From contig NZ_JAGJBZ010000001.1 of assembly GCF_020010925.1 (NCBI RefSeq), positions 3,198,501 through 3,262,500 of the forward strand: a stretch of DNA of 64,000 bases, written 5' to 3'. The notes beneath the pieces were generated by a model. That model ran no database searches. It was given only the letters and a program-made list of their open reading frames with translations, and was not told the DNA's origin. Made by a program: the position numbers and the translations under genes. Positions 1 to 64,000 of this stretch are shown here, one piece after another. Numbering within the stretch: the stretch's first letter is position 1; the number at the start of each line of letters is the position of its first letter. The DNA comes from Streptomyces griseiscabiei (GTDB taxonomy: Bacteria > Actinomycetota > Actinomycetes > Streptomycetales > Streptomycetaceae).

Positions 1-1
1 A

Positions 2-463
2 CGGCAGCTCCCCTATCTCGCCTCGTGCACGGTCCCCGGCGCCGCGCTGATCGTCGCGGGCGCGGTGCTGCTCGCGCACGGCCGCGACGCCCTGGCCACG
101 TCCCGGGTCGAGGAGCTGTACGGCCTTCTGGTCGCCGCCGGACCGGAAGGCACCGCCGAGGCGTCCGGGCGGGCGGTGGCGCCCCTCGCCGTCAGCGGCA
201 GGCTGCTGATGGTGCCCGGCGGCACGCTCTGGCACCGCGCGGACTGCCCGCTGGTGGCCGGGAAGGCGGAGGCGGTGCCGGTGGACTCCCGGGTGCTGAC
301 GAGCGGCGAACTGCGGCCGTGCCCGATCTGCGAGGCACCCGACCGGGACGACGACACCGCCGCCCCGGAGGCGGACATGGGGACCGGCCCCGCCACGGAC
401 CCCACCGCCGATTCCGCGGCCGATTCCGCGGCCGATTCCGCTGCGGACCCCGAAGAGGGCTGA
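2..463 (+). CDS. C-terminal part of an unidentified membrane-anchored protein with HxxxC/CxxC motif (5' end outside window)
   Basis: The reading frame is open from the window edge, so the N-terminus is missing; 153 residues are visible. A hydrophobic segment (visible residues about 5-25) is followed by a soluble region with a metal-site-like pattern: His78 and Cys82 in WHRADC, then Cys107 and Cys110 in CPIC. The acidic tail ends in three DSAA units. Its TGA overlaps the ATG of the next gene by one base, so it is probably co-translated with the branched-chain amino-acid type transporter. I do not recognise the family. The HxxxC..CxxC arrangement could bind zinc, but this is inference. Confidence 0.6.
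   Translation, partial: RQLPYLASCTVPGAALIVAGAVLLAHGRDALATSRVEELYGLLVAAGPEGTAEASGRAVAPLAVSGRLLMVPGGTLWHRADCPLVAGKAEAVPVDSRVLTSGELRPCPICEAPDRDDDTAAPEADMGTGPATDPTADSAADSAADSAADPEEG
407..442 (+). repeat. 12-bp tandem repeat, three copies
   Basis: Three head-to-tail copies of GCCGATTCCGCG (the last ends in T) encode the repeated acidic tail DSAADSAADSAA of the partial upstream protein. The unit is a multiple of three, so copy-number change would keep the frame. Confidence 0.85.
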
Positions 464-3400
464 TGGCGTCGCTGACGTACGACCTCACGCTCGCGGGGCT
501 CTCGGTCGGCAGCGCGGCGGCACTCACCGGGATCGGGCTGATCGTGACGTACCGGGCGACCGGTGTGCTCAACTTCGCGCACGGGGCGATCGCGATGGTG
601 TGCGCGTATCTGCTGCGCCAGTTCACCGTGGAGTGGGGGTGGCCCCTCTGGCCGGGCGCCCTCGTGACCCTGCTGCTGGTGGCGCCCGCCCTCGGCCTGG
701 CCCTGGAGCGCTTCGTCTTCCGCCCGCTCGCCGTGCTCGGCGGCGACCCCGCGCGGACCCTGGTCGCCTCCATCGGCGTCTTCGTCCTCCTCGTCGGCGG
801 GGCCGCACTGCTGTGGGGCCAGGGCGCGCGGGACGACGCCCCGACGCTGCTGTCGGCGGACCCTTGGGGCCCGTTGGCGGTGGCCGTCGCGGTCGCGGCG
901 GCCGTGGGCGCGGTCACCCGCTGGACGCGCTTCGGCCGTGAACTGCGGGCCGTCGTGGACGACCGTTCCCTCGCCGTCCTCGGGGGCATCGACGCGGACC
1001 GGGTCGCCGCGGCGGGCTGGGCGTTCGGCTCCTTCACCGCGGGCCTGACGGGGGTGCTCCTCGCGCCCTACGTCCGTCTCGACCCGTACGGCATGCCGCT
1101 GCTGGTGATGGAGGTGGTCGCCGTGGCGGTCGCCGCCCGGATGCGGAGCCTGCCGGTGGCCGTGCTCGTCGCGCTGGGCATCGGGGTCGCCCAGAGCCAG
1201 CTGGCCCGGTTCCATCCCTCGGGCTGGGCGGAGCCCCTGCTCCAGGCCGTGGCCACCAACCTCTTCGTCGTGGCCCTCCTGATCGCGGCCCTGGTGCTCC
1301 CCGGCGTGGGCACCCGCGACGCGCTGCCCCGCCCGGCGACCGCGCGGGCCGGCGCCCCCGCCGGGGCGTGGATCGTGGCCCTCCTGCTCTTCCTGATCCC
1401 GCTGGGCTTCGCGGGCCGCGACCTGCACACGGCCGTCCAGGTCCCGGCGCTGGGCGTGGTCCTGCTCTCCCTGGTGGTGGTGACGGGCAGGGGCGGCCAG
1501 ATCTCCCTGGGCCAGGCGGGATACGCGGGCCTGGGCGCCCTGTTCACGGCCCTCCTGACGGCCGGCCGTCTCCCCTTCCTCCCGGCGCTCCCCGAACTGG
1601 CCGCGCTCCTGATGGCCGTGGTCCTGGTGGCCCCGCTCGGTCTGCTGACCGGCTGGCCCGCGATCAGCCGCCACGGGCTGGCGCTGGCCCTCGCGACGTT
1701 CGCCGTCGGCGTCGGTGTGAGCCGCTTCGTCTTCGCCCAGCCGTACGCGACGTCCGGCCTCACCGTCACCCGGCCCCCGGGGTTCGAGGGCGACCGCGCG
1801 TACTACGTCCTGGAGCTGTTCCTGCTCTCCCTCGCCCTCCTCGCCACCCACGCCCTGCGCCGGGGCCGCACGGGCCGGGCGCTGGCCGCCGTGCGGGACC
1901 ACGAGGCGGGCGCCTCGGCGGCGGGCGTCCGTGTCCCCGCGCTGAAACTCGCGGCGTTCGTGACGGGCGCCGCGCTCGCCGCCCTCGGCGGCGGCATGCT
2001 CGCGATGGGCGTCCGCGCGTTCGACCCCACCGCCTACGACCCCGTCCGCGGCCTCCTCTGGTTCGCCGCGATCGTCGTCCTCGGCGCCGACAGCACCCTC
2101 GGCGCCCTCGCGGCGGCCGCCCTGCTGGTGGGCCTGGACGCGGGCACCGAGGGCGGCGTGGCAGCCGCGGTCATCGGCATCCTGGCGCTACTGGTGGGCC
2201 GCCTCCCGGACGGCCCCCAGGAAGCGGTACGGGCGGGGTACGCACGGCTTCGGGCGGGGGCGAGGTCCCGAGGAGACCTGACGGCGGCGGGGCGACGGGC
2301 TCGGGAGAGGGTACGGGCGGGGGTGCCGATCGGGGCGGGGAGCGGGGGGCTGAGGAAGGCGGCGGGGTTCAGCGGCGCGACCGGGGCCGGTGGGAGCCGA
2401 GGCGGGGCGGGCAGACAGGGCTGGCCCGGGGGCACGTCCGAGGTGGCGAAGACGATGGATGCCCCGGCAAGGGCAAGGGCAAAGGGCACCGGCGCGGGCC
2501 ACCGAGCCGGGGGTCGGGGCTCCGCCGAGAATCCGCCCCCGCCCGGTGACGTGCCTGTCCGCAGGGGCCGTGGCGACGGACGCGGGCCAGGCGGCACCGG
2601 CCCCGGACAGACCTCGGCCGGGGCCGGACGCTCGCCGCAGGACGGGACGGGAGCGGGCGGACCCGAGCGCCGCGAAGGACAGCCCGGTGGCAGCGGCCCC
2701 GGGCCCAGCGGGGAGCAGCCCAATAACCCGCACCGGCCACCCACACCCGGTGACGTGCCCGTCCGCAAGGCCCGTGGCGACGGACGCGCGCCTGGCACTA
2801 CCGGCTCCGGACACCCGTCGCAGGACGGGACGGAAACGGGCGGACCCGAGCCCCACGCAGGACAGCCCGGTGGCAACGGCCCCGGGCCCGGCGGGCAGCA
2901 GCCCGACACCCCGCACCGGCCACCCCTGCCCCGAGACGTGCCCGTCCGCAGAGCCCGTGGCGACAGCCACAGGCCCGGCGGCACCGGCCCCGGACAAACC
3001 TCGGCCCGGGCCGAACACCCGCCCCAGGGCGGAACGGAAACGGACGCACCCGAACCCCGCGCAGGACAGCCCGGTGATCCCGGCTCCGGCGGGGAGTCGC
3101 CCGGCGCCCCCGCCGGCTCCCCGCTTCGTCCCGCCGCCACCCCGGCCCACCACACCCCCCGCTCCCCGCGCCCCCTTCCGGTCGGGCCCTCGCTCCGGGC
3201 GCGTCGGCTCCGGCTCCGCTACGGCGAGTTCACGGTGCTCGACGGTGTCGACCTGGATGTCCTGCCCGGCCGGGTCAGTGCCGTCGTGGGGCCGAACGGG
3301 GCCGGGAAGAGCACTCTCTTCCACTGTCTCGCCGGGACGCTGCGGCCCGGGGGCGGCCGGGTGTGCCTCGGGGGGCGGGACATCACGCGGGTGCCGGCCC

Positions 3401-3903
3401 ACGCCCGTACCCGGCTCGGGATCGCCCGCACGTTTCAACAGCTCGCGGTCTTCCCGTCGTTGAGTGTGGCCGAGAACGTCCGTGTGGGCGCCGAGCAGGG
3501 GCGGGTCGCCGATCCCGGTGCGGCGGAGCGGGCGTTGCGGCTGTTCGGGCTGGACGGGCCGGTACGGGCGGCGCCGGCGGCCGGACTGCCGACCGGGACG
3601 CTGCGACGCGTCGAGCTGGCGAGGGCGCTCGCCGGGAGCCCCCACGTCCTGCTGCTCGACGAGCCCGCCGCCGGCCTCGACACCACCGAGATCGCCGCCC
3701 TCGTCCGCGTACTGCGCGCCCTCGCCGACGACGGCACGGCCCTGCTGGTCGTCGAGCACGACCTGGACCTCGTCGCGGATCTCGCGGACGTCGTGCACGT
3801 GATGGCGGCGGGCCGGATCGTCACGTCCGGCCCCGCCGCCCACGTCCTCCGCCCGCCCCAGGCGGGCCCGGCCGCCCCGGACACCCGGGTGGGCGAGCGA
3901 TGA
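463..3903 (+). CDS. Fused branched-chain amino-acid ABC transporter: two permeases plus ATPase (LivH-LivM-LivG)
   Basis: One 1146-residue polypeptide carries what are normally three subunits. Residues about 1-285 are a LivH-type permease (hydrophobic segments, LNFAHGAIAM near the start) and about 295-590 a LivM-type permease (GGQISLGQAGYAGLGALF). About 595-908 is a Gly/Pro/Arg-rich linker without hydrophobic segments, and 910-1146 is a LivG ATPase. The ATPase has an intact Walker A (GPNGAGKST, 943-951), Walker B with catalytic Glu (LLLDEP, Glu1067) and the switch His in VVEHD. The LSGGQ-type signature is degenerate (LPTGTLRRVE, about 1042). The start is the ATG overlapping the upstream stop; earlier in-frame codons lie inside that gene. 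It overlaps livF by 4 nt. No substrate-binding protein gene is visible. The substrate, probably a hydrophobic amino acid or amide, is inferred from the family only. Confidence 0.85.
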   Translation: MASLTYDLTLAGLSVGSAAALTGIGLIVTYRATGVLNFAHGAIAMVCAYLLRQFTVEWGWPLWPGALVTLLLVAPALGLALERFVFRPLAVLGGDPARTLVASIGVFVLLVGGAALLWGQGARDDAPTLLSADPWGPLAVAVAVAAAVGAVTRWTRFGRELRAVVDDRSLAVLGGIDADRVAAAGWAFGSFTAGLTGVLLAPYVRLDPYGMPLLVMEVVAVAVAARMRSLPVAVLVALGIGVAQSQLARFHPSGWAEPLLQAVATNLFVVALLIAALVLPGVGTRDALPRPATARAGAPAGAWIVALLLFLIPLGFAGRDLHTAVQVPALGVVLLSLVVVTGRGGQISLGQAGYAGLGALFTALLTAGRLPFLPALPELAALLMAVVLVAPLGLLTGWPAISRHGLALALATFAVGVGVSRFVFAQPYATSGLTVTRPPGFEGDRAYYVLELFLLSLALLATHALRRGRTGRALAAVRDHEAGASAAGVRVPALKLAAFVTGAALAALGGGMLAMGVRAFDPTAYDPVRGLLWFAAIVVLGADSTLGALAAAALLVGLDAGTEGGVAAAVIGILALLVGRLPDGPQEAVRAGYARLRAGARSRGDLTAAGRRARERVRAGVPIGAGSGGLRKAAGFSGATGAGGSRGGAGRQGWPGGTSEVAKTMDAPARARAKGTGAGHRAGGRGSAENPPPPGDVPVRRGRGDGRGPGGTGPGQTSAGAGRSPQDGTGAGGPERREGQPGGSGPGPSGEQPNNPHRPPTPGDVPVRKARGDGRAPGTTGSGHPSQDGTETGGPEPHAGQPGGNGPGPGGQQPDTPHRPPLPRDVPVRRARGDSHRPGGTGPGQTSARAEHPPQGGTETDAPEPRAGQPGDPGSGGESPGAPAGSPLRPAATPAHHTPRSPRPLPVGPSLRARRLRLRYGEFTVLDGVDLDVLPGRVSAVVGPNGAGKSTLFHCLAGTLRPGGGRVCLGGRDITRVPAHARTRLGIARTFQQLAVFPSLSVAENVRVGAEQGRVADPGAAERALRLFGLDGPVRAAPAAGLPTGTLRRVELARALAGSPHVLLLDEPAAGLDTTEIAALVRVLRALADDGTALLVVEHDLDLVADLADVVHVMAAGRIVTSGPAAHVLRPPQAGPAAPDTRVGER
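2545..3090 (+). repeat. Three-copy in-frame repeat encoding the disordered linker of the Liv fusion
   Basis: Copies begin at about 2545, 2749 and 2932 (spacings 204 and 183 nt), each opening with a GDVPVR- or RDVPVR-like peptide and continuing through GTGPGQTS, QDGTE and GQPGG segments to NPHRPP or TPHRPP. All spacings are multiples of three. The translated region is rich in Gly, Pro and Arg and lacks hydrophobic runs, so it is probably a flexible linker. Confidence 0.8.
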
Positions 3904-4541
3904 CCCTCCTCTCCCTCCGCCGCGCGCGCGTCCGCCACGGCCCCGTGGAGGCCCTGCACGGTCTCACCCTCGCCGCCCCGGGTCCCGGGGTCACCGTGCT
4001 GCTCGGCCGCAACGGCTCCGGGCGTACGACCGCGCTGCGGGCCCTCGCCGGGACGGTGCCGCTGTCCGGCGGCGCCGTGGTGTGGGACGGGGTCGACGTG
4101 ACCCGGACGCCCGCGTACGAGCGGGCCCGCCGGGGTCTGGTCCTCGTACCGGAGCGGCGGGCCGTCTTCGGTTCGCTGACCGTGCGCGAGAACCTCGGAC
4201 TCGCCGCGCCGGACCTCGCGTACGCCCTGGACGCCTATCCGCCGCTCGAACCCCTGCTCCCCCGCCGTGCCGGCACCCTCTCCGGGGGCGAGCAGCGCAT
4301 GCTCGCCCTCGCCCGCGCCCTGTCGGCCCGCGCGCGCGTGGTCCTCGTCGACGAACCCGCCCAGGGCATGTCGCCGGCGGTCGCGGCCCGTACGTACGAG
4401 CTGCTGGGCCGGCTCGACGCGTGCGTGGTCGTCGCCGAACAGCGGCTGCCGCCGGGCCTGCGCGAGGTACCGGGCGTGCTCGTGTACGAACTCCGGCGCG
4501 GGGCGCTGGCGTTCGCCGGCGAGGCGGCCGAACTCGCCTGA
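3900..4541 (+). CDS. livF: Branched-chain amino-acid type ABC transporter ATP-binding protein (LivF)
   Basis: This is a 213-residue cytoplasmic ATPase, shorter than the usual LivF of about 230-240 residues. Its ATG overlaps the fusion gene's TGA (ATGA). The Walker A reads GRNGSGRTT (residues 36-44), with Arg42 in place of the invariant lysine. The signature LSGGEQ (127-132) and Walker B VVLVDEP (147-153) are intact. It should pair with the LivG domain of the preceding fused protein. Because LivG has a good Walker A but a poor signature and LivF the reverse, the heterodimer would have one canonical and one degenerate ATP site. The family call is firm, the substrate is not. Confidence 0.88.
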   Translation: MTLLSLRRARVRHGPVEALHGLTLAAPGPGVTVLLGRNGSGRTTALRALAGTVPLSGGAVVWDGVDVTRTPAYERARRGLVLVPERRAVFGSLTVRENLGLAAPDLAYALDAYPPLEPLLPRRAGTLSGGEQRMLALARALSARARVVLVDEPAQGMSPAVAARTYELLGRLDACVVVAEQRLPPGLREVPGVLVYELRRGALAFAGEAAELA

Positions 4542-4636
4542 TCCGGCACGGCGCGGGTCCCGCCCGGCACATCGGCCGGACGGGACCTCGGCGCCCCGGG
4601 CCCGGGCACACCGGCCAAGGAGCAACCGGCCAGGGG

Positions 4637-5527
<891 letters not shown>

Positions 5528-5820
5528 TCAATTCCGGCCACCCACTTCATTCCCTGATTTCGTGACATGTCGGCCAGGTGCCCGGTCTCTCTGTGACCCA
5601 CCTCACCGGGTCAACTTCGCCGGACCCTCGGGAAGTTGGCGCGGAGTAACCGATTCCGCCCGGAGATTCACCCTGCGCTGCGGTTGGTTCGATTCCGTTC
5701 GTCATCGGGCGTGACTCCGGCCACAGATCGCCCGTTGTCTTCTGCATGGGCCGGAACCTCCGCGCTCATGGGCCGGGCGCCACCCGGCACCGACACCGCA
5801 CCGCATCCCGAGGAGCCACC

Positions 5821-6591
5821 GTGCCGCGCATGCTCGACGTCAGCGACGAGGTACGCGCCGAGATCGGCGACGAAGAAGCCGACCGGCTGCTCGCCGGAGA
5901 GAACGCCCCCGGCGGCTACGACTGCACGTCGTGCCGTACCCCCGGCGACTCCGAGCAGGAGCGCACCAGCACCGTCCTCTTCGTCGGCGACGAGACAGCC
6001 GTGCTCGCCTTCGCCCACGCCACCTGTCTGCCCTCCCAGGTCGTCCAGGTCACCGAGGAGCAGTTGCAGGGCGCCGCCCGTTCCATCGCCGGGGACGCCC
6101 CGGCCCAGGCCGCGCCCGAGCAGGCCGTGCTCGGCGTCACCAGCGGACTGATCCTGCTCAGCGGCGAGCTGCACCCGGCGCTGGTCGTGGAGCCGACCGC
6201 CCCCATCGCCCGCCCGGGTACGACGGGCGTGGGCGACGACTTCCTGCCGCTGCTCATCGAGCAGGGCTTCATGCCGCTCCCCCAGATCGACTCCGTACCG
6301 CCCGTGCTGCACGGCTGGTCCGTCCTGCTCGCCATGGGTCAGCTGCACGCCATCCTGCAGCCGGGGTCCACCGGTGGTTCCCCGGTCGCGTGGTGGCAGG
6401 CCCATCAGGCGCTGCAGGTCGCCGACGCGTGGCGGGCGGCGGCGAACAAGCACCAGCAGGTGCTGATGTTCGCGGCGCCGGTGGGGTCGATCGGACGGCA
6501 GCCGCGCGAGGACCTGCTGCGGGACGCGCTCGACAAGGCGGCGGGGAACGGCAAGCTGGTGGCGGCGACCCTGCCGCTGGCCGGCACCTGA
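5821..6591 (+). CDS. Conserved hypothetical protein with CxxC/HxxxC motif
   Basis: From the GTG preceded by GAGGAG this encodes 256 residues. The N-terminal part has Cys35 and Cys38 (CTSC) plus His66 and Cys69 (HATC), a spacing that could bind zinc. The rest is an alpha/beta soluble domain with no signal peptide or membrane segment. I think similar proteins occur in other streptomycetes, but no function comes to mind. An ATG three codons downstream is a possible alternative start. The neighbours (a cell-wall enzyme and another hypothetical) do not suggest a role. Confidence 0.75.
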   Translation: MPRMLDVSDEVRAEIGDEEADRLLAGENAPGGYDCTSCRTPGDSEQERTSTVLFVGDETAVLAFAHATCLPSQVVQVTEEQLQGAARSIAGDAPAQAAPEQAVLGVTSGLILLSGELHPALVVEPTAPIARPGTTGVGDDFLPLLIEQGFMPLPQIDSVPPVLHGWSVLLAMGQLHAILQPGSTGGSPVAWWQAHQALQVADAWRAAANKHQQVLMFAAPVGSIGRQPREDLLRDALDKAAGNGKLVAATLPLAGT

Positions 6592-6644
6592 TCGCCTCGC
6601 CCCGGGTGCGCCCCAAAGCCGCGCCCGCCCGGCCCGGAGGCTGA

Positions 6645-7112
6645 ATGGTTGAGCTAGCGCATCTCTTCCCCCGTGGGGTCGTTGGCACAGACGTGCACGC
6701 ATACGACGTACCTCGCCGCCAGTCCTATCAGTCGATCCCGTCCATGCGGCCGACTCAGGATCCGTCGGGCGGGCCCTCGGCCACGCCCATCTACGACTCG
6801 CTCTACGCGGAGTGGGTCAGGACCTACCGGACCCTGCCGGGCGACCGGCACGGCGAGGAGGGGTTGGGGTTCACGGGCTTCGGCAGCCTGTCGCACGGCT
6901 CGGGCGGACATCGCACCGCCGGGTCGTACGCAGCCGATTCCTACGGCTCCCGGCACGCGGCGGGGCATCTCGCCACCCAGCGCGAGACCCAGCCCGGTCA
7001 CACGGCCACGACGGCGGCCGTGTGGCAGCCGGTCGGGCGGATCCCCACCGGACACACCGGGATGCACCACATCCCGTCGCCGCTGCCGCCGGGACCGCGC
7101 CGGGGTCTTTGA
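6645..7112 (+). CDS. Small hypothetical Streptomyces-type protein
   Basis: The 155-residue product has no membrane segment. Its middle reads TPIYDSLYAEW and GFTGFG, and its tail is rich in Gly, Ser, His and Thr and ends in PPGPRRGL. These features resemble small streptomycete proteins of unknown function. GGAGG four bases before the ATG supports this start. An internal ATG at 6744 (MRPTQDPS) would give a shorter protein that begins nearer the better-conserved part. It ends just before a strong bidirectional terminator shared with der. Confidence 0.65.
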   Translation: MVELAHLFPRGVVGTDVHAYDVPRRQSYQSIPSMRPTQDPSGGPSATPIYDSLYAEWVRTYRTLPGDRHGEEGLGFTGFGSLSHGSGGHRTAGSYAADSYGSRHAAGHLATQRETQPGHTATTAAVWQPVGRIPTGHTGMHHIPSPLPPGPRRGL

Positions 7113-7129
7113 AGCGGGCACCTCGGGCA

Positions 7130-7174
7130 CATGAGGAGGCGGCCACCCGGTATCCGGGTGGCCGCCTCCTCATG
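7130..7174. terminator. Bidirectional terminator between the 6645 gene and der
   Basis: A perfect 21-bp inverted repeat (7130-7150 and 7154-7174) around a 3-nt loop lies between two convergent genes. It should terminate transcription from both sides. Confidence 0.85.
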
Positions 7175-7189
7175 TCGTACGGGCGCTGC

Positions 7190-8650
7190 CTACTTCTTCT
7201 TGCCGCGCTTCTCGCGCACCCGTACCGAGATGTGGATCGGGGTGCCGTCGAAGCCGAACTCCTCGCGCAGCCGGCGTTCGATGAAGCGGCGGTAACCCGC
7301 CTCGATGAAGCCCGAGGCGAAGAGGACGAAGCGCGGCGGCTTGGTGCCGGCCTGGGTGCCGAAGAGGATGCGGGGCTGCTTGCCGCCCCGGATCGGGTGC
7401 GGATGGGCGGCGACCAGTTCGCCGAGGAAGGCGTTCAGGCGGCCGGTCGGGACACGCGTCTCCCAGCCGGCGAGGGCCGTCTCGATCGCGGGGACCAGCT
7501 TCTCCATGTGCCGGCCGGTACGCGCCGAGACATTGACCCGGGGCGCCCAGGCGACCTGGCCGAACTCGGTCTCGATCTCCCGCTCCAGGTAGTAGCGGCG
7601 CTCCTCGTCGAGGGTGTCCCACTTGTTGTAGGCGATGACCATCGCGCGGCCCGCCTCGACGGCCATCGTCACGATCCGCTGGTCCTGCACCGAGATGGAC
7701 TCGGAGGCGTCGATGAGGATGACGGCCACCTCCGCCTTCTCGACGGCGGCGGCGGTGCGCAGCGAGGCGTAGTAGTCGGCGCCCTGCTGGAGGTGGACGC
7801 GCTTGCGGATGCCCGCCGTGTCGACGAACTTCCAGACGACACCGCCGAGTTCGATCAGCTCGTCGACCGGGTCGCGGGTGGTGCCCGCGATCTCGTTGAC
7901 GACGACGCGCTCCTCGTTCGCCACCTTGTTGAGGAGGGAGGACTTGCCGACGTTCGGGCGGCCGATCAGGGCGATCCGGCGCGGGCCGCCGACCGCTGTG
8001 CCGAAGGTCTGCTGGGGCGCCTCGGGGAGGGCCTCCAGGACGGCGTCCAGCATGTCGCCGGTGCCGCGGCCGTGCAGCGAGGAGACCGGGTGGGGCTCGC
8101 CGATGCCGAGGGACCACAGCGCGGCCGCGTCGGCCTCGCCGCTCGGGCCGTCGACCTTGTTGGCACAGAGCACCACGGGCTTGCCCGCCTTGCGGAGGAG
8201 CCTGACGACGGCCTCGTCGGTGTCGGTGACGCCGACCTTGGCGTCGACGACGAACACGACGGCGTCGGCGGCCTCGATGGCGTACTCGGCCTGGGCGGCG
8301 ACGGAGGCGTCGATACCGAGGACGTCCTGCTCCCAGCCGCCGGTGTCGACGACCTTGAAGCGGCGGCCCGCCCACTCGGCCTCGTAGGTGACACGGTCGC
8401 GGGTGACGCCGGGCTTGTCCTCGACGACCGCCTCACGGCGGCCGATGATGCGGTTCACCAGGGTCGACTTGCCGACGTTCGGACGGCCGACGACGGCGAG
8501 GACGGGCAGCGGACCGTGGCCCGCCTCCTCGATCGCGCCCTCGACGTCCTCGATGTCGAAGCCCTCTACCGCGGCGAGCTCCATGAACTCCGCGTACTCG
8601 GCGTCGCCAAGCTCTCCGTGCTCGTGCTCGGAGGGAAACTGGTCGTTCAT
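7190..8650 (-). CDS. der: GTPase Der (EngA), 50S ribosome assembly
   Basis: The 486-residue protein has two tandem GTPase domains. G1 motifs GRPNVGKST (55-63) and GRPNVGKSS (230-238) are both intact, with NKVD and NKWD G4 motifs and [15 protein letters not shown]3 regions. A KH-like domain follows, ending in a lysine-rich tail. An acidic N-terminal extension of about 50 residues precedes the first domain, as in actinobacterial homologues. Der binds the 50S subunit late in assembly. Downstream of the acyltransferase gene after a gap of 108 bp, it probably shares the aroH-tyrA-cmk operon or has its own promoter in that gap. Confidence 0.97.
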
Positions 8651-8758
8651 GAAGTCCGTACCTCGTAGTTCATCGTGGTGATCGGTGGAGCATCCGGCCA
8701 GTCGGCCGGCTGAACCACTACTCAGTGTCGCCCAGCGCCCGATCGGACGCCCGGCGTT

Positions 8759-9469
8759 TTACCGGCGGCCGGTGAGCCGCCGGGCGTGTTCCAGGTGGGC
8801 GCCGAGCTGCTGCTGGATGCGCACGGTCGCCTCGTCGAGTGCCTTGCGGGTGCGCCGTCCGCTGCCGTCGCCCGCCTCGAACGGGTCGCCGAAGACGATG
8901 TCGACGCGGGAGCGCAGCGGGGGCAGCCCCTTGATCAGCCGGCCGCGCCGCTCGGTGCTGCCGAGGACCGCGACCGGGACGATCGGCGCCCCGCTGCGCA
9001 CGGCGAAGTAGGAGAGCCCGGCGCGCAGCGAGGCGAAGTCGCCCTCGCCGCGGGTGCCCTCGGGGAAGATGCCGAGCACACCGCCGCCCGCGAGGACGGC
9101 GAGCGCCCGGGTGATGGCGGTGCGGTCGGCGGTCGAACGGTCCACCTCCACCTGGCCCACGGCGCGCATGAACGGTCCGAGCGGACCGACGAACGCCTCC
9201 TTCTTGACCAGGAAGTGCGACGGCCGGGGCGCCACCCCGATGACCATGGGCCCGTCGACCATGTGGGAGTGGTTGGGGGCGAGAATCACCGGGCCGGTCA
9301 CGGGGACCTTCCAGGCGCCCAGCACACGCGGCTTCCACAGCCCGTACATCAGGCCGACGCCGATCCGCCGGCCCACCTCGGCGCCGAGCACGGAAGGAGC
9401 CCCGGCCGACGGTGTCCCGGCCGAGGTCCTCCGGGCCGACGGGGCCCGGTCCGCGGAAGCCTCGCTCAC
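8759..9469 (-). CDS. PlsC-type lysophospholipid acyltransferase
   Basis: The 236-residue protein has the acyltransferase motif H(X4)D at His67-Asp72 (NHSHMVD) and the phosphate-binding FPEGTR block at 135-140. It would transfer an acyl chain to lysophosphatidate or a similar acceptor at the inner membrane face. The GTG at 9469 overlaps the cmk stop as GTGA, a typical coupled start; an upstream in-frame extension would lie inside cmk. Residues 1-30 are Ser/Ala-rich and probably unstructured. The order tyrA-cmk-plsC-like-der is usual in this group as I remember it. Confidence 0.9.
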   Translation of the reverse strand: MSEASADRAPSARRTSAGTPSAGAPSVLGAEVGRRIGVGLMYGLWKPRVLGAWKVPVTGPVILAPNHSHMVDGPMVIGVAPRPSHFLVKKEAFVGPLGPFMRAVGQVEVDRSTADRTAITRALAVLAGGGVLGIFPEGTRGEGDFASLRAGLSYFAVRSGAPIVPVAVLGSTERRGRLIKGLPPLRSRVDIVFGDPFEAGDGSGRRTRKALDEATVRIQQQLGAHLEHARRLTGRR

Positions 9470-10143
9470 TTCCCCGCCCGCTTCTCCTCGACGAGGGTGA
9501 CGACGCACTCGATGACCTGCTGGAGGGTGAGGTCCGAGGTGTCCACCTCGACCGCGTCGTCCGCCTTGGCGAGCGGCGAGGTCTTGCGGCTGGAGTCGGC
9601 CGCGTCCCGCTTGAGCAGGGCCTCGCGGGTCGCCTGCACGTCGGCGCCCTTCAGCTCACCGCTGCGGCGGGCGGCACGGGCCTCCGGGGAGGCGGTGAGG
9701 AAGATCTTCAGGTCGGCGTCCGGCAGGACGGTCGTACCGATGTCGCGGCCCTCGACGACGATGCCGTCCTCGGCGCCCGACGCGATGGAACGCTGCAGCT
9801 CGGTGATCCGGGCCCGCACCTCGGGGACGGCGCTCACGGCGCTGACCTTGGAGGTGACCTCCTGGGTGCGGATCGGGCCGGCGACGTCCGTGCCGTCGAC
9901 GGTGATGGTCGGCCCGGACGGGTCGGTCCCCGAGACGATCTCCGGCTTGCCCGCCACGGCGGCGATCGCGGAGGGGTCCTCTATGTCGATGCCGTTGGTG
10001 ACCATCCACCAGGTGATCGCCCGGTACTGGGCGCCGGTGTCCAGATAGCTCAGCCCGAGCTGCGCGGCCACGGCCTTCGAGGTGCTCGACTTGCCCGTGC
10101 CGGAGGGGCCGTCGATGGCAACGATCACTGTGGCGCGTTCCAC
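9466..10143 (-). CDS. cmk: Cytidylate kinase
   Basis: The 225-residue protein phosphorylates CMP and dCMP with ATP in the cytoplasm. The P-loop GPSGTGKSS is at 12-20, and DTGAQYRA and VVEGRDIGT match the CMP-binding and catalytic segments of the family. Start is the GTG at 10143, with AAGG about 10 nt upstream. The 3' end overlaps the acyltransferase start by 4 nt. Confidence 0.96.
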   Translation of the reverse strand: MERATVIVAIDGPSGTGKSSTSKAVAAQLGLSYLDTGAQYRAITWWMVTNGIDIEDPSAIAAVAGKPEIVSGTDPSGPTITVDGTDVAGPIRTQEVTSKVSAVSAVPEVRARITELQRSIASGAEDGIVVEGRDIGTTVLPDADLKIFLTASPEARAARRSGELKGADVQATREALLKRDAADSSRKTSPLAKADDAVEVDTSDLTLQQVIECVVTLVEEKRAGK

Positions 10144-10249
10144 TGGGGAGCACCTTTCCTGGTCCGAGGTGGTGGGGCGGGACGGAAGGCGCCCCGGACA
10201 AGGGTACTGGGTGCGCGTAGCCCGTCCGGCCGCACCCGCCGCCGCCCCG

Positions 10250-11335
10250 CTACTGCCGGATCGCCCAGCCCCGCTCCCGCAGTGCCCCCGTCAGCACCAC
10301 GGCCGCCTTCGGCTCCACCATCAGCTGCACCAGACCCGCCTGCTGCCCCGTGGCGTGCTCGATACGGACGTCCTCGATGTTGATCCCGGCGGCGCCCGCG
10401 TCGGCGAAGATCCGGGCCAGCTGCCCCGGCTGGTCGTCGATGAGGACGGCCACGACCTCGTAGGCGCGCGGGGCGGACCCGTGCTTGCCGGGGACGCGGA
10501 CCTGTCCGGCGTTGCCGCGGCGCAGGACGTCCTCGATGCCGGTGACGCCCTCGCGGCGCTTGGCCTCGTCGGAGGCCTGGAGGGCGCGCAGGGCCTGGAC
10601 GGTCTCGTCGAGGTCGGCGGAGACGTCGGCGAGGAGGTCGGCGACCGGGCCGGGGTTGGCGGAGAGGATGTCGATCCACATGCGCGGGTCGGAGGCCGCG
10701 ATCCGGGTCACGTCCCGGATGCCCTGCCCGCACAGCCGTACGGCCGACTCCTCGGCGTGCTCCAGCCGGGCGGCGACCAGGCTGGAGACGAGGTGCGGCA
10801 TGTGCGAGACCAGGGCGACGGCCCGGTCGTGGGCGTCGGCGTCCATGACCACCGGGACGGCCCGGCAGTGCGAGACCAGCTCCAGGGCGAGGTTCAGGAC
10901 CTCGGTGTCGGTGTCGCGGGTCGGGGTGAGCACCCAGGGGCGGCCCTCGAAGAGGTCGCCGGTGGCGGCCAGCGGGCCGGACTTCTCGCGGCCCGACATG
11001 GGGTGGCTGCCGATGTAGGCGGAGAGGTCGAGGCCCAGCTCCTCCAGCTCACGGCGGGGGCCGCCCTTGACGGAGGCCACGTCCAGGTAGCCCCGGGCGA
11101 GGCCCCGGCGCATGGCGTCGGCGAGGGTCGCCGCCACATGCGCGGGCGGGGCGGCGACGATCACCAGGTCCACCGGGCCCTCGGGCGCCTCGTCGGTGCC
11201 GGCGCCGAGCGCGGCGGCGGTACGGGCCTGCTCCGGGTCGTGGTCGCTGAGGTGGACGGCCACCCCGCGCTGCGCCAGGGCGAGGGCGGCGGAGGTGCCG
11301 ATCAGCCCGGTGCCGATGACGAGTGCGGTTCTCAC
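10250..11335 (-). CDS. tyrA: Prephenate dehydrogenase with C-terminal ACT domain
   Basis: The 361-residue enzyme oxidatively decarboxylates prephenate to 4-hydroxyphenylpyruvate for tyrosine. The NAD-binding motif GTGLIG is at 9-14. SHPMSGREKSG belongs to the substrate-binding segment, and a C-terminal ACT domain (about 285-361, YEVVAVLIDDQPGQLA) suggests amino-acid feedback. The GTG start at 11335 overlaps the aroH stop as GTGA, so the chorismate mutase and the dehydrogenase acting on its product are translationally coupled. Longer in-frame readings upstream lie within aroH and are not credible. Confidence 0.96.
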   Translation of the reverse strand: MRTALVIGTGLIGTSAALALAQRGVAVHLSDHDPEQARTAAALGAGTDEAPEGPVDLVIVAAPPAHVAATLADAMRRGLARGYLDVASVKGGPRRELEELGLDLSAYIGSHPMSGREKSGPLAATGDLFEGRPWVLTPTRDTDTEVLNLALELVSHCRAVPVVMDADAHDRAVALVSHMPHLVSSLVAARLEHAEESAVRLCGQGIRDVTRIAASDPRMWIDILSANPGPVADLLADVSADLDETVQALRALQASDEAKRREGVTGIEDVLRRGNAGQVRVPGKHGSAPRAYEVVAVLIDDQPGQLARIFADAGAAGINIEDVRIEHATGQQAGLVQLMVEPKAAVVLTGALRERGWAIRQ

Positions 11336-11700
11336 TGGGCGATGTCCTTGCGGAGTGCGGCGGCGGCCCCCAGGTACACGTGCGCGATCTCCGAGCGCGG
11401 CCGGTCGGACTCGATGTGGGCGAGTATCCGGACGACCCGGGGCATGGCCCCCTCGATGTCCAGCTCCTGGGCGCAGATCAGCGGCACGTCGGCGAAGCCG
11501 TCGCCGAGCTTGCGGGCGGCGGCGGCCGGGAAGTCGCTGTGCAGGTCGGGCGTGGCCGTGAACCAGACGCTGATCAGATCGTCCGGACCGAGCCCGTTGC
11601 GCTCCAGGACCGCGGTGAGCAGCTCGCCCACCTGCTCGTCCATGTGCCCCGCCTCGTCCCGTTCGAGTTGGACGGCGCCCCGGACCGCTCGTACCGCCAC
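11332..11700 (-). CDS. aroH: AroH-type chorismate mutase
   Basis: The 122-residue protein has the length and pattern of the trimeric AroH family (MAVRAVRGAVQLERD at the N-terminus, SVWFTATPDLHSDFPA, and the VYLGAAAALRKD tail). It converts chorismate to prephenate, which the coupled TyrA then uses. The start is a GTG preceded by GAGGAG. It heads the minus-strand run aroH-tyrA-cmk-acyltransferase(-der). Confidence 0.95.
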   Translation of the reverse strand: MAVRAVRGAVQLERDEAGHMDEQVGELLTAVLERNGLGPDDLISVWFTATPDLHSDFPAAAARKLGDGFADVPLICAQELDIEGAMPRVVRILAHIESDRPRSEIAHVYLGAAAALRKDIAQ

Positions 11701-11984
11701 GGCTCTGCTCCTCGCTGGTGTGCATCCGGGACATACGTCCCGGCTCGTCGTACGACCAGCCTAGTCAGCACTCCCCGGGCCGGTGCGCGGCGCCCGCCTG
11801 CCGAGACACCCGGTCCGGGAGGCGTTCCCGGTGGAGGATCTTCTCCGCCGGGCGGGACAATGTCTCGCGAACGTCACTGTCCCGTCACTTGGGGGCGAAA
11901 TACCCCTATGCGCCCCTGGACGGCGCCCCACGGGTCCGCTTGCATGGGGGAGGCCGTCCGCGCCACGCCTCGGGGGAGGCTCGT

Positions 11985-12662
11985 ATGAAGCGCTCCGGAC
12001 CACTGGTCACTCTGCTCGGCGGGCTGGTGCTGGCCCTGGTCCTGCTGTCGTTCAACGCGACGACCGGGACCCGCGCCGGCTCGGCCTCCACCGCCGCCGA
12101 CCCGCCGCCCGCCTCGGCCGCGCCGGGCCGGTCGCCGAGCCCGTCGCCGTCGACGACCTCGCCGTCGCCGAGCCCGACACCCTCTCCGCCGGCCGACGGC
12201 GACTACGCGGGCCGCACCGACGACGACTCCGCCGCGATCGCGGTGACGCTGCGCGACGGGAAGGCGGTGGCGTACTTCTGCGACGGCCGCGCCCAGGAGT
12301 CCTGGCTCAAGGGCGAGGTCGAGGACGACGGCGGGATGAGGCTCACGAGCAAGGACGGCGCCGAGCTGAACGGCACGCTGAAGGGCGGGAGCGTCCGGGG
12401 CACGGTCGGCATCGGCGGCCGGGAATACGCCTTCACGGCACCCGGGACGGGCGAGACCGCGCTGTACCGGGCGACCGCCAATGTCCGCGGGGCCGAGGTC
12501 GACGGCGGCTGGATCGTGCTGTCGGACGGCGGGCAGGTCGGCATCGTCAAGCGGGACGGCAAAGCCGCGGCGGCGCCGGAGATCGACCCGGAGACCGGTG
12601 CGGTGACGGTCGACGGACAACGGCTCACGGCTCGCCCCGTCACCCCGGAGGGCACCTCATGA
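11985..12662 (+). CDS. Membrane-anchored or secreted hypothetical protein, first gene of a Rieske module
   Basis: The 225-residue protein begins with a short positive segment and a hydrophobic stretch (about 8-25). A Ser/Pro-rich linker (about 40-75) and an exported beta-rich domain with many Gly and charged residues follow. GGGGGAGG precedes the ATG. Its stop overlaps the DUF6529 gene (ATGA), which in turn overlaps the Rieske gene, so the three are one transcription-translation unit. No enzymatic motif is recognised. It may be an extracytoplasmic partner of the electron-transfer proteins that follow. Confidence 0.8.
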   Translation: MKRSGPLVTLLGGLVLALVLLSFNATTGTRAGSASTAADPPPASAAPGRSPSPSPSTTSPSPSPTPSPPADGDYAGRTDDDSAAIAVTLRDGKAVAYFCDGRAQESWLKGEVEDDGGMRLTSKDGAELNGTLKGGSVRGTVGIGGREYAFTAPGTGETALYRATANVRGAEVDGGWIVLSDGGQVGIVKRDGKAAAAPEIDPETGAVTVDGQRLTARPVTPEGTS

Positions 12663-13231
12663 CCGTCGACCCGAGCGCCGCGACCCAGGACTTCCCGTCC
12701 CCGTGTCCCGCCTCCGCCACCCGCTATCTGGTCCCGGTCCTCGTGGCCTGCGCGGTGGCGGTCGGCCTCGGGGTCTACGGCCGGGTGCACGACCCGGCGG
12801 GCACCGCGTTCAACCTGGCGGGGTTCAGCGGCACGGGCGCCGTGAAGTCGTGGCTGGCGACGGTGTCGTTCGGCTTCGCGCTCGTCCAGCTGACGTCGGC
12901 GCTGATGCTGTACGGCAGGCTGCCGGGCCCGAGCTGGGCGGGGGTGCTGCACCGCTGGTCGGGGCGGGCGGCGTTCCTGCTCGCGGTGCCGGTGGCGGTG
13001 CACTGTCTGTACGCCCTCGGCTTCCAGACGTACGAATCGCGCGTTTTGTGGCACTCTCTCCTGGGTTGCTTCTTCTTCGGTGTTTTCAGTGCGAAGATGC
13101 TGCTGCTCCGCTCGGAGCGACTCCCCGGCTGGCTCCTGCCGATCGTCGGCGGTCTCGTCTTCACCGCTCTCACGGTCGTCTGGCTGACCTCCGCCCTCTG
13201 GTTCTTCCGTACGTTCGGAGTGACGACATGA
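12659..13231 (+). CDS. DUF6529-like four-to-five-helix membrane protein, possible cytochrome-b-like
   Basis: The 190-residue protein has about five hydrophobic helices. Histidines lie in or near helices (LHRWSGRAAF, AVHCLYAL, LWHSLLG), positions that in b561- or ferric-reductase-like proteins hold haem. Position between a secreted protein and a Rieske lipoprotein, with 4-nt overlaps on both sides, supports a membrane electron-transfer role. Haem binding is inferred and untested. DUF6529 is named from memory. Confidence 0.75.
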   Translation: MTVDPSAATQDFPSPCPASATRYLVPVLVACAVAVGLGVYGRVHDPAGTAFNLAGFSGTGAVKSWLATVSFGFALVQLTSALMLYGRLPGPSWAGVLHRWSGRAAFLLAVPVAVHCLYALGFQTYESRVLWHSLLGCFFFGVFSAKMLLLRSERLPGWLLPIVGGLVFTALTVVWLTSALWFFRTFGVTT

Positions 13232-13686
13232 CGATGGGTTCGACGCGGCGCACGGTCCTGGCGACCGGCACGGCGGGCACGGTGGCGCTGCTGGTGGGGT
13301 GCAGTGAGTACGGCGGTGACGACGGCGACTCCCAGAAGGAGACCGGGAACGAGACCGGGCAGGAGACCTCGCCCGGGGACACCGGTACGGACCGCGCGGG
13401 TGAGGAACTGACGAAGACGACCGACATCCCGGTGGGCGGCGGCAAGATCTTCAAGGATCAGAAGGTCGTCGTGACCCAGCCCACGGAGGGCGACTTCAAG
13501 GCCTTCTCGGCGGTCTGCACCCACCAGGGCTGCATCGTCAGCGGTATCTCGGACGAGACGATCGACTGCGCCTGCCACGGCAGCAAGTTCAAGATCACGG
13601 ACGGTGCGGTGGTGCAGGGTCCGGCCACGCAGCCGTTGCCCGCCGAGGAGATCACGGTCTCGGGTAATTCGATTCAGCTGGGCTGA
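13228..13686 (+). CDS. Rieske 2Fe-2S lipoprotein with Tat-type signal
   Basis: The 152-residue protein begins with a twin-arginine segment (STRRTVLATG) and a lipobox ending LLVGC, so it should be exported folded and lipid-anchored. An acidic Thr/Glu/Gly-rich spacer precedes the Rieske domain. The cluster ligands are in CTHQGC and CACHGS, which together supply two Cys-x-His and Cys-x-x-His pairs. It should sit on the outer membrane face and exchange electrons with the DUF6529 membrane partner. It overlaps that gene by 4 nt. Confidence 0.92.
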   Translation: MTMGSTRRTVLATGTAGTVALLVGCSEYGGDDGDSQKETGNETGQETSPGDTGTDRAGEELTKTTDIPVGGGKIFKDQKVVVTQPTEGDFKAFSAVCTHQGCIVSGISDETIDCACHGSKFKITDGAVVQGPATQPLPAEEITVSGNSIQLG

Positions 13687-13696
13687 GGCCACCCCG

Positions 13697-13702
13697 TACG
13701 CT
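13697..13702 (+). promoter_or_regulatory. -10-like TACGCT, 7 nt before the ATG of the 13710 gene
   Basis: There is no Shine-Dalgarno sequence before this ATG. A TAnnnT hexamer separated by 7 nt from the start codon is the layout expected of a leaderless transcript. No clear -35 is visible. Confidence 0.4.
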
Positions 13703-13709
13703 CCCGGAC

Positions 13710-14414
13710 ATGCAGCCCCCGCCCCCGCATCCGCACACCCTGGTCCGCGAGCACACCGTCTACGCCTGTGTGATGGGGTCGCGGGCCTTCGGCCTCGCCA
13801 CGGACGACAGCGACACCGACCGGCGGGGTGTCTTCCTGGCCCCCACGGAGCTGTTCTGGCGTTTCGAGAAGCCGCCGACCCATGTGGAGGGGCCGGCGGA
13901 GGAGCAGTTCGGCTGGGAGCTGGAGCGCTTCTGCGAGCTGGCCCTGCGCTCCAACCCCAACATCCTGGAGTGCCTGCACTCCCCCCTGGTCGAGCACCTG
14001 GACGCCACGGGGCGTGAACTGCTCGATCTGCGCGGGGCGTTCCTGTCCCGCCAGGCCCACGAGACGTTCGCCCGCTACGCCCTGGGCCAGCGCAAGAAGC
14101 TCGACGCGGACGTCCGCACGCACGGCACCCCCCGCTGGAAGCACGCCATGCATCTGCTCCGCCTCCTGACGAGCTGCCGGGACCTGCTGCGCACGGGCAC
14201 GCTGACCGTCGACGTCGGCGACCTGCGCGAGCCCCTGCTGGCGGTGAAGCGCGGCGAGGCGCCCTGGGCCGAGGTCGAGTCCCGGATGGCCCGTCTGGCG
14301 GTGGAGGCCGAGGAGGCGATGTCCCGCAGCCCCCTGCCTCCGGAGCCGGACCGGGCCCGCGTCGAGGACTTCCTCGTACGGACCCGCCGCGCGTCGGCGC
14401 TGCGGGCCGCCTGA
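13710..14414 (+). CDS. RlaP/YcgL-family nucleotidyltransferase (copy A)
   Basis: The 234-residue protein has a polymerase-beta-type active site: GS at 23-24 and the DSDTD segment with metal ligands Asp35 and Asp37 (GSRAFGLATDDSDTDRRG). The helical C-terminal part (LGQRKKLD, WKHAMHLLRLL) fits the RlaP/YcgL group associated with RNA end processing or repair. It converges on a second member of the same family (14453-15226) encoded in an nrtR-like operon. The substrate is unknown. Confidence 0.82.
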   Translation: MQPPPPHPHTLVREHTVYACVMGSRAFGLATDDSDTDRRGVFLAPTELFWRFEKPPTHVEGPAEEQFGWELERFCELALRSNPNILECLHSPLVEHLDATGRELLDLRGAFLSRQAHETFARYALGQRKKLDADVRTHGTPRWKHAMHLLRLLTSCRDLLRTGTLTVDVGDLREPLLAVKRGEAPWAEVESRMARLAVEAEEAMSRSPLPPEPDRARVEDFLVRTRRASALRAA

Positions 14415-14452
14415 AGCCTCCGGTCGGCCATCCGCCGGTCCGCCAAGCAGGC

Positions 14453-15226
14453 TCAGACCTCCAGACCCTCCAGCCGGACGCGGACGACGAAGTCGTGCAG
14501 GGCGTCGTACGCGGACGGGTTCTCCGGGAGCACGGACAGGGCCTGTTCCTCGTCCAGCACACCCTGGAGCCGCTCCACGTCCTCGGCGACACGCTCCCGG
14601 TCGACGTCCGCCTTGCCGTGTTCCTCGGCCGCCTTCGCCGCGACGAGGTCCGGGAGGTACCCGGGGGCCTCGTCGATCTCCGGCAGCAGCGTCGGCAGAT
14701 GGGCCCGCACCTCGCCGCTGCGCATGAGGTGGATGCCGGTGAGCAGTACCCGGAACGTGTAGAGCAGCGGCTTGAGTTCGCCGGTCTTCTCGAAGAGCCG
14801 CCACTGGGTGGTGGCGAACCCCCGGTAGTGGTGGGCGTGGTGGCGGGTGAGGACGCCCGGGGCGAGCGCGACCAGCTCGCGGTGGGCCTCGCCGGTGTGC
14901 ACGACCAGCGGGGAGAGCAGCTGCTCCAGCACATAGCCGTTGCGGCGCAGCATCAGCCGGGCGAACTTGCGCAGGTCGTGGGTGACGAGGTCCATCTCGA
15001 CGCCGTCCCGGTCCCACATCCTCGACCGGGTCTCCTCCGGCTCGCGCAGTCCGACCAGTTCGGCCGCGGGCAGCAGATGCGCGCCGCGCAGGTCGACGTC
15101 CGAGTCGCGCGAGGGGAAGCCGTACAGATGGGCTCCGGAGACGGTGGCGAACAGCAGGGGGTCGGGCTGTTCGGCCACCACCGGGGCCAGGTCGAAGCCG
15201 AGGGCGTCGGTCGGGGCGTCGGTCAT
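14453..15226 (-). CDS. RlaP/YcgL-family nucleotidyltransferase (copy B)
   Basis: The 257-residue paralogue of the convergent gene keeps the paired acidic residues (RDSDVDLRG, Asp43 and Asp45), but the usual GS is altered to SG (VSGAHLYG, 30-36). Shared features with copy A include the helical HHYRGFATTQW and LYTFRVLLTGIHL segments. It starts 3 nt after the stop of the ADP-ribosylglycohydrolase gene, so it is the last gene of the regulator-hydrolase-transferase operon. The SG change could alter or reduce catalysis. Confidence 0.82.
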   Translation of the reverse strand: MTDAPTDALGFDLAPVVAEQPDPLLFATVSGAHLYGFPSRDSDVDLRGAHLLPAAELVGLREPEETRSRMWDRDGVEMDLVTHDLRKFARLMLRRNGYVLEQLLSPLVVHTGEAHRELVALAPGVLTRHHAHHYRGFATTQWRLFEKTGELKPLLYTFRVLLTGIHLMRSGEVRAHLPTLLPEIDEAPGYLPDLVAAKAAEEHGKADVDRERVAEDVERLQGVLDEEQALSVLPENPSAYDALHDFVVRVRLEGLEV

Positions 15227-15229
15227 CCC

Positions 15230-16252
15230 TCAAGCGTCCCAGAGGGCTCCCAGCGAGACGAGGTCGCCCTGGTACTCGATGCGGTCGGCCCACTCGGTGG
15301 GCCAGGCGTCCGGCCCGTGGTAGGCGCCCGCGAAGGCACCGGCGAGGCAGGCGATGGAGTCCGAGTCGCCCGAGGTGCAGGCGGCGCGGCGCAGCGCGGT
15401 GACGGGCTCGTCGACGAAGAGCAGGAAGCACAGCAGCCCGGTGGCGAGGGCCTCCTCGGCGATCCAGCCCTCCCCCGTGGCCAGGCAGGGGTCCGTCTCG
15501 GGCGAGGGCAGCCGCAGCGCCTCCTGGAGGCGGTCCAGGGCGTCCAGGCAGTCGTCCCAGCCCCGGGCGATGTAGTGCTCGGGCGAGGGGTCCTGGCTGT
15601 AGGTCCACAGGTCGCCGAGCCAGCGCGCGTGGTAGCGGGAGCGGTTCTCATGGGCGTACGAGCGCAGCCGGCCGACCAGGCCCATCGGTTCGGCGCCCTG
15701 GGCGAGCAGCCGTATCGCGTGGGCGGTGAGGTCGGAGGCGGCGAGCGCGGTGGGGTGGCCGTGGGTGAGCGCGGCCTGCAACTGGGCGGCCCCCGCGCGC
15801 TGTTCGTCGCTGAGCGGGCCGATCAGACCGAGGGGCGCGACCCGCATGTTGGCACCGCAGCCCTTGGAGCCGATCTGGCTGGCGAACTGCCAGGGGTGCC
15901 GCTCGACCGCGAGGAGGTCGCAGGCGACCAGGCAGGTGTGGCCGGGCGCGCGGTTGTTCTCCGGGGAGCGGGACCACTCGACGAACTCCTTGCGCACGGC
16001 CCGCTCCAGGGCCTCGGGGCCGAGCGATCCACGGTCCATGGCCGCCCGCAGGCCGTGCCCGAGCGCCAGCGTCATCTGGGTGTCGTCGGTGACGATCGCG
16101 GGCCTCGGCAGCTCCATCCGCCGCCAGGGACCGAACTTGGCGAGGATCGACGGGACGTCGTCGAACTCCGTCGGGAAACCGAGGGCGTCTCCGAGGGCGA
16201 GGCCGATCAGTGATCCGGTGGCGGAGCGCTTCGTTCGGAGCGTCATGGTCAT
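15230..16252 (-). CDS. ADP-ribosylglycohydrolase family protein (DraG-like)
   Basis: The 340-residue protein has the family's metal-binding blocks: GLALGDALGFPTEF near the N-terminus, TDDT at 55-58, and the C-terminal SGDSDSIACLAGA. It should hydrolyse ADP-ribose-protein, -nucleic acid or small ADP-ribosyl bonds using a dinuclear magnesium centre. The ATG at 16252 overlaps the regulator's stop by one base (TGATG). Its place between an NrtR-like Nudix protein and a nucleotidyltransferase points to NAD/ADP-ribose metabolism or nucleic-acid ADP-ribosylation. Confidence 0.92.
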   Translation of the reverse strand: MTMTLRTKRSATGSLIGLALGDALGFPTEFDDVPSILAKFGPWRRMELPRPAIVTDDTQMTLALGHGLRAAMDRGSLGPEALERAVRKEFVEWSRSPENNRAPGHTCLVACDLLAVERHPWQFASQIGSKGCGANMRVAPLGLIGPLSDEQRAGAAQLQAALTHGHPTALAASDLTAHAIRLLAQGAEPMGLVGRLRSYAHENRSRYHARWLGDLWTYSQDPSPEHYIARGWDDCLDALDRLQEALRLPSPETDPCLATGEGWIAEEALATGLLCFLLFVDEPVTALRRAACTSGDSDSIACLAGAFAGAYHGPDAWPTEWADRIEYQGDLVSLGALWDA

Positions 16253-16977
16253 CAGGGCCGTCCTTCCGTGGTGGGGCGGAGCAGGGGCGGGTGCAGGGCG
16301 GTGGCCCCACCCGCTCGGTACAGCGCGGCGGGTTTGCCGCGACCGCCGGTCAGGCGGGCGGCGCCGGGCACCTGTTCGACGAAGCCCGGCGTGGCCAGCA
16401 CCTTGCGCCGGAAGTTGGGCCGGTCGAGCGGAGTGCCCCACACGGTCTCGTAGACCTGCTGGAGCTCGCCGAGCGTGAACTCGGGCGGACAGAAGGCGGT
16501 GGCGAGACAGGTGTACTCCAGCTTGGCGCCGACGCGTTCGTGGGCGTCGGCGAGGATGCGGTCGTGGTCGAAGGCGAGCGGACCGATGGCGTTGAACCGC
16601 AGCCACTGGGCCTGGGCCGCGTCGCCACCGCCGTGCGGGACGGGCGGGTCCGGGAACAGCGCGGCGAACGCGACGGTGACGATCCGCATCCGCGGGTCCC
16701 GCCCCGGCTCGCTGTAGGTCCGCAGCTGCTCCAGGTGGAGCCCGGCGACGTCCTTGACGCCGGTCTCCTCCGCGAGTTCCCGCCAGGCGGCCTCCTCCGC
16801 GGACTCGTTGGGCAGCACGAACCCGCCGGGCAGTGCCCAGCGGCCCTCGTACGGCTCCTGTCCGCGCTCGACGAGCAGCACCTGGAGGGTGCCCGCGCGG
16901 ACGGTGAAGACGGCCAGGTCGACGGTGACGGCGAAGGGTTCGTAGGCGTACTTGTCGTAGCCCTCGGGTGAGGTCAT
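16252..16977 (-). CDS. NrtR-like Nudix domain transcriptional regulator
   Basis: The 241-residue protein has an N-terminal Nudix domain (about 12-150) and a C-terminal winged-helix-like region (about 155-225, LGELQQVYETVWG and RPNFRRKVL), the NrtR layout. The Nudix box is complete: Gly52, Glu58 and the REL-A-EE-T-G-V block at 66-74. NrtR proteins sense ADP-ribose-type ligands and repress NAD-metabolism genes. Catalysis may be retained here. A 43-bp double palindrome lies immediately upstream and overlaps the likely promoter and ribosome-binding site, consistent with autoregulation of this operon. Confidence 0.88.
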   Translation of the reverse strand: MTSPEGYDKYAYEPFAVTVDLAVFTVRAGTLQVLLVERGQEPYEGRWALPGGFVLPNESAEEAAWRELAEETGVKDVAGLHLEQLRTYSEPGRDPRMRIVTVAFAALFPDPPVPHGGGDAAQAQWLRFNAIGPLAFDHDRILADAHERVGAKLEYTCLATAFCPPEFTLGELQQVYETVWGTPLDRPNFRRKVLATPGFVEQVPGAARLTGGRGKPAALYRAGGATALHPPLLRPTTEGRP

Positions 16978-16989
16978 GGCGGTCGCCCC

Positions 16990-17032
16990 CCTTTATGGTC
17001 ACCGTGACTAATAGTCATCACGACTATAAAGG
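16990..17032. promoter_or_regulatory. 43-bp double palindrome, candidate NrtR operator
   Basis: The segment is almost identical to its reverse complement, centred on 17011. It contains four GTC/GAC-type half-sites, including GTCACCGTGAC (16999-17009) and ATAGTC...GACTAT, flanked by CTTTAT and ATAAAG arms. The spacing suggests two adjacent dimer sites. On the minus strand it contains TATAGT- and TATTAG-like -10 candidates, and its edge runs into the AAAGGGGG ribosome-binding site of the nrtR-like gene. It should control that operon; the protein bound is inferred from context. Confidence 0.7.
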
Positions 17033-17058
17033 GGGCGGCCCTGGGCCCACAACCCTTT

Positions 17059-17081
17059 CCGGGGCACGTTCTGCGCCCCGG
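17059..17081 (-). terminator. Hairpin after tldE, probable end of the biosynthetic operon
   Basis: CCGGGGC (17059-17065) pairs with GCCCCGG (17075-17081) just downstream of the last gene of the minus-strand operon. No T-run follows; many high-GC terminators also lack one. Confidence 0.45.
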
Positions 17082-17095
17082 CCTCCACCCCCGGC

Positions 17096-18511
17096 TCAGC
17101 CGTCCGCGGACGGGGCCTGCGCGGTGAACCGGAAGTCCGGGACCCGCAGGGGCGGCATGGCCGTGCGCGGGAAGTGCATACCGGACTCGCGGGCCGGCGC
17201 CCGTTCGGTGCGGCCCGCCTCGACGGCGCGGGACAGGAGGGAGACGGGTGATTCGGCGAAGCGGAAGTCGTTCACGTACGCGGTGACGCGCCCGTCCTCC
17301 ACGAGGTGGACGCCGTCCCGGGTCAGACCGGTGAGGGTCAGGGTGCCCGCGTCCGTCGGGCGGATGTACCAGAGGCAGCCGACCAGCAGGGCGCGCCGGG
17401 TGGACCGGATCATCTCGGCCAGGGAGCGGTCCGCGCCGCCGTCCAGGACCAGGTTGCCCACGGCCGGCCGGACCGGGAGGCCCAGGCGGGCCGCGTCGGC
17501 GCGGGAGGCGGACAGGGAGGTGAGGACTCCGTCCTTCATCCAGTACGTGGCCGCCAGCGGCATTCCGTTGTCGGCGGGGTCGGCACCGGCCTGCACGGCT
17601 TCCCCGAAGGCGTCCGAGACCGCACCGTGCGAGAGCACGAACGGGCGGCACTCCAGGCCGGGTTCGCGGGGATCGCCGCGCAGGTTCAGCGGCAGCGCGG
17701 CGAGGGTGTCCCCGATCCGGGTGCCGCCGCCGGGGCGCGCGAAGACGGTGCGGCCCTCGGCGGCGTCCGCGGCTCCGCCGGCCCGGTACAGGGCGGTCAT
17801 CAGGTCGGCCACGGCGGCGGGAGCGAGCAGCACCTCGTACCGGCCTGGCGGCAGCTCCCGGTGCGGCAGCGGCTGCCGGACGCGTCCGGTGGTGGCGGCC
17901 TCCAGTCCGGGCAGGTCCATGCCGTGGAAGCCGTCCGCGACCGCGCCCGCCCATGCCGTACGGGAGCCGTCGGGGGTGCGGGCGTAGAGGTCGAGCGTGC
18001 TGGTCCCGAGGCGGTGGCGCCTGCGGACTCCGGCCGAGGTGCCCAGCCACGCCGTGCCGGTCCGGTGCTGTGCGAACCCGTGCAGGGCACCCTGGGAACG
18101 GCCCCGCGCGCGGACCAACTCCGGGATCAGCGCGGACAGTCGATCACGGGCGGGGACGGCTTCGGGGAGTCCGGCGGTGTCGAACGCGCCGTCGCCGCGG
18201 ATCGGCTCGGGCGCCGCGGTCCCCGTCCCCCCGGCCGCCGCCGGGGCGTCGGTCGGTGCCTCCGAGGCGCGTACCAGTTCCTCCAGGTGATGCCGGTCGC
18301 CGACGCTTCCGGAGACCGCCGCGCCGCCGCCCGGCCCGGCGCTGATCACCGTGACCCGGCGGGTGCCGCTCGCGCCGTTCGCGGTGATCTCGTCGCCCGC
18401 CCAGCGCAGCCACGCCGTGTCCGTGTCGTCGACGATCACGTCGCAGTGCGCGGCCCGGGACAGGGAGAGGGCGCGCTCGACGATCTCCTGCGGCGGCAGC
18501 GGGGTGTTCAA
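17096..18511 (-). CDS. TldE/PmbA-family protein
   Basis: The 471-residue protein has the TldD/PmbA fold pattern (HCDVIVDDTDTAWLRWAGDEIT near the N-terminus, conserved FRF and GCLWYIR segments toward the C-terminus) but no HExxxH zinc motif. It therefore corresponds to the non-catalytic TldE/PmbA partner. It begins 2 nt after the tldD stop and should form the TldD-TldE protease with it. Such proteases cleave short unfolded peptides and remove leader peptides in microcin maturation. Here the pair closes a nine-gene operon with two ATP-grasp ligases, so it may trim or hydrolyse a ligated intermediate. Confidence 0.88.
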   Translation of the reverse strand: MNTPLPPQEIVERALSLSRAAHCDVIVDDTDTAWLRWAGDEITANGASGTRRVTVISAGPGGGAAVSGSVGDRHHLEELVRASEAPTDAPAAAGGTGTAAPEPIRGDGAFDTAGLPEAVPARDRLSALIPELVRARGRSQGALHGFAQHRTGTAWLGTSAGVRRRHRLGTSTLDLYARTPDGSRTAWAGAVADGFHGMDLPGLEAATTGRVRQPLPHRELPPGRYEVLLAPAAVADLMTALYRAGGAADAAEGRTVFARPGGGTRIGDTLAALPLNLRGDPREPGLECRPFVLSHGAVSDAFGEAVQAGADPADNGMPLAATYWMKDGVLTSLSASRADAARLGLPVRPAVGNLVLDGGADRSLAEMIRSTRRALLVGCLWYIRPTDAGTLTLTGLTRDGVHLVEDGRVTAYVNDFRFAESPVSLLSRAVEAGRTERAPARESGMHFPRTAMPPLRVPDFRFTAQAPSADG

Positions 18512-18513
18512 CG

Positions 18514-20064
18514 TCAGTTCTCCTCACGGGAGTTGAGCACATTCACCTGGCGGAAGAGGGCCGCGGGGCTGCCGTGGCCGGCGGGGGCGGCCTGGAGCGG
18601 GCGTCCCTTGCCGCAGTGGAAGGCGCCGCACAGGAGATACGTCTGAGGGCCGCCCACCGCTTCCAGGGAGCGCCAGAAGTCCGTGGTCGTCGACTGGTAG
18701 GCGACGTCCCCGACCTGTCCGACGAGGCGTCCGGCGCGGATGCGGTGGAAGCGCTGGCCGGTGAACTGGAAGTTCTGCCGCCGGGTGTCGATGGACCAGG
18801 AGCCGTCGCCCACGACGTACAGGCCGTCCCGCACCCGGGAGATCAGTTCCGCCGTGTCCGGTCCGTCGGGGGCGGGCCGCAGGGAGACGTTCGGCATCCG
18901 CTGGAGCGGCTCCCGGTCGAAGGCGCCCGCGAAGGAGCAGCCGTTGGAGCGCTGGTACCCGGCGCGGGCCGCGCCCGCGCGGTCGACCTGGAACCCGCTC
19001 AGGACGCCCGCGCGCACCAGGTCCCAGCGCTGCGCGGCCACCGCCTCGGCGTCGTAGCCGATGGTGGCGAGACCGTGCGGGGCGGTGCGGTCGGCGGTGA
19101 CGTTCATGGCGGGCGAGCCGTAGCGCAGGGTGCCGACCGCGTCCGGCGAGGCGAACGAGGTGCCCGCGAAGGACGCCTCGTGCCCGAGGGCCCGGTCCAG
19201 TTCGGTGGCGTGGCCCACGGTCTCGTGCAGGGTCAGCCACAGGTTCGTGGGGTCGATCACGAGGTCGTACGTGCCCGGCCGCACCGTCGGGGCGGCCGCC
19301 TTCTCGGCCAGCAGGGCGGGCAGTGCGGCGAGTTCACCGTCCCAGTCCCACCCGGTGCCGAGCAGATACTCCCAGCCCCGGCCCGTGGAGGGCGCCGTGC
19401 TGCGCAGGCTCACCAGCCGGCCGCCGGCCGGGTCCACGGTGTGGGCGGTGAACTCCGGCAGCACCCGCACCCGTTGCTGGAGGACGCGGTTGCCCGCGGT
19501 GTCCGCGAGGAACGTGCACTCCCGTACGGCCTGGAGCGCGGCGTCCGCGTGCCGGACCCCGAGGGCGGCGAGGAGCCGGGCGCTGTACTCGCCGAGCACG
19601 GCCGTCCGCTCCTGCCCGGACACCTCGAACGGGTCGGTCTCGTACGCGGAGATCCACGTCCGCTCCCCGTACACGGGCTCCGGCGCGAGGTCGACGCGAC
19701 GGCCGCCGAGGCGGCGGGCGTCCCCGGCGGCCCGCACCGCCTCCTCGACCGCGCCGACGGCCGCGTCGGCACCGCCCGCGGAGCGTGCCGCGAAACCGCG
19801 GGCGCCCTCGTGCAGGACCCGCACGGAGAACCCGGCGCTCACCGTGTCGGACGCGCCGGCGGGACGGGCGTCGCGCAGCCGCCAGGACGCGTCGCGTACG
19901 TGCTCGGCACGGAACTCCGCGTGCCCGACGCCGAGTTCACGGGCCCGTTCGAGCGCGGCCTCGGCCACGCGGCGCTGCTCGGCGTGGTCGAACTGCGGGC
20001 TGATCGCGCGGGCGGACTCGTGGGCGGGCTTGTGGCCGGAGTCGCGGGTGGTCGCACGGCCCAT
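18514..20064 (-). CDS. TldD-family metalloprotease
   Basis: The 516-residue protein carries the TldD zinc motif HETVGH at 280-285, followed by ELDR, and conserved GDGSWSIDTRRQNFQFTG and CGKGRP segments near the C-terminus. It is expected to form the active subunit of a heterodimeric zinc protease with the next gene. The ATG at 20064 was chosen for the AAGGAG about 10 nt upstream; earlier in-frame codons would run through the 3' end of the MFS gene. It follows the exporter by 28 bp. The substrate is unknown. Confidence 0.9.
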   Translation of the reverse strand: MGRATTRDSGHKPAHESARAISPQFDHAEQRRVAEAALERARELGVGHAEFRAEHVRDASWRLRDARPAGASDTVSAGFSVRVLHEGARGFAARSAGGADAAVGAVEEAVRAAGDARRLGGRRVDLAPEPVYGERTWISAYETDPFEVSGQERTAVLGEYSARLLAALGVRHADAALQAVRECTFLADTAGNRVLQQRVRVLPEFTAHTVDPAGGRLVSLRSTAPSTGRGWEYLLGTGWDWDGELAALPALLAEKAAAPTVRPGTYDLVIDPTNLWLTLHETVGHATELDRALGHEASFAGTSFASPDAVGTLRYGSPAMNVTADRTAPHGLATIGYDAEAVAAQRWDLVRAGVLSGFQVDRAGAARAGYQRSNGCSFAGAFDREPLQRMPNVSLRPAPDGPDTAELISRVRDGLYVVGDGSWSIDTRRQNFQFTGQRFHRIRAGRLVGQVGDVAYQSTTTDFWRSLEAVGGPQTYLLCGAFHCGKGRPLQAAPAGHGSPAALFRQVNVLNSREEN

Positions 20065-20092
20065 GCGGGGGCTCTCCTTCAAGGCCTGGCGG

Positions 20093-21427
20093 TCACGTCG
20101 TGACCGTGGGTTCGGGTGTCTCCCGGGGCGGGGGCGAGCCCCGGTGCACGTCGTCGTCCGGGCCCGGGTCGAGGTCACCGTCCGCCGTGTCCCGTTCCGC
20201 CGTGTCCTGTTCCGCCGGGCCCCGCTCGGCCGGTACGCCGCGCACCGCGCCGGTCATCAGCACCGCCACGGCCAGGGCGCAGCCCGTCAGCAGCCACCAC
20301 AGGGTGTTCGCGCCGTGGTCCAGCGCGCTGGTGACCAGGAGCGGGGTCATCGCGTTGGCCAGGCCGATGAACAGCTGGTTGAACGCCAGGTAGGAGCCGC
20401 GCCGCTCGTCCGGGGAGAGGGCGGTCAGCAGCGTCAGTACGGCCTGGGAGGCCAGGAGTTCACCGACCGTGTAGATCACCATGGCGGCGATCAGGACGAC
20501 GGTGCGGGGCGTCGGCGCGAGGTGGGCCGCGGCGGCGAGGGCGGCGGGCAGGGCGATGTGCAGGACCGCGCCCACCGCGACCAGGACGGCGGGCCGCACC
20601 CGTTCCACCCGGTGCGCCACGGGGACCTGGAACACGGCCAGGACCACGGTGTTCAGGGCGAACAGCACACTCGTCGTCCACGCGGGCGCGCCGACGTCGC
20701 GCACCAGGTGCACCGGCAGCGCCACCTCCACGCTCACCGCGATGATCCACAGACCGGCGCCCGCGGCGACCACCCCGCGGAACGGGCCGCTGCGCCAGGG
20801 CCGGGCCTTCTCCGCCGTACCGGACCCGACCCCGGCCTTCGCCGGACGGGACGCGGGCAGCGCGACGTACAGCAGGGCGGCGAGCGCGATGCACACCGCG
20901 TTGCCCGCCCCGACGCCGTGCAGCACCTCCGGCGACGCGGAGGCGGTCAGCCCCGCCGCGAGCGCGCCGAGCCCGAACCCGGCGTTGAACAGCGCACGGG
21001 ACAGCGCCATCCAGCGTCCCGGTGGCTCCTCGCCCGCCAGCACCTTCGCCAGCGCCGGGGTGGCCGCCTGCTCGGTGCGCATGGTGAGCGCGACCAGCAC
21101 GCTCAGCACCAGGAACGGCCAGAACGAGTCCACCAGGAGGTACCCGGCGAACGCGGACGCCCGCACCACCGTGCTGACCAGCAGCACCTGCCGGGGGCCG
21201 AACCGGTCGATCAGCCGTCCCACGTACGGAAGCAGCGGCAGGGCGAGCAGCGCGGCCACCGTGAGGGCGGCGCCGATCCGGGTGAGCGAGGTGTCCAGGA
21301 CGGACTGGAAGAACAGCAGGGAGAACGGGTAATAGATGCCCATGCCCACGGAGTTGGCGAAGGTGGCGCCCGCGAAGGCGGGCACCCCGGGCCCCGTCGG
21401 CAGCGCCCGGCGCAGTTGCCTCAGCAC
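20093..21427 (-). CDS. MFS transporter, probable product exporter
   Basis: The 444-residue protein has about twelve hydrophobic segments, a GRLIDRFGPR loop between helices 2 and 3 typical of the major facilitator superfamily, and a hydrophilic acidic C-terminal tail (about 400-444). The likely GTG start at 21427 overlaps the ATP-grasp stop by 7 nt, so it is coupled to the ligase. By position it probably exports the pathway product or confers self-resistance. Substrate specificity cannot be read from sequence. Confidence 0.87.
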   Translation of the reverse strand: MLRQLRRALPTGPGVPAFAGATFANSVGMGIYYPFSLLFFQSVLDTSLTRIGAALTVAALLALPLLPYVGRLIDRFGPRQVLLVSTVVRASAFAGYLLVDSFWPFLVLSVLVALTMRTEQAATPALAKVLAGEEPPGRWMALSRALFNAGFGLGALAAGLTASASPEVLHGVGAGNAVCIALAALLYVALPASRPAKAGVGSGTAEKARPWRSGPFRGVVAAGAGLWIIAVSVEVALPVHLVRDVGAPAWTTSVLFALNTVVLAVFQVPVAHRVERVRPAVLVAVGAVLHIALPAALAAAAHLAPTPRTVVLIAAMVIYTVGELLASQAVLTLLTALSPDERRGSYLAFNQLFIGLANAMTPLLVTSALDHGANTLWWLLTGCALAVAVLMTGAVRGVPAERGPAEQDTAERDTADGDLDPGPDDDVHRGSPPPRETPEPTVTT

Positions 21428-22695
21428 GGCGCGTCGACGGCGGGCGCCAGCATGACGGCCGCGGTGTCCGCCCAGCGGGCCGCCTCGGCGGGGGTGTCCG
21501 CCCGGACCACCACATGTCCGAGGACGTCGGCGTTGCTGCGCGGCCGGCGCACCTCGCCTCCCGGAGCCGCGTACAGGTCGACGGCGACCACACCGGGCAG
21601 CCGCCGTACCAGGTCCTCGCCCTCGAACCCGCGCAGTACGCCGTCGTCGGCCGCCGTCAGATAGCGGGACGCGGCGGCCCGGGTGTGCTCCACCACGACC
21701 TCGGGCTCCTGCCCGACGTGCAGCCTGACGACCTCGCGCAGCAGGTCGAGGCCGGTGGCCTCGTGGATGATCCGGCCGATCTGGGCGCCGCCCATCCGGG
21801 CGTTGATCTCCACCAGGCGGGGCCCGTCGGGGGTCACCTTGATCTCGACGTGCGCGGCGCCGAAGTCGTGGCCGATCGCCTTGAGCGCGTCGAGCGCGGC
21901 CCGGGTGACCTCGTCGCGCACGGAATCGGGAAGCTGGGTCGGGAACGTCTCGCCGGTCTCCACGAAGTACGGGTGCGCGGTGAGCGCCTTGTCGGTGACG
22001 CCGACGACCTGGGGCCCCTTGGCGGTGGTGAGCACCTCCACGCTCAGCTCGTAGCCCGTCAGATACTCCTCCACCAGCACACCGCCGGGCTTCGCCATGC
22101 CGCGCATGTCGACCGGGGACGCCGTCAGTTCGTCGTAGTGCGCGGCCACCTCGTCGGTGTCGCGGCACAGCCGCACCCCGATGCTCGCGGACTCGGTGAG
22201 CGGCTTGACGACACAGGGGAAGCCGATCGACCGGGCGGCGGCGACCGCGTCCTCGCGTGCCGTCGCCCGGCTGAACCGCGGTGCGGGGACGCCGAGTTCG
22301 GCGCAGACCTCGCGGGTCCGCAGCTTGTTGCGGGCGGTCCGCGCGGCCTCGGGGTCGAGGCCGGGCAGACCGAGCCGGCGGGCGGTCTCGGCGACCACGG
22401 GGACGTAGTAGTCGATGACCGCGAGGACCCCGGCGAGGTCGCCCCGCTCGGCGTACGGGCGCAGCGCCTCGGTGACGGAGGCGCTGTCCCGGGTGTCGGC
22501 GTCCACGATCGCGTGCACGGTCCGCTCGATGAGGGAGCGCGCGGCCTCGGACGTGGCGTAGCGGCTGAGGTCGTCGGTGACGAGGATCGGGCTCAGTCCC
22601 AGCTCGCGGGCGCGCAGCAGGGGCTGGAGGCCGTACTCGCCCCGCCCGGTCTCGACCACGGCGATCAGGGGCCCGTGGGGGCGGGCGTCAGACAT
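21421..22695 (-). CDS. ATP-grasp ligase
   Basis: The 424-residue protein has an ATP-grasp fold: ATP-binding Lys164 (CVVKP), a serine-rich loop (TESASIGV), and the metal-binding residues Glu284, Glu296 and Asn298 (VEIKV and VEINARMGG). Such enzymes activate a carboxylate as acyl phosphate and join it to an amine, often an amino acid. It overlaps the acyltransferase upstream by 8 nt and the MFS gene downstream by 7 nt. Together with the circularly permuted ATP-grasp two genes upstream it suggests two successive amide-forming steps. The substrate is unknown. Confidence 0.9.
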   Translation of the reverse strand: MSDARPHGPLIAVVETGRGEYGLQPLLRARELGLSPILVTDDLSRYATSEAARSLIERTVHAIVDADTRDSASVTEALRPYAERGDLAGVLAVIDYYVPVVAETARRLGLPGLDPEAARTARNKLRTREVCAELGVPAPRFSRATAREDAVAAARSIGFPCVVKPLTESASIGVRLCRDTDEVAAHYDELTASPVDMRGMAKPGGVLVEEYLTGYELSVEVLTTAKGPQVVGVTDKALTAHPYFVETGETFPTQLPDSVRDEVTRAALDALKAIGHDFGAAHVEIKVTPDGPRLVEINARMGGAQIGRIIHEATGLDLLREVVRLHVGQEPEVVVEHTRAAASRYLTAADDGVLRGFEGEDLVRRLPGVVAVDLYAAPGGEVRRPRSNADVLGHVVVRADTPAEAARWADTAAVMLAPAVDAPC

Positions 22696-23812
22696 GGGTG
22701 TTCCTCGAGGGTCGGGTCAGCGGCAGCAGATAGGAGTGCTGGGTCTCGGCGGTGCAGCCGCGGGAGAGCTTGGCCTCCTCGCTGCCGAGGCCGTAGTGGA
22801 TGGCTTCGATCCCGAACCGGGCCGCCGCCTCGACGGGGAAGTAGTAGAGGGTCTCGAAGTACAGCGGGAGCCGGTCCTGGTAGGCGTAGTCGAAGCCCGC
22901 CTGCCGCGCGTACCAGTGGCTGCCGAACCGCAGCAGGGTGCCGAAGCCCCGGATGTCGCCGTCGCCGACCGCCAGCGCCACCTGGGCGTCGGCACCGAAC
23001 GCGGCGATCATCTCGTGCAGCACCTGCTCGGTCTGCCCGGCGGTCCAGGTGTGGCCGTACTTGGCCATCAGCTCCGCCTCCAGCGCGCCGAGCCGGGGCA
23101 CGAGACCGGCGCTCAACGGCTCGATCCGCAGTTCGATGCCGGCCTCCCGCACCCGGCGCCGCTCGGTGAGGATCCGGCGGCGGCGGCGCGCGGAGACCAG
23201 GGTCAGATACTCGTCGAAGCCGCCGGGGCCCACGCGCAGCGAGCTGTAGCGGCCCGAGTCGTGGTGCGCGTAGCCCCGTTCGCCGAGGATCTGCCGCAGC
23301 AGGGTGTCGCCGTCCTCCACGAAGGGGTACGCCACCGAGGCCGCGCCCCGCTCGGCGGCGAGCCGTTCGGCCTCGGCGACCAGCGCCTCCACCTGGTCCC
23401 GGCCGGTGCCGGCGAGCCTCGGCACCCGGCTGCGCCCCATGTGCCGCCCTCCGCACACCAGCGTGGGCAGCAGGCTCTCGGCGGGGCTCGCGGGCAGCGC
23501 CGCGAGGATCTCGGCGGCGCCCTCGCGACCGGCCTCGGCGGCGGCCCGCAGCATGGTGTCCGGGCGGCCGAGGACCCAGGGCGCGGTGTCGTCGGCCAGG
23601 GCGGTGGCGAGCCCGGCGACCGTACGGCCGTCCTCGTCGAGCAGCAGATAGCGCATCGGGGAGCCCGCGGTCCGCTCCGCGACGGCCAGCCAGCGTTCAC
23701 CGAGGAAGAGGTCCTCGGGCCGCAGCAGTTCGGCCCAGTCGGCGCGCGGGAGGTCGGCGGCCCGGGAGAACGCGCGCACCGCGGGCGGCGCGACGGTCGG
23801 CTCGGTGCTCAT
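22688..23812 (-). CDS. FemAB/GNAT-like acyltransferase (peptidogalycan-biosynthesis type)
   Basis: The 374-residue protein resembles FemAB-like or DUF482 proteins, with a duplicated GNAT fold. Visible pieces include FLGERWLAVAE, GFDEYLTLVSARRRRRIL and the C-terminal YYFPVEAAARFGIEAIHYGLG followed by AKLSRG. Members transfer aminoacyl or acyl groups to amines. The ATG at 23812 follows GGAAGGA. A 46-bp gap separates it from the circularly permuted ATP-grasp upstream, and it overlaps the downstream ligase by 8 nt. Aminoacyl transfer from tRNA is possible but cannot be shown from sequence. Confidence 0.8.
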   Translation of the reverse strand: MSTEPTVAPPAVRAFSRAADLPRADWAELLRPEDLFLGERWLAVAERTAGSPMRYLLLDEDGRTVAGLATALADDTAPWVLGRPDTMLRAAAEAGREGAAEILAALPASPAESLLPTLVCGGRHMGRSRVPRLAGTGRDQVEALVAEAERLAAERGAASVAYPFVEDGDTLLRQILGERGYAHHDSGRYSSLRVGPGGFDEYLTLVSARRRRRILTERRRVREAGIELRIEPLSAGLVPRLGALEAELMAKYGHTWTAGQTEQVLHEMIAAFGADAQVALAVGDGDIRGFGTLLRFGSHWYARQAGFDYAYQDRLPLYFETLYYFPVEAAARFGIEAIHYGLGSEEAKLSRGCTAETQHSYLLPLTRPSRNTHV

Positions 23813-23858
23813 GACGGTGGTCCTTCCGAGCGGTGGGGAGGGGTGTCCGTGGGCCACC

Positions 23859-25394
23859 TCATCGCGCGGTCCCGACGGTGAAGACGCCGGTGGTACGGGT
23901 CAGCGGGTTGGAGCCGTAGTTGACGACGGCGGAGGCGGAGGCCGGCGCGGCGCGGACGTCGGTGCCGGCGTAGCCCTGCGGCGTGAGGAACAGGCCCCAG
24001 GCCGCGACCCAGTCGGAGCGGGCGCCGGTGGCGGGGTCGAGGACGGGCTCGGCGCGGGGCAGGACGCGACGCTGGACGATCCAGCGGTTGCCCAGTCCGG
24101 TGAGGGGGCCGGTGGCCTCGGACAGCCGGTCCCGGAGCAGGCCTGCCCAGTGGTCCGGTGCGCACTCCCAGCCGGGGATCACGCCGGTGCCCCCGAAGTC
24201 GCGCAGCGGCTTGAGGAGCAGCTCGGTGCGGTGTTCCCGGCAGAAGGACAGCAGGTCGGTGACCGTCTCACCGGGGTGCGGGCCGGGTGTGGGCGGGCCG
24301 TCGGCGAGGAGCCGGGTCCATGGGAGAAGCCGGTCGGTGAGGGCGCGTTCGGCCTCGGTGAAGGGTGTGGCGGGGTCGGAGAGGAGCGCGAGGGCGCCCT
24401 TGTTGGAGTAGAGGGAACTGTCCATGGGCGTCCACAGGACGGCTCGGCCCTCTTCGTGGGCGCGGAAGGCGAGTTCGGCGCGGGCGGCGGAGGCCGGGTC
24501 CGCGCAGAGGTCGTCGACGGTGAAGAAGCGCAGGACCACATCGACGGGTGCGCCGTCGAGACGGAGCCGGTCACCCTGCTCGGTGAGGCCGTCCAGTTCA
24601 CCGAGGGTGAAGGGCAGGCCGAGGTCCCGCATCATCTCGGCGAGGGCGTGCAGCAGATGACCGAAGGCGGCCAGTCCTCCCGGGGCGCAGACCAGGCCGA
24701 CCCGGGGCTCCCGGCCGCCGCCGGTGAGGGGCAGGGCCGCCTCGCGCAGAGCGGTGGCCATGCGTTCCCCGATGTGGACGTGGTCCAGCCCGTGCTCGGC
24801 GGCGAAGGCCGCGAACGCGGGGTGGGTGAGCAGGGCCCGCTGCATCTGGGAGCGGTCGGTGCCACCCAGGTCGCTGGCTATGTTGAACTCCAGCAGCTTG
24901 AACGCGCCGCCGTCGTGATAGAGGTCGGCACGGCCGTAACGGGTGGCCCGGCCGCGGGCGTCGGCGAACCGGGAGATCACCGCGGCCCGGTCCGGGGCGA
25001 TGCCCAGGGCGTCGCAGTACCGGGCCGTGTCCCCGCCGAACAGCCGCCCCGGCAGCGAGACGAGCAGTGCGAACAGGTCCTGGACATCGGCCGCGGCCCG
25101 GCTCAGCTCGGGACCGTCCACGAAGAGCGGGCGGGAGAGCATCCGCGCCCCCCAGCACTCCTGGAAGGCCGGGGGGAAGACGGTCTCCTGGACGGCGTCG
25201 GCGAGCCGGGGGTCGCGGAGATACGCCTCGGTGACGGCGGCGGCGGTGCCGGCGACCGCCGTGGCGTGGACGGCGGCCGGCTCCGGTGCCGTCACCCGGG
25301 CCGTCTCCGATACCGCCACGTGCGCCGTCCCCGGTGCCGTCTCGCGCACCGCCTCCGCCGCCGTCCCCGGCGTCATGACCGGTCTGGGCGTCAC
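23859..25394 (-). CDS. Circularly permuted ATP-grasp / glutathionylspermidine-synthase-like protein
   Basis: The 511-residue protein has an Ala/Thr-rich N-terminus (1-55), then a fold with KLLEFNIASDLGGTD at about 167-180, VGLVCAPGG, and LLLKPLRDFGGTGV in the C-terminal half. These match circularly permuted ATP-grasp proteins, which make amide bonds. The GTG at 25394 overlaps the SIS gene stop as GTGA; an ATG six codons later is an alternative. It is probably the first ligase of the pathway. The acceptor and donor are unknown, though the neighbouring gamma-glutamylcyclotransferase makes a glutamyl group plausible. Confidence 0.82.
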   Translation of the reverse strand: MTPRPVMTPGTAAEAVRETAPGTAHVAVSETARVTAPEPAAVHATAVAGTAAAVTEAYLRDPRLADAVQETVFPPAFQECWGARMLSRPLFVDGPELSRAAADVQDLFALLVSLPGRLFGGDTARYCDALGIAPDRAAVISRFADARGRATRYGRADLYHDGGAFKLLEFNIASDLGGTDRSQMQRALLTHPAFAAFAAEHGLDHVHIGERMATALREAALPLTGGGREPRVGLVCAPGGLAAFGHLLHALAEMMRDLGLPFTLGELDGLTEQGDRLRLDGAPVDVVLRFFTVDDLCADPASAARAELAFRAHEEGRAVLWTPMDSSLYSNKGALALLSDPATPFTEAERALTDRLLPWTRLLADGPPTPGPHPGETVTDLLSFCREHRTELLLKPLRDFGGTGVIPGWECAPDHWAGLLRDRLSEATGPLTGLGNRWIVQRRVLPRAEPVLDPATGARSDWVAAWGLFLTPQGYAGTDVRAAPASASAVVNYGSNPLTRTTGVFTVGTAR

Positions 25395-26434
25395 AGCTTC
25401 ACCGACCGGATGGCCGATGCCCAGGGCTCCGCCTCCAGGTGGGTGAGGTCGGGGCTGGCGCCGGTGCGGGCGGCGGCCAGGGAGACCAGTCGCTGGAAGG
25501 GGACGACCGACACCAGCGGACGGACGAGATCGGGCACGGCGGCGAAGGGCAGCGCGGCACCGGGGTCGTCGGCGCAGTGGTGGACGGGGGCGCCCAGCGC
25601 GCGCAGGACCCGCTCCAGGTCGGCGGTGCGGCCGGCGTCGGGTCCGGCGGGGCGCAGCAGGAAGCCGGCGGTGGTCGCGGAGAAGACGGCGGGGGTGCCG
25701 TGCAGGGCGAACTCGGTGTGCAGGGCCTCGGCCCAGCGGTAGGTGCCCTCCTTGATCTTCAGCGCGGCCTCGGCGGCGGTGATCGCGTCGAGTCCGGTGC
25801 CGGTGACCAGAACCGGTCCGGCGGCGTCGGCCAGGGCGTCCACGGCCTCCGGCGCGAGGGGGAGTTCCAGGGTGCGGGACAGTGCCCCGGGGACCTGGGC
25901 GAGCGCGGCGGTCAGCGGGGCCCCCTCCTCGCCGAGGGCGGTGGCGACCAGGCGGGCGAGCAGGGTCAGCGCGGTGGTGTAGGAGACCGTGTGGGTGCTG
26001 GCCGCCTCCTGGGGGCAGGTGCGCAGGACCGTGTCGGCGACGGGTTCGGCCGGGCCCTCGCCGGTGACGGCGACCGTGGTGGCACCGGCCTCGGCGGCGC
26101 GGCGGAGCACGTCGTTGGGGCAGGCCTTGGTGCCCCGGTGGCTGACCACCACGATCTGGTCGGCGGCGGTGACCCCCTCGGTCAGGGCCAGGTCGTGGGC
26201 GTCGAGGGCGGCGGCCCGTACCCGTCCGCCGGTCAGCAGCCGGACCCAGGCGGCGGCGGTCCGGCAGGCGTGCAGGGAGGTGCCGATGCCGGTGAAGACC
26301 AGGGGACGCGCGGGGTCGAGGACCGGGACCGGGGTCGACAGGAGGGCGGCCACGGCCTCGGGCTGGGAGGCGACATGGCGGTCGTAGGCGGCGGACCCGC
26401 CGGGCTCCGGGGCGGTGGGGGGCTGGGTGGTCAT
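25391..26434 (-). CDS. GlmS-like SIS domain protein lacking the amidotransferase domain
   Basis: The 347-residue protein corresponds to the isomerase half of glucosamine-6-phosphate synthase, with two SIS domains. GTSLHACRTA near residue 50 replaces the GlmS GTSYHA segment. KIKEGTYRWAEALHTEFALHG corresponds to the GlmS LKLKE...HAEA...ELKHGP stretch. No N-terminal glutamine amidotransferase domain is present. The ATG overlaps the GNAT stop (ATGA). It may bind a sugar phosphate or other phosphorylated amino compound. A separate amidotransferase partner would be expected, and none is complete in the window. Confidence 0.85.
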   Translation of the reverse strand: MTTQPPTAPEPGGSAAYDRHVASQPEAVAALLSTPVPVLDPARPLVFTGIGTSLHACRTAAAWVRLLTGGRVRAAALDAHDLALTEGVTAADQIVVVSHRGTKACPNDVLRRAAEAGATTVAVTGEGPAEPVADTVLRTCPQEAASTHTVSYTTALTLLARLVATALGEEGAPLTAALAQVPGALSRTLELPLAPEAVDALADAAGPVLVTGTGLDAITAAEAALKIKEGTYRWAEALHTEFALHGTPAVFSATTAGFLLRPAGPDAGRTADLERVLRALGAPVHHCADDPGAALPFAAVPDLVRPLVSVVPFQRLVSLAAARTGASPDLTHLEAEPWASAIRSVKL

Positions 26435-27006
26435 CGGGCGGGCTCCTCTGCGGGTATGTGGGCGGCGAGCAGGTCGTCGAGCGGTGTGCCGTCGTAGCGG
26501 GCGCAGTTGGCGGGGAACGTGCGCTGGAAGATGTCCAGGTCGGTCAGCCGGCCCAGCTTGTAGCCGACTTGGCGCAGGACGCCCTCGTGGCGGTAGCCGG
26601 CGCGCAGCACCATGCGGCGGGAGGGCTCGTTGCCGGAGGAGATGAAGGCGATCACCGTGGACATGCCGGCCTGCTCCGCCAGTTCGGTGAGGCGGACGCA
26701 CAGGGCCGAGCCGACACCGCGGCCACGGGCGTCGGGCGAGAGGTAGACCGAGATCTCGGCGCTGGCCAGATAGCCCCTGCGTGAGGCGAAGGGACTGAGC
26801 GTGCCGTATCCGGCGAGCCGTCCGTCCTGCTCGGCGGCCAGGGCGGGGTAACGGCCATGGTGGGCTGACAGCCAGCCGTGCAGGTCGTCGAGCGCCTTCT
26901 CTTCATGATCCATGGTCGCGTCGGTGTGCCGGATGGCGTGATTGATCGTAGACAGTACCCCAGGAAGATCAGCTTCGGTCAGCGGGCGCAGGACGGGGGC
27001 GCTCAT
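26431..27006 (-). CDS. GNAT N-acetyltransferase (Pat-like)
   Basis: The 191-residue protein has the acetyl-CoA pyrophosphate loop RGRGVGS at 94-100 and the VLRAGYRHEGVLRQVGYKLGR segment typical of phosphinothricin-type acetyltransferases. It overlaps both neighbours by 4 nt. In this operon it could acetylate an amine intermediate, as protection during assembly or as self-resistance. Specificity is not visible from sequence. Confidence 0.9.
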   Translation of the reverse strand: MSAPVLRPLTEADLPGVLSTINHAIRHTDATMDHEEKALDDLHGWLSAHHGRYPALAAEQDGRLAGYGTLSPFASRRGYLASAEISVYLSPDARGRGVGSALCVRLTELAEQAGMSTVIAFISSGNEPSRRMVLRAGYRHEGVLRQVGYKLGRLTDLDIFQRTFPANCARYDGTPLDDLLAAHIPAEEPAR

Positions 27007-27971
27007 CGGGAGACCTCCCCGAGGACGGCGTCGGCGCGACGGCGGTAGACGCCGACGCCCTCGGAGCTGGGGATCAGCCGCTGGAGGTCGTAGTGGGTGT
27101 CCAGGTGGCCGTGGAAACGGGCGTACTGGGCCTGGTTGTTGGCGATACGTCCGGCGAAGTAGCCGTTGTCGGTGAGGTTGCCGAGCAGCATGTTGTGGGC
27201 GATCAGCAGACCGCCGGGGCGCAGGGCGGGGGTGGTGGCCTCCATGATCGGGAAGTAGATCGCCTTGTCGATCAGGTCGGGGTCCATGCCCTCGGGGGCG
27301 CGGTGCGGGGCCGGGCCCTCGGCGTCCAGCACACACAGGTCGACCGGGTCGAGACCGCGGCCGTGGGCGATGGCGTCGGTGGTGGCGAACTCGACCCCGT
27401 CGGCGAGACCGAGGGCGGTGAGGTTGCGTTCGGCCAGCGCCATGGTGCCGGGGTCGATGTCGATCAGGGTGGCGGTGCCGCCGGCCGCGCGGATGCCGGG
27501 CAGCGCCCAGACCGCCCAGTACCCGTAGTACGAGCCGGGGAAGACGGTGCGGCGGGGCGCCAGCAGATGACAGAGCGCGAACAGCAGCCGGGCCTCCTCC
27601 GGGAAGATGTAGGTGGCTCGGTCCTCGTGGTCGAACCGCTCGGCGACCCGCTCCCGCAGCGCCTCGAACGCGTCCTCCGGATAGGCCGTGGAGGCGATCA
27701 CCCCGTCCCGCTCCAGCCCCTCCAGCACCTGGGCGACGAAGGCGCGTTCGTCCACGGGGAACCGGGTGGAGAGGTTGAACTGGTCCTCGTTCAGCCCGAC
27801 GTCCTCGGGGCGCAGACGACCGGAGCCCAGCCAGGAGCAGTAGTCGGCGCGGCTGAGGAGACCGCCGCGGAAGCTCTGGTACTCGGGGACGGCACGCAGG
27901 GCGGCGTCGATGAGGTCGTGGGCGACCCCGCCGGTCGCACGGGGGGCGTCGGGACGGGCGACGGTGGTCAC
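27003..27971 (-). CDS. Class I SAM-dependent (O-)methyltransferase-like protein, first gene of the operon
   Basis: From the GTG at 27971, preceded by AAGGAG, this encodes 322 residues. A helical N-terminal part (about 1-125) precedes a Rossmann-like domain with FPGSYYGYWA at about 144-153, the acidic strand end LIDIDPG (169-175), LCVLDAEGP, and GGLLIAHNMLLGN near the C-terminal part. This resembles metal-dependent O-methyltransferases, although the first glycine loop is unusual. In-frame ATGs a few codons upstream lack as good a ribosome-binding site. It heads the coupled nine-gene operon and faces the gamma-glutamylcyclotransferase gene across a 132-bp divergent gap. Confidence 0.82.
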   Translation of the reverse strand: MTTVARPDAPRATGGVAHDLIDAALRAVPEYQSFRGGLLSRADYCSWLGSGRLRPEDVGLNEDQFNLSTRFPVDERAFVAQVLEGLERDGVIASTAYPEDAFEALRERVAERFDHEDRATYIFPEEARLLFALCHLLAPRRTVFPGSYYGYWAVWALPGIRAAGGTATLIDIDPGTMALAERNLTALGLADGVEFATTDAIAHGRGLDPVDLCVLDAEGPAPHRAPEGMDPDLIDKAIYFPIMEATTPALRPGGLLIAHNMLLGNLTDNGYFAGRIANNQAQYARFHGHLDTHYDLQRLIPSSEGVGVYRRRADAVLGEVSR

Positions 27972-28103
27972 GCGTGGACTCCTTGTCATGGGGCTGCTCA
28001 TGGGGGTCATGGGGCTTCTCGTGGGGTGGTGCCCGGCGGTCCGGGCAGGCGGCATAGGCTCCGGCGGGAAGTACCGGCTGCCTTTCACGTGGGAGTACGA
28101 GCG
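27972..28103. promoter_or_regulatory. Divergent promoter region of the nine-gene operon and the GGCT gene
   Basis: This 132-bp gap must hold the promoter of the minus-strand operon and that of the plus-strand gamma-glutamylcyclotransferase gene. I see ribosome-binding sites on both sides (AAGGAG and GGGAG) but no clear -35/-10 pair. Confidence 0.45.
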
Positions 28104-28562
28104 ATGCCGACGGCACATCGACAGACGTACGAGCTGCCCCTGTTCGTCTACGGGAGCCTGTCGTACGCCGAGGTGCGGCGGGCACTGTTGGGGCGGGTCA
28201 CCGGGTCCCGCCCGGCGGCGGTGACCGGCTGGCGCAACGCGGCCCTGCGCGACCGTGTCTTCCCCGGTCTGGTGTCCCGGTCCGGGAGCCGGGTCACCGG
28301 ATGCCTGCTGACCGACCTCGACCCCGCCGAGCGCGCCCTGCTGGACGTGTACGAGGGCCCGATGTACGAGGCCCGCGTCCTCCCCCTCGAAGGCGGAGGC
28401 TCCGCTGTGGCCTATGTGTGCGTCGACGCCTCGCTGGTCCTGGAGAACGACTGGGACCGGGAGCACTTCGGCCGGGAGCTGCTGCCGGGCTACACGGCGG
28501 GGGTGGTCCGCTGGCTGGCGTCCCGAGAGGCGGCGCTCACCCGTACCGGATCCGGCGGATGA
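28104..28562 (+). CDS. Gamma-glutamylcyclotransferase (AIG2/GGCT-like) family protein
   Basis: The 152-residue protein has the family's VYGSLSY loop at about 15-21 and a candidate catalytic Glu84 in VYEGPMYE. GGCT enzymes release gamma-glutamyl groups from amines or amino acids as 5-oxoproline. GGGAG lies 8 nt before the ATG. It is the only plus-strand gene between the minus-strand operon and the diiron oxygenase, facing the operon divergently. A role in removing a glutamyl protecting or carrier group is an attractive inference. Confidence 0.88.
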   Translation: MPTAHRQTYELPLFVYGSLSYAEVRRALLGRVTGSRPAAVTGWRNAALRDRVFPGLVSRSGSRVTGCLLTDLDPAERALLDVYEGPMYEARVLPLEGGGSAVAYVCVDASLVLENDWDREHFGRELLPGYTAGVVRWLASREAALTRTGSGG

Positions 28563-28637
28563 GCCGGCGACGGGCCCGCCGGCCGGTCCCCTGACCGGTC
28601 GTGCCGATGGATGGTCCGCTCTCGACGGCGTTCATCG

Positions 28638-29672
28638 TCACACCAGTTCGTACGACTCGAAGGCGGCCCGGATCTCGGGGTCGTCCAGCGACCCGAGCCG
28701 TCTGAAGTGCTGGACCGTCTGCTGGGACGCGTCACGGGCGGTCTTGCGCACCAGACTCTCCGGGAACACCTCGGCCAGCACCTGTTCGACGGTGTCCCGG
28801 TCGAGCCCGTACCCGGTCAGCTCCTCGCGGAAAGCCGGCAGGTCCGGCCGGAGGAAGGCGTCCACCATCATCGGCGCGAGGGTGCCGATCACCCGCCGCT
28901 CGGCCGGGTCCGACTGCGCCCACAGCTCCTTGAGGAAGAGCGAGAAGTAGGTGTGGTGGCGGCCCTCGTCCATGGCGTGGTCGCGCACCACCTCACGGAC
29001 CGTGGGCACCACCCGGGGGTCGTCCGGGACCTCGCCGAGGGAGCCCGAGATCAGCGTCTCGGAGACGATCACGAAGACCAGCTCGGCCAGCACCCGCCAG
29101 TCCGGGTGCTCCTGCTGGATCATCGCCAGCCGGGTCAGGAAGTACGGCTCGGCGGGCAGCCGCGCGGCGACACCGGTACGGGCCTGAGCCTGTCTCATCA
29201 GATCGACGGAGAACAGGGCGTGGTACGCCTCGTCGCAGTAGATCCGGTAGGCGTCGAACCGCATGTCCGGATGGAGACGCAGGCCCACTGTTCCCTGGGC
29301 GATACCGAGCGCGGTGCGATTGACGACGATCTGTTCCAGCTTCGCCGTGAAATCCAGGTAACGGTAGAGGTGCTGGATCAGTATCCGGTCGAATAGTTCA
29401 GGGCGAAGATCCCGTACCAGCTCATGGCGGGCGACCGGAACCAAGTCGGGCGAAAAGAAATACTGCCCTTCGGTTTCGCCCGGCAGTTCCCGCCGGGGAG
29501 TCGCACGTACCGAGGCGCGTTTGTCCCAGCCACGGAACGGGCTGCGATAACCGTCAGCCGGTTCCGGGTCGTCGGCGCCCGGGACCTGGGCCTCGGAATC
29601 CTTGACCAGCAGGCGCTTGGGACAGTAACTGACCGCGGTACAACCGGTGAAGAGCCCCACGATGCCACACAT
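28638..29672 (-). CDS. AurF-type diiron N-oxygenase with amidotransferase-like N-terminal tip
   Basis: The 344-residue protein has a complete set of candidate iron ligands in AurF order: Glu113, Glu148 and His151 (CDEAYH), Glu205 (VSETLIS), His232, Glu236 and His239 (HAMDEGRH). AurF-type enzymes oxidise aryl or alkyl amines to hydroxylamine, nitroso or nitro groups. Strangely the protein opens with MCGIVGLF, the hallmark start of class II glutamine amidotransferases, and then departs from that family. GGGGGAA before this ATG supports the start. Convergent with the GGCT gene, it is probably the oxidative enzyme of the neighbouring operon. Confidence 0.88.
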   Translation of the reverse strand: MCGIVGLFTGCTAVSYCPKRLLVKDSEAQVPGADDPEPADGYRSPFRGWDKRASVRATPRRELPGETEGQYFFSPDLVPVARHELVRDLRPELFDRILIQHLYRYLDFTAKLEQIVVNRTALGIAQGTVGLRLHPDMRFDAYRIYCDEAYHALFSVDLMRQAQARTGVAARLPAEPYFLTRLAMIQQEHPDWRVLAELVFVIVSETLISGSLGEVPDDPRVVPTVREVVRDHAMDEGRHHTYFSLFLKELWAQSDPAERRVIGTLAPMMVDAFLRPDLPAFREELTGYGLDRDTVEQVLAEVFPESLVRKTARDASQQTVQHFRRLGSLDDPEIRAAFESYELV

Positions 29673-29985
29673 GCATTCCCCCGGATTCTCTATTCCTCAG
29701 CCGTTCCGCGATATCGAACGAACGCCGATGATCATGCAAGGAACGCTTTCCAGGAGCAAGCCCTACTAACAGAATCTCGAATCGTGAGACAATTAGGAGA
29801 ATGTTTGACCAGGTCATTCCGGTGATTTTCCTGCCGGTCCTGCCGGAGGTTTTCCGGACAGAACGCGACGCTCCCCGGCATCGAGAGCGGCGCCCGGAAC
29901 GGCAAAAGGCCGGCCCCGACGGCAATGCCGGGACCGGCCCACTGCTCGAACACGGCGCTCGACGCACCGCTGACCCTGGGGGCCC
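29673..29985. other. Upstream region of the diiron oxygenase, locally AT-richer
   Basis: No gene is seen in these 313 bases. The part nearest the oxygenase (about 29680-29830) is visibly richer in A and T than its surroundings. On the minus strand it contains TTGTCT and TTAGTA separated by 17 nt, a plausible promoter. The distal part holds the rluB terminator and a tandem CCGGCAGGA repeat. Confidence 0.5.
29904..29939 (-). terminator. Intrinsic terminator after rluB
   Basis: An 11-bp stem (29908-29918 with 29929-29939, one G-T pair) is followed on the minus strand by TTTT. It lies about 45 bp beyond the rluB stop. Confidence 0.8.
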
Positions 29986-31140
29986 TTAGAGGTCGACCTC
30001 CTGCATCAGCATCCCGACCTCGGTGTTGGACAGCCGGCGCAGCCAGCCCGACTTCTGGTCGCCGAGGGTGATCGGCCCGAAGGCGACGCGCACCAGCTTG
30101 TCGACCGGGAAGCCTGCCTCCGCCAGCATCCGGCGCACGATGTGCTTGCGCCCCTCGTGCAGGGTCACCTCGACGAGGTAGTTCTTGCCGGTCTGCTCGA
30201 CGACCCGGAAGTGGTCCGCGCGCGCGTACCCGTCCTCCAGCTGGATGCCGTCCTTGAGCTGCTTGCCCAGGTCGCGCGGGATCGGGCCCACGATGTGCGC
30301 GAGATAGACCTTCTTCACGCCGTACTTGGGGTGGGTCAGCCGGTGCGCCAGCTCACCGTGGTTGGTGAGCAGGATGACGCCCTCGGTCTCGGTGTCGAGC
30401 CGCCCGACGTGGAACAGCCGCGTCTCGCGGTTGGTCACGTAGTCGCCGAGGCACTGCCGGCCCTCGTTGTCCTCCATCGTGGAGACGACACCGGCCGGCT
30501 TGTTCAGCGAGAAGAACTGGTACGACTGCGTCGCGACCGTCAGGCCGTCGACCTTGACCTCGTCCTTCTCCGGGTCGACGCGCTTGCCCTGTTCCAGGAC
30601 GATCTCGCCGTTGACCTCGACCCGCGCCTGCTCGATCAGTTCCTCGCAGGCGCGCCGGGAGCCGTAGCCCGCGCGCGCGAGGATCTTCTGCAGCCGCTCG
30701 CCCTCCTGCTCGGCGCCGGGGAAGGTCTTGGGCAGCTTGACGTCCTTCTTGCCCGCGTACCGCTCCCGGTTGCGCTCCTCGGCCCGCGCGTCGTACTCGC
30801 GGGAGGTCGCCGGGGCCCAGCGGCCCCGCCCGGTGCTGCCCTGGCCCTGCTTGGGGCCGCCCTTGGCGCCACCGCGCGCGGACGCGCCGCGCCCCGACTT
30901 CGGCCCCTCCGGGGAGGCGCCGGGGCCCACGTCGTAGCGCCGCTCCTCCGGGCGGGGCTTCTTCGGCCGGCCGCCGCCGCCCTGCCTGTCGTCGCGGTCG
31001 TTCCCGGCACCGCGGTAGTTGCCGCGGCCTCCGCCGCCGCTCCCGCCTCGGCCACCGCCGCTACCGCCGCGGCCGCCGCTGTTGCCACCACGGCTCCCGC
31101 CGTTGTTTCCGCTGCTGTTCCTGCCGCTGCTGCTTCGCAT
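29986..31140 (-). CDS. rluB: 23S rRNA pseudouridine synthase (RluB/RsuA family) with Gly/Arg-rich N-terminus
   Basis: The 384-residue protein has an N-terminal Arg/Gly-rich region of about 140 residues with many RGG and GGRG units. An S4 RNA-binding domain (LQKILARAGYGSRRACEELI) and the pseudouridine synthase domain with the catalytic Asp in GRLDTETEG follow. It modifies large-subunit rRNA. The ATG at 31140 overlaps the scpB stop by one base (TGATG), so it is coupled to the scpA-scpB pair, an arrangement seen in other actinomycetes. The RGG region may add RNA affinity. Confidence 0.93.
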   Translation of the reverse strand: MRSSSGRNSSGNNGGSRGGNSGGRGGSGGGRGGSGGGGRGNYRGAGNDRDDRQGGGGRPKKPRPEERRYDVGPGASPEGPKSGRGASARGGAKGGPKQGQGSTGRGRWAPATSREYDARAEERNRERYAGKKDVKLPKTFPGAEQEGERLQKILARAGYGSRRACEELIEQARVEVNGEIVLEQGKRVDPEKDEVKVDGLTVATQSYQFFSLNKPAGVVSTMEDNEGRQCLGDYVTNRETRLFHVGRLDTETEGVILLTNHGELAHRLTHPKYGVKKVYLAHIVGPIPRDLGKQLKDGIQLEDGYARADHFRVVEQTGKNYLVEVTLHEGRKHIVRRMLAEAGFPVDKLVRVAFGPITLGDQKSGWLRRLSNTEVGMLMQEVDL

Positions 31141-31793
31141 CAAAGTTCCGTCTTGTCGTCTGCGTCCTCGGAATCCGGAGCGTCCGGATCGAACGACGGT
31201 ACGCCTTCCTGGGTCTCGGCCTCGATCGCCTCCGCCTCCGGGAGGAAGGGCGCCAGCTCCGGGAGCTCGTCCAGGCCGCGCAGGCCCATCCGCTCCAGGA
31301 AGTAGTTCGTCGTCCTGTACAGGATCGCACCTGTTTCGGGTTCCGCGCCCGCCTCCTCGACCAGCCCCCGCTGGAGGAGGGTCCGCATGACCCCGTCGCA
31401 GTTGACCCCGCGCACCGCCGAGACCCTGCTGCGGCTCACCGGCTGCCGGTACGCGACCACGGCCAGCGTCTCCAGCGCGGCCTGGGTCAGCCGGGCCTGC
31501 TGCCCGTCCAGCACGAACCGCTCGACGGCCGCGGCGTACTCGGGCCGGGTGTAGTACCGCCACCCGCCGGCGATCAGCCGCAGCTCGAAGCCGCGTCCCT
31601 GGGCCGCGTAGTCGTCGGACAGTTCCCTGAGCGCCTTGGAGATCTGCCGCTTGGGCCGCTCCAGGATCTTGCTCAGGTGCTCCACCGTCGCGGGCTCGTC
31701 CACGACCATGAGGACGGCCTCCAGAGCCGGCTTGAGGTCGAGATCGGCGACGGTGCGCGCCCCGGCGGGCGTCTCGGTTCTCTCCTCGCTCAC
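31140..31793 (-). CDS. scpB: Segregation and condensation protein B
   Basis: The 217-residue protein has the ScpB winged-helix pattern (LKPALEAVLMVVDEPA, RPKRQISKALREL, TLAVVAYRQPVSRSRVSAVRGV, YRTTNYFLERMGL). With ScpA it bridges the Smc dimer to organise the chromosome. The GTG start overlaps the scpA stop as GTGA. The C-terminal tail (about 185-217) is acidic. Confidence 0.95.
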   Translation of the reverse strand: MSEERTETPAGARTVADLDLKPALEAVLMVVDEPATVEHLSKILERPKRQISKALRELSDDYAAQGRGFELRLIAGGWRYYTRPEYAAAVERFVLDGQQARLTQAALETLAVVAYRQPVSRSRVSAVRGVNCDGVMRTLLQRGLVEEAGAEPETGAILYRTTNYFLERMGLRGLDELPELAPFLPEAEAIEAETQEGVPSFDPDAPDSEDADDKTEL

Positions 31794-32878
31794 GCCTTCT
31801 CCTCCTCGGGCGACTCGGGCGGCTCCGACGACTCGGGCGACTTGGGCGACTTGGGCCGCCCGGACGGCTCCGGTGGCTCGGGCGGCCGGTCGAACTCGTC
31901 CGTGACCACGGGTTCCGTGCCCTCGTCACCGCCGGTCCACCGCACGATCAGATCGCCGAGCGCGGTCTCCTGGTCGAGGGCCACGGCCTTCTCGCGATAG
32001 AGCTCCAGCAGGGCGAGGAAGCGGGCGACGACGGTCAGGGTGTCGTCGGTGTCCTCGACGAGCACACGGAAGGACGCCTCTCCCAGCTCCCGCAGCCGGG
32101 CCACGACGATCCCGGCCTGCTCCTGCACGCTGACGAGGGGCGCGTGGATGTGGTCGATGTACACCTGCGGCTTCGGTTTCGGCTGCATCGCCTTCACGGC
32201 CAGCCTGGCGAATCCTTCCGCCCCGATGCTGATGACCACCTCGGGCAGCAGTTCGGCGTGCTGCGGCTCCAGCCCGACGGTGCGCGGATACCGCCGGGCC
32301 TCCGCGTCCAGCCGCCGGTTGAAGATCTCCGCGATCTGTTTGTACGCCCGGTACTGCAGCAGCCGCGCGAACAGCAGGTCCCGGGCTTCGAGCAGCGCGA
32401 GATCGGCCTCGTCCTCGACCTCGGCGGCGGGCAGCAGCCGGGCCGCCTTCAGATCCAGCAGCGTCGCGGCCACCACGAGGAACTCGGTCGTCTCGTCGAG
32501 GTCCCAGTCCGGTCCCATGGCCCTGATGTGCGCCATGAACTCGTCGGTGACCTTGGAGAGGGCGACCTCGGTGACGTCCATCTTGTGCTTCGAGATCAGC
32601 TGAAGCAGCAGGTCGAACGGCCCCTCGAAGTTGGCGAGCCGAACCTTGAAGACCCCGTCGTCGACAGCCTCGACCGCTTCGGCCGCCTCAGCCGATTCGG
32701 CTGGTTCGACCACTTCGGCCGGTTCGATCCGCTCGACCGACCCCACCGGTTCGGCGGGCTCGTCCGGCTCACCCGGCGGAGCCGAGGGCGGAGCCAGCGC
32801 CCCTCTCCCCAGCGCACGCCGACGACCGGCGGAACCACCGGAAGCCGAGCCGGAGCCAGAGGAGTCAAACGAGGTCAT
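31790..32878 (-). CDS. scpA: Segregation and condensation protein A
   Basis: The 362-residue protein has the kleisin N-terminal segment FEGPFDLLLQLISKHKMDVTEVA at about 88-110 and a C-terminal winged-helix region that binds Smc. Non-conserved Glu/Pro/Ala-rich tails flank it (about 25-75, and the last 50 residues, rich in Ser-Pro-Glu). It acts with ScpB and Smc in chromosome condensation. It lies 18 bp downstream of the ribbon-helix-helix-like gene in the parA-like operon. Confidence 0.95.
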   Translation of the reverse strand: MTSFDSSGSGSASGGSAGRRRALGRGALAPPSAPPGEPDEPAEPVGSVERIEPAEVVEPAESAEAAEAVEAVDDGVFKVRLANFEGPFDLLLQLISKHKMDVTEVALSKVTDEFMAHIRAMGPDWDLDETTEFLVVAATLLDLKAARLLPAAEVEDEADLALLEARDLLFARLLQYRAYKQIAEIFNRRLDAEARRYPRTVGLEPQHAELLPEVVISIGAEGFARLAVKAMQPKPKPQVYIDHIHAPLVSVQEQAGIVVARLRELGEASFRVLVEDTDDTLTVVARFLALLELYREKAVALDQETALGDLIVRWTGGDEGTEPVVTDEFDRPPEPPEPSGRPKSPKSPESSEPPESPEEEKA

Positions 32879-32896
32879 AGCCCCCGCAGGCTACCC

Positions 32897-33475
32897 CTAC
32901 CGCCCGCGAAGCCGTCGTACGAGGATGCTCGCGTCCCCCCGGGACTCCAGATCCGCCAGCACCACGGCGACGGCCTCCCGCACGATCCGCCCGCGGTCGA
33001 CGGCCAGCCCGTGCTCCCCGCGCAGCACCAGCCGCGCGTGTTCGAGATCCATCAGCTCCTCGGCGGAGACGTACACGGTGATCTTCTCGTCGTGCCGCTC
33101 CCGCCCACTGGGCCTGCGCCCGGAGGCCCGCCCCCGCTTGCGCGGCGCGGCAGAACCTTCCTGCGGCTTCGGCTGGGGCTGGCGCCCGGCCGCCGCGGCC
33201 CGCTCGGCACCCGCCGCGGCGGCGCGGCTGCGCGGCTGCTCGCCGTCGGCCTCGGCGTCCGCGGCCACATGCTCGGACCCCTCGCCGTCACCGCCCTGTA
33301 CGGGCACGGACGGCGGCGCGTCCTCCGCGGCGGCGGCCCCGTCGCCGTCCCCGGCGGGAGCGGGCACCCGGACTTCTCCGTTGGCCCCCCGCCGGGGAGT
33401 GGACGGCTGCAGCGCCATTCCCCCTGTCGTACGGAAGAGTTCGTCGGCCCCCGGCAGACTCACTCGGCGTGACAC
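32897..33475 (-). CDS. Hypothetical protein with C-terminal ribbon-helix-helix-like domain, partner gene of the ParA-like ATPase
   Basis: The 192-residue protein has a disordered Ala/Gly/Arg-rich region (about 20-125). A C-terminal segment follows with a short beta strand (EKITVYVS), a helix (AEELMDLEHARLVL) and a second helix (GRIVREAVAVVLADLE), the pattern of ribbon-helix-helix DNA-binding domains. It overlaps the ParA-like gene by 16 nt using the GTG at 33475 with GGGAGG 10 nt upstream; a GTG at 33463 giving a GTGA overlap is the alternative. Small DNA-binding partners of ParA ATPases often use this fold, so it may be its centromere-binding or regulatory partner. Confidence 0.7.
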   Translation of the reverse strand: MSRRVSLPGADELFRTTGGMALQPSTPRRGANGEVRVPAPAGDGDGAAAAEDAPPSVPVQGGDGEGSEHVAADAEADGEQPRSRAAAAGAERAAAAGRQPQPKPQEGSAAPRKRGRASGRRPSGRERHDEKITVYVSAEELMDLEHARLVLRGEHGLAVDRGRIVREAVAVVLADLESRGDASILVRRLRGR

Positions 33476-34638
33476 CGGGCGAGCACCTCCCTGGCGAGCT
33501 GACGGTAGGCGGCGGCGCCGACGGAGTTGGAGGCGTACGTGGTGATCGGCTCACCGGCGACCGTGGTCTCCGGGAAGCGGACCGTGCGCCCGATGACCGT
33601 GTGGTAGACGTGCTCGTCGAAGGCCTCGACGACCCGTGCGAGGACCTCACGGCTGTGCACGGTGCGCGAGTCGTACATCGTGGCGAGGATGCCGTCGAGT
33701 TCCAGGTCGGGGTTGAGCCGCTCCTGGACCTTCTCGATGGTCTCGGTGAGCAGCGCGACTCCGCGCAGCGCGAAGAACTCGCACTCCAGAGGCACTATCA
33801 CCTTGTGCGCGGCCGTCAGCGCGTTGACGGTGAGCAGACCGAGCGAGGGCTGGCAGTCGATCACGATGTAGTCGTAGTCGGCCATCAGCGGCTTGAGCGC
33901 CCGCTGCAGCGTGGACTCGCGCGCGACCTCGGAGACCAGTTGGACCTCGGCCGCCGACAGGTCGATGTTGCTCGGCAGCAGGTCCATGTTGGGGACCGCG
34001 GTCTTCAGCAGCACCTCGTCGGCCGACATGCCCCGCTCCATGAGCAGGTTGTAGACCGTGAGGTCGAGCTCCATCGGGTTCACCCCGAGGCCGACCGAGA
34101 GGGCGCCCTGCGGGTCGAAGTCGACGAGCAGGACCCGGCGGCCGTACTCCGCGAGCGCGGCACCCAGGTTGATGGTCGACGTGGTCTTGCCGACGCCGCC
34201 CTTCTGGTTGCACATCGCGATGATCTTCGCGGGGCCGTGGTCGGTCAGCGGACCCGGGATCGGGAAGTACGGCAGCGGGCGACCGGTCGGACCGATGCGC
34301 TCGCGGCGCTGACGGGCCGCGTCGGGCGCGAGCGTGGCCGCGTACTCCGGATCGGGCTCGTACTCGGCGTCGGGGTCGTAGAAGTGCCCGTCGGGCAGCT
34401 CGTCGTAGTCGGCGAAGTGGTTGTGGACCCCGCCACTTCCGTCGCCGGCCATGGCGTTCACGTGTAGGCCATCCATGCTCTGGTGTGCTGGCGGAGTTAG
34501 CCCGGCCGGCTGCGGACTCTGGTGGGCTGCGAAGGTGCGGACAGCGACGGAGCCGACAGCCGCGAACCCAGTAGGGCCCGAGACCGGCGCAGGCATTCCT
34601 GGTTGACCACCCCCGGGAGTAAATGTCGACTCATTCAC
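33460..34638 (-). CDS. ParA-like chromosome partitioning ATPase
   Basis: The 392-residue protein has the deviant Walker A KGGVGKT at 146-152, DFDPQGALS, and IVIDCQPSLG, as in ParA/Soj. An unusual N-terminal extension of about 135 residues is rich in Gly, Pro and His and then acidic. The GTG start has AAGGAGGT upstream. No ParB-type gene is adjacent; the next gene instead encodes a ribbon-helix-helix-like protein, followed by scpA-scpB. It is probably a second ParA-like protein, distinct from the parA-parB pair near oriC. Confidence 0.9.
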   Translation of the reverse strand: MNESTFTPGGGQPGMPAPVSGPTGFAAVGSVAVRTFAAHQSPQPAGLTPPAHQSMDGLHVNAMAGDGSGGVHNHFADYDELPDGHFYDPDAEYEPDPEYAATLAPDAARQRRERIGPTGRPLPYFPIPGPLTDHGPAKIIAMCNQKGGVGKTTSTINLGAALAEYGRRVLLVDFDPQGALSVGLGVNPMELDLTVYNLLMERGMSADEVLLKTAVPNMDLLPSNIDLSAAEVQLVSEVARESTLQRALKPLMADYDYIVIDCQPSLGLLTVNALTAAHKVIVPLECEFFALRGVALLTETIEKVQERLNPDLELDGILATMYDSRTVHSREVLARVVEAFDEHVYHTVIGRTVRFPETTVAGEPITTYASNSVGAAAYRQLAREVLARCHAE

Positions 34639-35024
34639 AAGTCGTCTTACCTCCTTGGTGACCAGGAAACTTCTAGATAGGTCAGCGTGGCACCATGCCG
34701 ACAGCTGGCGACTCTATGGCGTGTCGGCGGTCCGCAGCAACACAATCCGCCGGACCCGGCCCGATGTGTCGGCAATGAAACATGCGGCTGTCAAGGGCGT
34801 AGGCCCGTCGCACGGCAGGTTTCACCGGTGCGCGAAACATCCGAACGGTTACGTTCGAGGCGAGTTGCGCGAGTGTCGCAAAGTGACCATACACACATCC
34901 GGCCGGACCTTGTCGGGCAAGATCCGGCCGGGAAGGCGCTGTTGACGACCTGTGTTGACGTATCGCCTTTTACCGAAAGGTGACTTAAAACCAGCCGGTC
35001 GGAGCAGCCGGTCGGACGAGCCGA
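34639..35024. other. 386-bp intergenic region upstream of the ParA-like gene, with dyads
   Basis: No convincing gene is present. It contains GTTTCAC...GCGAAAC (34819-34838), TTGCG...CGCAA (34865-34881), and two GAAACAT copies (34777 and 34834). TTGACA on the minus strand near 34790 is a possible -35. It must hold the promoter of the ParA-like operon and the 3' end of ald. I found no clear ald terminator. Confidence 0.5.
34819..34838. promoter_or_regulatory. Imperfect dyad GTTTCAC...GCGAAAC upstream of the ParA-like gene
   Basis: The half-sites resemble those of parS (GTTTCAC/GTGAAAC) but are pushed apart by six bases, so this is not a canonical parS. It may be bound by the ribbon-helix-helix-like protein encoded in the operon. 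Confidence 0.3.
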
Positions 35025-36149
35025 TCAGACGAGCAGCGAGGCCAGCTCGACGTGCTCCAGGCCGTGCGCCTCGGCGACCTCGCGGTAAACGACCCTGCCG
35101 TCATGGGCGTTGAGCCCCTTGGCCAGCGCCGGGTCACGGCGCGCGGCCTCGGCCCAGCCGTGGTCGGCGAGTTCCACGATGTACGGCAGCGTGGCGTTGG
35201 TCAGCGCGTAGGTCGAGGTGTTGGGCACCGCGCCGGGCATGTTGGCGACGCAGTAGAAGACCGACTCGTGGACCGGGAAGGTCGGTTCGGCGTGGGTGGT
35301 GGGCCGGGAGTCCTCGAAGCAGCCGCCCTGGTCGATGGCGATGTCGACAAGGACACTTCCGGGCTTCATCCGCGACACCAGTTCGTTGGTGACCAGCTTC
35401 GGGGCCTTGGCGCCCGGGATGAGGACGGCGCCGATGACGAGGTCGGCCTCCAGGCACGCCTTCTCCAGTTCGAAGGCGTTGGAGACGACGGTCTGGATCT
35501 TCGTGCCGAAGATCTTGTCGGCTTCCTTGAGCTTGTTGATGTCCTTGTCGAGCAGGGTGACGTGGAAGCCCATGCCGATGGCGATCTGCGCGGCGTTCCA
35601 GCCCGACACACCGCCGCCGATGACGACGGCCCGGCCGGCCAGCACCCCGGGCACTCCGCCGGGCAGCACCCCGCGCCCTCCGTTGGCCCGCATCAGGTGG
35701 TAGGCGCCGACCTGGGGGGCGAGCCGGCCCGCGACCTCGGACATCGGCGCGAGCAGCGGCAGCGCGCGGCCGGGCAGTTCGACGGTCTCGTACGCGATCG
35801 CGGTGGTGCCGGACTCGACGAGGGCGTCGGTGCACTCCTTGGAGGCGGCCAGGTGCAGGTAGGTGAAGAGCGTCTGGTCCTTGCGGAGGCGGTGGTACTC
35901 CTCGGCGATGGGCTCCTTGACCTTGAGCAGCAGGTCGGCGGCGGCCCACACCTCGTCGGCCGTGGCCAGGATCTCGGCGCCGGCGGTGACGTACTCGGCG
36001 TCGGGGATCGACGAGCCGACTCCGGCGCCCTGCTCGATGACGACCTGGTGGCCGTGGCGTACCAGCTCGTGCACGCCGGCCGGGGTGATGGCCACCCGGA
36101 ACTCGTTGTTCTTGACCTCGCGGGGGATGCCGACCTTCACGTCGATCAC
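35025..36149 (-). CDS. ald: Alanine dehydrogenase
   Basis: The 374-residue enzyme reversibly deaminates L-alanine to pyruvate with NAD. It opens with [20 protein letters not shown] and has the nucleotide-binding [13 protein letters not shown] and the conserved [15 protein letters not shown]. The GTG at 36149 (VIDVKVGIP) was chosen because AAGGA precedes it and the length matches the family. It stands alone between the STAND/TPR gene and the ParA-like operon. Confidence 0.97.
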
Positions 36150-36314
36150 GGTCCTTGGCTCGGAGGGGTGTGGGGCTCGCACGCACAGGCGGGACATGCC
36201 CGAGCAATGCGGGACATACCCGTACGCATCGGAGCGCACCGGGAGACACCGCAGGAGAACCGGCGGCGCAGCCAGTCTAATGAAGGTATCCCCGCTGTCT
36301 AGCCTTTCAATGCA

Positions 36315-38405
36315 TCAATCTTTCGCGGATGCACTACGGATTTCGCAGGCGTTAGCGTCCTGTTCCGGCTCGATCTCATGGGTTTCGGGGTCCGGGGCCT
36401 CGTCGCCGAGCAGCCGCTCGGCGGCTCCCCGGTGCAGCCCGGCCGCCGCCGGGTCGCCGAGCCGCTCCAGGGTGTCGGCGATCCGGAGCTGCATCGCGGC
36501 CTGCAGCCGGACGTCGTCGGCGCGGCGCGCCCACTCGGCCGCCTCCTGGCAGGTGTGCAGCGCCTCCTCGGGCCGCCCCGCGTACTCCTGGACCCGTGCC
36601 ATCTCGCTCAACGCCCTTGCCTGGCCGCCCACATCACCGAGCCTGCGGTGCCCGGTGAGCGCCGAGCTCCAGTTGCGCAGCGCCTCGCCGTAGCGGCCCG
36701 CGTAGGTGTGCGCGGCGGCGATCCGGCCGTACAGCCGGGCGGCGTCCTCGCGCTCGTCCCGGGCGAGCCGCTGGGCGAGCGCCCTGCCGTACCAGTCGGC
36801 GGCCCGGTCGTAGTCCTCCAGCTCCTGGTGGGCACCGCCTACGGATTCCATCGCGCGGCCGGTGGCGTACGGGTCGTTCGCCCGCCGTCCGGCGTCGAGC
36901 GCGGCCCGGTAGCGGGCCAGCGCCGCCTTCGTACGGCCGGTCCTGGCGTCGAGGTCGCCGAGGTTCAGCAGGGCCGCCGCCTGTTCGCGGGGCAGGTCGC
37001 GGCGCTCGGCGACATCGAGGACCAGCCCGTGGACGTCGTACAGGTCGGGGGCGGCGGCCTGGGTGCCGAAGTGCGCCACCATGGCCCGGACCAGCTGGGA
37101 CATCAGCCGTCTGGCGAGGGTGTCCAGCTCCCCGTCGGCGACCGCGAGCCGGGCCGCGGCCAGCAGCGCGGGCCGGCGCACCCGCAGCCACTCCTCGGCG
37201 GCCCGGGGGGTCGGGAACCGCAGCGCCTTGGGCATCGCGAGGAGTTTCTCGCGGGCCTGCGGGCTGTCGGTCTCGGTGATGGCCCGGCAGGACTGCAGCA
37301 GCCGTACCGTCCGCTCCAGCATCCGCGCGCGGGCCAGCTGCAGTTCGCCCGGCCGTTCCTGGCTCTCGGCGAGGGACCACAGCAGCGGCTGGAGGCAGCC
37401 GGGGACCTCGTACTCGGGCAGCTCCGACTCGACCCGGTGCAGGAATCCGAGGGCCACGAAGTCGTCCAGCGTGGTGCGGGCCGCGCCGACCGAGCAGCCG
37501 GCGAGCCCGGAGGCGATGTGCGGGTCGACCAGGCCCGCCGGGGCGAGCGCGAGGAGTCGCAGTATCCGGGCGGCGGTGGTCGGCAGCGAGGCGTACGCCA
37601 GTCTGAGGACCCTGGCGAGCGGCGGGCTGTCGTCGTCCTCGGCGCGCAACTGCTTGGCGAGGTCGGAGACGGCGGCGGCGGGCCGGGCGGCCAGCCAGCC
37701 CCCGGCGAGCCGCAGCGCGGCGGGCTGGGCCCCGCAGACCTCGGCGAGCCCTTCCGCCGAGCGCGGGTCCACGGTGATCCGCACCGAGCCGCTGAAGCGT
37801 TCCAGCAGCTCCACGGCGGACTTGGTGTCCAGTCCGCCCAGGGTGCACGGGCGGACGTCGGAGATGCCCGTCAGGGGCCCCTCGGAGACCGCCACGACCA
37901 GCGAGTCGGGGGTGTCCGGGAGCAGTGCGTCGACCTGCTCGGCGTCGGCCGCGTCGTCCAGCAGGAGCACCACCCGGCGGTCGGCCAGCGCCTCGCGCAG
38001 CGCCTCGCTGAGGTCGTCCTCGTCGGCGCCGGCCGGCGTCGGCAGCCCCAGCTCCCCGAGCAGTTCCCGCGCCGCGCGCTCGACCGGTACCCGGGTGCCG
38101 TCGGGCTCGGTGAGCCGGGCCCGCAGCACCCCGTCCGGGTAACCGTCGGTAACCTGCCGGACGAGTTCCTCGGCGAGCGCGGTGCGGCCGTAGCCGGGCC
38201 GGCCGGCGACGAGCAGCACGCGCGCGTGGGGCGCCTTGCGGCCCGCGAGGGTGTTGAGCCCGGCCCGGCCGATGTCGGCCCGCAGCTCCTTCAACTCTCT
38301 TGTCCGGCCGAGGAACTGACTGTCCGTGGGGGCGGCCTCGACAGCCGCGGGCCGCCCTGTTCCGGACACCCGGGCACCCCCGAGGTCCACCGCCTGATCC
38401 GCCAC
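36315..38405 (-). CDS. STAND-type NTPase with TPR repeats
   Basis: The 696-residue protein has a nucleotide-binding domain (about 30-350), with a P-loop-like AGRPGYGRTAL in which Arg replaces the Walker A lysine, and Walker B VVLLLDDAA. Helical TPR-like repeats fill about 440-670 (LLNLGDLDARTGRTKAALARYRAAL and similar). It resembles the ATPase and repeat parts of SARP-type or NB-ARC regulators but has no DNA-binding domain or output enzyme. It may be a signalling scaffold. The modified P-loop makes ATP hydrolysis uncertain. Confidence 0.85.
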   Translation of the reverse strand: MADQAVDLGGARVSGTGRPAAVEAAPTDSQFLGRTRELKELRADIGRAGLNTLAGRKAPHARVLLVAGRPGYGRTALAEELVRQVTDGYPDGVLRARLTEPDGTRVPVERAARELLGELGLPTPAGADEDDLSEALREALADRRVVLLLDDAADAEQVDALLPDTPDSLVVAVSEGPLTGISDVRPCTLGGLDTKSAVELLERFSGSVRITVDPRSAEGLAEVCGAQPAALRLAGGWLAARPAAAVSDLAKQLRAEDDDSPPLARVLRLAYASLPTTAARILRLLALAPAGLVDPHIASGLAGCSVGAARTTLDDFVALGFLHRVESELPEYEVPGCLQPLLWSLAESQERPGELQLARARMLERTVRLLQSCRAITETDSPQAREKLLAMPKALRFPTPRAAEEWLRVRRPALLAAARLAVADGELDTLARRLMSQLVRAMVAHFGTQAAAPDLYDVHGLVLDVAERRDLPREQAAALLNLGDLDARTGRTKAALARYRAALDAGRRANDPYATGRAMESVGGAHQELEDYDRAADWYGRALAQRLARDEREDAARLYGRIAAAHTYAGRYGEALRNWSSALTGHRRLGDVGGQARALSEMARVQEYAGRPEEALHTCQEAAEWARRADDVRLQAAMQLRIADTLERLGDPAAAGLHRGAAERLLGDEAPDPETHEIEPEQDANACEIRSASAKD

Positions 38406-38575
38406 GGGCCACTCTCCCGTCCCACCGCACGAGCAAGCCCGCCGGGACTCCGGTTCGGGCGTTTCCCGAGCCTAGTTCACGCTCTGCGACGATCTGGGCG
38501 GAGCGGGGCGGGCAGGTCGCCTGATCGGATCAAACGATCGTAGGACTGGCGGTGTGAAGTCGCTGTGAGGACGGG

Positions 38576-39202
38576 TCAGGACTCGAACGGCCGCGCGGGC
38601 CACGGCGCCTCGGCCGCCCGCAGCGCCTCCACCCCGTCCCCGCTCCGCGCGGCGACCAGCGAAAGCACCCCCACCACGAGGCAGTTGTTGTGCAGCTCCC
38701 CCGCGAACACCCCCCGCACCAGCTCGTCCAGCGGCACCCGGGCCAACTCCATGTCGGCCTCCTCGTCCTCCACCTCGAACTTCCGGCCCTCGGCCTCGGA
38801 GAGGTCCCGCGCCAGGAAGATCCGCACGGCCTCGTCGCAGCCGCCGGGCGTGGTGTAGACGTCGGTCAGCACCCGCCACTCCTCGGCCTTGACGTGCGCC
38901 TCCTCGTACAGCTCCCGCTGGGCGGCGTGCAGCGGGTTCTCCCCCGGCACGTCCAGCAGCCCGGCCGGAATCTCCCACAGCCGCTCACGGACCGGGTGGC
39001 GGTACTGCCGGATGACCAGCACGCGGTCCTGGTCGTCGACGGCGAGGACGGCCACCGATCCGGGGTGGACCTGGTAGTCGCGGCGGACGACCGACCCGTC
39101 GGGCATGACCACGTCGTCGGTGCGCACGGAGGTCTTCTTGCCGACGAACGGCGTCCCGCTCGCCCGGATCTCCCACTCCTCGGCGGTGTCCTTGATCGTC
39201 AT
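38576..39202 (-). CDS. Nudix hydrolase, ADP-ribose pyrophosphatase type
   Basis: The 208-residue protein has a Nudix box of the ADP-ribose pyrophosphatase kind (AGLLDVPGENPLHAAQREL then YEEAHV). It has one extra residue before the first Glu, and His replaces the box glycine. It should hydrolyse ADP-ribose or similar nucleoside diphosphate sugars. The ATG at 39202 follows GGGAGGA. It lies downstream of pyrG with a gap of 126 bp. Confidence 0.9.
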   Translation of the reverse strand: MTIKDTAEEWEIRASGTPFVGKKTSVRTDDVVMPDGSVVRRDYQVHPGSVAVLAVDDQDRVLVIRQYRHPVRERLWEIPAGLLDVPGENPLHAAQRELYEEAHVKAEEWRVLTDVYTTPGGCDEAVRIFLARDLSEAEGRKFEVEDEEADMELARVPLDELVRGVFAGELHNNCLVVGVLSLVAARSGDGVEALRAAEAPWPARPFES

Positions 39203-39328
39203 GTCGACTCGTCCTCCCACACGTACAACCACGCACAAATAGAAACCACATGCACAAAAGAAACCGGGGCACACGTCCCGAAAGACGCGCACCCCGGTCA
39301 CCGTACAGCTCTGGCGCCGCCCGGCTTT

Positions 39329-40987
<1,659 letters not shown>

Positions 40988-41564
40988 GGCCAAGAGGGGG
41001 CTCCCGTGGTCGCGGTTCGGTATGCGGGTCGGCCGCCGCCCGAACTCATCCGTCGGGGGTGCCTTCGCTGCGGTTCGGGGGTCCCTCGTGCGAAATCTTC
41101 GGCGTGGGGCGCCCACCGGTCCACGGGCTACCAGGGTATCAGCGACAGAACACGATCGCTTCCGGCCACGCTCCGCGCACGGGCCGACACGGACCTCGTA
41201 CGACAGTCGGGGGATCTCCGCCGATCTTCACCAGCCGCTCACCCGTTCGGCCCACTCGTGTTGCCGGGAGCGGCACGCGGAGCCCTCCGGTGCGTCGTAT
41301 CCTCTTCGGACACTCGCTGCCGAGCGCGGCCGGCGCGACGGCACCACCCCCGCCCGTCTCCGGCAATCATGAGAGCTCGTCAGTCCGTTGAGCAACGATC
41401 GCCTCATATGCGTTGAGGATCGTTGAGCGACATCGCATGACACCGTCCCTTGGATCACTCTGGAAACATGGTTCCTTTGTCGATCCCTTGGGTCCCTTGA
41501 CCGCACACCGCACAGCGACCGCCCCTCGGGGGGCGACGACGTGGCCGTTCGACTGGAGTTGCAC
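40988..41564. other. Divergent intergenic region between pyrG and the GH15 gene
   Basis: Apart from an optional 8-codon extension of the GH15 gene, I see no gene in these 577 bases. They hold the promoters of both genes and a dyad at 41393-41425, with the CGTTGAG heptamer three times (41386, 41411, 41421). Confidence 0.5.
41393..41425. promoter_or_regulatory. Dyad CAACGATC...GATCGTTG, candidate operator for the GH15 gene
   Basis: An 8-bp perfect inverted repeat with a 17-bp spacer lies about 140 bp before the GH15 start, next to repeated CGTTGAG heptamers. The factor is unknown. Confidence 0.35.
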
Positions 41565-43367
41565 GTGGCCGGGCGCATCGAAGACTACGCACTCATCGGA
41601 GACATGCAGACAGCGGCGCTGGTCTGCCGGGACGGCACGGTCGATTGGCTGTGCCTGCCCCGCTTCGACTCCCACGCCGTCTTCGCCGGACTGCTCGGCA
41701 CCGAGGAACACGGGTTCTGGAGACTGGGTCCCGCGCACGCCGCGGACGCGGAGCCGCCGACGGCCTCCCGCCGCCGGTACCGCGGCGACTCGCTGATCCT
41801 GGAATCCGAGTGGGACACCCCGCGCGGCACGGTCCGTGTGACGGACTTCATGCCGCCGCGTGACGGCGCCCCCCAGGTGATCCGGATCGTGGAGGGCGTC
41901 AGCGGCCGGGTGCCGATGCGCTCGGCGCTGCGGATGCGGTTCTCGTACGGCCGGGTGGTGCCCTGGGTGCACAAGCACGAGGGGCGCACGGTGGCCGTCG
42001 CCGGACCGGACTCGGTGTGGTTCGACACCGAGTGCGAGACCTACGGCAAGGCGCTGACCACGTACGCCGACTTCACGGTGACCCCGGGCGAGCGGATCGC
42101 GTTCACGATCTCCTGGGAGCCCTCGCACAAGCAGCCCCCGGCGCTCCCCGAGCCCGAGCCCTCGCTCGTCGCCACGGAGGAGTTCTGGCGCGACTGGGTG
42201 GATCAGTGCACGTACCACGGCCCGTACCGCGAGGCCGTGATCCGCTCGCTGATCACGCTGAAGGCCCTGACGTACGCCCCGACCGGCGGCATCGTCGCCG
42301 CGCCGACCACCTCCCTCCCGGAGCACATCGGCGGCGTCCGCAACTGGGACTACCGCTACACCTGGCTGCGCGACGCGGCCATCACCCTCTCCTCGCTGCT
42401 GCGCACGGGCTACCGCGACGAGGCCCGCGCCTGGCGCGAGTGGCTGCTGCGGGCGGTCGCCGGCGACCCGGAGAACCTGCAGATCATGTACGGCATCGCC
42501 GGTGAACGGGAGCTGGGCGAGGCCGAGCTGGAGTGGCTGCCCGGGTACGAGAATTCGGGCCCGGTCCGGGTCGGCAACGGCGCGGCCCACCAGCTCCAGC
42601 TGGACGTGTACGGCGAGGTCACCGAGGCCCTGCACCTGGCCCACATGACGGGCCTGGCCCGCAACGACTACGCCTCCCTGCTCCAGCTGAAGCTGATCCG
42701 CTACCTGGAGGACCACTGGGACGAGCCGGACGAGGGCATCTGGGAGGTGCGCGGCCCGCGCCGTCACTTCGTGCACTCCAAGGTCATGGCCTGGGTCGCC
42801 GTGGACCGCACGATCAAGCTCATCGAGTCCGGTGACGCGGACGGCCCGCTGGAGAAGTGGCGCGAGCTGCGCGACGACATCCACCGGGACGTGTGCGAGA
42901 AGGGCTACGACAAGGAGCGCAACACCTTCACCCAGTCGTACGGCTCGAAGGAGCTGGACGCCTCGCTGCTGCTCATCCCGCAGATGGGCTTCCTGCCGCC
43001 GGACGACAAGCGGGTGATCGGCACCATCGAGGCGATCCAGCGGGAGCTGTCGACCCCGGACGGCTTCATCCTGCGCTACCCGACCTCCGGCGAGGAGGAG
43101 GGCGTGGACGGCCTGCCCGGCGACGAGGGCGCGTTCCTGGCCTGCTCGTTCTGGATGGCCGACGATCTGGCGATGATCGGCCGGGTGGACGAGGCCCGCA
43201 AGCTGTTCGAGAAGCTGCTGTCGCTCCGCAACGACCTGGGCCTCCTCGCCGAGGAGTGGGACCCGGTGCTCAAGCGCCAGGTGGGCAACTTCCCGCAGGC
43301 GTTCAGCCATGTTCCGCTGATCGACACGGCCCTGCGGCTGACCGCCTCGGGGGCGTACGGCGGCTGA
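41565..43367 (+). CDS. Glycoside hydrolase family 15 protein (glucoamylase/trehalase type)
   Basis: The 600-residue cytoplasmic protein begins AGRIEDYALIGDMQTAALV and contains the catalytic-domain blocks RNWDYRYTWLRDAA and DEGIWEVRG, with further conserved helices to the C-terminus. It should hydrolyse trehalose or other alpha-glucosides. Actinobacterial homologues include trehalases. GGAG lies 6-7 nt before the GTG at 41565; the GTG at 41541 would add eight residues but has a poorer site. It has no signal peptide. Confidence 0.92.
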   Translation: MAGRIEDYALIGDMQTAALVCRDGTVDWLCLPRFDSHAVFAGLLGTEEHGFWRLGPAHAADAEPPTASRRRYRGDSLILESEWDTPRGTVRVTDFMPPRDGAPQVIRIVEGVSGRVPMRSALRMRFSYGRVVPWVHKHEGRTVAVAGPDSVWFDTECETYGKALTTYADFTVTPGERIAFTISWEPSHKQPPALPEPEPSLVATEEFWRDWVDQCTYHGPYREAVIRSLITLKALTYAPTGGIVAAPTTSLPEHIGGVRNWDYRYTWLRDAAITLSSLLRTGYRDEARAWREWLLRAVAGDPENLQIMYGIAGERELGEAELEWLPGYENSGPVRVGNGAAHQLQLDVYGEVTEALHLAHMTGLARNDYASLLQLKLIRYLEDHWDEPDEGIWEVRGPRRHFVHSKVMAWVAVDRTIKLIESGDADGPLEKWRELRDDIHRDVCEKGYDKERNTFTQSYGSKELDASLLLIPQMGFLPPDDKRVIGTIEAIQRELSTPDGFILRYPTSGEEEGVDGLPGDEGAFLACSFWMADDLAMIGRVDEARKLFEKLLSLRNDLGLLAEEWDPVLKRQVGNFPQAFSHVPLIDTALRLTASGAYGG

Positions 43368-43613
43368 TCGTCCGCGCCGGGGGCGCGCGGCCCGCTGTGC
43401 GCGCCCTCCGGTCTGGCGCGCACGGCGGCGGACCGGAGTGCGGAGAGGCGCGCGCGGCAAGCGCTTGCGCTCGCTGGTAGGGGTTGCTCCTCTCCACCGG
43501 GCGCGAGCGCTTTCCCCTCCCCTTGCTCGTACTGTGCTCGAACAGGCCCGATCCGCCGTCCCCCTCTAGCCTGGAAAGAACCCTGTCCCCTGGCCGAAAG
43601 GGGGCGGCTCACC

Positions 43614-44996
43614 ATGGCTCCCCTCTCGAAGGCGCACGCGGCCCTCACCGCCCTGCGCGAGGACCTCACCGGCGATGTGTTCGCCCCGGAGGATCCGGGC
43701 TACGACGACGCCCGCGCGGTCTTCAACGCCATGATCGACCGACGTCCGGCCGTGATCGCGCAGTGCGCGGACGAGACCGATGTCGTCCGTTCCGTGCGCT
43801 TCGCCCGTGACCTCGACCTGCCGGTCGCGATACGCGGCGGCGGCCACAGCGTGGCCGGAATGGCTCTCAACGACAACGGGCTCGTCATCGATCTGCGCCG
43901 GATGCACACGGTCACGGTCGACCCCGGATCGATGAGCGCCCGGATCGAGGGCGGCGCCACCATGAGCCATCTCGACCGCGCCACCGAACCCCACCGTCTG
44001 GCGACCACCGGCGGCCGGGCGTCCACCACGGGCGTCGGCGGCTTCGTCCTCGGCGGCGGCAGCGGCTGGCTGGACCGCGCCTTCGGACTCGCCGTCGACA
44101 ACCTGCTCGCCGTCGACCTGGTGACCGCCGACGGACAGCAGGTCCGCGCGAGCGCCGAGGAGAACCCGGACCTCTTCTGGGCCCTGCACGGCGGCGGCGG
44201 CAACTTCGGCGTGGCCACCTCGCTCACCCTCCGGCTGCACGACCTGCCCGCCTTCGCCATCGCCCTGCTGCTCTACCGCCCGGAACACGGCCCCGAGGTG
44301 ACGCGTGTGTACCGCGAGGTCATCGAGACCGGCCCCCGGGAGGCGAGCGGCGGTGTCCTCTACATGACCGGCCCGCCCGAGGAGTTCGTGCCCGGACATC
44401 TGGTGGGCGAGCTCACCTGCGCCGTCCTGCTGACGTACGCGGGCACCGAGGAGGACATGCGCAAGACGGCCCAGCCGCTGCTGGCGCTGCCGCACGAGGC
44501 CGAGATCGTCGGCGCGATGCCGTACGCGGACGTGCAGTGCATGATCGACGACCCGCCGGGCATGCGGAACTACTGGTCGGCGGAGTATCTGACCGGTCTG
44601 CCGGACGAGTTGGTGGAGGTGTTCGCCACGCGCGCGTGGACGATGCCCGTGCCCACCGGCACCCAGCACATCCTGTTCCCGCTGGGCGGCGCGATCGCCG
44701 AGGGCCCCGCCGACTACCCCGTGCCCTACCGCGGCTCCCCCTGGGCCGTGCATCCGTTCGGCATCTGGGACGACCCGGCGGACGACGAGCGCTGCGTCCG
44801 GTGGGTACGGGACGTCCGCGCCGACGTACGGCCGTGGAGCACCGGCGCGGTGTACCTCAACTTCACCGGCGACGAGGGCGCCGACCGGGTCGTGGCCGGG
44901 CACGGGGTCGACGACCACCGGCGGCTGACCGCGGTGAAGACCCAGTACGACCCCGACAACGTCTTCCGCTTCAACCACAACATCCCGCCGGCCTGA
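43614..44996 (+). CDS. FAD-linked oxidoreductase, berberine-bridge-enzyme type
   Basis: The 460-residue protein has the FAD-binding (PCMH) domain with RGGGHSVAGMA, whose His is the likely covalent flavin attachment site. GGFVLGGGSGWLDRAFG follows, and the C-terminal BBE segment reads DPDNVFRFNHNIPP. It lacks an obvious second attachment Cys at the expected place (DNLLAVDLVTADG). Such enzymes oxidise sugars, alcohols or secondary metabolites. A purine-rich AAAGGGGG precedes the ATG. The next gene encodes a PucR-type regulator that may control it. Confidence 0.88.
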   Translation: MAPLSKAHAALTALREDLTGDVFAPEDPGYDDARAVFNAMIDRRPAVIAQCADETDVVRSVRFARDLDLPVAIRGGGHSVAGMALNDNGLVIDLRRMHTVTVDPGSMSARIEGGATMSHLDRATEPHRLATTGGRASTTGVGGFVLGGGSGWLDRAFGLAVDNLLAVDLVTADGQQVRASAEENPDLFWALHGGGGNFGVATSLTLRLHDLPAFAIALLLYRPEHGPEVTRVYREVIETGPREASGGVLYMTGPPEEFVPGHLVGELTCAVLLTYAGTEEDMRKTAQPLLALPHEAEIVGAMPYADVQCMIDDPPGMRNYWSAEYLTGLPDELVEVFATRAWTMPVPTGTQHILFPLGGAIAEGPADYPVPYRGSPWAVHPFGIWDDPADDERCVRWVRDVRADVRPWSTGAVYLNFTGDEGADRVVAGHGVDDHRRLTAVKTQYDPDNVFRFNHNIPPA

Positions 44997-45004
44997 CGAC
45001 CGGG

Positions 45005-45010
45005 TACCGT
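45005..45010 (+). promoter_or_regulatory. -10-like TACCGT, 7 nt before the PucR gene
   Basis: The hexamer lies in the 21-bp gap after the flavoenzyme gene, with no Shine-Dalgarno before the ATG. This layout suggests a separate leaderless promoter for the regulator. Confidence 0.4.
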
Positions 45011-45017
45011 CCGCTCC

Positions 45018-46667
45018 ATGGACACCCGTGACAGCCACGCACCAGGTGACGGCCGCGAGGCGCGGGGCGGTATCACCGTGCGGCGGGCGCTGGAGCTGCC
45101 CGGACTGCGGGGCGGGCTGCCGGAGATCCTGGCGGGCGCCGACCGGCTGCAGCGGACCGTGCGCTGGGTGCACACGGGCGAGGTCCCGAACATCGCCTCG
45201 CTCCTCAAGGGCGGCGAGCTGCTGCTGACCACCGGGTACGGGCTCGGCACCCGCCCCGCCGACCAGCGCGCGTTCGTACGGACCCTCGCCGAGCGCGGTA
45301 TCGCGGCCCTGGTCGTCGAACTGGGCCCGCGTTTCGCCCGGCTCCCGGCCGCCCTGGTCGAGACGGCGCGCTCGGCCGGTCTCCCGCTGGTCCAGCTCCA
45401 CCGCGAGGTGGCCTTCGTGACGGTCACCGAGGAGATCCACACCGAGATCGTCAACGGGCACTACGCGCTCCTCCAGCAGGCCGAGGAGGTCCACCGCCGC
45501 TGCACCAAGGCCCTGCTCGGCGGGGGCGGTGTCCCCCAGGTCCTCGCGCTCCTGGCCGACTTCAGCGGCAACCCGGTCTTCCTGGAGACCCCCGACGGAC
45601 AGCTCCTGTACGCCGCCGGGACCGGCCCCGCGGACACCGACCCGCTCCAGGTGTGGGAGGGGCTGCGCGACCGGCACCAGGACGCGCCGCCGGCCGGGGC
45701 TGCCCTCGTCGACGTGCCCGGCGGCGGCCCCGGCACCGGCTCGGTACGGGCCCGGCTGGTCCTCCTGCCCGTCGTCGCCCCCCTGGCGCCCGTGCACCGG
45801 ATGGCCGCGGAGCGCGCGGCCGGCATCCTCGCCGTCGTGCTGATGCAGGCCCGGCAGGAGGAGGAGCTGGCGGCGCGCGGGCGGGGCGACTTCCTGACCG
45901 ACCTCGCCGAGGGCCGCGTCCGGGCCGAGGACGCCCCCGCCCAGGCCCGCGTCCTCGGCTTCAAGCCGGGCGGCGGCCCCCTGCTGCCCGTCGTGATGCG
46001 GCTCGCCGACGGGCTGGCTCCGGGCGGCGGCTGGGCCGTCCTGGCCCGCGCGGTGGCCGAGGAGCTGGCCTCCGTGGGCGTGCCCGCCCTGCTCGGCGTA
46101 CGCCCCGTGGAGGGCCGTGTGCCGCTGCTGCTGGGGCTGCGCGCGGAGTCGGAGCGCCCGGCGGTGGCCGACAAGGTCGCGGCGGCGCTCAGGGCCGGTG
46201 TGGAGCGGGCCGGGATGCGGCGGCCGGGCGGCGGGCCGCCCGTGGTGGTCGTCGGGGTGCCCGGCGGCTGGGCCGCCGCCTCGGCGGGCCTGCGGCACGC
46301 GGCGGAGACGGCGACGGCCGCGCAGGGCCTGGCCGACCGCCCCTGGTACGACGCCCGGCGCCTGGACATCGACCTGCTGCTGTGGCGGCTGCGCGACCAC
46401 CCCGACCTGGCCGCCTTCGTGGACCGGGCGATCGGTCCCCTGCGCGACCACGACGACCGCGCCAGGCCCCCGCTGCTGCCCACGCTGGAGACCTATCTCG
46501 CGCACGCCGGCCGCAAGGCGGAGACCGCCCGCGAGCTGCACCTCAACCGCCAGACCCTCTACAACCGGCTGGCCCGTATCGGCGAACTGCTCGGCACCGA
46601 CCTGGACGACCCGCAGACCGTGCTGGCCCTGAGTCTGGCGCTACGGGCCCGCAGACACGCCGGCTGA
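45018..46667 (+). CDS. PucR-family transcriptional regulator
   Basis: The 549-residue protein has the N-terminal PucR domain (about 18-135, TVRRALELPGLRGGLPEILAG) and a central GGDEF-like/CdaR region. A C-terminal helix-turn-helix follows (about 490-540, TYLAHAGRKAETARELHLNRQTLYNRLARI). Family members act as ligand-dependent activators of purine, amino-acid or sugar-acid catabolism. It follows the flavoenzyme gene by 21 bp and may regulate it or itself. Confidence 0.93.
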   Translation: MDTRDSHAPGDGREARGGITVRRALELPGLRGGLPEILAGADRLQRTVRWVHTGEVPNIASLLKGGELLLTTGYGLGTRPADQRAFVRTLAERGIAALVVELGPRFARLPAALVETARSAGLPLVQLHREVAFVTVTEEIHTEIVNGHYALLQQAEEVHRRCTKALLGGGGVPQVLALLADFSGNPVFLETPDGQLLYAAGTGPADTDPLQVWEGLRDRHQDAPPAGAALVDVPGGGPGTGSVRARLVLLPVVAPLAPVHRMAAERAAGILAVVLMQARQEEELAARGRGDFLTDLAEGRVRAEDAPAQARVLGFKPGGGPLLPVVMRLADGLAPGGGWAVLARAVAEELASVGVPALLGVRPVEGRVPLLLGLRAESERPAVADKVAAALRAGVERAGMRRPGGGPPVVVVGVPGGWAAASAGLRHAAETATAAQGLADRPWYDARRLDIDLLLWRLRDHPDLAAFVDRAIGPLRDHDDRARPPLLPTLETYLAHAGRKAETARELHLNRQTLYNRLARIGELLGTDLDDPQTVLALSLALRARRHAG

Positions 46668-46706
46668 GCCGGGCGCCGGGCGCCGGGCGGACCGCAGCCC
46701 GGGCCG

Positions 46707-47843
46707 TCAGCCGAGCGGCCTCGGCCGTGTCAACTCGTCGTAGACGCTGAGCACCTGGGCGACGGTCTCGTCCTCGGTCGGCCAGGTCGCGGCCTGCCGG
46801 GTGCCCCGGTCCCGCAGCGCCTCGCGACGGGCGGGGTCGTCGAGCAGGCGTACGACGGCCGTGGCGAGCGCCCTCGCGTCGCCGTACGGGACGAGTTCGG
46901 CGGCGTCGCCGACGAGGTCGGGCAGTGAGCCGACGGTGGCGGCGACGAGCGGCACGCGCGCGTGGAGCGCCTCCTGCGCGAGGACGGAGCGGGCCTCGGG
47001 GCCGCCGGGCAGCAGGACGAGGTCGGCGGCGGCGATCAGTTCGGAGACGTCGTCGCGCCGCCCGACCAGCCGGACGGGCAGTTCCTCGTCCTCGATGCGC
47101 CGCTGCAGGACGCTCCGCAGCGGCCCCTCGCCCGCGACGACCAGCAGCGGCGGCGGGTCGAGGCGGCGCCACGACCGGGCGGCGTCGAGCAGTGTCTCGT
47201 GTCCCCGGTACTGGTCGAGCGTGCCGACGGCCATCAGCAACGGGCGGTCGGTGGCGCCCAGTTCGGCGCGGACCTTGGAGGCGGGCCGCTCCGCGTCGTC
47301 GCCGGAGTCGGCCCTGCGCGGCGCGGGCAGGCCGACGGCGGCGAGCCGGGCGTCGCGCGCGCCCCGGCTGCGGGCCCGGTCGACCAGGTCGGAGGAGGTG
47401 CCGAGGACCACGGCGGCGGCCTTGGCGACCCGCCGCTCCAGCAGCCGCAGCAGATGCGCCCGCGCCCCTTCCGCGTAGGAGCGTGTGTGCAGGGTGACGA
47501 CGAGCGGGGTGGTGCGCCGGCCGAGTGCGAGGGTGGCGCGGAAGCCGGCGTGCAGGCCGTGCGCGTGGACCAGGTCGGCGTCGGCGCAGGCGCTGCGCAG
47601 ACTGGCCACCGAGGCGGGGTCGCTGCTGCGGGGCACGTGGACGTGGTGGGCGCCGACGCCGGTGAAGTCGTACAGCCCGTCGGTGTCGGAGGGGGCGCAC
47701 ACCGTGACCCGCACGCCCCGGGCGACCAGACCCGAGGCCAGCGATCGCACATGCGCGCTACTCACCGCGCTGCCGCCGCCGAGCACTTGCACGGTTCGCA
47801 GCGGCGACTGGCCGGGCGGTGAGTGGCTGCTCACGTGGCTCAC
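46707..47843 (-). CDS. Glycosyltransferase family 4 protein
   Basis: The 378-residue protein has the GT-B pattern: an N-terminal acceptor domain starting TVQVLGGGSAVSSAHVRSL, DLVHAHGLHAGFRATLA, and a C-terminal nucleotide-sugar domain with GEGPLRS, GRRDDV and the EARSVLAQEALHARVPLVA block (E-x7-E type). It should transfer a sugar from a nucleotide donor to an unknown acceptor. The GTG at 47843 has AGGAG 10 nt upstream; 47834 is a second possibility. It is convergent with the PucR gene. Confidence 0.9.
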   Translation of the reverse strand: MSHVSSHSPPGQSPLRTVQVLGGGSAVSSAHVRSLASGLVARGVRVTVCAPSDTDGLYDFTGVGAHHVHVPRSSDPASVASLRSACADADLVHAHGLHAGFRATLALGRRTTPLVVTLHTRSYAEGARAHLLRLLERRVAKAAAVVLGTSSDLVDRARSRGARDARLAAVGLPAPRRADSGDDAERPASKVRAELGATDRPLLMAVGTLDQYRGHETLLDAARSWRRLDPPPLLVVAGEGPLRSVLQRRIEDEELPVRLVGRRDDVSELIAAADLVLLPGGPEARSVLAQEALHARVPLVAATVGSLPDLVGDAAELVPYGDARALATAVVRLLDDPARREALRDRGTRQAATWPTEDETVAQVLSVYDELTRPRPLG

Positions 47844-48128
47844 GTGGCCGGGACTCCTGGATCGCGATCGGACATACCTGACCAAGGATGCCAGGCCGCA
47901 AGGGTGTTCCGGGACAGCCGGGCGGGGCGGCGGCCGGAGGGGCGGGCAACCCCGGACCCAGGGTCACCCACACGAGTGAACTCCCGCACGAGGTTGCCCC
48001 TCGGCATGACTCCCGCACCGCTCGTTCCCGCCGCGTTCACCGCCCCGTTCGCTCAGGGCCGACGCACGGGACGGTCCCGCGCGCCCCGTCCCGCGCGGCC
48101 CGCGCGCCCCGCCCCGGGCGTCCGCGCG

Positions 48129-48157
48129 GGCAGCCCTACGCGTCCGCGCGGGCTGCC
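48129..48157 (-). terminator. Hairpin spanning the recN stop codon
   Basis: GGCAGCCC (48129-48136) pairs with GGGCTGCC (48150-48157), with the TAG stop at the stem-loop boundary. The adjoining CGTCCGCGCGGGC occurs twice (48119 and 48141), so the hairpin arose next to a local duplication. There is no T-run. It could terminate recN transcription. Confidence 0.4.
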
Positions 48158-49878
48158 GCCAGCAGTTCCTCCGCGTGTGCCCGTGCCGTCTCCGAGTCCT
48201 CCTGCCCGGCGAGCATCCGCGACAGCTCGCGCACCCGGTCCTCGCCCTCCAGGACCTTCACCCCGGAGCGGGTCACGGAACCGTCGTTGGTCTTCTCCAC
48301 CAGCAACTGCCGGTCGGCGAAGGCCGCCACCTGCGGCAGATGGGTGACCACCACGACCTGCGCCGAGCGGGCGAGCTTGGCGAGACGCCGGCCGATCTCG
48401 ACCGCGGCCTTGCCGCCGACACCGGCGTCCACCTCGTCGAAGAGGTACGTCGGCACGGGGTCCGTCCCCGCGAAGACGACCTCGACGGCCAGCATCACCC
48501 GCGACAGCTCACCGCCGGACGCGCCCTTGGCGATGGGCCGGGGCGGCGCCCCCGGGTGCGGGGCGAGCAGCAGTTCGACCTCGTCGGCACCGGACGGCCC
48601 GTACGCGACCGTACGCCCGCCCACCTCGACCCCCTCGGGATCGTCGCTCTGCCGGATCTCGAACGACACGCGCGCGTGCGGCATGGCGAGCGAGGCCAGT
48701 TCGGCGGTGACGGCGGAGGCGAACCGCTCGGCGGCCTCCACGCGGGCGTCCGTCAGGGCCTGGGCGAGTCCGCCCAGTTCGGCCCGGAGCGCGTCCCGCT
48801 CGGCGGTCAGCTCGTCGATCCGCTCGTCGTCGCCGTCGAGTTCGGTGAGCCGCTGGGCGCCCTGCTCGGCCCACGCCAGCACCGAGGTGATGTCCTGGCC
48901 GTACTTCCGGGTCAGCGCGGTCAGCGCGGCCCGCCGCTCCTCGACGGCCGTCAGCCGCAGCGGGTCGGCGTCCAGGTCGTCGGCGTACCCCGCCAGCTCG
49001 CCCGCCACATCGCCCAGCAGGATGCCGATCTCCCCGATCCGCTCCGCGAGCGCCGCGAGCGCCGGGTCGTGCGACCGCACGGCCTCCAGCGCGCGGTGCG
49101 CGCCGGCGACGAGCGTGGCGGCATCCACGCCCTCCGGGTCCTCGGGGTTGCCCGCGAGCGCGGCGTGCGCGGCCGTCGCGGCGGACGCCAGCGCCTCCGC
49201 GTGCCCGAGCCGCTCGGCCTCCTCGGCCAGCTCCACGTCCTCACCGGCCCGTGGTTCGACGCCCGCGATCTCGTCGAGCCCATAGCGCAGCATGTCGGCT
49301 TCCTGGGCCCGCTCGCGCGCGCGGGTGACGATCTCGTCGAGCTCACCGGCCACGGCCCGCAGCCGCCGGTAGGCCTCGCCGTACTTGGTGAGCGGCACGG
49401 CGACCGCGTCGCCCGCGTACCGGTCGAGCGCCGCCCGCTGCCGGGACAGCTTCAGCAGCCCCTGCTGGTCGGTCTGCCCGTGCACCGCGACCAACTCGTC
49501 GGCCAGCTCGGCGAGCACACCCACGGGGACGGACCGCCCGCCCAGGTGGGCCCGCGACCGTCCCTCGGCGGAGACGGTACGACTGATCAGCAGCGCCCCG
49601 TCGTCGAGTTCGGCCCCGGCCTCCTCGGCCCGGACGATCGCCGACGCGCCCTCGGGCACGGCGATCCGGCCCTCCACGACGGCGTTCTTCGCACCGATCC
49701 GCACGAGCGCCGGGTCCGCCCGCCCACCGAGCAGCAGGCCGAGACTGGTGACGACCATGGTCTTGCCCGCACCCGTCTCACCCGTCACGGCGGTGAAGCC
49801 GGGCGACAACTCGACCACAGCGTCGTCGATGACTCCGAGCGACCGTATCCGCATCTCCTCCAACACGGACACGACCAT
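48136..49878 (-). CDS. recN: DNA repair protein RecN
   Basis: The 580-residue SMC-like ATPase has Walker A GETGAGKT near residue 36, a coiled-coil middle (about 150-390), the signature KGASGGELSRVMLA, and Walker B YLFDEVDAGVGG. It acts early in double-strand break repair. The ATG at 49878 gives MVVSVLEEMRIRS, but no Shine-Dalgarno is present. A TATGGT hexamer 7 nt before the GTG at 49866 suggests a leaderless start there instead. nadK and tlyA are just upstream. Confidence 0.95.
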   Translation of the reverse strand: MVVSVLEEMRIRSLGVIDDAVVELSPGFTAVTGETGAGKTMVVTSLGLLLGGRADPALVRIGAKNAVVEGRIAVPEGASAIVRAEEAGAELDDGALLISRTVSAEGRSRAHLGGRSVPVGVLAELADELVAVHGQTDQQGLLKLSRQRAALDRYAGDAVAVPLTKYGEAYRRLRAVAGELDEIVTRARERAQEADMLRYGLDEIAGVEPRAGEDVELAEEAERLGHAEALASAATAAHAALAGNPEDPEGVDAATLVAGAHRALEAVRSHDPALAALAERIGEIGILLGDVAGELAGYADDLDADPLRLTAVEERRAALTALTRKYGQDITSVLAWAEQGAQRLTELDGDDERIDELTAERDALRAELGGLAQALTDARVEAAERFASAVTAELASLAMPHARVSFEIRQSDDPEGVEVGGRTVAYGPSGADEVELLLAPHPGAPPRPIAKGASGGELSRVMLAVEVVFAGTDPVPTYLFDEVDAGVGGKAAVEIGRRLAKLARSAQVVVVTHLPQVAAFADRQLLVEKTNDGSVTRSGVKVLEGEDRVRELSRMLAGQEDSETARAHAEELLAAARADA

Positions 49879-49966
49879 ACGAGGTCCGGGGACGGAAGTG
49901 CGACGCCCCCCGTCCCCAATGTCACCCCGGAGAGCTACGGCGCGCCCCGCCCTCCCCCACAAGCCG

Positions 49967-50872
49967 CTAGTGCCGAGCCCCCCGCCACCCGGAAACCGGC
50001 AGCGCGAACTTGGCCACCAGCCGGTCCGTGAACGAAGCGTGGTGCAACCGGGCCAGCCGCACCGGCACAGCCCCCCGCCGCACCTCGACCCGCGCCCCCG
50101 GCGGCAACTCCACGGTCCGCCGCCCGTCGCACCACAGCACACCCGGCGGAATGTGCGGCAGAACCTCCACCGCCAGCACCGAATCCGGCGACGTCACCAA
50201 CGGCTTCGCGAACAGCGCGTGCGCGCTGATCGGCACCATCAGCAGCGCCTCGACCTCCGGCCACACCACGGGCCCGCCCGCCGAGAACGCGTACGCCGTG
50301 GACCCGGTCGGGGTCGACAGCACGATGCCGTCGCATCCGAACCCGGTCACCGGCCGCCCGTCGATCTCCAGGACCACTTCGAGCAGCTTCTCGGCGCCGG
50401 CCTTCTGCACGGCCGCCTCGTTCAGCGCCCAGTCCGTGTGGACGATGTCCCCGTTCTGATGAACGACGACATCGACGGTCATGCGTTCCTCGACCTCGTA
50501 CGCCCGGGTCACCACCCGGTCGACAACCTTGTCGAGATCGTCCCGCTCGGCCTCCGCGAGGAAGCCGACGCTGCCGAGGTTGACGCCGAGCATCGGCACC
50601 CCGGACGCGCGGGCGAACTCGGCGCCGCGCAGCAGCGTGCCGTCACCGCCGAGGACGATGAGCAGCTCGCACCCGTCGAGGCATTGCGGGGTGGCCTCCT
50701 TGACGAGTTCCACCTCCTCCGGCACCGGGATGTCCTCGGCCTCGTGCTCCAGGACGCGCACGGTGATGCCGTGGTGCAGCAGCCCCTTGACGACGAGTTC
50801 GGCGCTGCGGATCGCGGCCGGCCGCCCGGTGTGGGTGAGCAGGAAAACAGTTCGAGATCGGTCCTGAGTCAA
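49967..50872 (-). CDS. nadK: NAD kinase
   Basis: The 301-residue enzyme phosphorylates NAD to NADP. It has the LGGDGTLLRG motif at about 74-83, LGVNLGSVGFLAE, and LSTPTGSTAYAFSAGGP. The start is a TTG at 50872 that overlaps the tlyA stop as TTGA, with GAGGGG about 6 nt upstream. The alternative in-frame starts all lie within tlyA. The tlyA-nadK-recN order is typical of actinobacteria. Confidence 0.95.
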   Translation of the reverse strand: MTQDRSRTVFLLTHTGRPAAIRSAELVVKGLLHHGITVRVLEHEAEDIPVPEEVELVKEATPQCLDGCELLIVLGGDGTLLRGAEFARASGVPMLGVNLGSVGFLAEAERDDLDKVVDRVVTRAYEVEERMTVDVVVHQNGDIVHTDWALNEAAVQKAGAEKLLEVVLEIDGRPVTGFGCDGIVLSTPTGSTAYAFSAGGPVVWPEVEALLMVPISAHALFAKPLVTSPDSVLAVEVLPHIPPGVLWCDGRRTVELPPGARVEVRRGAVPVRLARLHHASFTDRLVAKFALPVSGWRGARH

Positions 50873-51684
50873 CGCGGCCCCTCCGCCACTGCTCGATCGA
50901 CGTCGGCCGGGTCCAGCGCGGGAGCCCCGGCACGCAGCCACAGAAAGTACTCGACATTGCCCGAGGGTCCGGGCAGCGGACTGGCCGTCACACCCTTCAC
51001 CCCGAGCCCCAGTTCCCCGGCCCGTCCGGCCACCCCGCGCACCGCCTCGGCACGCAGCTGCGGACTCCGTACGACTCCCCCACTGCCCAGCCGCTCCTTA
51101 CCCACCTCGAACTGCGGCTTGACCATCATCACCAGATCGGCGTCAGGCTTCACGCACCGCACCAGGGCGGGCAGTACCAGGCCGAGCGGGATGAAGGACA
51201 GATCCCCCACGACTAGATCCACAGGCTCCCCATCGATCGCTTCGAGCGTCAACTCGCGTACGTTCGTACGGTCCTTGACGGTGACGCGTTCATCGCTCTG
51301 CAGAGTCCACGCGAGTTGTCCGTATCCGACGTCCACCGCGACGACGTGCGCGGCTCCGGCCCGCAGCAGTACGTCGGTGAAGCCCCCGGTGGAGGCACCG
51401 GCGTCCAGCGCCCGCCGCCCCTCGACGGCGAGCCCCCGCGGGACGAAGACCTCCAGGGCGCCCGCGAGCTTGTGGCCGCCCCGCGACACGTACTCCGGGT
51501 CGCCGTCGTCGCTCACGACCACGATCGCGGCGGCGGTCTCCACCTGGGTGGCGGACTTGGTCGCGACGGTCTTGCCGACGGTGACCCGCCCGGCGGCGAT
51601 CAGCTGGCTCGCGTGCTCACGCGACCGCGCGAGCTTCCGCCGGACCAGTTCGGCGTCCAGACGGCGGCGTGCGACTCCTGCCAC
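50869..51684 (-). CDS. tlyA: TlyA family rRNA (cytidine-2'-O)-methyltransferase
   Basis: The 271-residue protein has an N-terminal S4 RNA-binding domain (ARRRLDAELVRRKLARSREHA) and an FtsJ-like methyltransferase domain (DAGASTGGFTDVLLRAGA, DLVVGDLSFIPL, VKPQFEVGKE). Mycobacterial TlyA methylates 16S and 23S rRNA; the Streptomyces type often acts on one subunit only. The GTG at 51684 with AGGAG upstream matches the family N-terminus. It is coupled to nadK by a 4-nt overlap. Confidence 0.95.
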   Translation of the reverse strand: MAGVARRRLDAELVRRKLARSREHASQLIAAGRVTVGKTVATKSATQVETAAAIVVVSDDGDPEYVSRGGHKLAGALEVFVPRGLAVEGRRALDAGASTGGFTDVLLRAGAAHVVAVDVGYGQLAWTLQSDERVTVKDRTNVRELTLEAIDGEPVDLVVGDLSFIPLGLVLPALVRCVKPDADLVMMVKPQFEVGKERLGSGGVVRSPQLRAEAVRGVAGRAGELGLGVKGVTASPLPGPSGNVEYFLWLRAGAPALDPADVDRAVAEGPR

Positions 51685-51730
51685 GGTGCGTTCAGCTCCT
51701 GCTCTCGTGTCCACGGCTGCACGGCCGCGT

Positions 51731-52030
51731 CTACGGCCGTGGGGGCACCGGAGGTCCCGGGCGCGCGTCGAGCGCGGTGAGCGCGTCGCGCAGCCCCCGG
51801 TGTACATCCTCGTACACCTCCACATGGCCGTCGGTCGCGAGGTGGTCGGCATCGGCCAGCCGGTCGAGGGTGGAGTCGACCTCAAGGTGGCCGGTGGGGG
51901 TGCGGGCCACGTTCAGCGGGGCCGGTGCGGCCGGGTCGTCCTCGGGCCCGGCCCCGGGATGGACCTGGGCCGCCGTCTCCGGAACCACGGCCTCCGCCCC
52001 GGCCCCGACCTCGGGCAAAGTCTCGCTCAT
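51731..52030 (-). CDS. Small conserved hypothetical protein, first gene before tlyA
   Basis: The 99-residue acidic protein has a disordered Ala/Pro-rich half (1-45) and a helical C-terminal half (VDSTLDRLADADHLATDGHVEVYEDVHRGLRDAL). It is encoded 46 bp upstream of tlyA in the same direction. Its ATG has no Shine-Dalgarno; TAGCGT lies 6 nt upstream, as in leaderless genes. I recognise only its usual position next to tlyA, not a function. Confidence 0.78.
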   Translation of the reverse strand: MSETLPEVGAGAEAVVPETAAQVHPGAGPEDDPAAPAPLNVARTPTGHLEVDSTLDRLADADHLATDGHVEVYEDVHRGLRDALTALDARPGPPVPPRP

Positions 52031-52036
52031 GCCCAG

Positions 52037-52064
52037 ACGCTACCGCGAAGCTCTGGGGTACCGT
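52037..52064. promoter_or_regulatory. Back-to-back leaderless -10 elements between the 99-aa gene and the SCP2-like gene
   Basis: In a 42-bp divergent gap, TAGCGT (minus strand, 52042-52037) lies 6 nt before one ATG and TACCGT (plus strand, 52059-52064) 8 nt before the other. Neither gene has a Shine-Dalgarno. Opposing polymerases would compete at this spacing. Confidence 0.45.
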
Positions 52065-52072
52065 CGACCGCG

Positions 52073-52420
52073 ATGGCAACGATTGAGGAGTGCCGCGCCG
52101 CACTCGAAAAGCTCTCGGACACCATGGCAGGCGCCGAAGGACACGTGCGCGAGGCGACCGCCCTCGACCGCTCGGTGAGCTGCCATGTCAAGGATCTCGA
52201 CGTCACCTTCATGGGCCGGATGCGCGAGGGGCGGATCGAGGTGCACGACACACTGCAGGGGCCGCCGCCCGAGAAGGCCCAGATCAGGCTGGCCATGACG
52301 GGCGACGACCTGGTGGCCCTCGTCGCCGGCGAACTGAACTTCGCCAAGGCCTGGGGCTCGGGCCGGGTGAAGCTGGAGGCGGGCTTCCGCGACCTGCTCC
52401 AGCTCAGGAAGCTTCTGTAG
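52073..52420 (+). CDS. SCP2 sterol-binding-like small protein
   Basis: The 115-residue protein has the SCP2-like pattern (HVREATALDRSVSCHVKDLDVTFMGRMREGRIE, then LAMTGDDLVALVAGELNFAKAWGSGRVKLEAG). Such domains bind a lipid or hydrophobic ligand in a beta-sheet tunnel. It is a cytoplasmic stand-alone domain. Its last 17 bases overlap the 3' end of the siderophore ATPase gene on the opposite strand, an unusual antisense overlap. Confidence 0.82.
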   Translation: MATIEECRAALEKLSDTMAGAEGHVREATALDRSVSCHVKDLDVTFMGRMREGRIEVHDTLQGPPPEKAQIRLAMTGDDLVALVAGELNFAKAWGSGRVKLEAGFRDLLQLRKLL

Positions 52421-53303
52421 CCCCCACCTTCGCCCCCGCTTTCGCCCCCGCGTCCGTCACGGCGACCCGTGCCCTGCGGGCCGCCGGCACCACCAGCGGC
52501 GTGCCCGTCTCCGGATCGTCGATCACCTGGCAGCGCAGCCCGAAGACCTCCTCGACCAGCTCGGCCGTGACGATCTCGGAGGGGGCGCCCTCGGCGACCA
52601 CCGTGCCGCCGCGCAGGGCGATGAGGTGGGTGGCGTACCGGGCCGCGTGGTTGAGGTCGTGCAGCACGGCCACCAGCGTGCGGCCCTGCTCCTCGTGGAG
52701 TTCGGCGCACAGGTCGAGCACGTCGATCTGGTGCTGGATGTCGAGGAAGGTGGTCGGCTCGTCGAGCAGCAGCAGCGGGGTCTGCTGGGCGAGTGCCATG
52801 GCGATCCAGACGCGCTGGCGCTGGCCGCCGGACAGCTCGTCGACGTAACGGTCGGCCAGTTCGGCGACCCCGGTCGACTCCATCGACTCCCGGACGATCC
52901 GCTCGTCCTCGGTGGACCACTGCCGCAGCAGCCCCTGGTGCGGGTACCGGCCGCGCCCCACGAGGTCGCCGACGGTGATCCCGTCCGGCGCGATCGACGA
53001 CTGCGGCAGCAGCCCGAGCGTCCGGGCGACCTTCTTGGCGGGCATCGACTGGATGACGTTCCCGTCGAGCAGCACCCGCCCCCGGGACGGCTTCAGCATC
53101 CGGGACAGGGCACGCAGCAGCGTGGACTTGCCGCAGGCGTTGGGGCCGACGATCACGGTGAACGAGTTGTCGGGTATCTCCACCGACAGCTGCTCGGCGA
53201 TGACCCGCTGGTCATAGGCGAGGGTGACGTTCTCGGCGGACAGGCGGTTCACAGTGCTCCTCCTGGTGTGCGCGTGCGCCGACGCGCTGTCGTTCTCGTT
53301 CAT
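52404..53303 (-). CDS. Iron-siderophore ABC transporter ATP-binding protein (FecE/FepC type)
   Basis: The 299-residue protein has Walker A GPNACGKST at 53-61, signature LSGGQRQRVW, Walker B LLLLDEPTTFLD, and the switch His in AVLHDLNHAARYA. These are classical FepC/FecE marks. The ATG overlaps the second permease stop (ATGA). The C-terminal extension (about 265-299) is Ala/Val/Lys-rich with GAKAGAKVG repeats. With the two permeases it imports a ferric siderophore. No substrate-binding lipoprotein is encoded nearby. Confidence 0.95.
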   Translation of the reverse strand: MNENDSASAHAHTRRSTVNRLSAENVTLAYDQRVIAEQLSVEIPDNSFTVIVGPNACGKSTLLRALSRMLKPSRGRVLLDGNVIQSMPAKKVARTLGLLPQSSIAPDGITVGDLVGRGRYPHQGLLRQWSTEDERIVRESMESTGVAELADRYVDELSGGQRQRVWIAMALAQQTPLLLLDEPTTFLDIQHQIDVLDLCAELHEEQGRTLVAVLHDLNHAARYATHLIALRGGTVVAEGAPSEIVTAELVEEVFGLRCQVIDDPETGTPLVVPAARRARVAVTDAGAKAGAKVGATEAS

Positions 53304-54415
53304 ATCCGCCCGGCCTTCCGCTCGGTGACCAGCAGCCACAGCAGATAGACACCGCCGAGCACGCCGGTGACGACACCCACGGGCAGCTGGTCGGCGCCGA
53401 AGGCCCGCTGCGAGGCCCAGTCGGCGACGATCAGCAGGGTCGCGCCCATGCACATCGAGGCGACCAGGTTCGGGCCGGGCGAGCGGGTCAGCCGCTTGGC
53501 GAGCTGGGGCGCGGTGAGGGCGACGAAACCGACCGGCCCGGCGGCGGCGGTGGCCCCGGCGGTGAGCAGCACGGCCGACACCATCAGCAGCAGCCGTACG
53601 CGTTCGACCCTCACCCCGAGGGCGTACGACACGTCGTCGCCCATCTCCGTCATCCGCAGCGCGCGGGCGTTGCCGAGCACCAGCGGCACGAGGATCGCGC
53701 ACATGATCAGGAGCGGCCAGACCTGTTCCCAGTCGCGGCCGTTGAGGGAGCCGGTCATCCACACGACCGCGCGGGCCGCGTCGACGAGGTCGGCCTTGGT
53801 GATCAGATAGCCGTTGACCGCCGTGGCGATCGCGGAGACACCGATGCCCACGAGCACGAGCCGGTAGCCGTGCACCCCCCGCTTCCACGCCAGTACGTAG
53901 ATCGCGAGACCGGTGACCAGGCCGCCGACGAGCGCGCCGAGGGCCACATGGGCGGCGTCGCCGGAGAACAGCACGATGACGACCAGCGCGCCGGCGGTGG
54001 CGCCCTGCGAGAGGCCGAGGACATCCGGACTGCCCAGCGGATTGCGGGAGATGGACTGGAACAGCGCGCCGCCGAGCCCGAGCGAGGCCCCGACGAGCAG
54101 CCCGACCAGGACGCGCGGCAGCCGCAGTTCGTTGACGATGAGCTCCTGGCCGGCGTCGCCCTCGCCGAGCAGCGTCCTCAGGACGTCGCCGGCCGGGATC
54201 GGGAAGTCGCCGGTCCCGATCAGCACGACACTCGCGACGAGCGCCGCCGTCAGCAGCAGGGTGACGACGGTGAACGCCCGCACGTCCAGGCGCACCGACA
54301 GACCGCCCGGCGTGCGGACCACCCGATCGCGCACGGCGGACCGGCGCACGGTCTCGGCCTTCCCCGCCCCGCCCGCTGTCTCGCTGTCCGTCTCGCTCAT
54401 GACCTGCGTCTTCAC
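53300..54415 (-). CDS. Iron-siderophore ABC transporter permease (FecD/FepG type), second permease
   Basis: The 371-residue FecCD-family protein has about nine to ten hydrophobic helices, with LRLPRVLVGLLVGASLGLGGALFQ and NPLGSPDVLGLSQGA in the N-terminal half. GPVGFVALTAPQLAKRL marks the ATPase-coupling loop. Residues 1-50 are hydrophilic and precede the first helix. The GTG at 54415 overlaps the first permease stop (GTGA); an ATG five codons later is an alternative. It should pair with the 54412-55455 permease. Confidence 0.94.
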   Translation of the reverse strand: MKTQVMSETDSETAGGAGKAETVRRSAVRDRVVRTPGGLSVRLDVRAFTVVTLLLTAALVASVVLIGTGDFPIPAGDVLRTLLGEGDAGQELIVNELRLPRVLVGLLVGASLGLGGALFQSISRNPLGSPDVLGLSQGATAGALVVIVLFSGDAAHVALGALVGGLVTGLAIYVLAWKRGVHGYRLVLVGIGVSAIATAVNGYLITKADLVDAARAVVWMTGSLNGRDWEQVWPLLIMCAILVPLVLGNARALRMTEMGDDVSYALGVRVERVRLLLMVSAVLLTAGATAAAGPVGFVALTAPQLAKRLTRSPGPNLVASMCMGATLLIVADWASQRAFGADQLPVGVVTGVLGGVYLLWLLVTERKAGRI

Positions 54416-55455
54416 AGCTGGGCCGTCCTCCGCCGTCGTACGAGAAAGATGAAGACCGGCCCGCCGAGGATCGCGGTGACGATGCCGACCTGAAGCTCCG
54501 CGGGCCGGACCACCATGCGGCCGACGACATCGGCGCCGAGCAGCAGCACGGGCGACAGGACGGTCGCGTAGGGCAGGATCCAGCGCAGGTCGGGCCCGGT
54601 GAAGGAGCGCACGACGTGCGGGACCATCAGCCCGACGAAGACGATGGGCCCGCACGCGGCGGTCGCGGCACCGCACAGCACGGTGGCGGCGGCCATGGAG
54701 AGCGCCCGGGTGCGGTTGAGGTCGGCGCCGAGGGCGCGGGCGGTGTCGTCGCCCATGGCCATCGCGTTCAGCGGCCGGGCCAGCAGCAGCGCGACGACGG
54801 TGCCGACGGCCAGGAACGGCAGCACCTGGGTGATGGTCCCGTCGGTCGCCGAGGCCAGTGAACCGACCGTCCAGAAGCGCATCCTGGAGAGCGCCGCGTC
54901 ATCCATGATCATCACGGCCTGGAGATAGCCGTACAGGGCGGCGCTGATGGCCGTGCCCGCGAGCGCGAGCCGCACCGGCGTCGCGCCCCGGCTGCCGCCG
55001 AGGAACCAGACCAGCGCCCCGACCGCTGCGGCCCCCGCGAACGCGAACCACACATACCCGCTGAGCGAGGTGACGCCGAAGTAGGTGATGGCGGTGACCA
55101 CGGCCGCGGACGCGCCCGCGTTGATGCCGAGCAGCCCCGGATCGGCCAGCGGGTTCCGGGTGAGCGCCTGGAGCACGGCACCGGCCAGCCCGAGCGCGGC
55201 CCCCGCGAGCAGCCCGAGGAGGGTCCGCGAGATCCGCTCCCCGACCACGGCGTCGCCGTACGTCCCCGTCTCCTCGAACAGGCCGTGCCAGACCTGTTCC
55301 GGCGACAGCTCTTTCGCGCCGATCGCGATACTGGCCAGGGCGACCAGGGCGAGGATCAGGAGGGAGGCGAAGAGCCCGAGGGCTCGTACCGCTCGGCGGT
55401 TCGGAGGCGCGGGGGAGGTCTCCGCGCTCGGTTCAGGAGGACTGTCGACCAACAC
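54412..55455 (-). CDS. Iron-siderophore ABC transporter permease (FecC/FepD type), first permease
   Basis: The 347-residue FecCD-family permease has the conserved ERISRTLLGLLAGAALGLAGAVLQ, NPLADPGLLGINAGASAAV and GPIVFVGLMVPHVVRS blocks. The GTG at 55455 is preceded not by a Shine-Dalgarno but by TAACCT six bases away and an overlapping iron box. The operon (two permeases then the ATPase, all with 4-nt overlaps) should be repressed by a DmdR/IdeR-type iron regulator and expressed under iron limitation, probably from a leaderless mRNA. Confidence 0.94.
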   Translation of the reverse strand: MLVDSPPEPSAETSPAPPNRRAVRALGLFASLLILALVALASIAIGAKELSPEQVWHGLFEETGTYGDAVVGERISRTLLGLLAGAALGLAGAVLQALTRNPLADPGLLGINAGASAAVVTAITYFGVTSLSGYVWFAFAGAAAVGALVWFLGGSRGATPVRLALAGTAISAALYGYLQAVMIMDDAALSRMRFWTVGSLASATDGTITQVLPFLAVGTVVALLLARPLNAMAMGDDTARALGADLNRTRALSMAAATVLCGAATAACGPIVFVGLMVPHVVRSFTGPDLRWILPYATVLSPVLLLGADVVGRMVVRPAELQVGIVTAILGGPVFIFLVRRRRTAQL

Positions 55456-55459
55456 CCGG

Positions 55460-55478
55460 TTAGGTTAGCCTATCCTCC
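55460..55478. promoter_or_regulatory. Iron box (DmdR1/IdeR-type operator) at the siderophore importer operon
   Basis: The 19-bp sequence starts TTAGGTTAGCCTATCCT and matches the recalled consensus TTAGGTTAGGCTAACCTAA at 15 of 19 positions. It begins 4 nt from the first permease's GTG and covers the presumed -10, so iron-loaded regulator would block transcription. Confidence 0.85.
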
Positions 55479-55539
55479 CTTTTTCGCTCGATCGCGTCCG
55501 CGAACACCACAGGGCCCCCGCACGCCCCCGGCCGGCCTC

Positions 55540-56571
55540 TCACAACCCCAGCCGGGCCAGCGCCTTCCCCGCGTCCAGTTCGCACACGCCCGCACCGGCC
55601 GCCGTCCAGGCCGCCGCGCACAGCGCCCGCAGCCCGTCCAGGGCGCCGCCCTCACCGTCCAGTTCGAGCCTCCCCATCGCGCCGGCCGTCGCCGTCCAGC
55701 CGCCGCAGCGGAAACCGGCGCCCGCCTCGACGACCTCCGGCTGCCCGGTGAGCATGCCCCGCAGATCGGCGTCCACATATGTCGGCCGGTGCTGCGGGGG
55801 CGCGGCCAGCAGCTGCGCGCCGTCGGTCACACCGGTCAGTACGAGCAGCGAGTCGACCTCGCCGTTGAACGCGCCCTCGATGTCGGTGTCCAGCCGGTCC
55901 CCGACCACCAACGGCCGCTCGGCACCGGTCCGCAGGATCGTCTCCCGGTGCATCGGCGGCAGCGGCTTGCCCGCCACCTGCGGCTCCGCCCCGGTCGCGA
56001 TCCGGACCACCTGCACCGCCGCCCCGTTGCCGGGCGCGATGCCCCGCGCGCTCGGAATCGTCAGGTCGGTGTTGGACGCGTACCACGGCACCCCGCGCGC
56101 GACGGCGTAGCTGGCCTCCGCGAACCGCCCCCAGGGCAGGTCCGGTCCGCCGTACCCCTGCACCACCGCCGCCGGGTCGTCGTCGGCCGACTCGACCGGT
56201 TCGAGCCCCCGCTCGCGCAGCGCCACCCGCAGCCCCTCACCGCCGATGACCAGCACCCTCGCACCGGCGGGCAGCTGCTCGCTGATCAGCCGGGCCACGG
56301 CCTGCGCCGAGGTGATGACGTCACCGGCCCCGGTCGGAATCCCGAGTGCCGTGAGATGCGCGGCCACCGTGTCGGGCGTGCGCAGCGCGTTGTTCGTGAC
56401 GTACGCCAGGTGCATTCCACCGGCGCGCGCCGTCCCCAGGGACTCCACGGCGTACGCGATGGCGCTCCCGCCCGCGTACACCACCCCGTCCAGATCGAGC
56501 AGCGCCGTGTCGTACGCCTCGCTCAGGGCCTGCCCACTGCCGTCGGGCCGTGTCCTGACTGGCTGGCTCAT
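55540..56571 (-). CDS. HAD-superfamily IIA hydrolase
   Basis: The 343-residue protein has the DxD nucleophile motif at Asp26 and Asp28 (LLDLDGVVYAGG), THE AYVTNNALRTP segment, and KPLPPMHRETIL followed by VVGDRLDTDIEGA, as in NagD-type sugar or nucleotide phosphatases. The C-terminal part adds about 80 less conserved residues. The ATG at 56571 has AGGAG close upstream. The substrate is unknown. Confidence 0.92.
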   Translation of the reverse strand: MSQPVRTRPDGSGQALSEAYDTALLDLDGVVYAGGSAIAYAVESLGTARAGGMHLAYVTNNALRTPDTVAAHLTALGIPTGAGDVITSAQAVARLISEQLPAGARVLVIGGEGLRVALRERGLEPVESADDDPAAVVQGYGGPDLPWGRFAEASYAVARGVPWYASNTDLTIPSARGIAPGNGAAVQVVRIATGAEPQVAGKPLPPMHRETILRTGAERPLVVGDRLDTDIEGAFNGEVDSLLVLTGVTDGAQLLAAPPQHRPTYVDADLRGMLTGQPEVVEAGAGFRCGGWTATAGAMGRLELDGEGGALDGLRALCAAAWTAAGAGVCELDAGKALARLGL

Positions 56572-56716
56572 TGCACTCCTCTCCTCGCTCGGCCCACCGG
56601 CAGGCCGGCCGCTCACACGTCACGCACGCGGTCGGTCGCCCGGCCGGTCGGTCGCCGCTGGGTCAACAATCGGTTAGGTCGCTTTCTCCGATCATCCCTC
56701 ACACAGCCGACACCCC

Positions 56717-56722
56717 TACGAT
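56717..56722 (+). promoter_or_regulatory. -10-like TACGAT, 6 nt before the DUF1015 gene
   Basis: No Shine-Dalgarno precedes this ATG. The TAnnnT hexamer at 6 nt matches the leaderless layout of several other genes in the window. Confidence 0.4.
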
Positions 56723-56728
56723 GCATCA

Positions 56729-58021
56729 ATGAACTACGCAGGTCCCGCGGAGGAGATCCCGGCGCGCAGCGGCCTCGAACTGACCCCGTTCCGGGGGCTT
56801 CGCTACGACCCCGACCGGGTCGGCAGCCTGGCCGCCGTGACATCACCGCCGTACGACGTGGTCGTACGGCCGGACGGTCTGCTCCACCTCGAATCCGCTG
56901 ATCCGTACAACATCGTCCGTCTCATCCTCCCCCAGGCCGGAACACCCGCCGCCCGCGACGAACAGGCGGCCGACACCCTGCGCCGCTGGCTCACCGAGGG
57001 CGTCCTCGCCCCCGACGCGGAGCCCGGCCTCTACGTCTACGAGCAGGCCGACGACAGCATCCTCCAACGCGGTCTCATAGGCGCGCTGCGCCTCTCGGAA
57101 CCCTCCGCCGGTGTGGTCCTCCCCCACGAGGACGTCATCCCCCATGTCATCGCCGACCGCGCGGCCCTGATGCGCGCCACCTCCACCAACATGGAGCCCC
57201 TGCTCCTCACCTACCGGGGCAACGGCAGCACAGCCGGTGCGACCGCCGTGGTCGAGCGCACCACACGGCGTGCCCCGCTCCTCCGCACGACCACGGAGGA
57301 CGGCTTCCGCCACCGGCTCTGGGCGGTCACCGACCCGGCCGATCTCGCCGAGATCCAGTCGGACCTGGCCCACCACCAGGCCCTGATAGCCGACGGCCAC
57401 CACCGCTGGGCCACCTACCTACGGCTCCGCACGGAACACCCGTCGCCCAGCCCCTGGGACTACGGCCTGGTCCTCCTGGTGGACACCGCCCGCTACCCCT
57501 TGCGCGTCCGCGCGATCCACCGCCTCCTGCACCGGCTCCCGGTCCAGGAAGCCCTGACCGCCCTGAACGGCCGGTTCCGCGTCCGCACCCTCGCCGTCCC
57601 GCTCCCCGAGGCCCTCTCCGCCCTGGCGGACGCGGCAGCCGACGGCAACGCCTTCCTCCTCGCGGGCGACGGCTCGTTCCACCTCGTCGACCGCCCGGAC
57701 CCGGCCCTCCTCGCCCGTACGATCCCCGCCGGCCGCCCGGCCGCCTGGCGCACCCTGGACGCCACGGTCCTGCACGCCGTCCTCCTCGACCACGTCTGGC
57801 ACATCCCCGAGGACTCCCCGGCCCACATCGCCTACATCCACGACACCGCCGCGACCGTGGAGAAGGCCGAACGCGACGGCGGCACGGCCGTCCTCATGCA
57901 CCCCGTCCGCGAGGAAGTCGTACGCGACCTCGCCCGCCAGGGCGTCACCATGCCCCGCAAGTCCACGTCGTTCGGCCCGAAGCCGGCCTCGGGGCTGGTC
58001 CTGCGCGCACTGGAGCTGTGA
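56729..58021 (+). CDS. DUF1015 family protein
   Basis: The 430-residue protein has the family's hallmarks: FRGLRYDP near the N-terminus, VTSPPYDVV, NIVRLILP, and the HHQALIADGHHRWATYLRL block at about 212-230. The biochemical function is not established; members are conserved soluble proteins. It is divergent from the HAD phosphatase and ends at a bidirectional terminator facing the RDD-repeat gene. Confidence 0.9.
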   Translation: MNYAGPAEEIPARSGLELTPFRGLRYDPDRVGSLAAVTSPPYDVVVRPDGLLHLESADPYNIVRLILPQAGTPAARDEQAADTLRRWLTEGVLAPDAEPGLYVYEQADDSILQRGLIGALRLSEPSAGVVLPHEDVIPHVIADRAALMRATSTNMEPLLLTYRGNGSTAGATAVVERTTRRAPLLRTTTEDGFRHRLWAVTDPADLAEIQSDLAHHQALIADGHHRWATYLRLRTEHPSPSPWDYGLVLLVDTARYPLRVRAIHRLLHRLPVQEALTALNGRFRVRTLAVPLPEALSALADAAADGNAFLLAGDGSFHLVDRPDPALLARTIPAGRPAAWRTLDATVLHAVLLDHVWHIPEDSPAHIAYIHDTAATVEKAERDGGTAVLMHPVREEVVRDLARQGVTMPRKSTSFGPKPASGLVLRALEL

Positions 58022-58052
58022 GGGAGCACACCACCTCCGGCACCCGGACATA

Positions 58053-58093
58053 CGAAAGGGCGGGACCCCGCGTACGGGGGTCCCGCCCTTTCG
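58053..58093. terminator. Bidirectional terminator between the DUF1015 and RDD-repeat genes
   Basis: A perfect 17-bp inverted repeat (58053-58069 with 58077-58093) with CGAAAGGG/CCCTTTCG ends lies between two convergent genes. Confidence 0.85.
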
Positions 58094-58112
58094 TCACTGT
58101 GCCGACCGGACG

Positions 58113-60305
58113 TCAGTCCTTGTCGTCGCGGACCTCGTGGTCATCGGCGTCGAGGTCGGCGTCGGCCACATCGTCCTCGTCGGTGTCGTCGACCGCGTCG
58201 AGGTCGAGGTCCGTGCTGTCCTCGGCATCCTCGTCGTCGCCGTCCTCGCCGTCGTCGATGTCCTCCGCGTCCTCCGCGTCCCTGACGTCGGTACGCCCGC
58301 TCTCGTCGTCCTCGTCATCGCCGAGGGCGTCGACGAACTCGACCCCGTCCATCTCCGCGAGCCGGTCCGAGGCGTCCGTGCTGCCGTCCTTGTCGGCCTC
58401 GACCGCCTTGGCGAACCATTCCCGGGCCTCGCCCTCACGCCCGGCCGCGAGCAGCGCGTCGGCGTACGCGTACCGCAGGCGCGCGGTCCACGGCTGTACG
58501 GAGTTGGAGGCCAGCTCCGGGCTCTGCAGGGTGACGATGGCCGCGTCGAGCTGGTCCATGTCGCGCCGGGCACCGGCCGCCACAAGCCGCATCTCGACCT
58601 GACCGGCCTTGTCCAGCTTGTGCACCTCGGGGGCCCCGGCCATGTCCAGCGCCTTCTCGGGCCGCCCGAGACCGCGCTCGCAGTCGGCCATGACGGGCCA
58701 CAGGTCGACGTTGCCGGTCATCCTCCGGGCGGCCCGGAACTCCGCGAGCGCCTCGCTGTACTTCTGGTTGGCGTACGCGGCGAAGCCGGCGGCCTCCCGC
58801 ACGGCGGCGACGCGCGACGCCAGCCGCAGAGCCACCCGCGAGTACCCGTAGGCACGCTCGGGCTCCTCGTCGATGAGCCGGGCGACCATCACCAGGTTCT
58901 TGGCGACCTCCTCGGCCAGCCCCTTGGGCAGGCTCAGCAGCTCCTGGCGTACGTCCTTGTCGATCTCGTCGCCCGTGACGTCCTCGGGGATCGGCAGCCG
59001 CTTGATCGGCTCCCGGTCCCGGTCACGCTCGTCGCGGAACCCGCCCCCGCGCCGGTCGTCGCCGCCCCGGCGGTCGTCCCGGCCACGGAAACCACCACCG
59101 GGTCGGCCACCGCGGTCGTCCCGCCGGGGGCCACGGCCCCGGTCGTCGCGGCCACGGTCGTCACGCCCACGGAACCCGCCGGTGCGCTCGCCACCACGGT
59201 CGTCACGACGGAAGCCACCGCCGCCGCGCTGCTCGCCACGGTCACCACGGTTGTCGTCGCGGCGGAAGCCGCCACGGTCGTCGTCACGACGGTAGGAAGG
59301 ACGGTCGCCGTCACGGCGAACGGGGCGGTCGTCACGCCGGTCGTCCCGACGGTCGTCCCTGCGGTCGTCGCGACGGAAGGCCGGACGGTCCCCGTCGCGG
59401 CGGTCGTCGCGGCGGAAGCCGCCACGGTCGTCATCTCGGCGGTCATCACGACGGTCGTCGCGCCGGAAGGGCGGACGCCCACCGCGGTCGTCCCCGCGCC
59501 GGTCGTCGCGTCCGCGATCGTCACGTCCACGAAACCCGCCGGTGCGCTCGCCACCACGGTCGTCGCGGCGGAAGCCACCGCGGTCGTCGTCACGGCGGTA
59601 GGAGGGACGGTCGCCCTCACGACGCTCGGGACGGTCGTCACGGCGGAAGCCACGGTCCCCGTCGCGACGGTCGTCACGGCGGTCGTCCCGACGGAAGCCG
59701 CCACGGTCCCCGCTGTCGCGGCGGTCGTCGCGCCGGTCATCGCGACGATCGTCACGGCGGAAGGGCGGACGGTCCCCGTCCCTGCGCTCGTCACGCCGGA
59801 ACGCGGGACGGTCGCCACGGTTGTCATCCCGGCGGAAGCCACCACGGTCGTCGTCACGGCGGTCGTCGCGGCGGAAGGCGGGACGGTCCCCGTCCCTCCG
59901 GAAGCCGCGGTCACGATCCCGGTCGTCGCGGCGCGGAGCCCCGGGACGGTCGTCACGACGGAACGCGGGGCGAGGACCACGGTCCCCCTCGCGGCGGTCG
60001 TCCCGGCCACGGAACCCACCGCCACCACCACTGCCGCGCTGCTCACCACGGTTGTCGTCCCGCCGACCGTAGCCAACACGGTCATCGCGACGGTCGTCCC
60101 GGCGGAAGCCTCCGCGGTCGTCACTACGGCGGTCGTCGCCACGACGGTTGTCACCGCCGCGGTCGTCGCGCCGGCCCTGACCACCACGGTCGTTGTCACG
60201 TCGGTCGTTGTCCCGGCGCGGTCCACCGCGATAGCCGCCACGGTCACCACTGTCCCGTCGCCGCTGGTCGCGCTCCGGTCGATCGTCGGGAGAGTTGGTG
60301 GACAT
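58113..60305 (-). CDS. RDD/RGG-repeat disordered protein with C-terminal TPR-like domain
   Basis: The 730-residue protein is two proteins in one. About 1-440 is a low-complexity run of RRDD, GGFRRDD, DRPAFRRDD and FRGRDDRG units, almost only Arg, Asp, Gly and Phe. About 445-650 is helical with TPR-like repeats (VAKNLVMVARLIDEEPERAYGYSRVALRLASRVAAVREAAGFAAY). An acidic tail (about 660-730) follows. The ATG at 60305 has AGGAG upstream. Mixed-charge Arg/Asp/Gly regions can bind RNA or phase-separate. Only 40 bp separate it from the rRNA terminator, so it may act with ribosomes; this is inference. Confidence 0.85.
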   Translation of the reverse strand: MSTNSPDDRPERDQRRRDSGDRGGYRGGPRRDNDRRDNDRGGQGRRDDRGGDNRRGDDRRSDDRGGFRRDDRRDDRVGYGRRDDNRGEQRGSGGGGGFRGRDDRREGDRGPRPAFRRDDRPGAPRRDDRDRDRGFRRDGDRPAFRRDDRRDDDRGGFRRDDNRGDRPAFRRDERRDGDRPPFRRDDRRDDRRDDRRDSGDRGGFRRDDRRDDRRDGDRGFRRDDRPERREGDRPSYRRDDDRGGFRRDDRGGERTGGFRGRDDRGRDDRRGDDRGGRPPFRRDDRRDDRRDDDRGGFRRDDRRDGDRPAFRRDDRRDDRRDDRRDDRPVRRDGDRPSYRRDDDRGGFRRDDNRGDRGEQRGGGGFRRDDRGGERTGGFRGRDDRGRDDRGRGPRRDDRGGRPGGGFRGRDDRRGGDDRRGGGFRDERDRDREPIKRLPIPEDVTGDEIDKDVRQELLSLPKGLAEEVAKNLVMVARLIDEEPERAYGYSRVALRLASRVAAVREAAGFAAYANQKYSEALAEFRAARRMTGNVDLWPVMADCERGLGRPEKALDMAGAPEVHKLDKAGQVEMRLVAAGARRDMDQLDAAIVTLQSPELASNSVQPWTARLRYAYADALLAAGREGEAREWFAKAVEADKDGSTDASDRLAEMDGVEFVDALGDDEDDESGRTDVRDAEDAEDIDDGEDGDDEDAEDSTDLDLDAVDDTDEDDVADADLDADDHEVRDDKD
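58990..60240 (-). repeat. Degenerate short tandem repeats encoding RRDD/GGFRRDD units
   Basis: About 1.25 kb is dominated by variants of a 12-24-bp unit (for example CGGCGGAAGCCACC and GGTCGTCACGGCGG on the plus strand), all in frame. Such arrays are prone to recombination and assembly error, so the copy number should be treated with caution. Confidence 0.8.
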
Positions 60306-60345
60306 GGTGACTCCTGTCTTCGGTACTGCAAGCATTCTAGAAACA

Positions 60346-60390
60346 AAAGGACCCCTGGTCCCAGCTGAACGCTGGGACCAGGGGTCCTTT
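60346..60390 (-). terminator. rRNA operon terminator
   Basis: A perfect 20-bp stem (60346-60365 with 60371-60390) with a 5-nt loop, followed on the minus strand by TTTTGTTT, lies just after the 5S gene. Confidence 0.92.
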
Positions 60391-60400
60391 CCAAAGATTG

Positions 60401-60517
60401 TTCGGCGGCGTCCTACTCTCCCACAGGGTCCCCCCTGCAGTACCATCGGCGCTGTAAGGCTTAGCTTCCGGGTTCGGAATGTAACCGGGCGTTTCCCTCA
60501 CGCTATGACCACCGAAA
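60401..60517 (-). rRNA. rrf: 5S ribosomal RNA
   Basis: On the minus strand the 117-nt gene begins TTTCGGTGGTCATAGCG, contains CCGAACCCGGAAGCTAAG, and ends with GGACGCCGCCGAA, pairing the two ends. This is the actinobacterial 5S pattern. It follows the 23S gene in the usual order. Confidence 0.95.
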
Positions 60518-60518
60518 C

Positions 60519-60619
60519 CCTAATGGTTTCGAGCGAACAAGCACACTCTTCAGTTAGCAGTTCTGCTCAAAAGCCGACAACGGTCGTTGTCTCAGAACTA
60601 ACACAGTGGACGCGAGCAA
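60519..60619 (-). other. 23S-5S spacer with 3' arm of the pre-23S processing stem
   Basis: About 100 bp without a gene. Positions 60583-60618 are complementary, with few mismatches, to 63751-63785 on the other side of the 23S gene. They should form the long stem cleaved by RNase III when 23S is released. Confidence 0.75.
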
Positions 60620-63739
<3,120 letters not shown>

Positions 63740-64000
63740 TTGGCCACAGATGCTCGCGTCCACTGTGCAGTTCTCAAACAACGACCAACCACCCGTCACC
63801 CCACTGGAGATCCAGTGAGTACACCGGGGCCGGCACTGAAGGAAGTTCATTCCCTCAGACACCCAACAGCGTGCCCGGCCGCTCCCCGTCCGGAGATCAT
63901 GTTTTCCACACTCTGACGAGCAGTACTCACAGCCTCCGGCCCGGTGAACCGGCCGAATAATCAACGTTCCACCCATGAGCTGACCACCGCAGAACGTTTG
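63740..64000 (-). other. Part of the 16S-23S internal transcribed spacer, no tRNA
   Basis: Between the 23S 5' end and the window edge lie 261 bases of spacer. It has the 5' arm of the pre-23S stem (63751-63785) and no tRNA-like cloverleaf, as is usual for streptomycete rRNA operons. The 3' end of 16S (anti-Shine-Dalgarno) is not reached. Confidence 0.8.

What the first reader, a model, noticed from the sequence alone, without database searches (positions are those of the whole stretch)
17096..29672. Candidate undescribed biosynthetic system: diiron N-oxygenase, two ATP-grasp ligases, acyltransferases, SIS protein, methyltransferase, exporter and TldD/TldE
Nine minus-strand genes from 27971 to 17096 are coupled by overlaps or short gaps and flanked by a gamma-glutamylcyclotransferase and an AurF-type oxygenase. 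The families add up to a pathway: activation and ligation (two ATP-grasps), acyl transfer (GNAT, FemAB-like), methylation, N-oxidation, export and peptide-bond trimming by TldD/TldE. There is no PKS, NRPS or RiPP precursor, so usual cluster-finding rules could miss it. I know of no characterised pathway with this set. The product could be a small N-oxygenated dipeptide-like metabolite (hydroxylamine, nitroso, nitro or N-N bonded), which is inference.
Basis: inference. Interest (0 to 1): 0.85.

Follow-up and report, generated by a model that had tools for sequence, protein, structure and literature searches.

The report
Undescribed N-oxidised amino-acid peptide gene cluster
A soil bacterium carries an inserted block of eleven genes, whose core is shared as a rare unit with several other actinomycetes, that probably makes a small peptide containing a nitrogen-oxidised amino acid, and I found no described pathway that matches it.

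Summary
Nine tightly coupled minus-strand genes (27971-17096), a gamma-glutamylcyclotransferase (GGCT) and an AurF-type diiron enzyme form one unit. In 6 of 6 related genomes read, the same chromosomal site lacks these genes, so 17096-29672 is an inserted block. Its core (MT, AurF, GNAT, SIS, second ligase, GGCT) recurs in Streptomyces, Micromonospora and Nocardiopsis; one Saccharothrix locus lacks AurF. The second 'ATP-grasp' has no Pfam match, but its predicted fold is eukaryotic-type glutathione synthetase. The 'methyltransferase' (MT) has a catechol-O-methyltransferase fold, with Trp where the SAM motif usually has Ser. Beside 2 of 8 clusters lie methylthioadenosine (MTA) salvage genes. 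The GNAT's nearest named families are phosphinothricin/arsinothricin acetyltransferases.

Best reading: SAM gives an aminobutyrate unit with release of MTA, the diiron enzyme oxidises nitrogen, the amino acid is acetyl- and/or gamma-glutamyl-protected, FemAB and L-amino-acid ligase make a peptide for export, and TldD/TldE remove a peptide or acetyl group. This would work like bialaphos with an N-oxygenated glutamate mimic. No chemistry is shown; plain O-methylation is the main rival. Ten paper searches listed no matching cluster. A conserved MCG...GC...CP N-terminus on this AurF clade is unexplained.

The parts
28638..29672 (-). AurF-type diiron N-oxygenase homologue with conserved MCG..GC..CP N-terminus
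   Evidence: PF11583 108.2 bits, cut-off 29.6; PDB hit AurF 3chh 45.6 bits; E113, E148, H151, E205, H232, E236, H239 invariant in 33 of 33 rows (their role as ligands is recalled)
28104..28562 (+). gamma-glutamyl cyclotransferase (GGACT/AIG2 family)
   Evidence: PF06094 58.2 bits, cut-off 22.8 (on 28086-28562); antisense gene downstream of AurF also in G158 (L036) and L054
27003..27971 (-). MT: SAM-enzyme of catechol-O-methyltransferase fold with N-terminal extension; reaction unknown
26431..27006 (-). GNAT acetyltransferase, nearest named families phosphinothricin/arsinothricin acetyltransferases
   Evidence: NF040503 98.1 and NF040502 96.5 bits, both below equivalog cut-offs; PAT 5t7d 85.6 bits, behind an unassigned GNAT at 98.3; R75, Y78, E83 (numbered without Met1) invariant in 8 of 8
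25391..26434 (-). SIS-domain protein related to the isomerase half of GlmS
   Evidence: PF01380 39.9 bits; PRK00331 53.6 bits over residues 24-329; isomerase Lys/Glu/His columns kept, phosphate-loop SQSGET replaced by SHRGTK (roles recalled)
23859..25394 (-). Second ligase: eukaryotic-type glutathione synthetase / glutathionylspermidine synthetase fold (ATP-grasp)
22688..23812 (-). FemAB-like aminoacyltransferase (ORF may start at 23857)
   Evidence: PF04339 49.7 bits, cut-off 27
21421..22695 (-). L-amino-acid ligase-type ATP-grasp
   Evidence: ATP-grasp_4 71.9, LAL_C2 68.4 bits; PDB L-amino acid ligase BL00235 91.1 bits
20093..21427 (-). MFS exporter (start codon uncertain)
   Evidence: PF07690 129 bits on 20093-21424; GTG seen at 21427
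18514..20064 (-). TldD-like catalytic subunit (start uncertain)
   Evidence: PmbA_TldD_3rd 92.9 and 1st domain 35.2 bits; HETVGH at residue 280; PDB TldD 51.3 bits
17096..18511 (-). TldE-like subunit, no HExxxH
   Evidence: PmbA_TldD_3rd 81.8 bits

Best explanation
The block 17096-29672 is an inserted biosynthetic cluster for an exported small peptide built around a nitrogen-oxidised, SAM-derived amino acid. Shown: one inserted unit of these protein families, with a core conserved in other genera. Inferred: (1) MT uses SAM not as methyl donor but as source of the 3-amino-3-carboxypropyl (2-aminobutyrate) unit, by transfer or by ring closure, releasing MTA; (2) AurF oxidises the attached nitrogen (hydroxylamine, nitroso or nitro level); (3) the GNAT acetylates the alpha-amine, as Pat does for phosphinothricin, for protection and self-immunity; (4) the glutathione-synthetase-like ligase and GGCT add and remove a gamma-glutamyl or similar group; (5) FemAB and the L-amino-acid ligase add one or two amino acids and the MFS protein exports the peptide; (6) TldD/TldE hydrolyse the final amide (acetyl or peptide). 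SIS isomerises an amino-carbonyl intermediate of unknown identity. The product would be a glutamate/glutamine mimic delivered as a peptide, working like bialaphos but with N-oxygenated nitrogen in place of phosphorus.
For: Unit: the site lacks the cluster in 6 of 6 relatives read; core shared by 8 clusters including the window, AurF in 7 of them; fusions MT-GNAT (P0126) and GNAT-SIS (P0296). MTA: salvage genes beside the cluster of G158 (mtnA, B, D, C, aminotransferase, P) and of Micromonospora ALFpr18c (mtnA, B, D, C, P; no aminotransferase); acireductone dioxygenase is in 35 of 150 Streptomyces, so two linked cases in 8 have P about 2e-5 under a crude model; MT is the only SAM-type enzyme I recognised in the shared core. 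MT motif: W at the GYS serine position in 30 of 30. GNAT: nearest named families are ArsN1 and PAT; one substrate Arg, a Tyr and the catalytic Glu of PAT/ArsN1 are kept in 8 of 8 (placed by my own counting). Phosphinothricin and arsinothricin are 2-amino-4-substituted butanoates, and ArsL is predicted to take that group from SAM. AurF: seven residues recalled as the diiron ligands invariant in 33 of 33. Ligase fold and GGCT.
Against: No activity was tested. MTA salvage is beside only 2 of 8 clusters (flanks of different length); in G158 four other called genes lie between the second ligase and mtnB; in Micromonospora mtnP matches in two pieces; the window's own genome has its ARD gene about 145 kb from the window. 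The fold neighbours shown are ordinary methyltransferases, and residues at the COMT metal site are largely kept (one Asp is His; positions recalled), which fits methylation of a chelating N-OH. AZE-synthase signatures are absent. GNAT scores lie below the ArsN1 and PAT cut-offs, and ArsN1 Arg75 is not kept. In G221 the SIS-to-TldE block has no MT, AurF or PAT-like GNAT and sits beside an actinopyridazinone-like hydrazine gene set, so the block can serve other building blocks. TldD/TldE were found only in the window and G221. The role of SIS is unexplained.
Confidence: 0.33

Rival explanations
1. MT is an ordinary cation-dependent O-methyltransferase. AurF N-hydroxylates an amino acid or peptide nitrogen and MT O-methylates the N-OH, which chelates the metal like a catechol; the ligases then make an N-methoxy peptide.
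For: The fold matches shown are methyltransferases of the O-methyltransferase family, the tRNA enzyme TrmR included, and D216 plus H259/N260 sit where COMT binds its metal (position recalled). AurF lies in the fetched DNA of 10 of 13 MT loci, as expected for hydroxylation followed by methylation.
Against: MTA-salvage genes at two clusters have no role here; the SAM motif has Trp in place of the usual Ser in 30 of 30 rows.
Confidence: 0.3
2. MT is a convergent azetidine-2-carboxylate synthase (SAM to AZE plus MTA), and AurF oxidises the ring nitrogen.
For: A two-gene core needing only SAM; MTA salvage near two clusters; MT-fold AZE synthases exist.
Against: AzeJ signatures PFNxxGN and RxxYYxxC are in 0 of 30 rows and FY in 3 of 30. 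A PAT-like enzyme would need a primary alpha-amine.
Confidence: 0.12
3. The product is a ribosomally tagged metabolite: the conserved N-terminal MCG...GC...CP peptide of AurF is itself a modified peptide or carrier, FemAB adds amino acids from tRNA, and TldD/TldE release the product, as in ammosamide biosynthesis.
For: The motif is in 103 of 120 listed homologues; other clusters with this AurF encode a PqqD-family protein (checked on one, L071); TldD/E release in ammosamide.
Against: Pfam shows no PqqD in the window's cluster proteins; TldD/TldE were found in 1 of the 8 clusters with MT, the window's own; AurF relatives in L059 and L061-L064 lack the motif.
Confidence: 0.05

Closest known systems
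Phosphinothricin tripeptide (bialaphos) and arsinothricin pathways
   Same: Acetyltransferase whose nearest named families are PAT and ArsN1; proposed 2-amino-4-substituted butyrate; peptide form and exporter (bialaphos details recalled; arsinothricin passages read)
   Different: No phosphonate or arsenic genes and no radical-SAM ArsL recognised among the eleven genes; diiron N-oxygenase, SIS protein and ligases in place of an NRPS
AurF-type diiron N-oxygenases
   Same: AurF family over the Pfam cut-off with full ligand set
   Different: Far below the AurF equivalog cut-off (44.2 against 620 bits); N-terminal three-Cys motif; no aromatic-amine genes recognised in the cluster
Bacilysin/dapdiamide-type L-amino-acid ligase pathways
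   Same: LAL-type ATP-grasp making peptides without NRPS (BacD 53.3 and DdaF 42.6 bits, far below their cut-offs)
   Different: Different amino-acid core; additional FemAB and GSH-synthetase-like ligase
Actinopyridazinone-type hydrazine clusters (NMO Apy11 and hydrazine-forming Apy9 on DABA)
   Same: In G221 an NMO, a cupin-MetRS protein and a DABA aminotransferase adjoin the same SIS-to-TldE block (that Apy9 is a cupin-MetRS is recalled)
   Different: The window's cluster has none of these genes; AurF and MT stand in that place
Butirosin gamma-glutamyl protection (BtrJ/BtrG, recalled)
   Same: ATP-dependent ligase with GGACT-family cyclotransferase
   Different: No acyl carrier protein recognised among the eleven genes; the ligase has glutathione-synthetase fold

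Membership tests
AurF-type diiron N-oxygenase | PF11583 domain over cut-off | tested here: met
   108.2 against 29.6 bits
AurF-type diiron N-oxygenase | four Glu and three His diiron ligands | tested here: met
   E113, E148, H151, E205, H232, E236, H239 invariant in 33 of 33; ligand assignment recalled
AurF-type diiron N-oxygenase | oxidation of an amine | not testable with these tools
   needs enzyme assay
4-aminobenzoate N-oxygenase (AurF equivalog) | NF045603 cut-off 620 bits | tested here: not met
   44.2 bits
Phosphinothricin/arsinothricin N-acetyltransferase | equivalog cut-offs NF040502 300, NF040503 170 bits | tested here: not met
   96.5 and 98.1 bits
Phosphinothricin/arsinothricin N-acetyltransferase | catalytic Glu and substrate-contact residues of PAT/ArsN1 | tested here: inconclusive
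   Glu, one Arg (ArsN1 Arg77) and a Tyr kept in 8 of 8 cluster GNATs, placed by counting in the alignment and residues; ArsN1 Arg75 is not kept; other contacts were not compared
Azetidine-2-carboxylate synthase | FY, PFNxxGN, RxxYYxxC signatures | tested here: not met
   3, 0 and 0 of 30 rows; signatures from PMC11794875
COMT-type methyltransferase | fold | tested here: met
COMT-type methyltransferase | methyl transfer giving SAH | not testable with these tools
   needs assay; MTA-salvage linkage in 2 of 8 clusters points the other way
ATP-grasp, L-amino-acid ligase type | ATP-grasp plus LAL_C2 domain | tested here: met
   71.9 and 68.4 bits
Glutathione / glutathionylspermidine synthetase | fold of the family | tested here: met
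Glutathione / glutathionylspermidine synthetase | Pfam domain match (GSP_synth, CP_ATPgrasp) | tested here: not met
   none for the window protein; homologue L056 only 19 bits to CP_ATPgrasp_2, cut-off 32
GlmS (glucosamine-6-phosphate synthase) | N-terminal glutaminase plus phosphate-binding SIS loop | tested here: not met
   isomerase half only, phosphate loop replaced
TldD/TldE heterodimer | HExxxH in TldD, absent in TldE | tested here: met
   HETVGH at 280 in TldD, none in TldE

The most novel reading that the evidence does not exclude
MT founds a new group of SAM enzymes on the catechol-O-methyltransferase fold that release MTA and hand the aminobutyrate unit to an AurF-oxidised nitrogen, giving an N-oxygenated counterpart of phosphinothricin that is acetyl-protected, peptidylated and exported by an NRPS-free cluster whose core is spread over several actinomycete genera.
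Probability: 0.22. Interest if true: 0.85.

Novelty: new variant of a known kind. Interest (0 to 1): 0.62.

Why it matters
It is an inserted, rarely occurring pathway (its MT marker was found in 2 of 392 sampled genomes of the genus, one of them the window's own) with no PKS, NRPS or separate precursor-peptide gene among its eleven genes, so cluster rules built on those genes may miss it. If the reading is right, it would give a new glutamine-pathway antimetabolite with an N-oxygenated warhead and a new SAM reaction on a common methyltransferase fold. A single in vitro question, MTA or SAH from MT, decides between the main readings.

Tried and rejected
Azetidine synthase: signatures tested and absent. 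AzeJ and VioH are not among the 25 sequence hits listed to E 1 or the 50 fold rows shown, which does not exclude them. DABA argument from G221: first taken as strong support (note), then weakened, because N-hydroxylated DABA is the known actinopyridazinone precursor, so that arm may be a separate neighbouring cluster. Second-ligase family as a guide to function: 43 of 246 genomes of the genus, the own included, have a relative, but contexts differ widely (PKS, NRPS and tryptophan genes by reading; L038-L048 printed of L034-L053 called), so it says little. GATase reading of the AurF N-terminus: the likeness to class II glutaminases ends after about ten residues when read against a GlmS start (L054); read by eye only. 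Defence system: one hit, MT to mad2 (51.4 bits), among five proteins scanned, taken as a generic methyltransferase match. Plasmid search with MT: 25 records, none covering 80% of the query. FemAB PDB search gave nothing under E 0.3.

Papers: PMC11794875, PMC2922099, PMC6465285, PMC8552651, PMC11705231, PMC10491745 and PMC12424672 were read as found passages only; others were seen only in search listings. The TldD/TldE deacetylase review was seen only as a title in a reference list; its look-up was not held.

Full report

2. It is one inserted block. The neighbour scpB was found in 13 of 13 genomes, the own genome included. I fetched the region in 6 of the other 12. In all 6, none of the cluster genes lies between rluB and the Nudix/ADP-ribosylglycohydrolase/RlaP group: nothing between in G002; one, two, two and four other called genes in G001, G004, G005 and G007; in G003 the glycohydrolase comes next and no Nudix gene was called. 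The cluster coordinates thus coincide with an insertion.

3. Its core is a unit elsewhere. A named-genome scan with the MT profile gave 13 loci. AurF lies in the fetched DNA of 10 of 13 (not L056, L065, L066); GNAT, SIS, the second ligase and GGCT all lie in 6 of 13 (L054, L055, L056, L057, L058, L060). With the window and G158 that makes 8 clusters, 7 with AurF. In G158 GNAT and SIS are one called reading frame, the SIS part only 39% identical. The database also lists an MT-GNAT fusion (P0126) and a GNAT-SIS fusion (P0296). In L060 a PKS follows by reading. More distant loci have MT and AurF without the rest: beside an NRPS condensation domain by reading (L059), or beside a LeuRS-like protein (L061-L063), with a GGCT-family protein in L061. 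The MT marker is rare: 1 of 394 sampled genomes of the class (the own genome only) and 2 of 392 of the genus (the own and G158).

4. Accessory part. FemAB, the LAL-type ligase, the MFS protein and TldD/TldE vary. G158 and L055 have FemAB, ligase and MFS; L054 has two FemAB copies; in L056, L057 and L058 FemAB and the ligase were not found and the exporter is of another kind. TldD/TldE were found only in the window and G221. G221 carries SIS-ligase-FemAB-LAL-MFS-TldD-TldE at 53-85% identity without MT, AurF or PAT-like GNAT. In their place stand an NAD_binding_9 protein and a tandem GNAT, and the divergent arm encodes a DABA aminotransferase (TIGR02407 615.4 bits, cut-off 552.2), an N-monooxygenase and a cupin-MetRS protein. 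That arm resembles actinopyridazinone genes (Apy11 and Apy9; passage in PMC11705231), so it may be a separate cluster; I give it little weight.

5. The SAM enzyme. The model of MT (pLDDT 93.8) has the catechol-O-methyltransferase fold. In the SAM-binding GxxxGYS motif the Ser is Trp in 30 of 30 rows. That this Ser contacts the SAM carboxylate in COMT is recalled. Beside two clusters, in different genera, lie genes of MTA salvage. In G158: mtnA (340.1 bits, cut-off 279), mtnB (134.0, just below its cut-off of 137.05), ARD (92 bits, cut-off 27), acireductone synthase (208.1, cut-off 128.1), an aminotransferase and MTA phosphorylase (442.6, cut-off 306); mtnA precedes AurF and the others follow the second ligase after four other called genes. 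In Micromonospora: mtnA-, B-, D-, C- and P-like genes, no aminotransferase found, mtnP matching in two pieces. ARD occurs in 35 of 150 sampled genomes of the genus, one below the cut-off. With that rate and 15 kb either side, two or more of 8 has P about 2e-5. The model is crude: flanks differ in length, Micromonospora rates were not measured, and the window's own genome has its ARD about 145 kb from the window. MTA is the by-product of aminocarboxypropyl transfer or SAM cyclisation (review passages), not of methylation.

6. The acetyltransferase. Nearest named families are ArsN1 (98.1 bits) and PAT (96.5), both below equivalog cut-offs. PDB matches include PAT 5t7d (85.6 bits), behind an unassigned GNAT (98.3). 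By my counting in that alignment, the general-base Glu88 of PAT and the Arg77 and Tyr80 of ArsN1 that contact substrate (passages in PMC6465285) correspond to E83, R75 and Y78 (numbered without Met1), invariant in 8 of 8 cluster GNATs. ArsN1 Arg75 is not kept; other contacts were not compared. Phosphinothricin and arsinothricin are 2-amino-4-substituted butanoates; ArsL is predicted to take that group from SAM.

7. Other steps. The seven residues recalled as AurF's diiron ligands are invariant in 33 of 33 rows. SIS aligns with the isomerase half of GlmS, keeps its Lys/Glu/His columns, loses the SQSGET loop, and the C-terminal Lys is not conserved (roles recalled). The GSH-synthetase-like ligase with GGCT suggests gamma-glutamyl chemistry (inference). 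TldD keeps HExxxH; such a heterodimer releases a dipeptide in ammosamide biosynthesis, and the family is also described as N-deacetylases in a title seen there. The window's genome has further TldD-family matches about 74 kb away, so this pair is a second, cluster-borne one.

8. Reading. Together these suggest a SAM-derived, N-oxygenated 2-aminobutyrate, acetyl-protected, peptidylated, exported. Every chemical step is inference. The strongest rival is plain O-methylation of an N-hydroxy group.

9. Novelty. Ten full-text searches (two of them on candidate chemistry) in an open-licence library listed no paper on this gene set. Most subscription papers are missing from it, so 'undescribed' is provisional.

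Noticed in passing
28638-29672, AurF N-terminus; This AurF clade starts M-C-G-[IT]-V-G-[LM]-F-x-G-C-x5-C-P (103 of 120 listed homologues match a strict pattern; several misses look like misplaced starts). Function unknown.
   Followed up: partly
   Followed up: partly
L061, L062, L063: Contigs of a Ramlibacter MAG, an actinobacterial MAG and a Burkholderia draft pair MT and AurF with a LeuRS-like class I synthetase, and L062 also has an argininosuccinate-synthase-like gene.
   Followed up: partly
L034-L035 (G221 contig C78): An actinopyridazinone-like arm (DABA aminotransferase, NMO, cupin-MetRS; KAS genes by reading) adjoins the SIS-to-TldE block, a possible hybrid cluster.
   Followed up: partly
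13710-16977: Two RlaP-family nucleotidyltransferases, an ADP-ribosylglycohydrolase and an NrtR-type Nudix regulator lie next to the insertion; in the six relatives read the glycohydrolase and at least one RlaP gene recur in 6 and the Nudix gene in 5.
   Followed up: no
P0335 and other distant SIS relatives: SIS proteins 51-56% identical to the cluster's SIS occur in archaea and other phyla as proteins of about 335 residues, some named GlmS by their source; their function is unclear.
   Followed up: no
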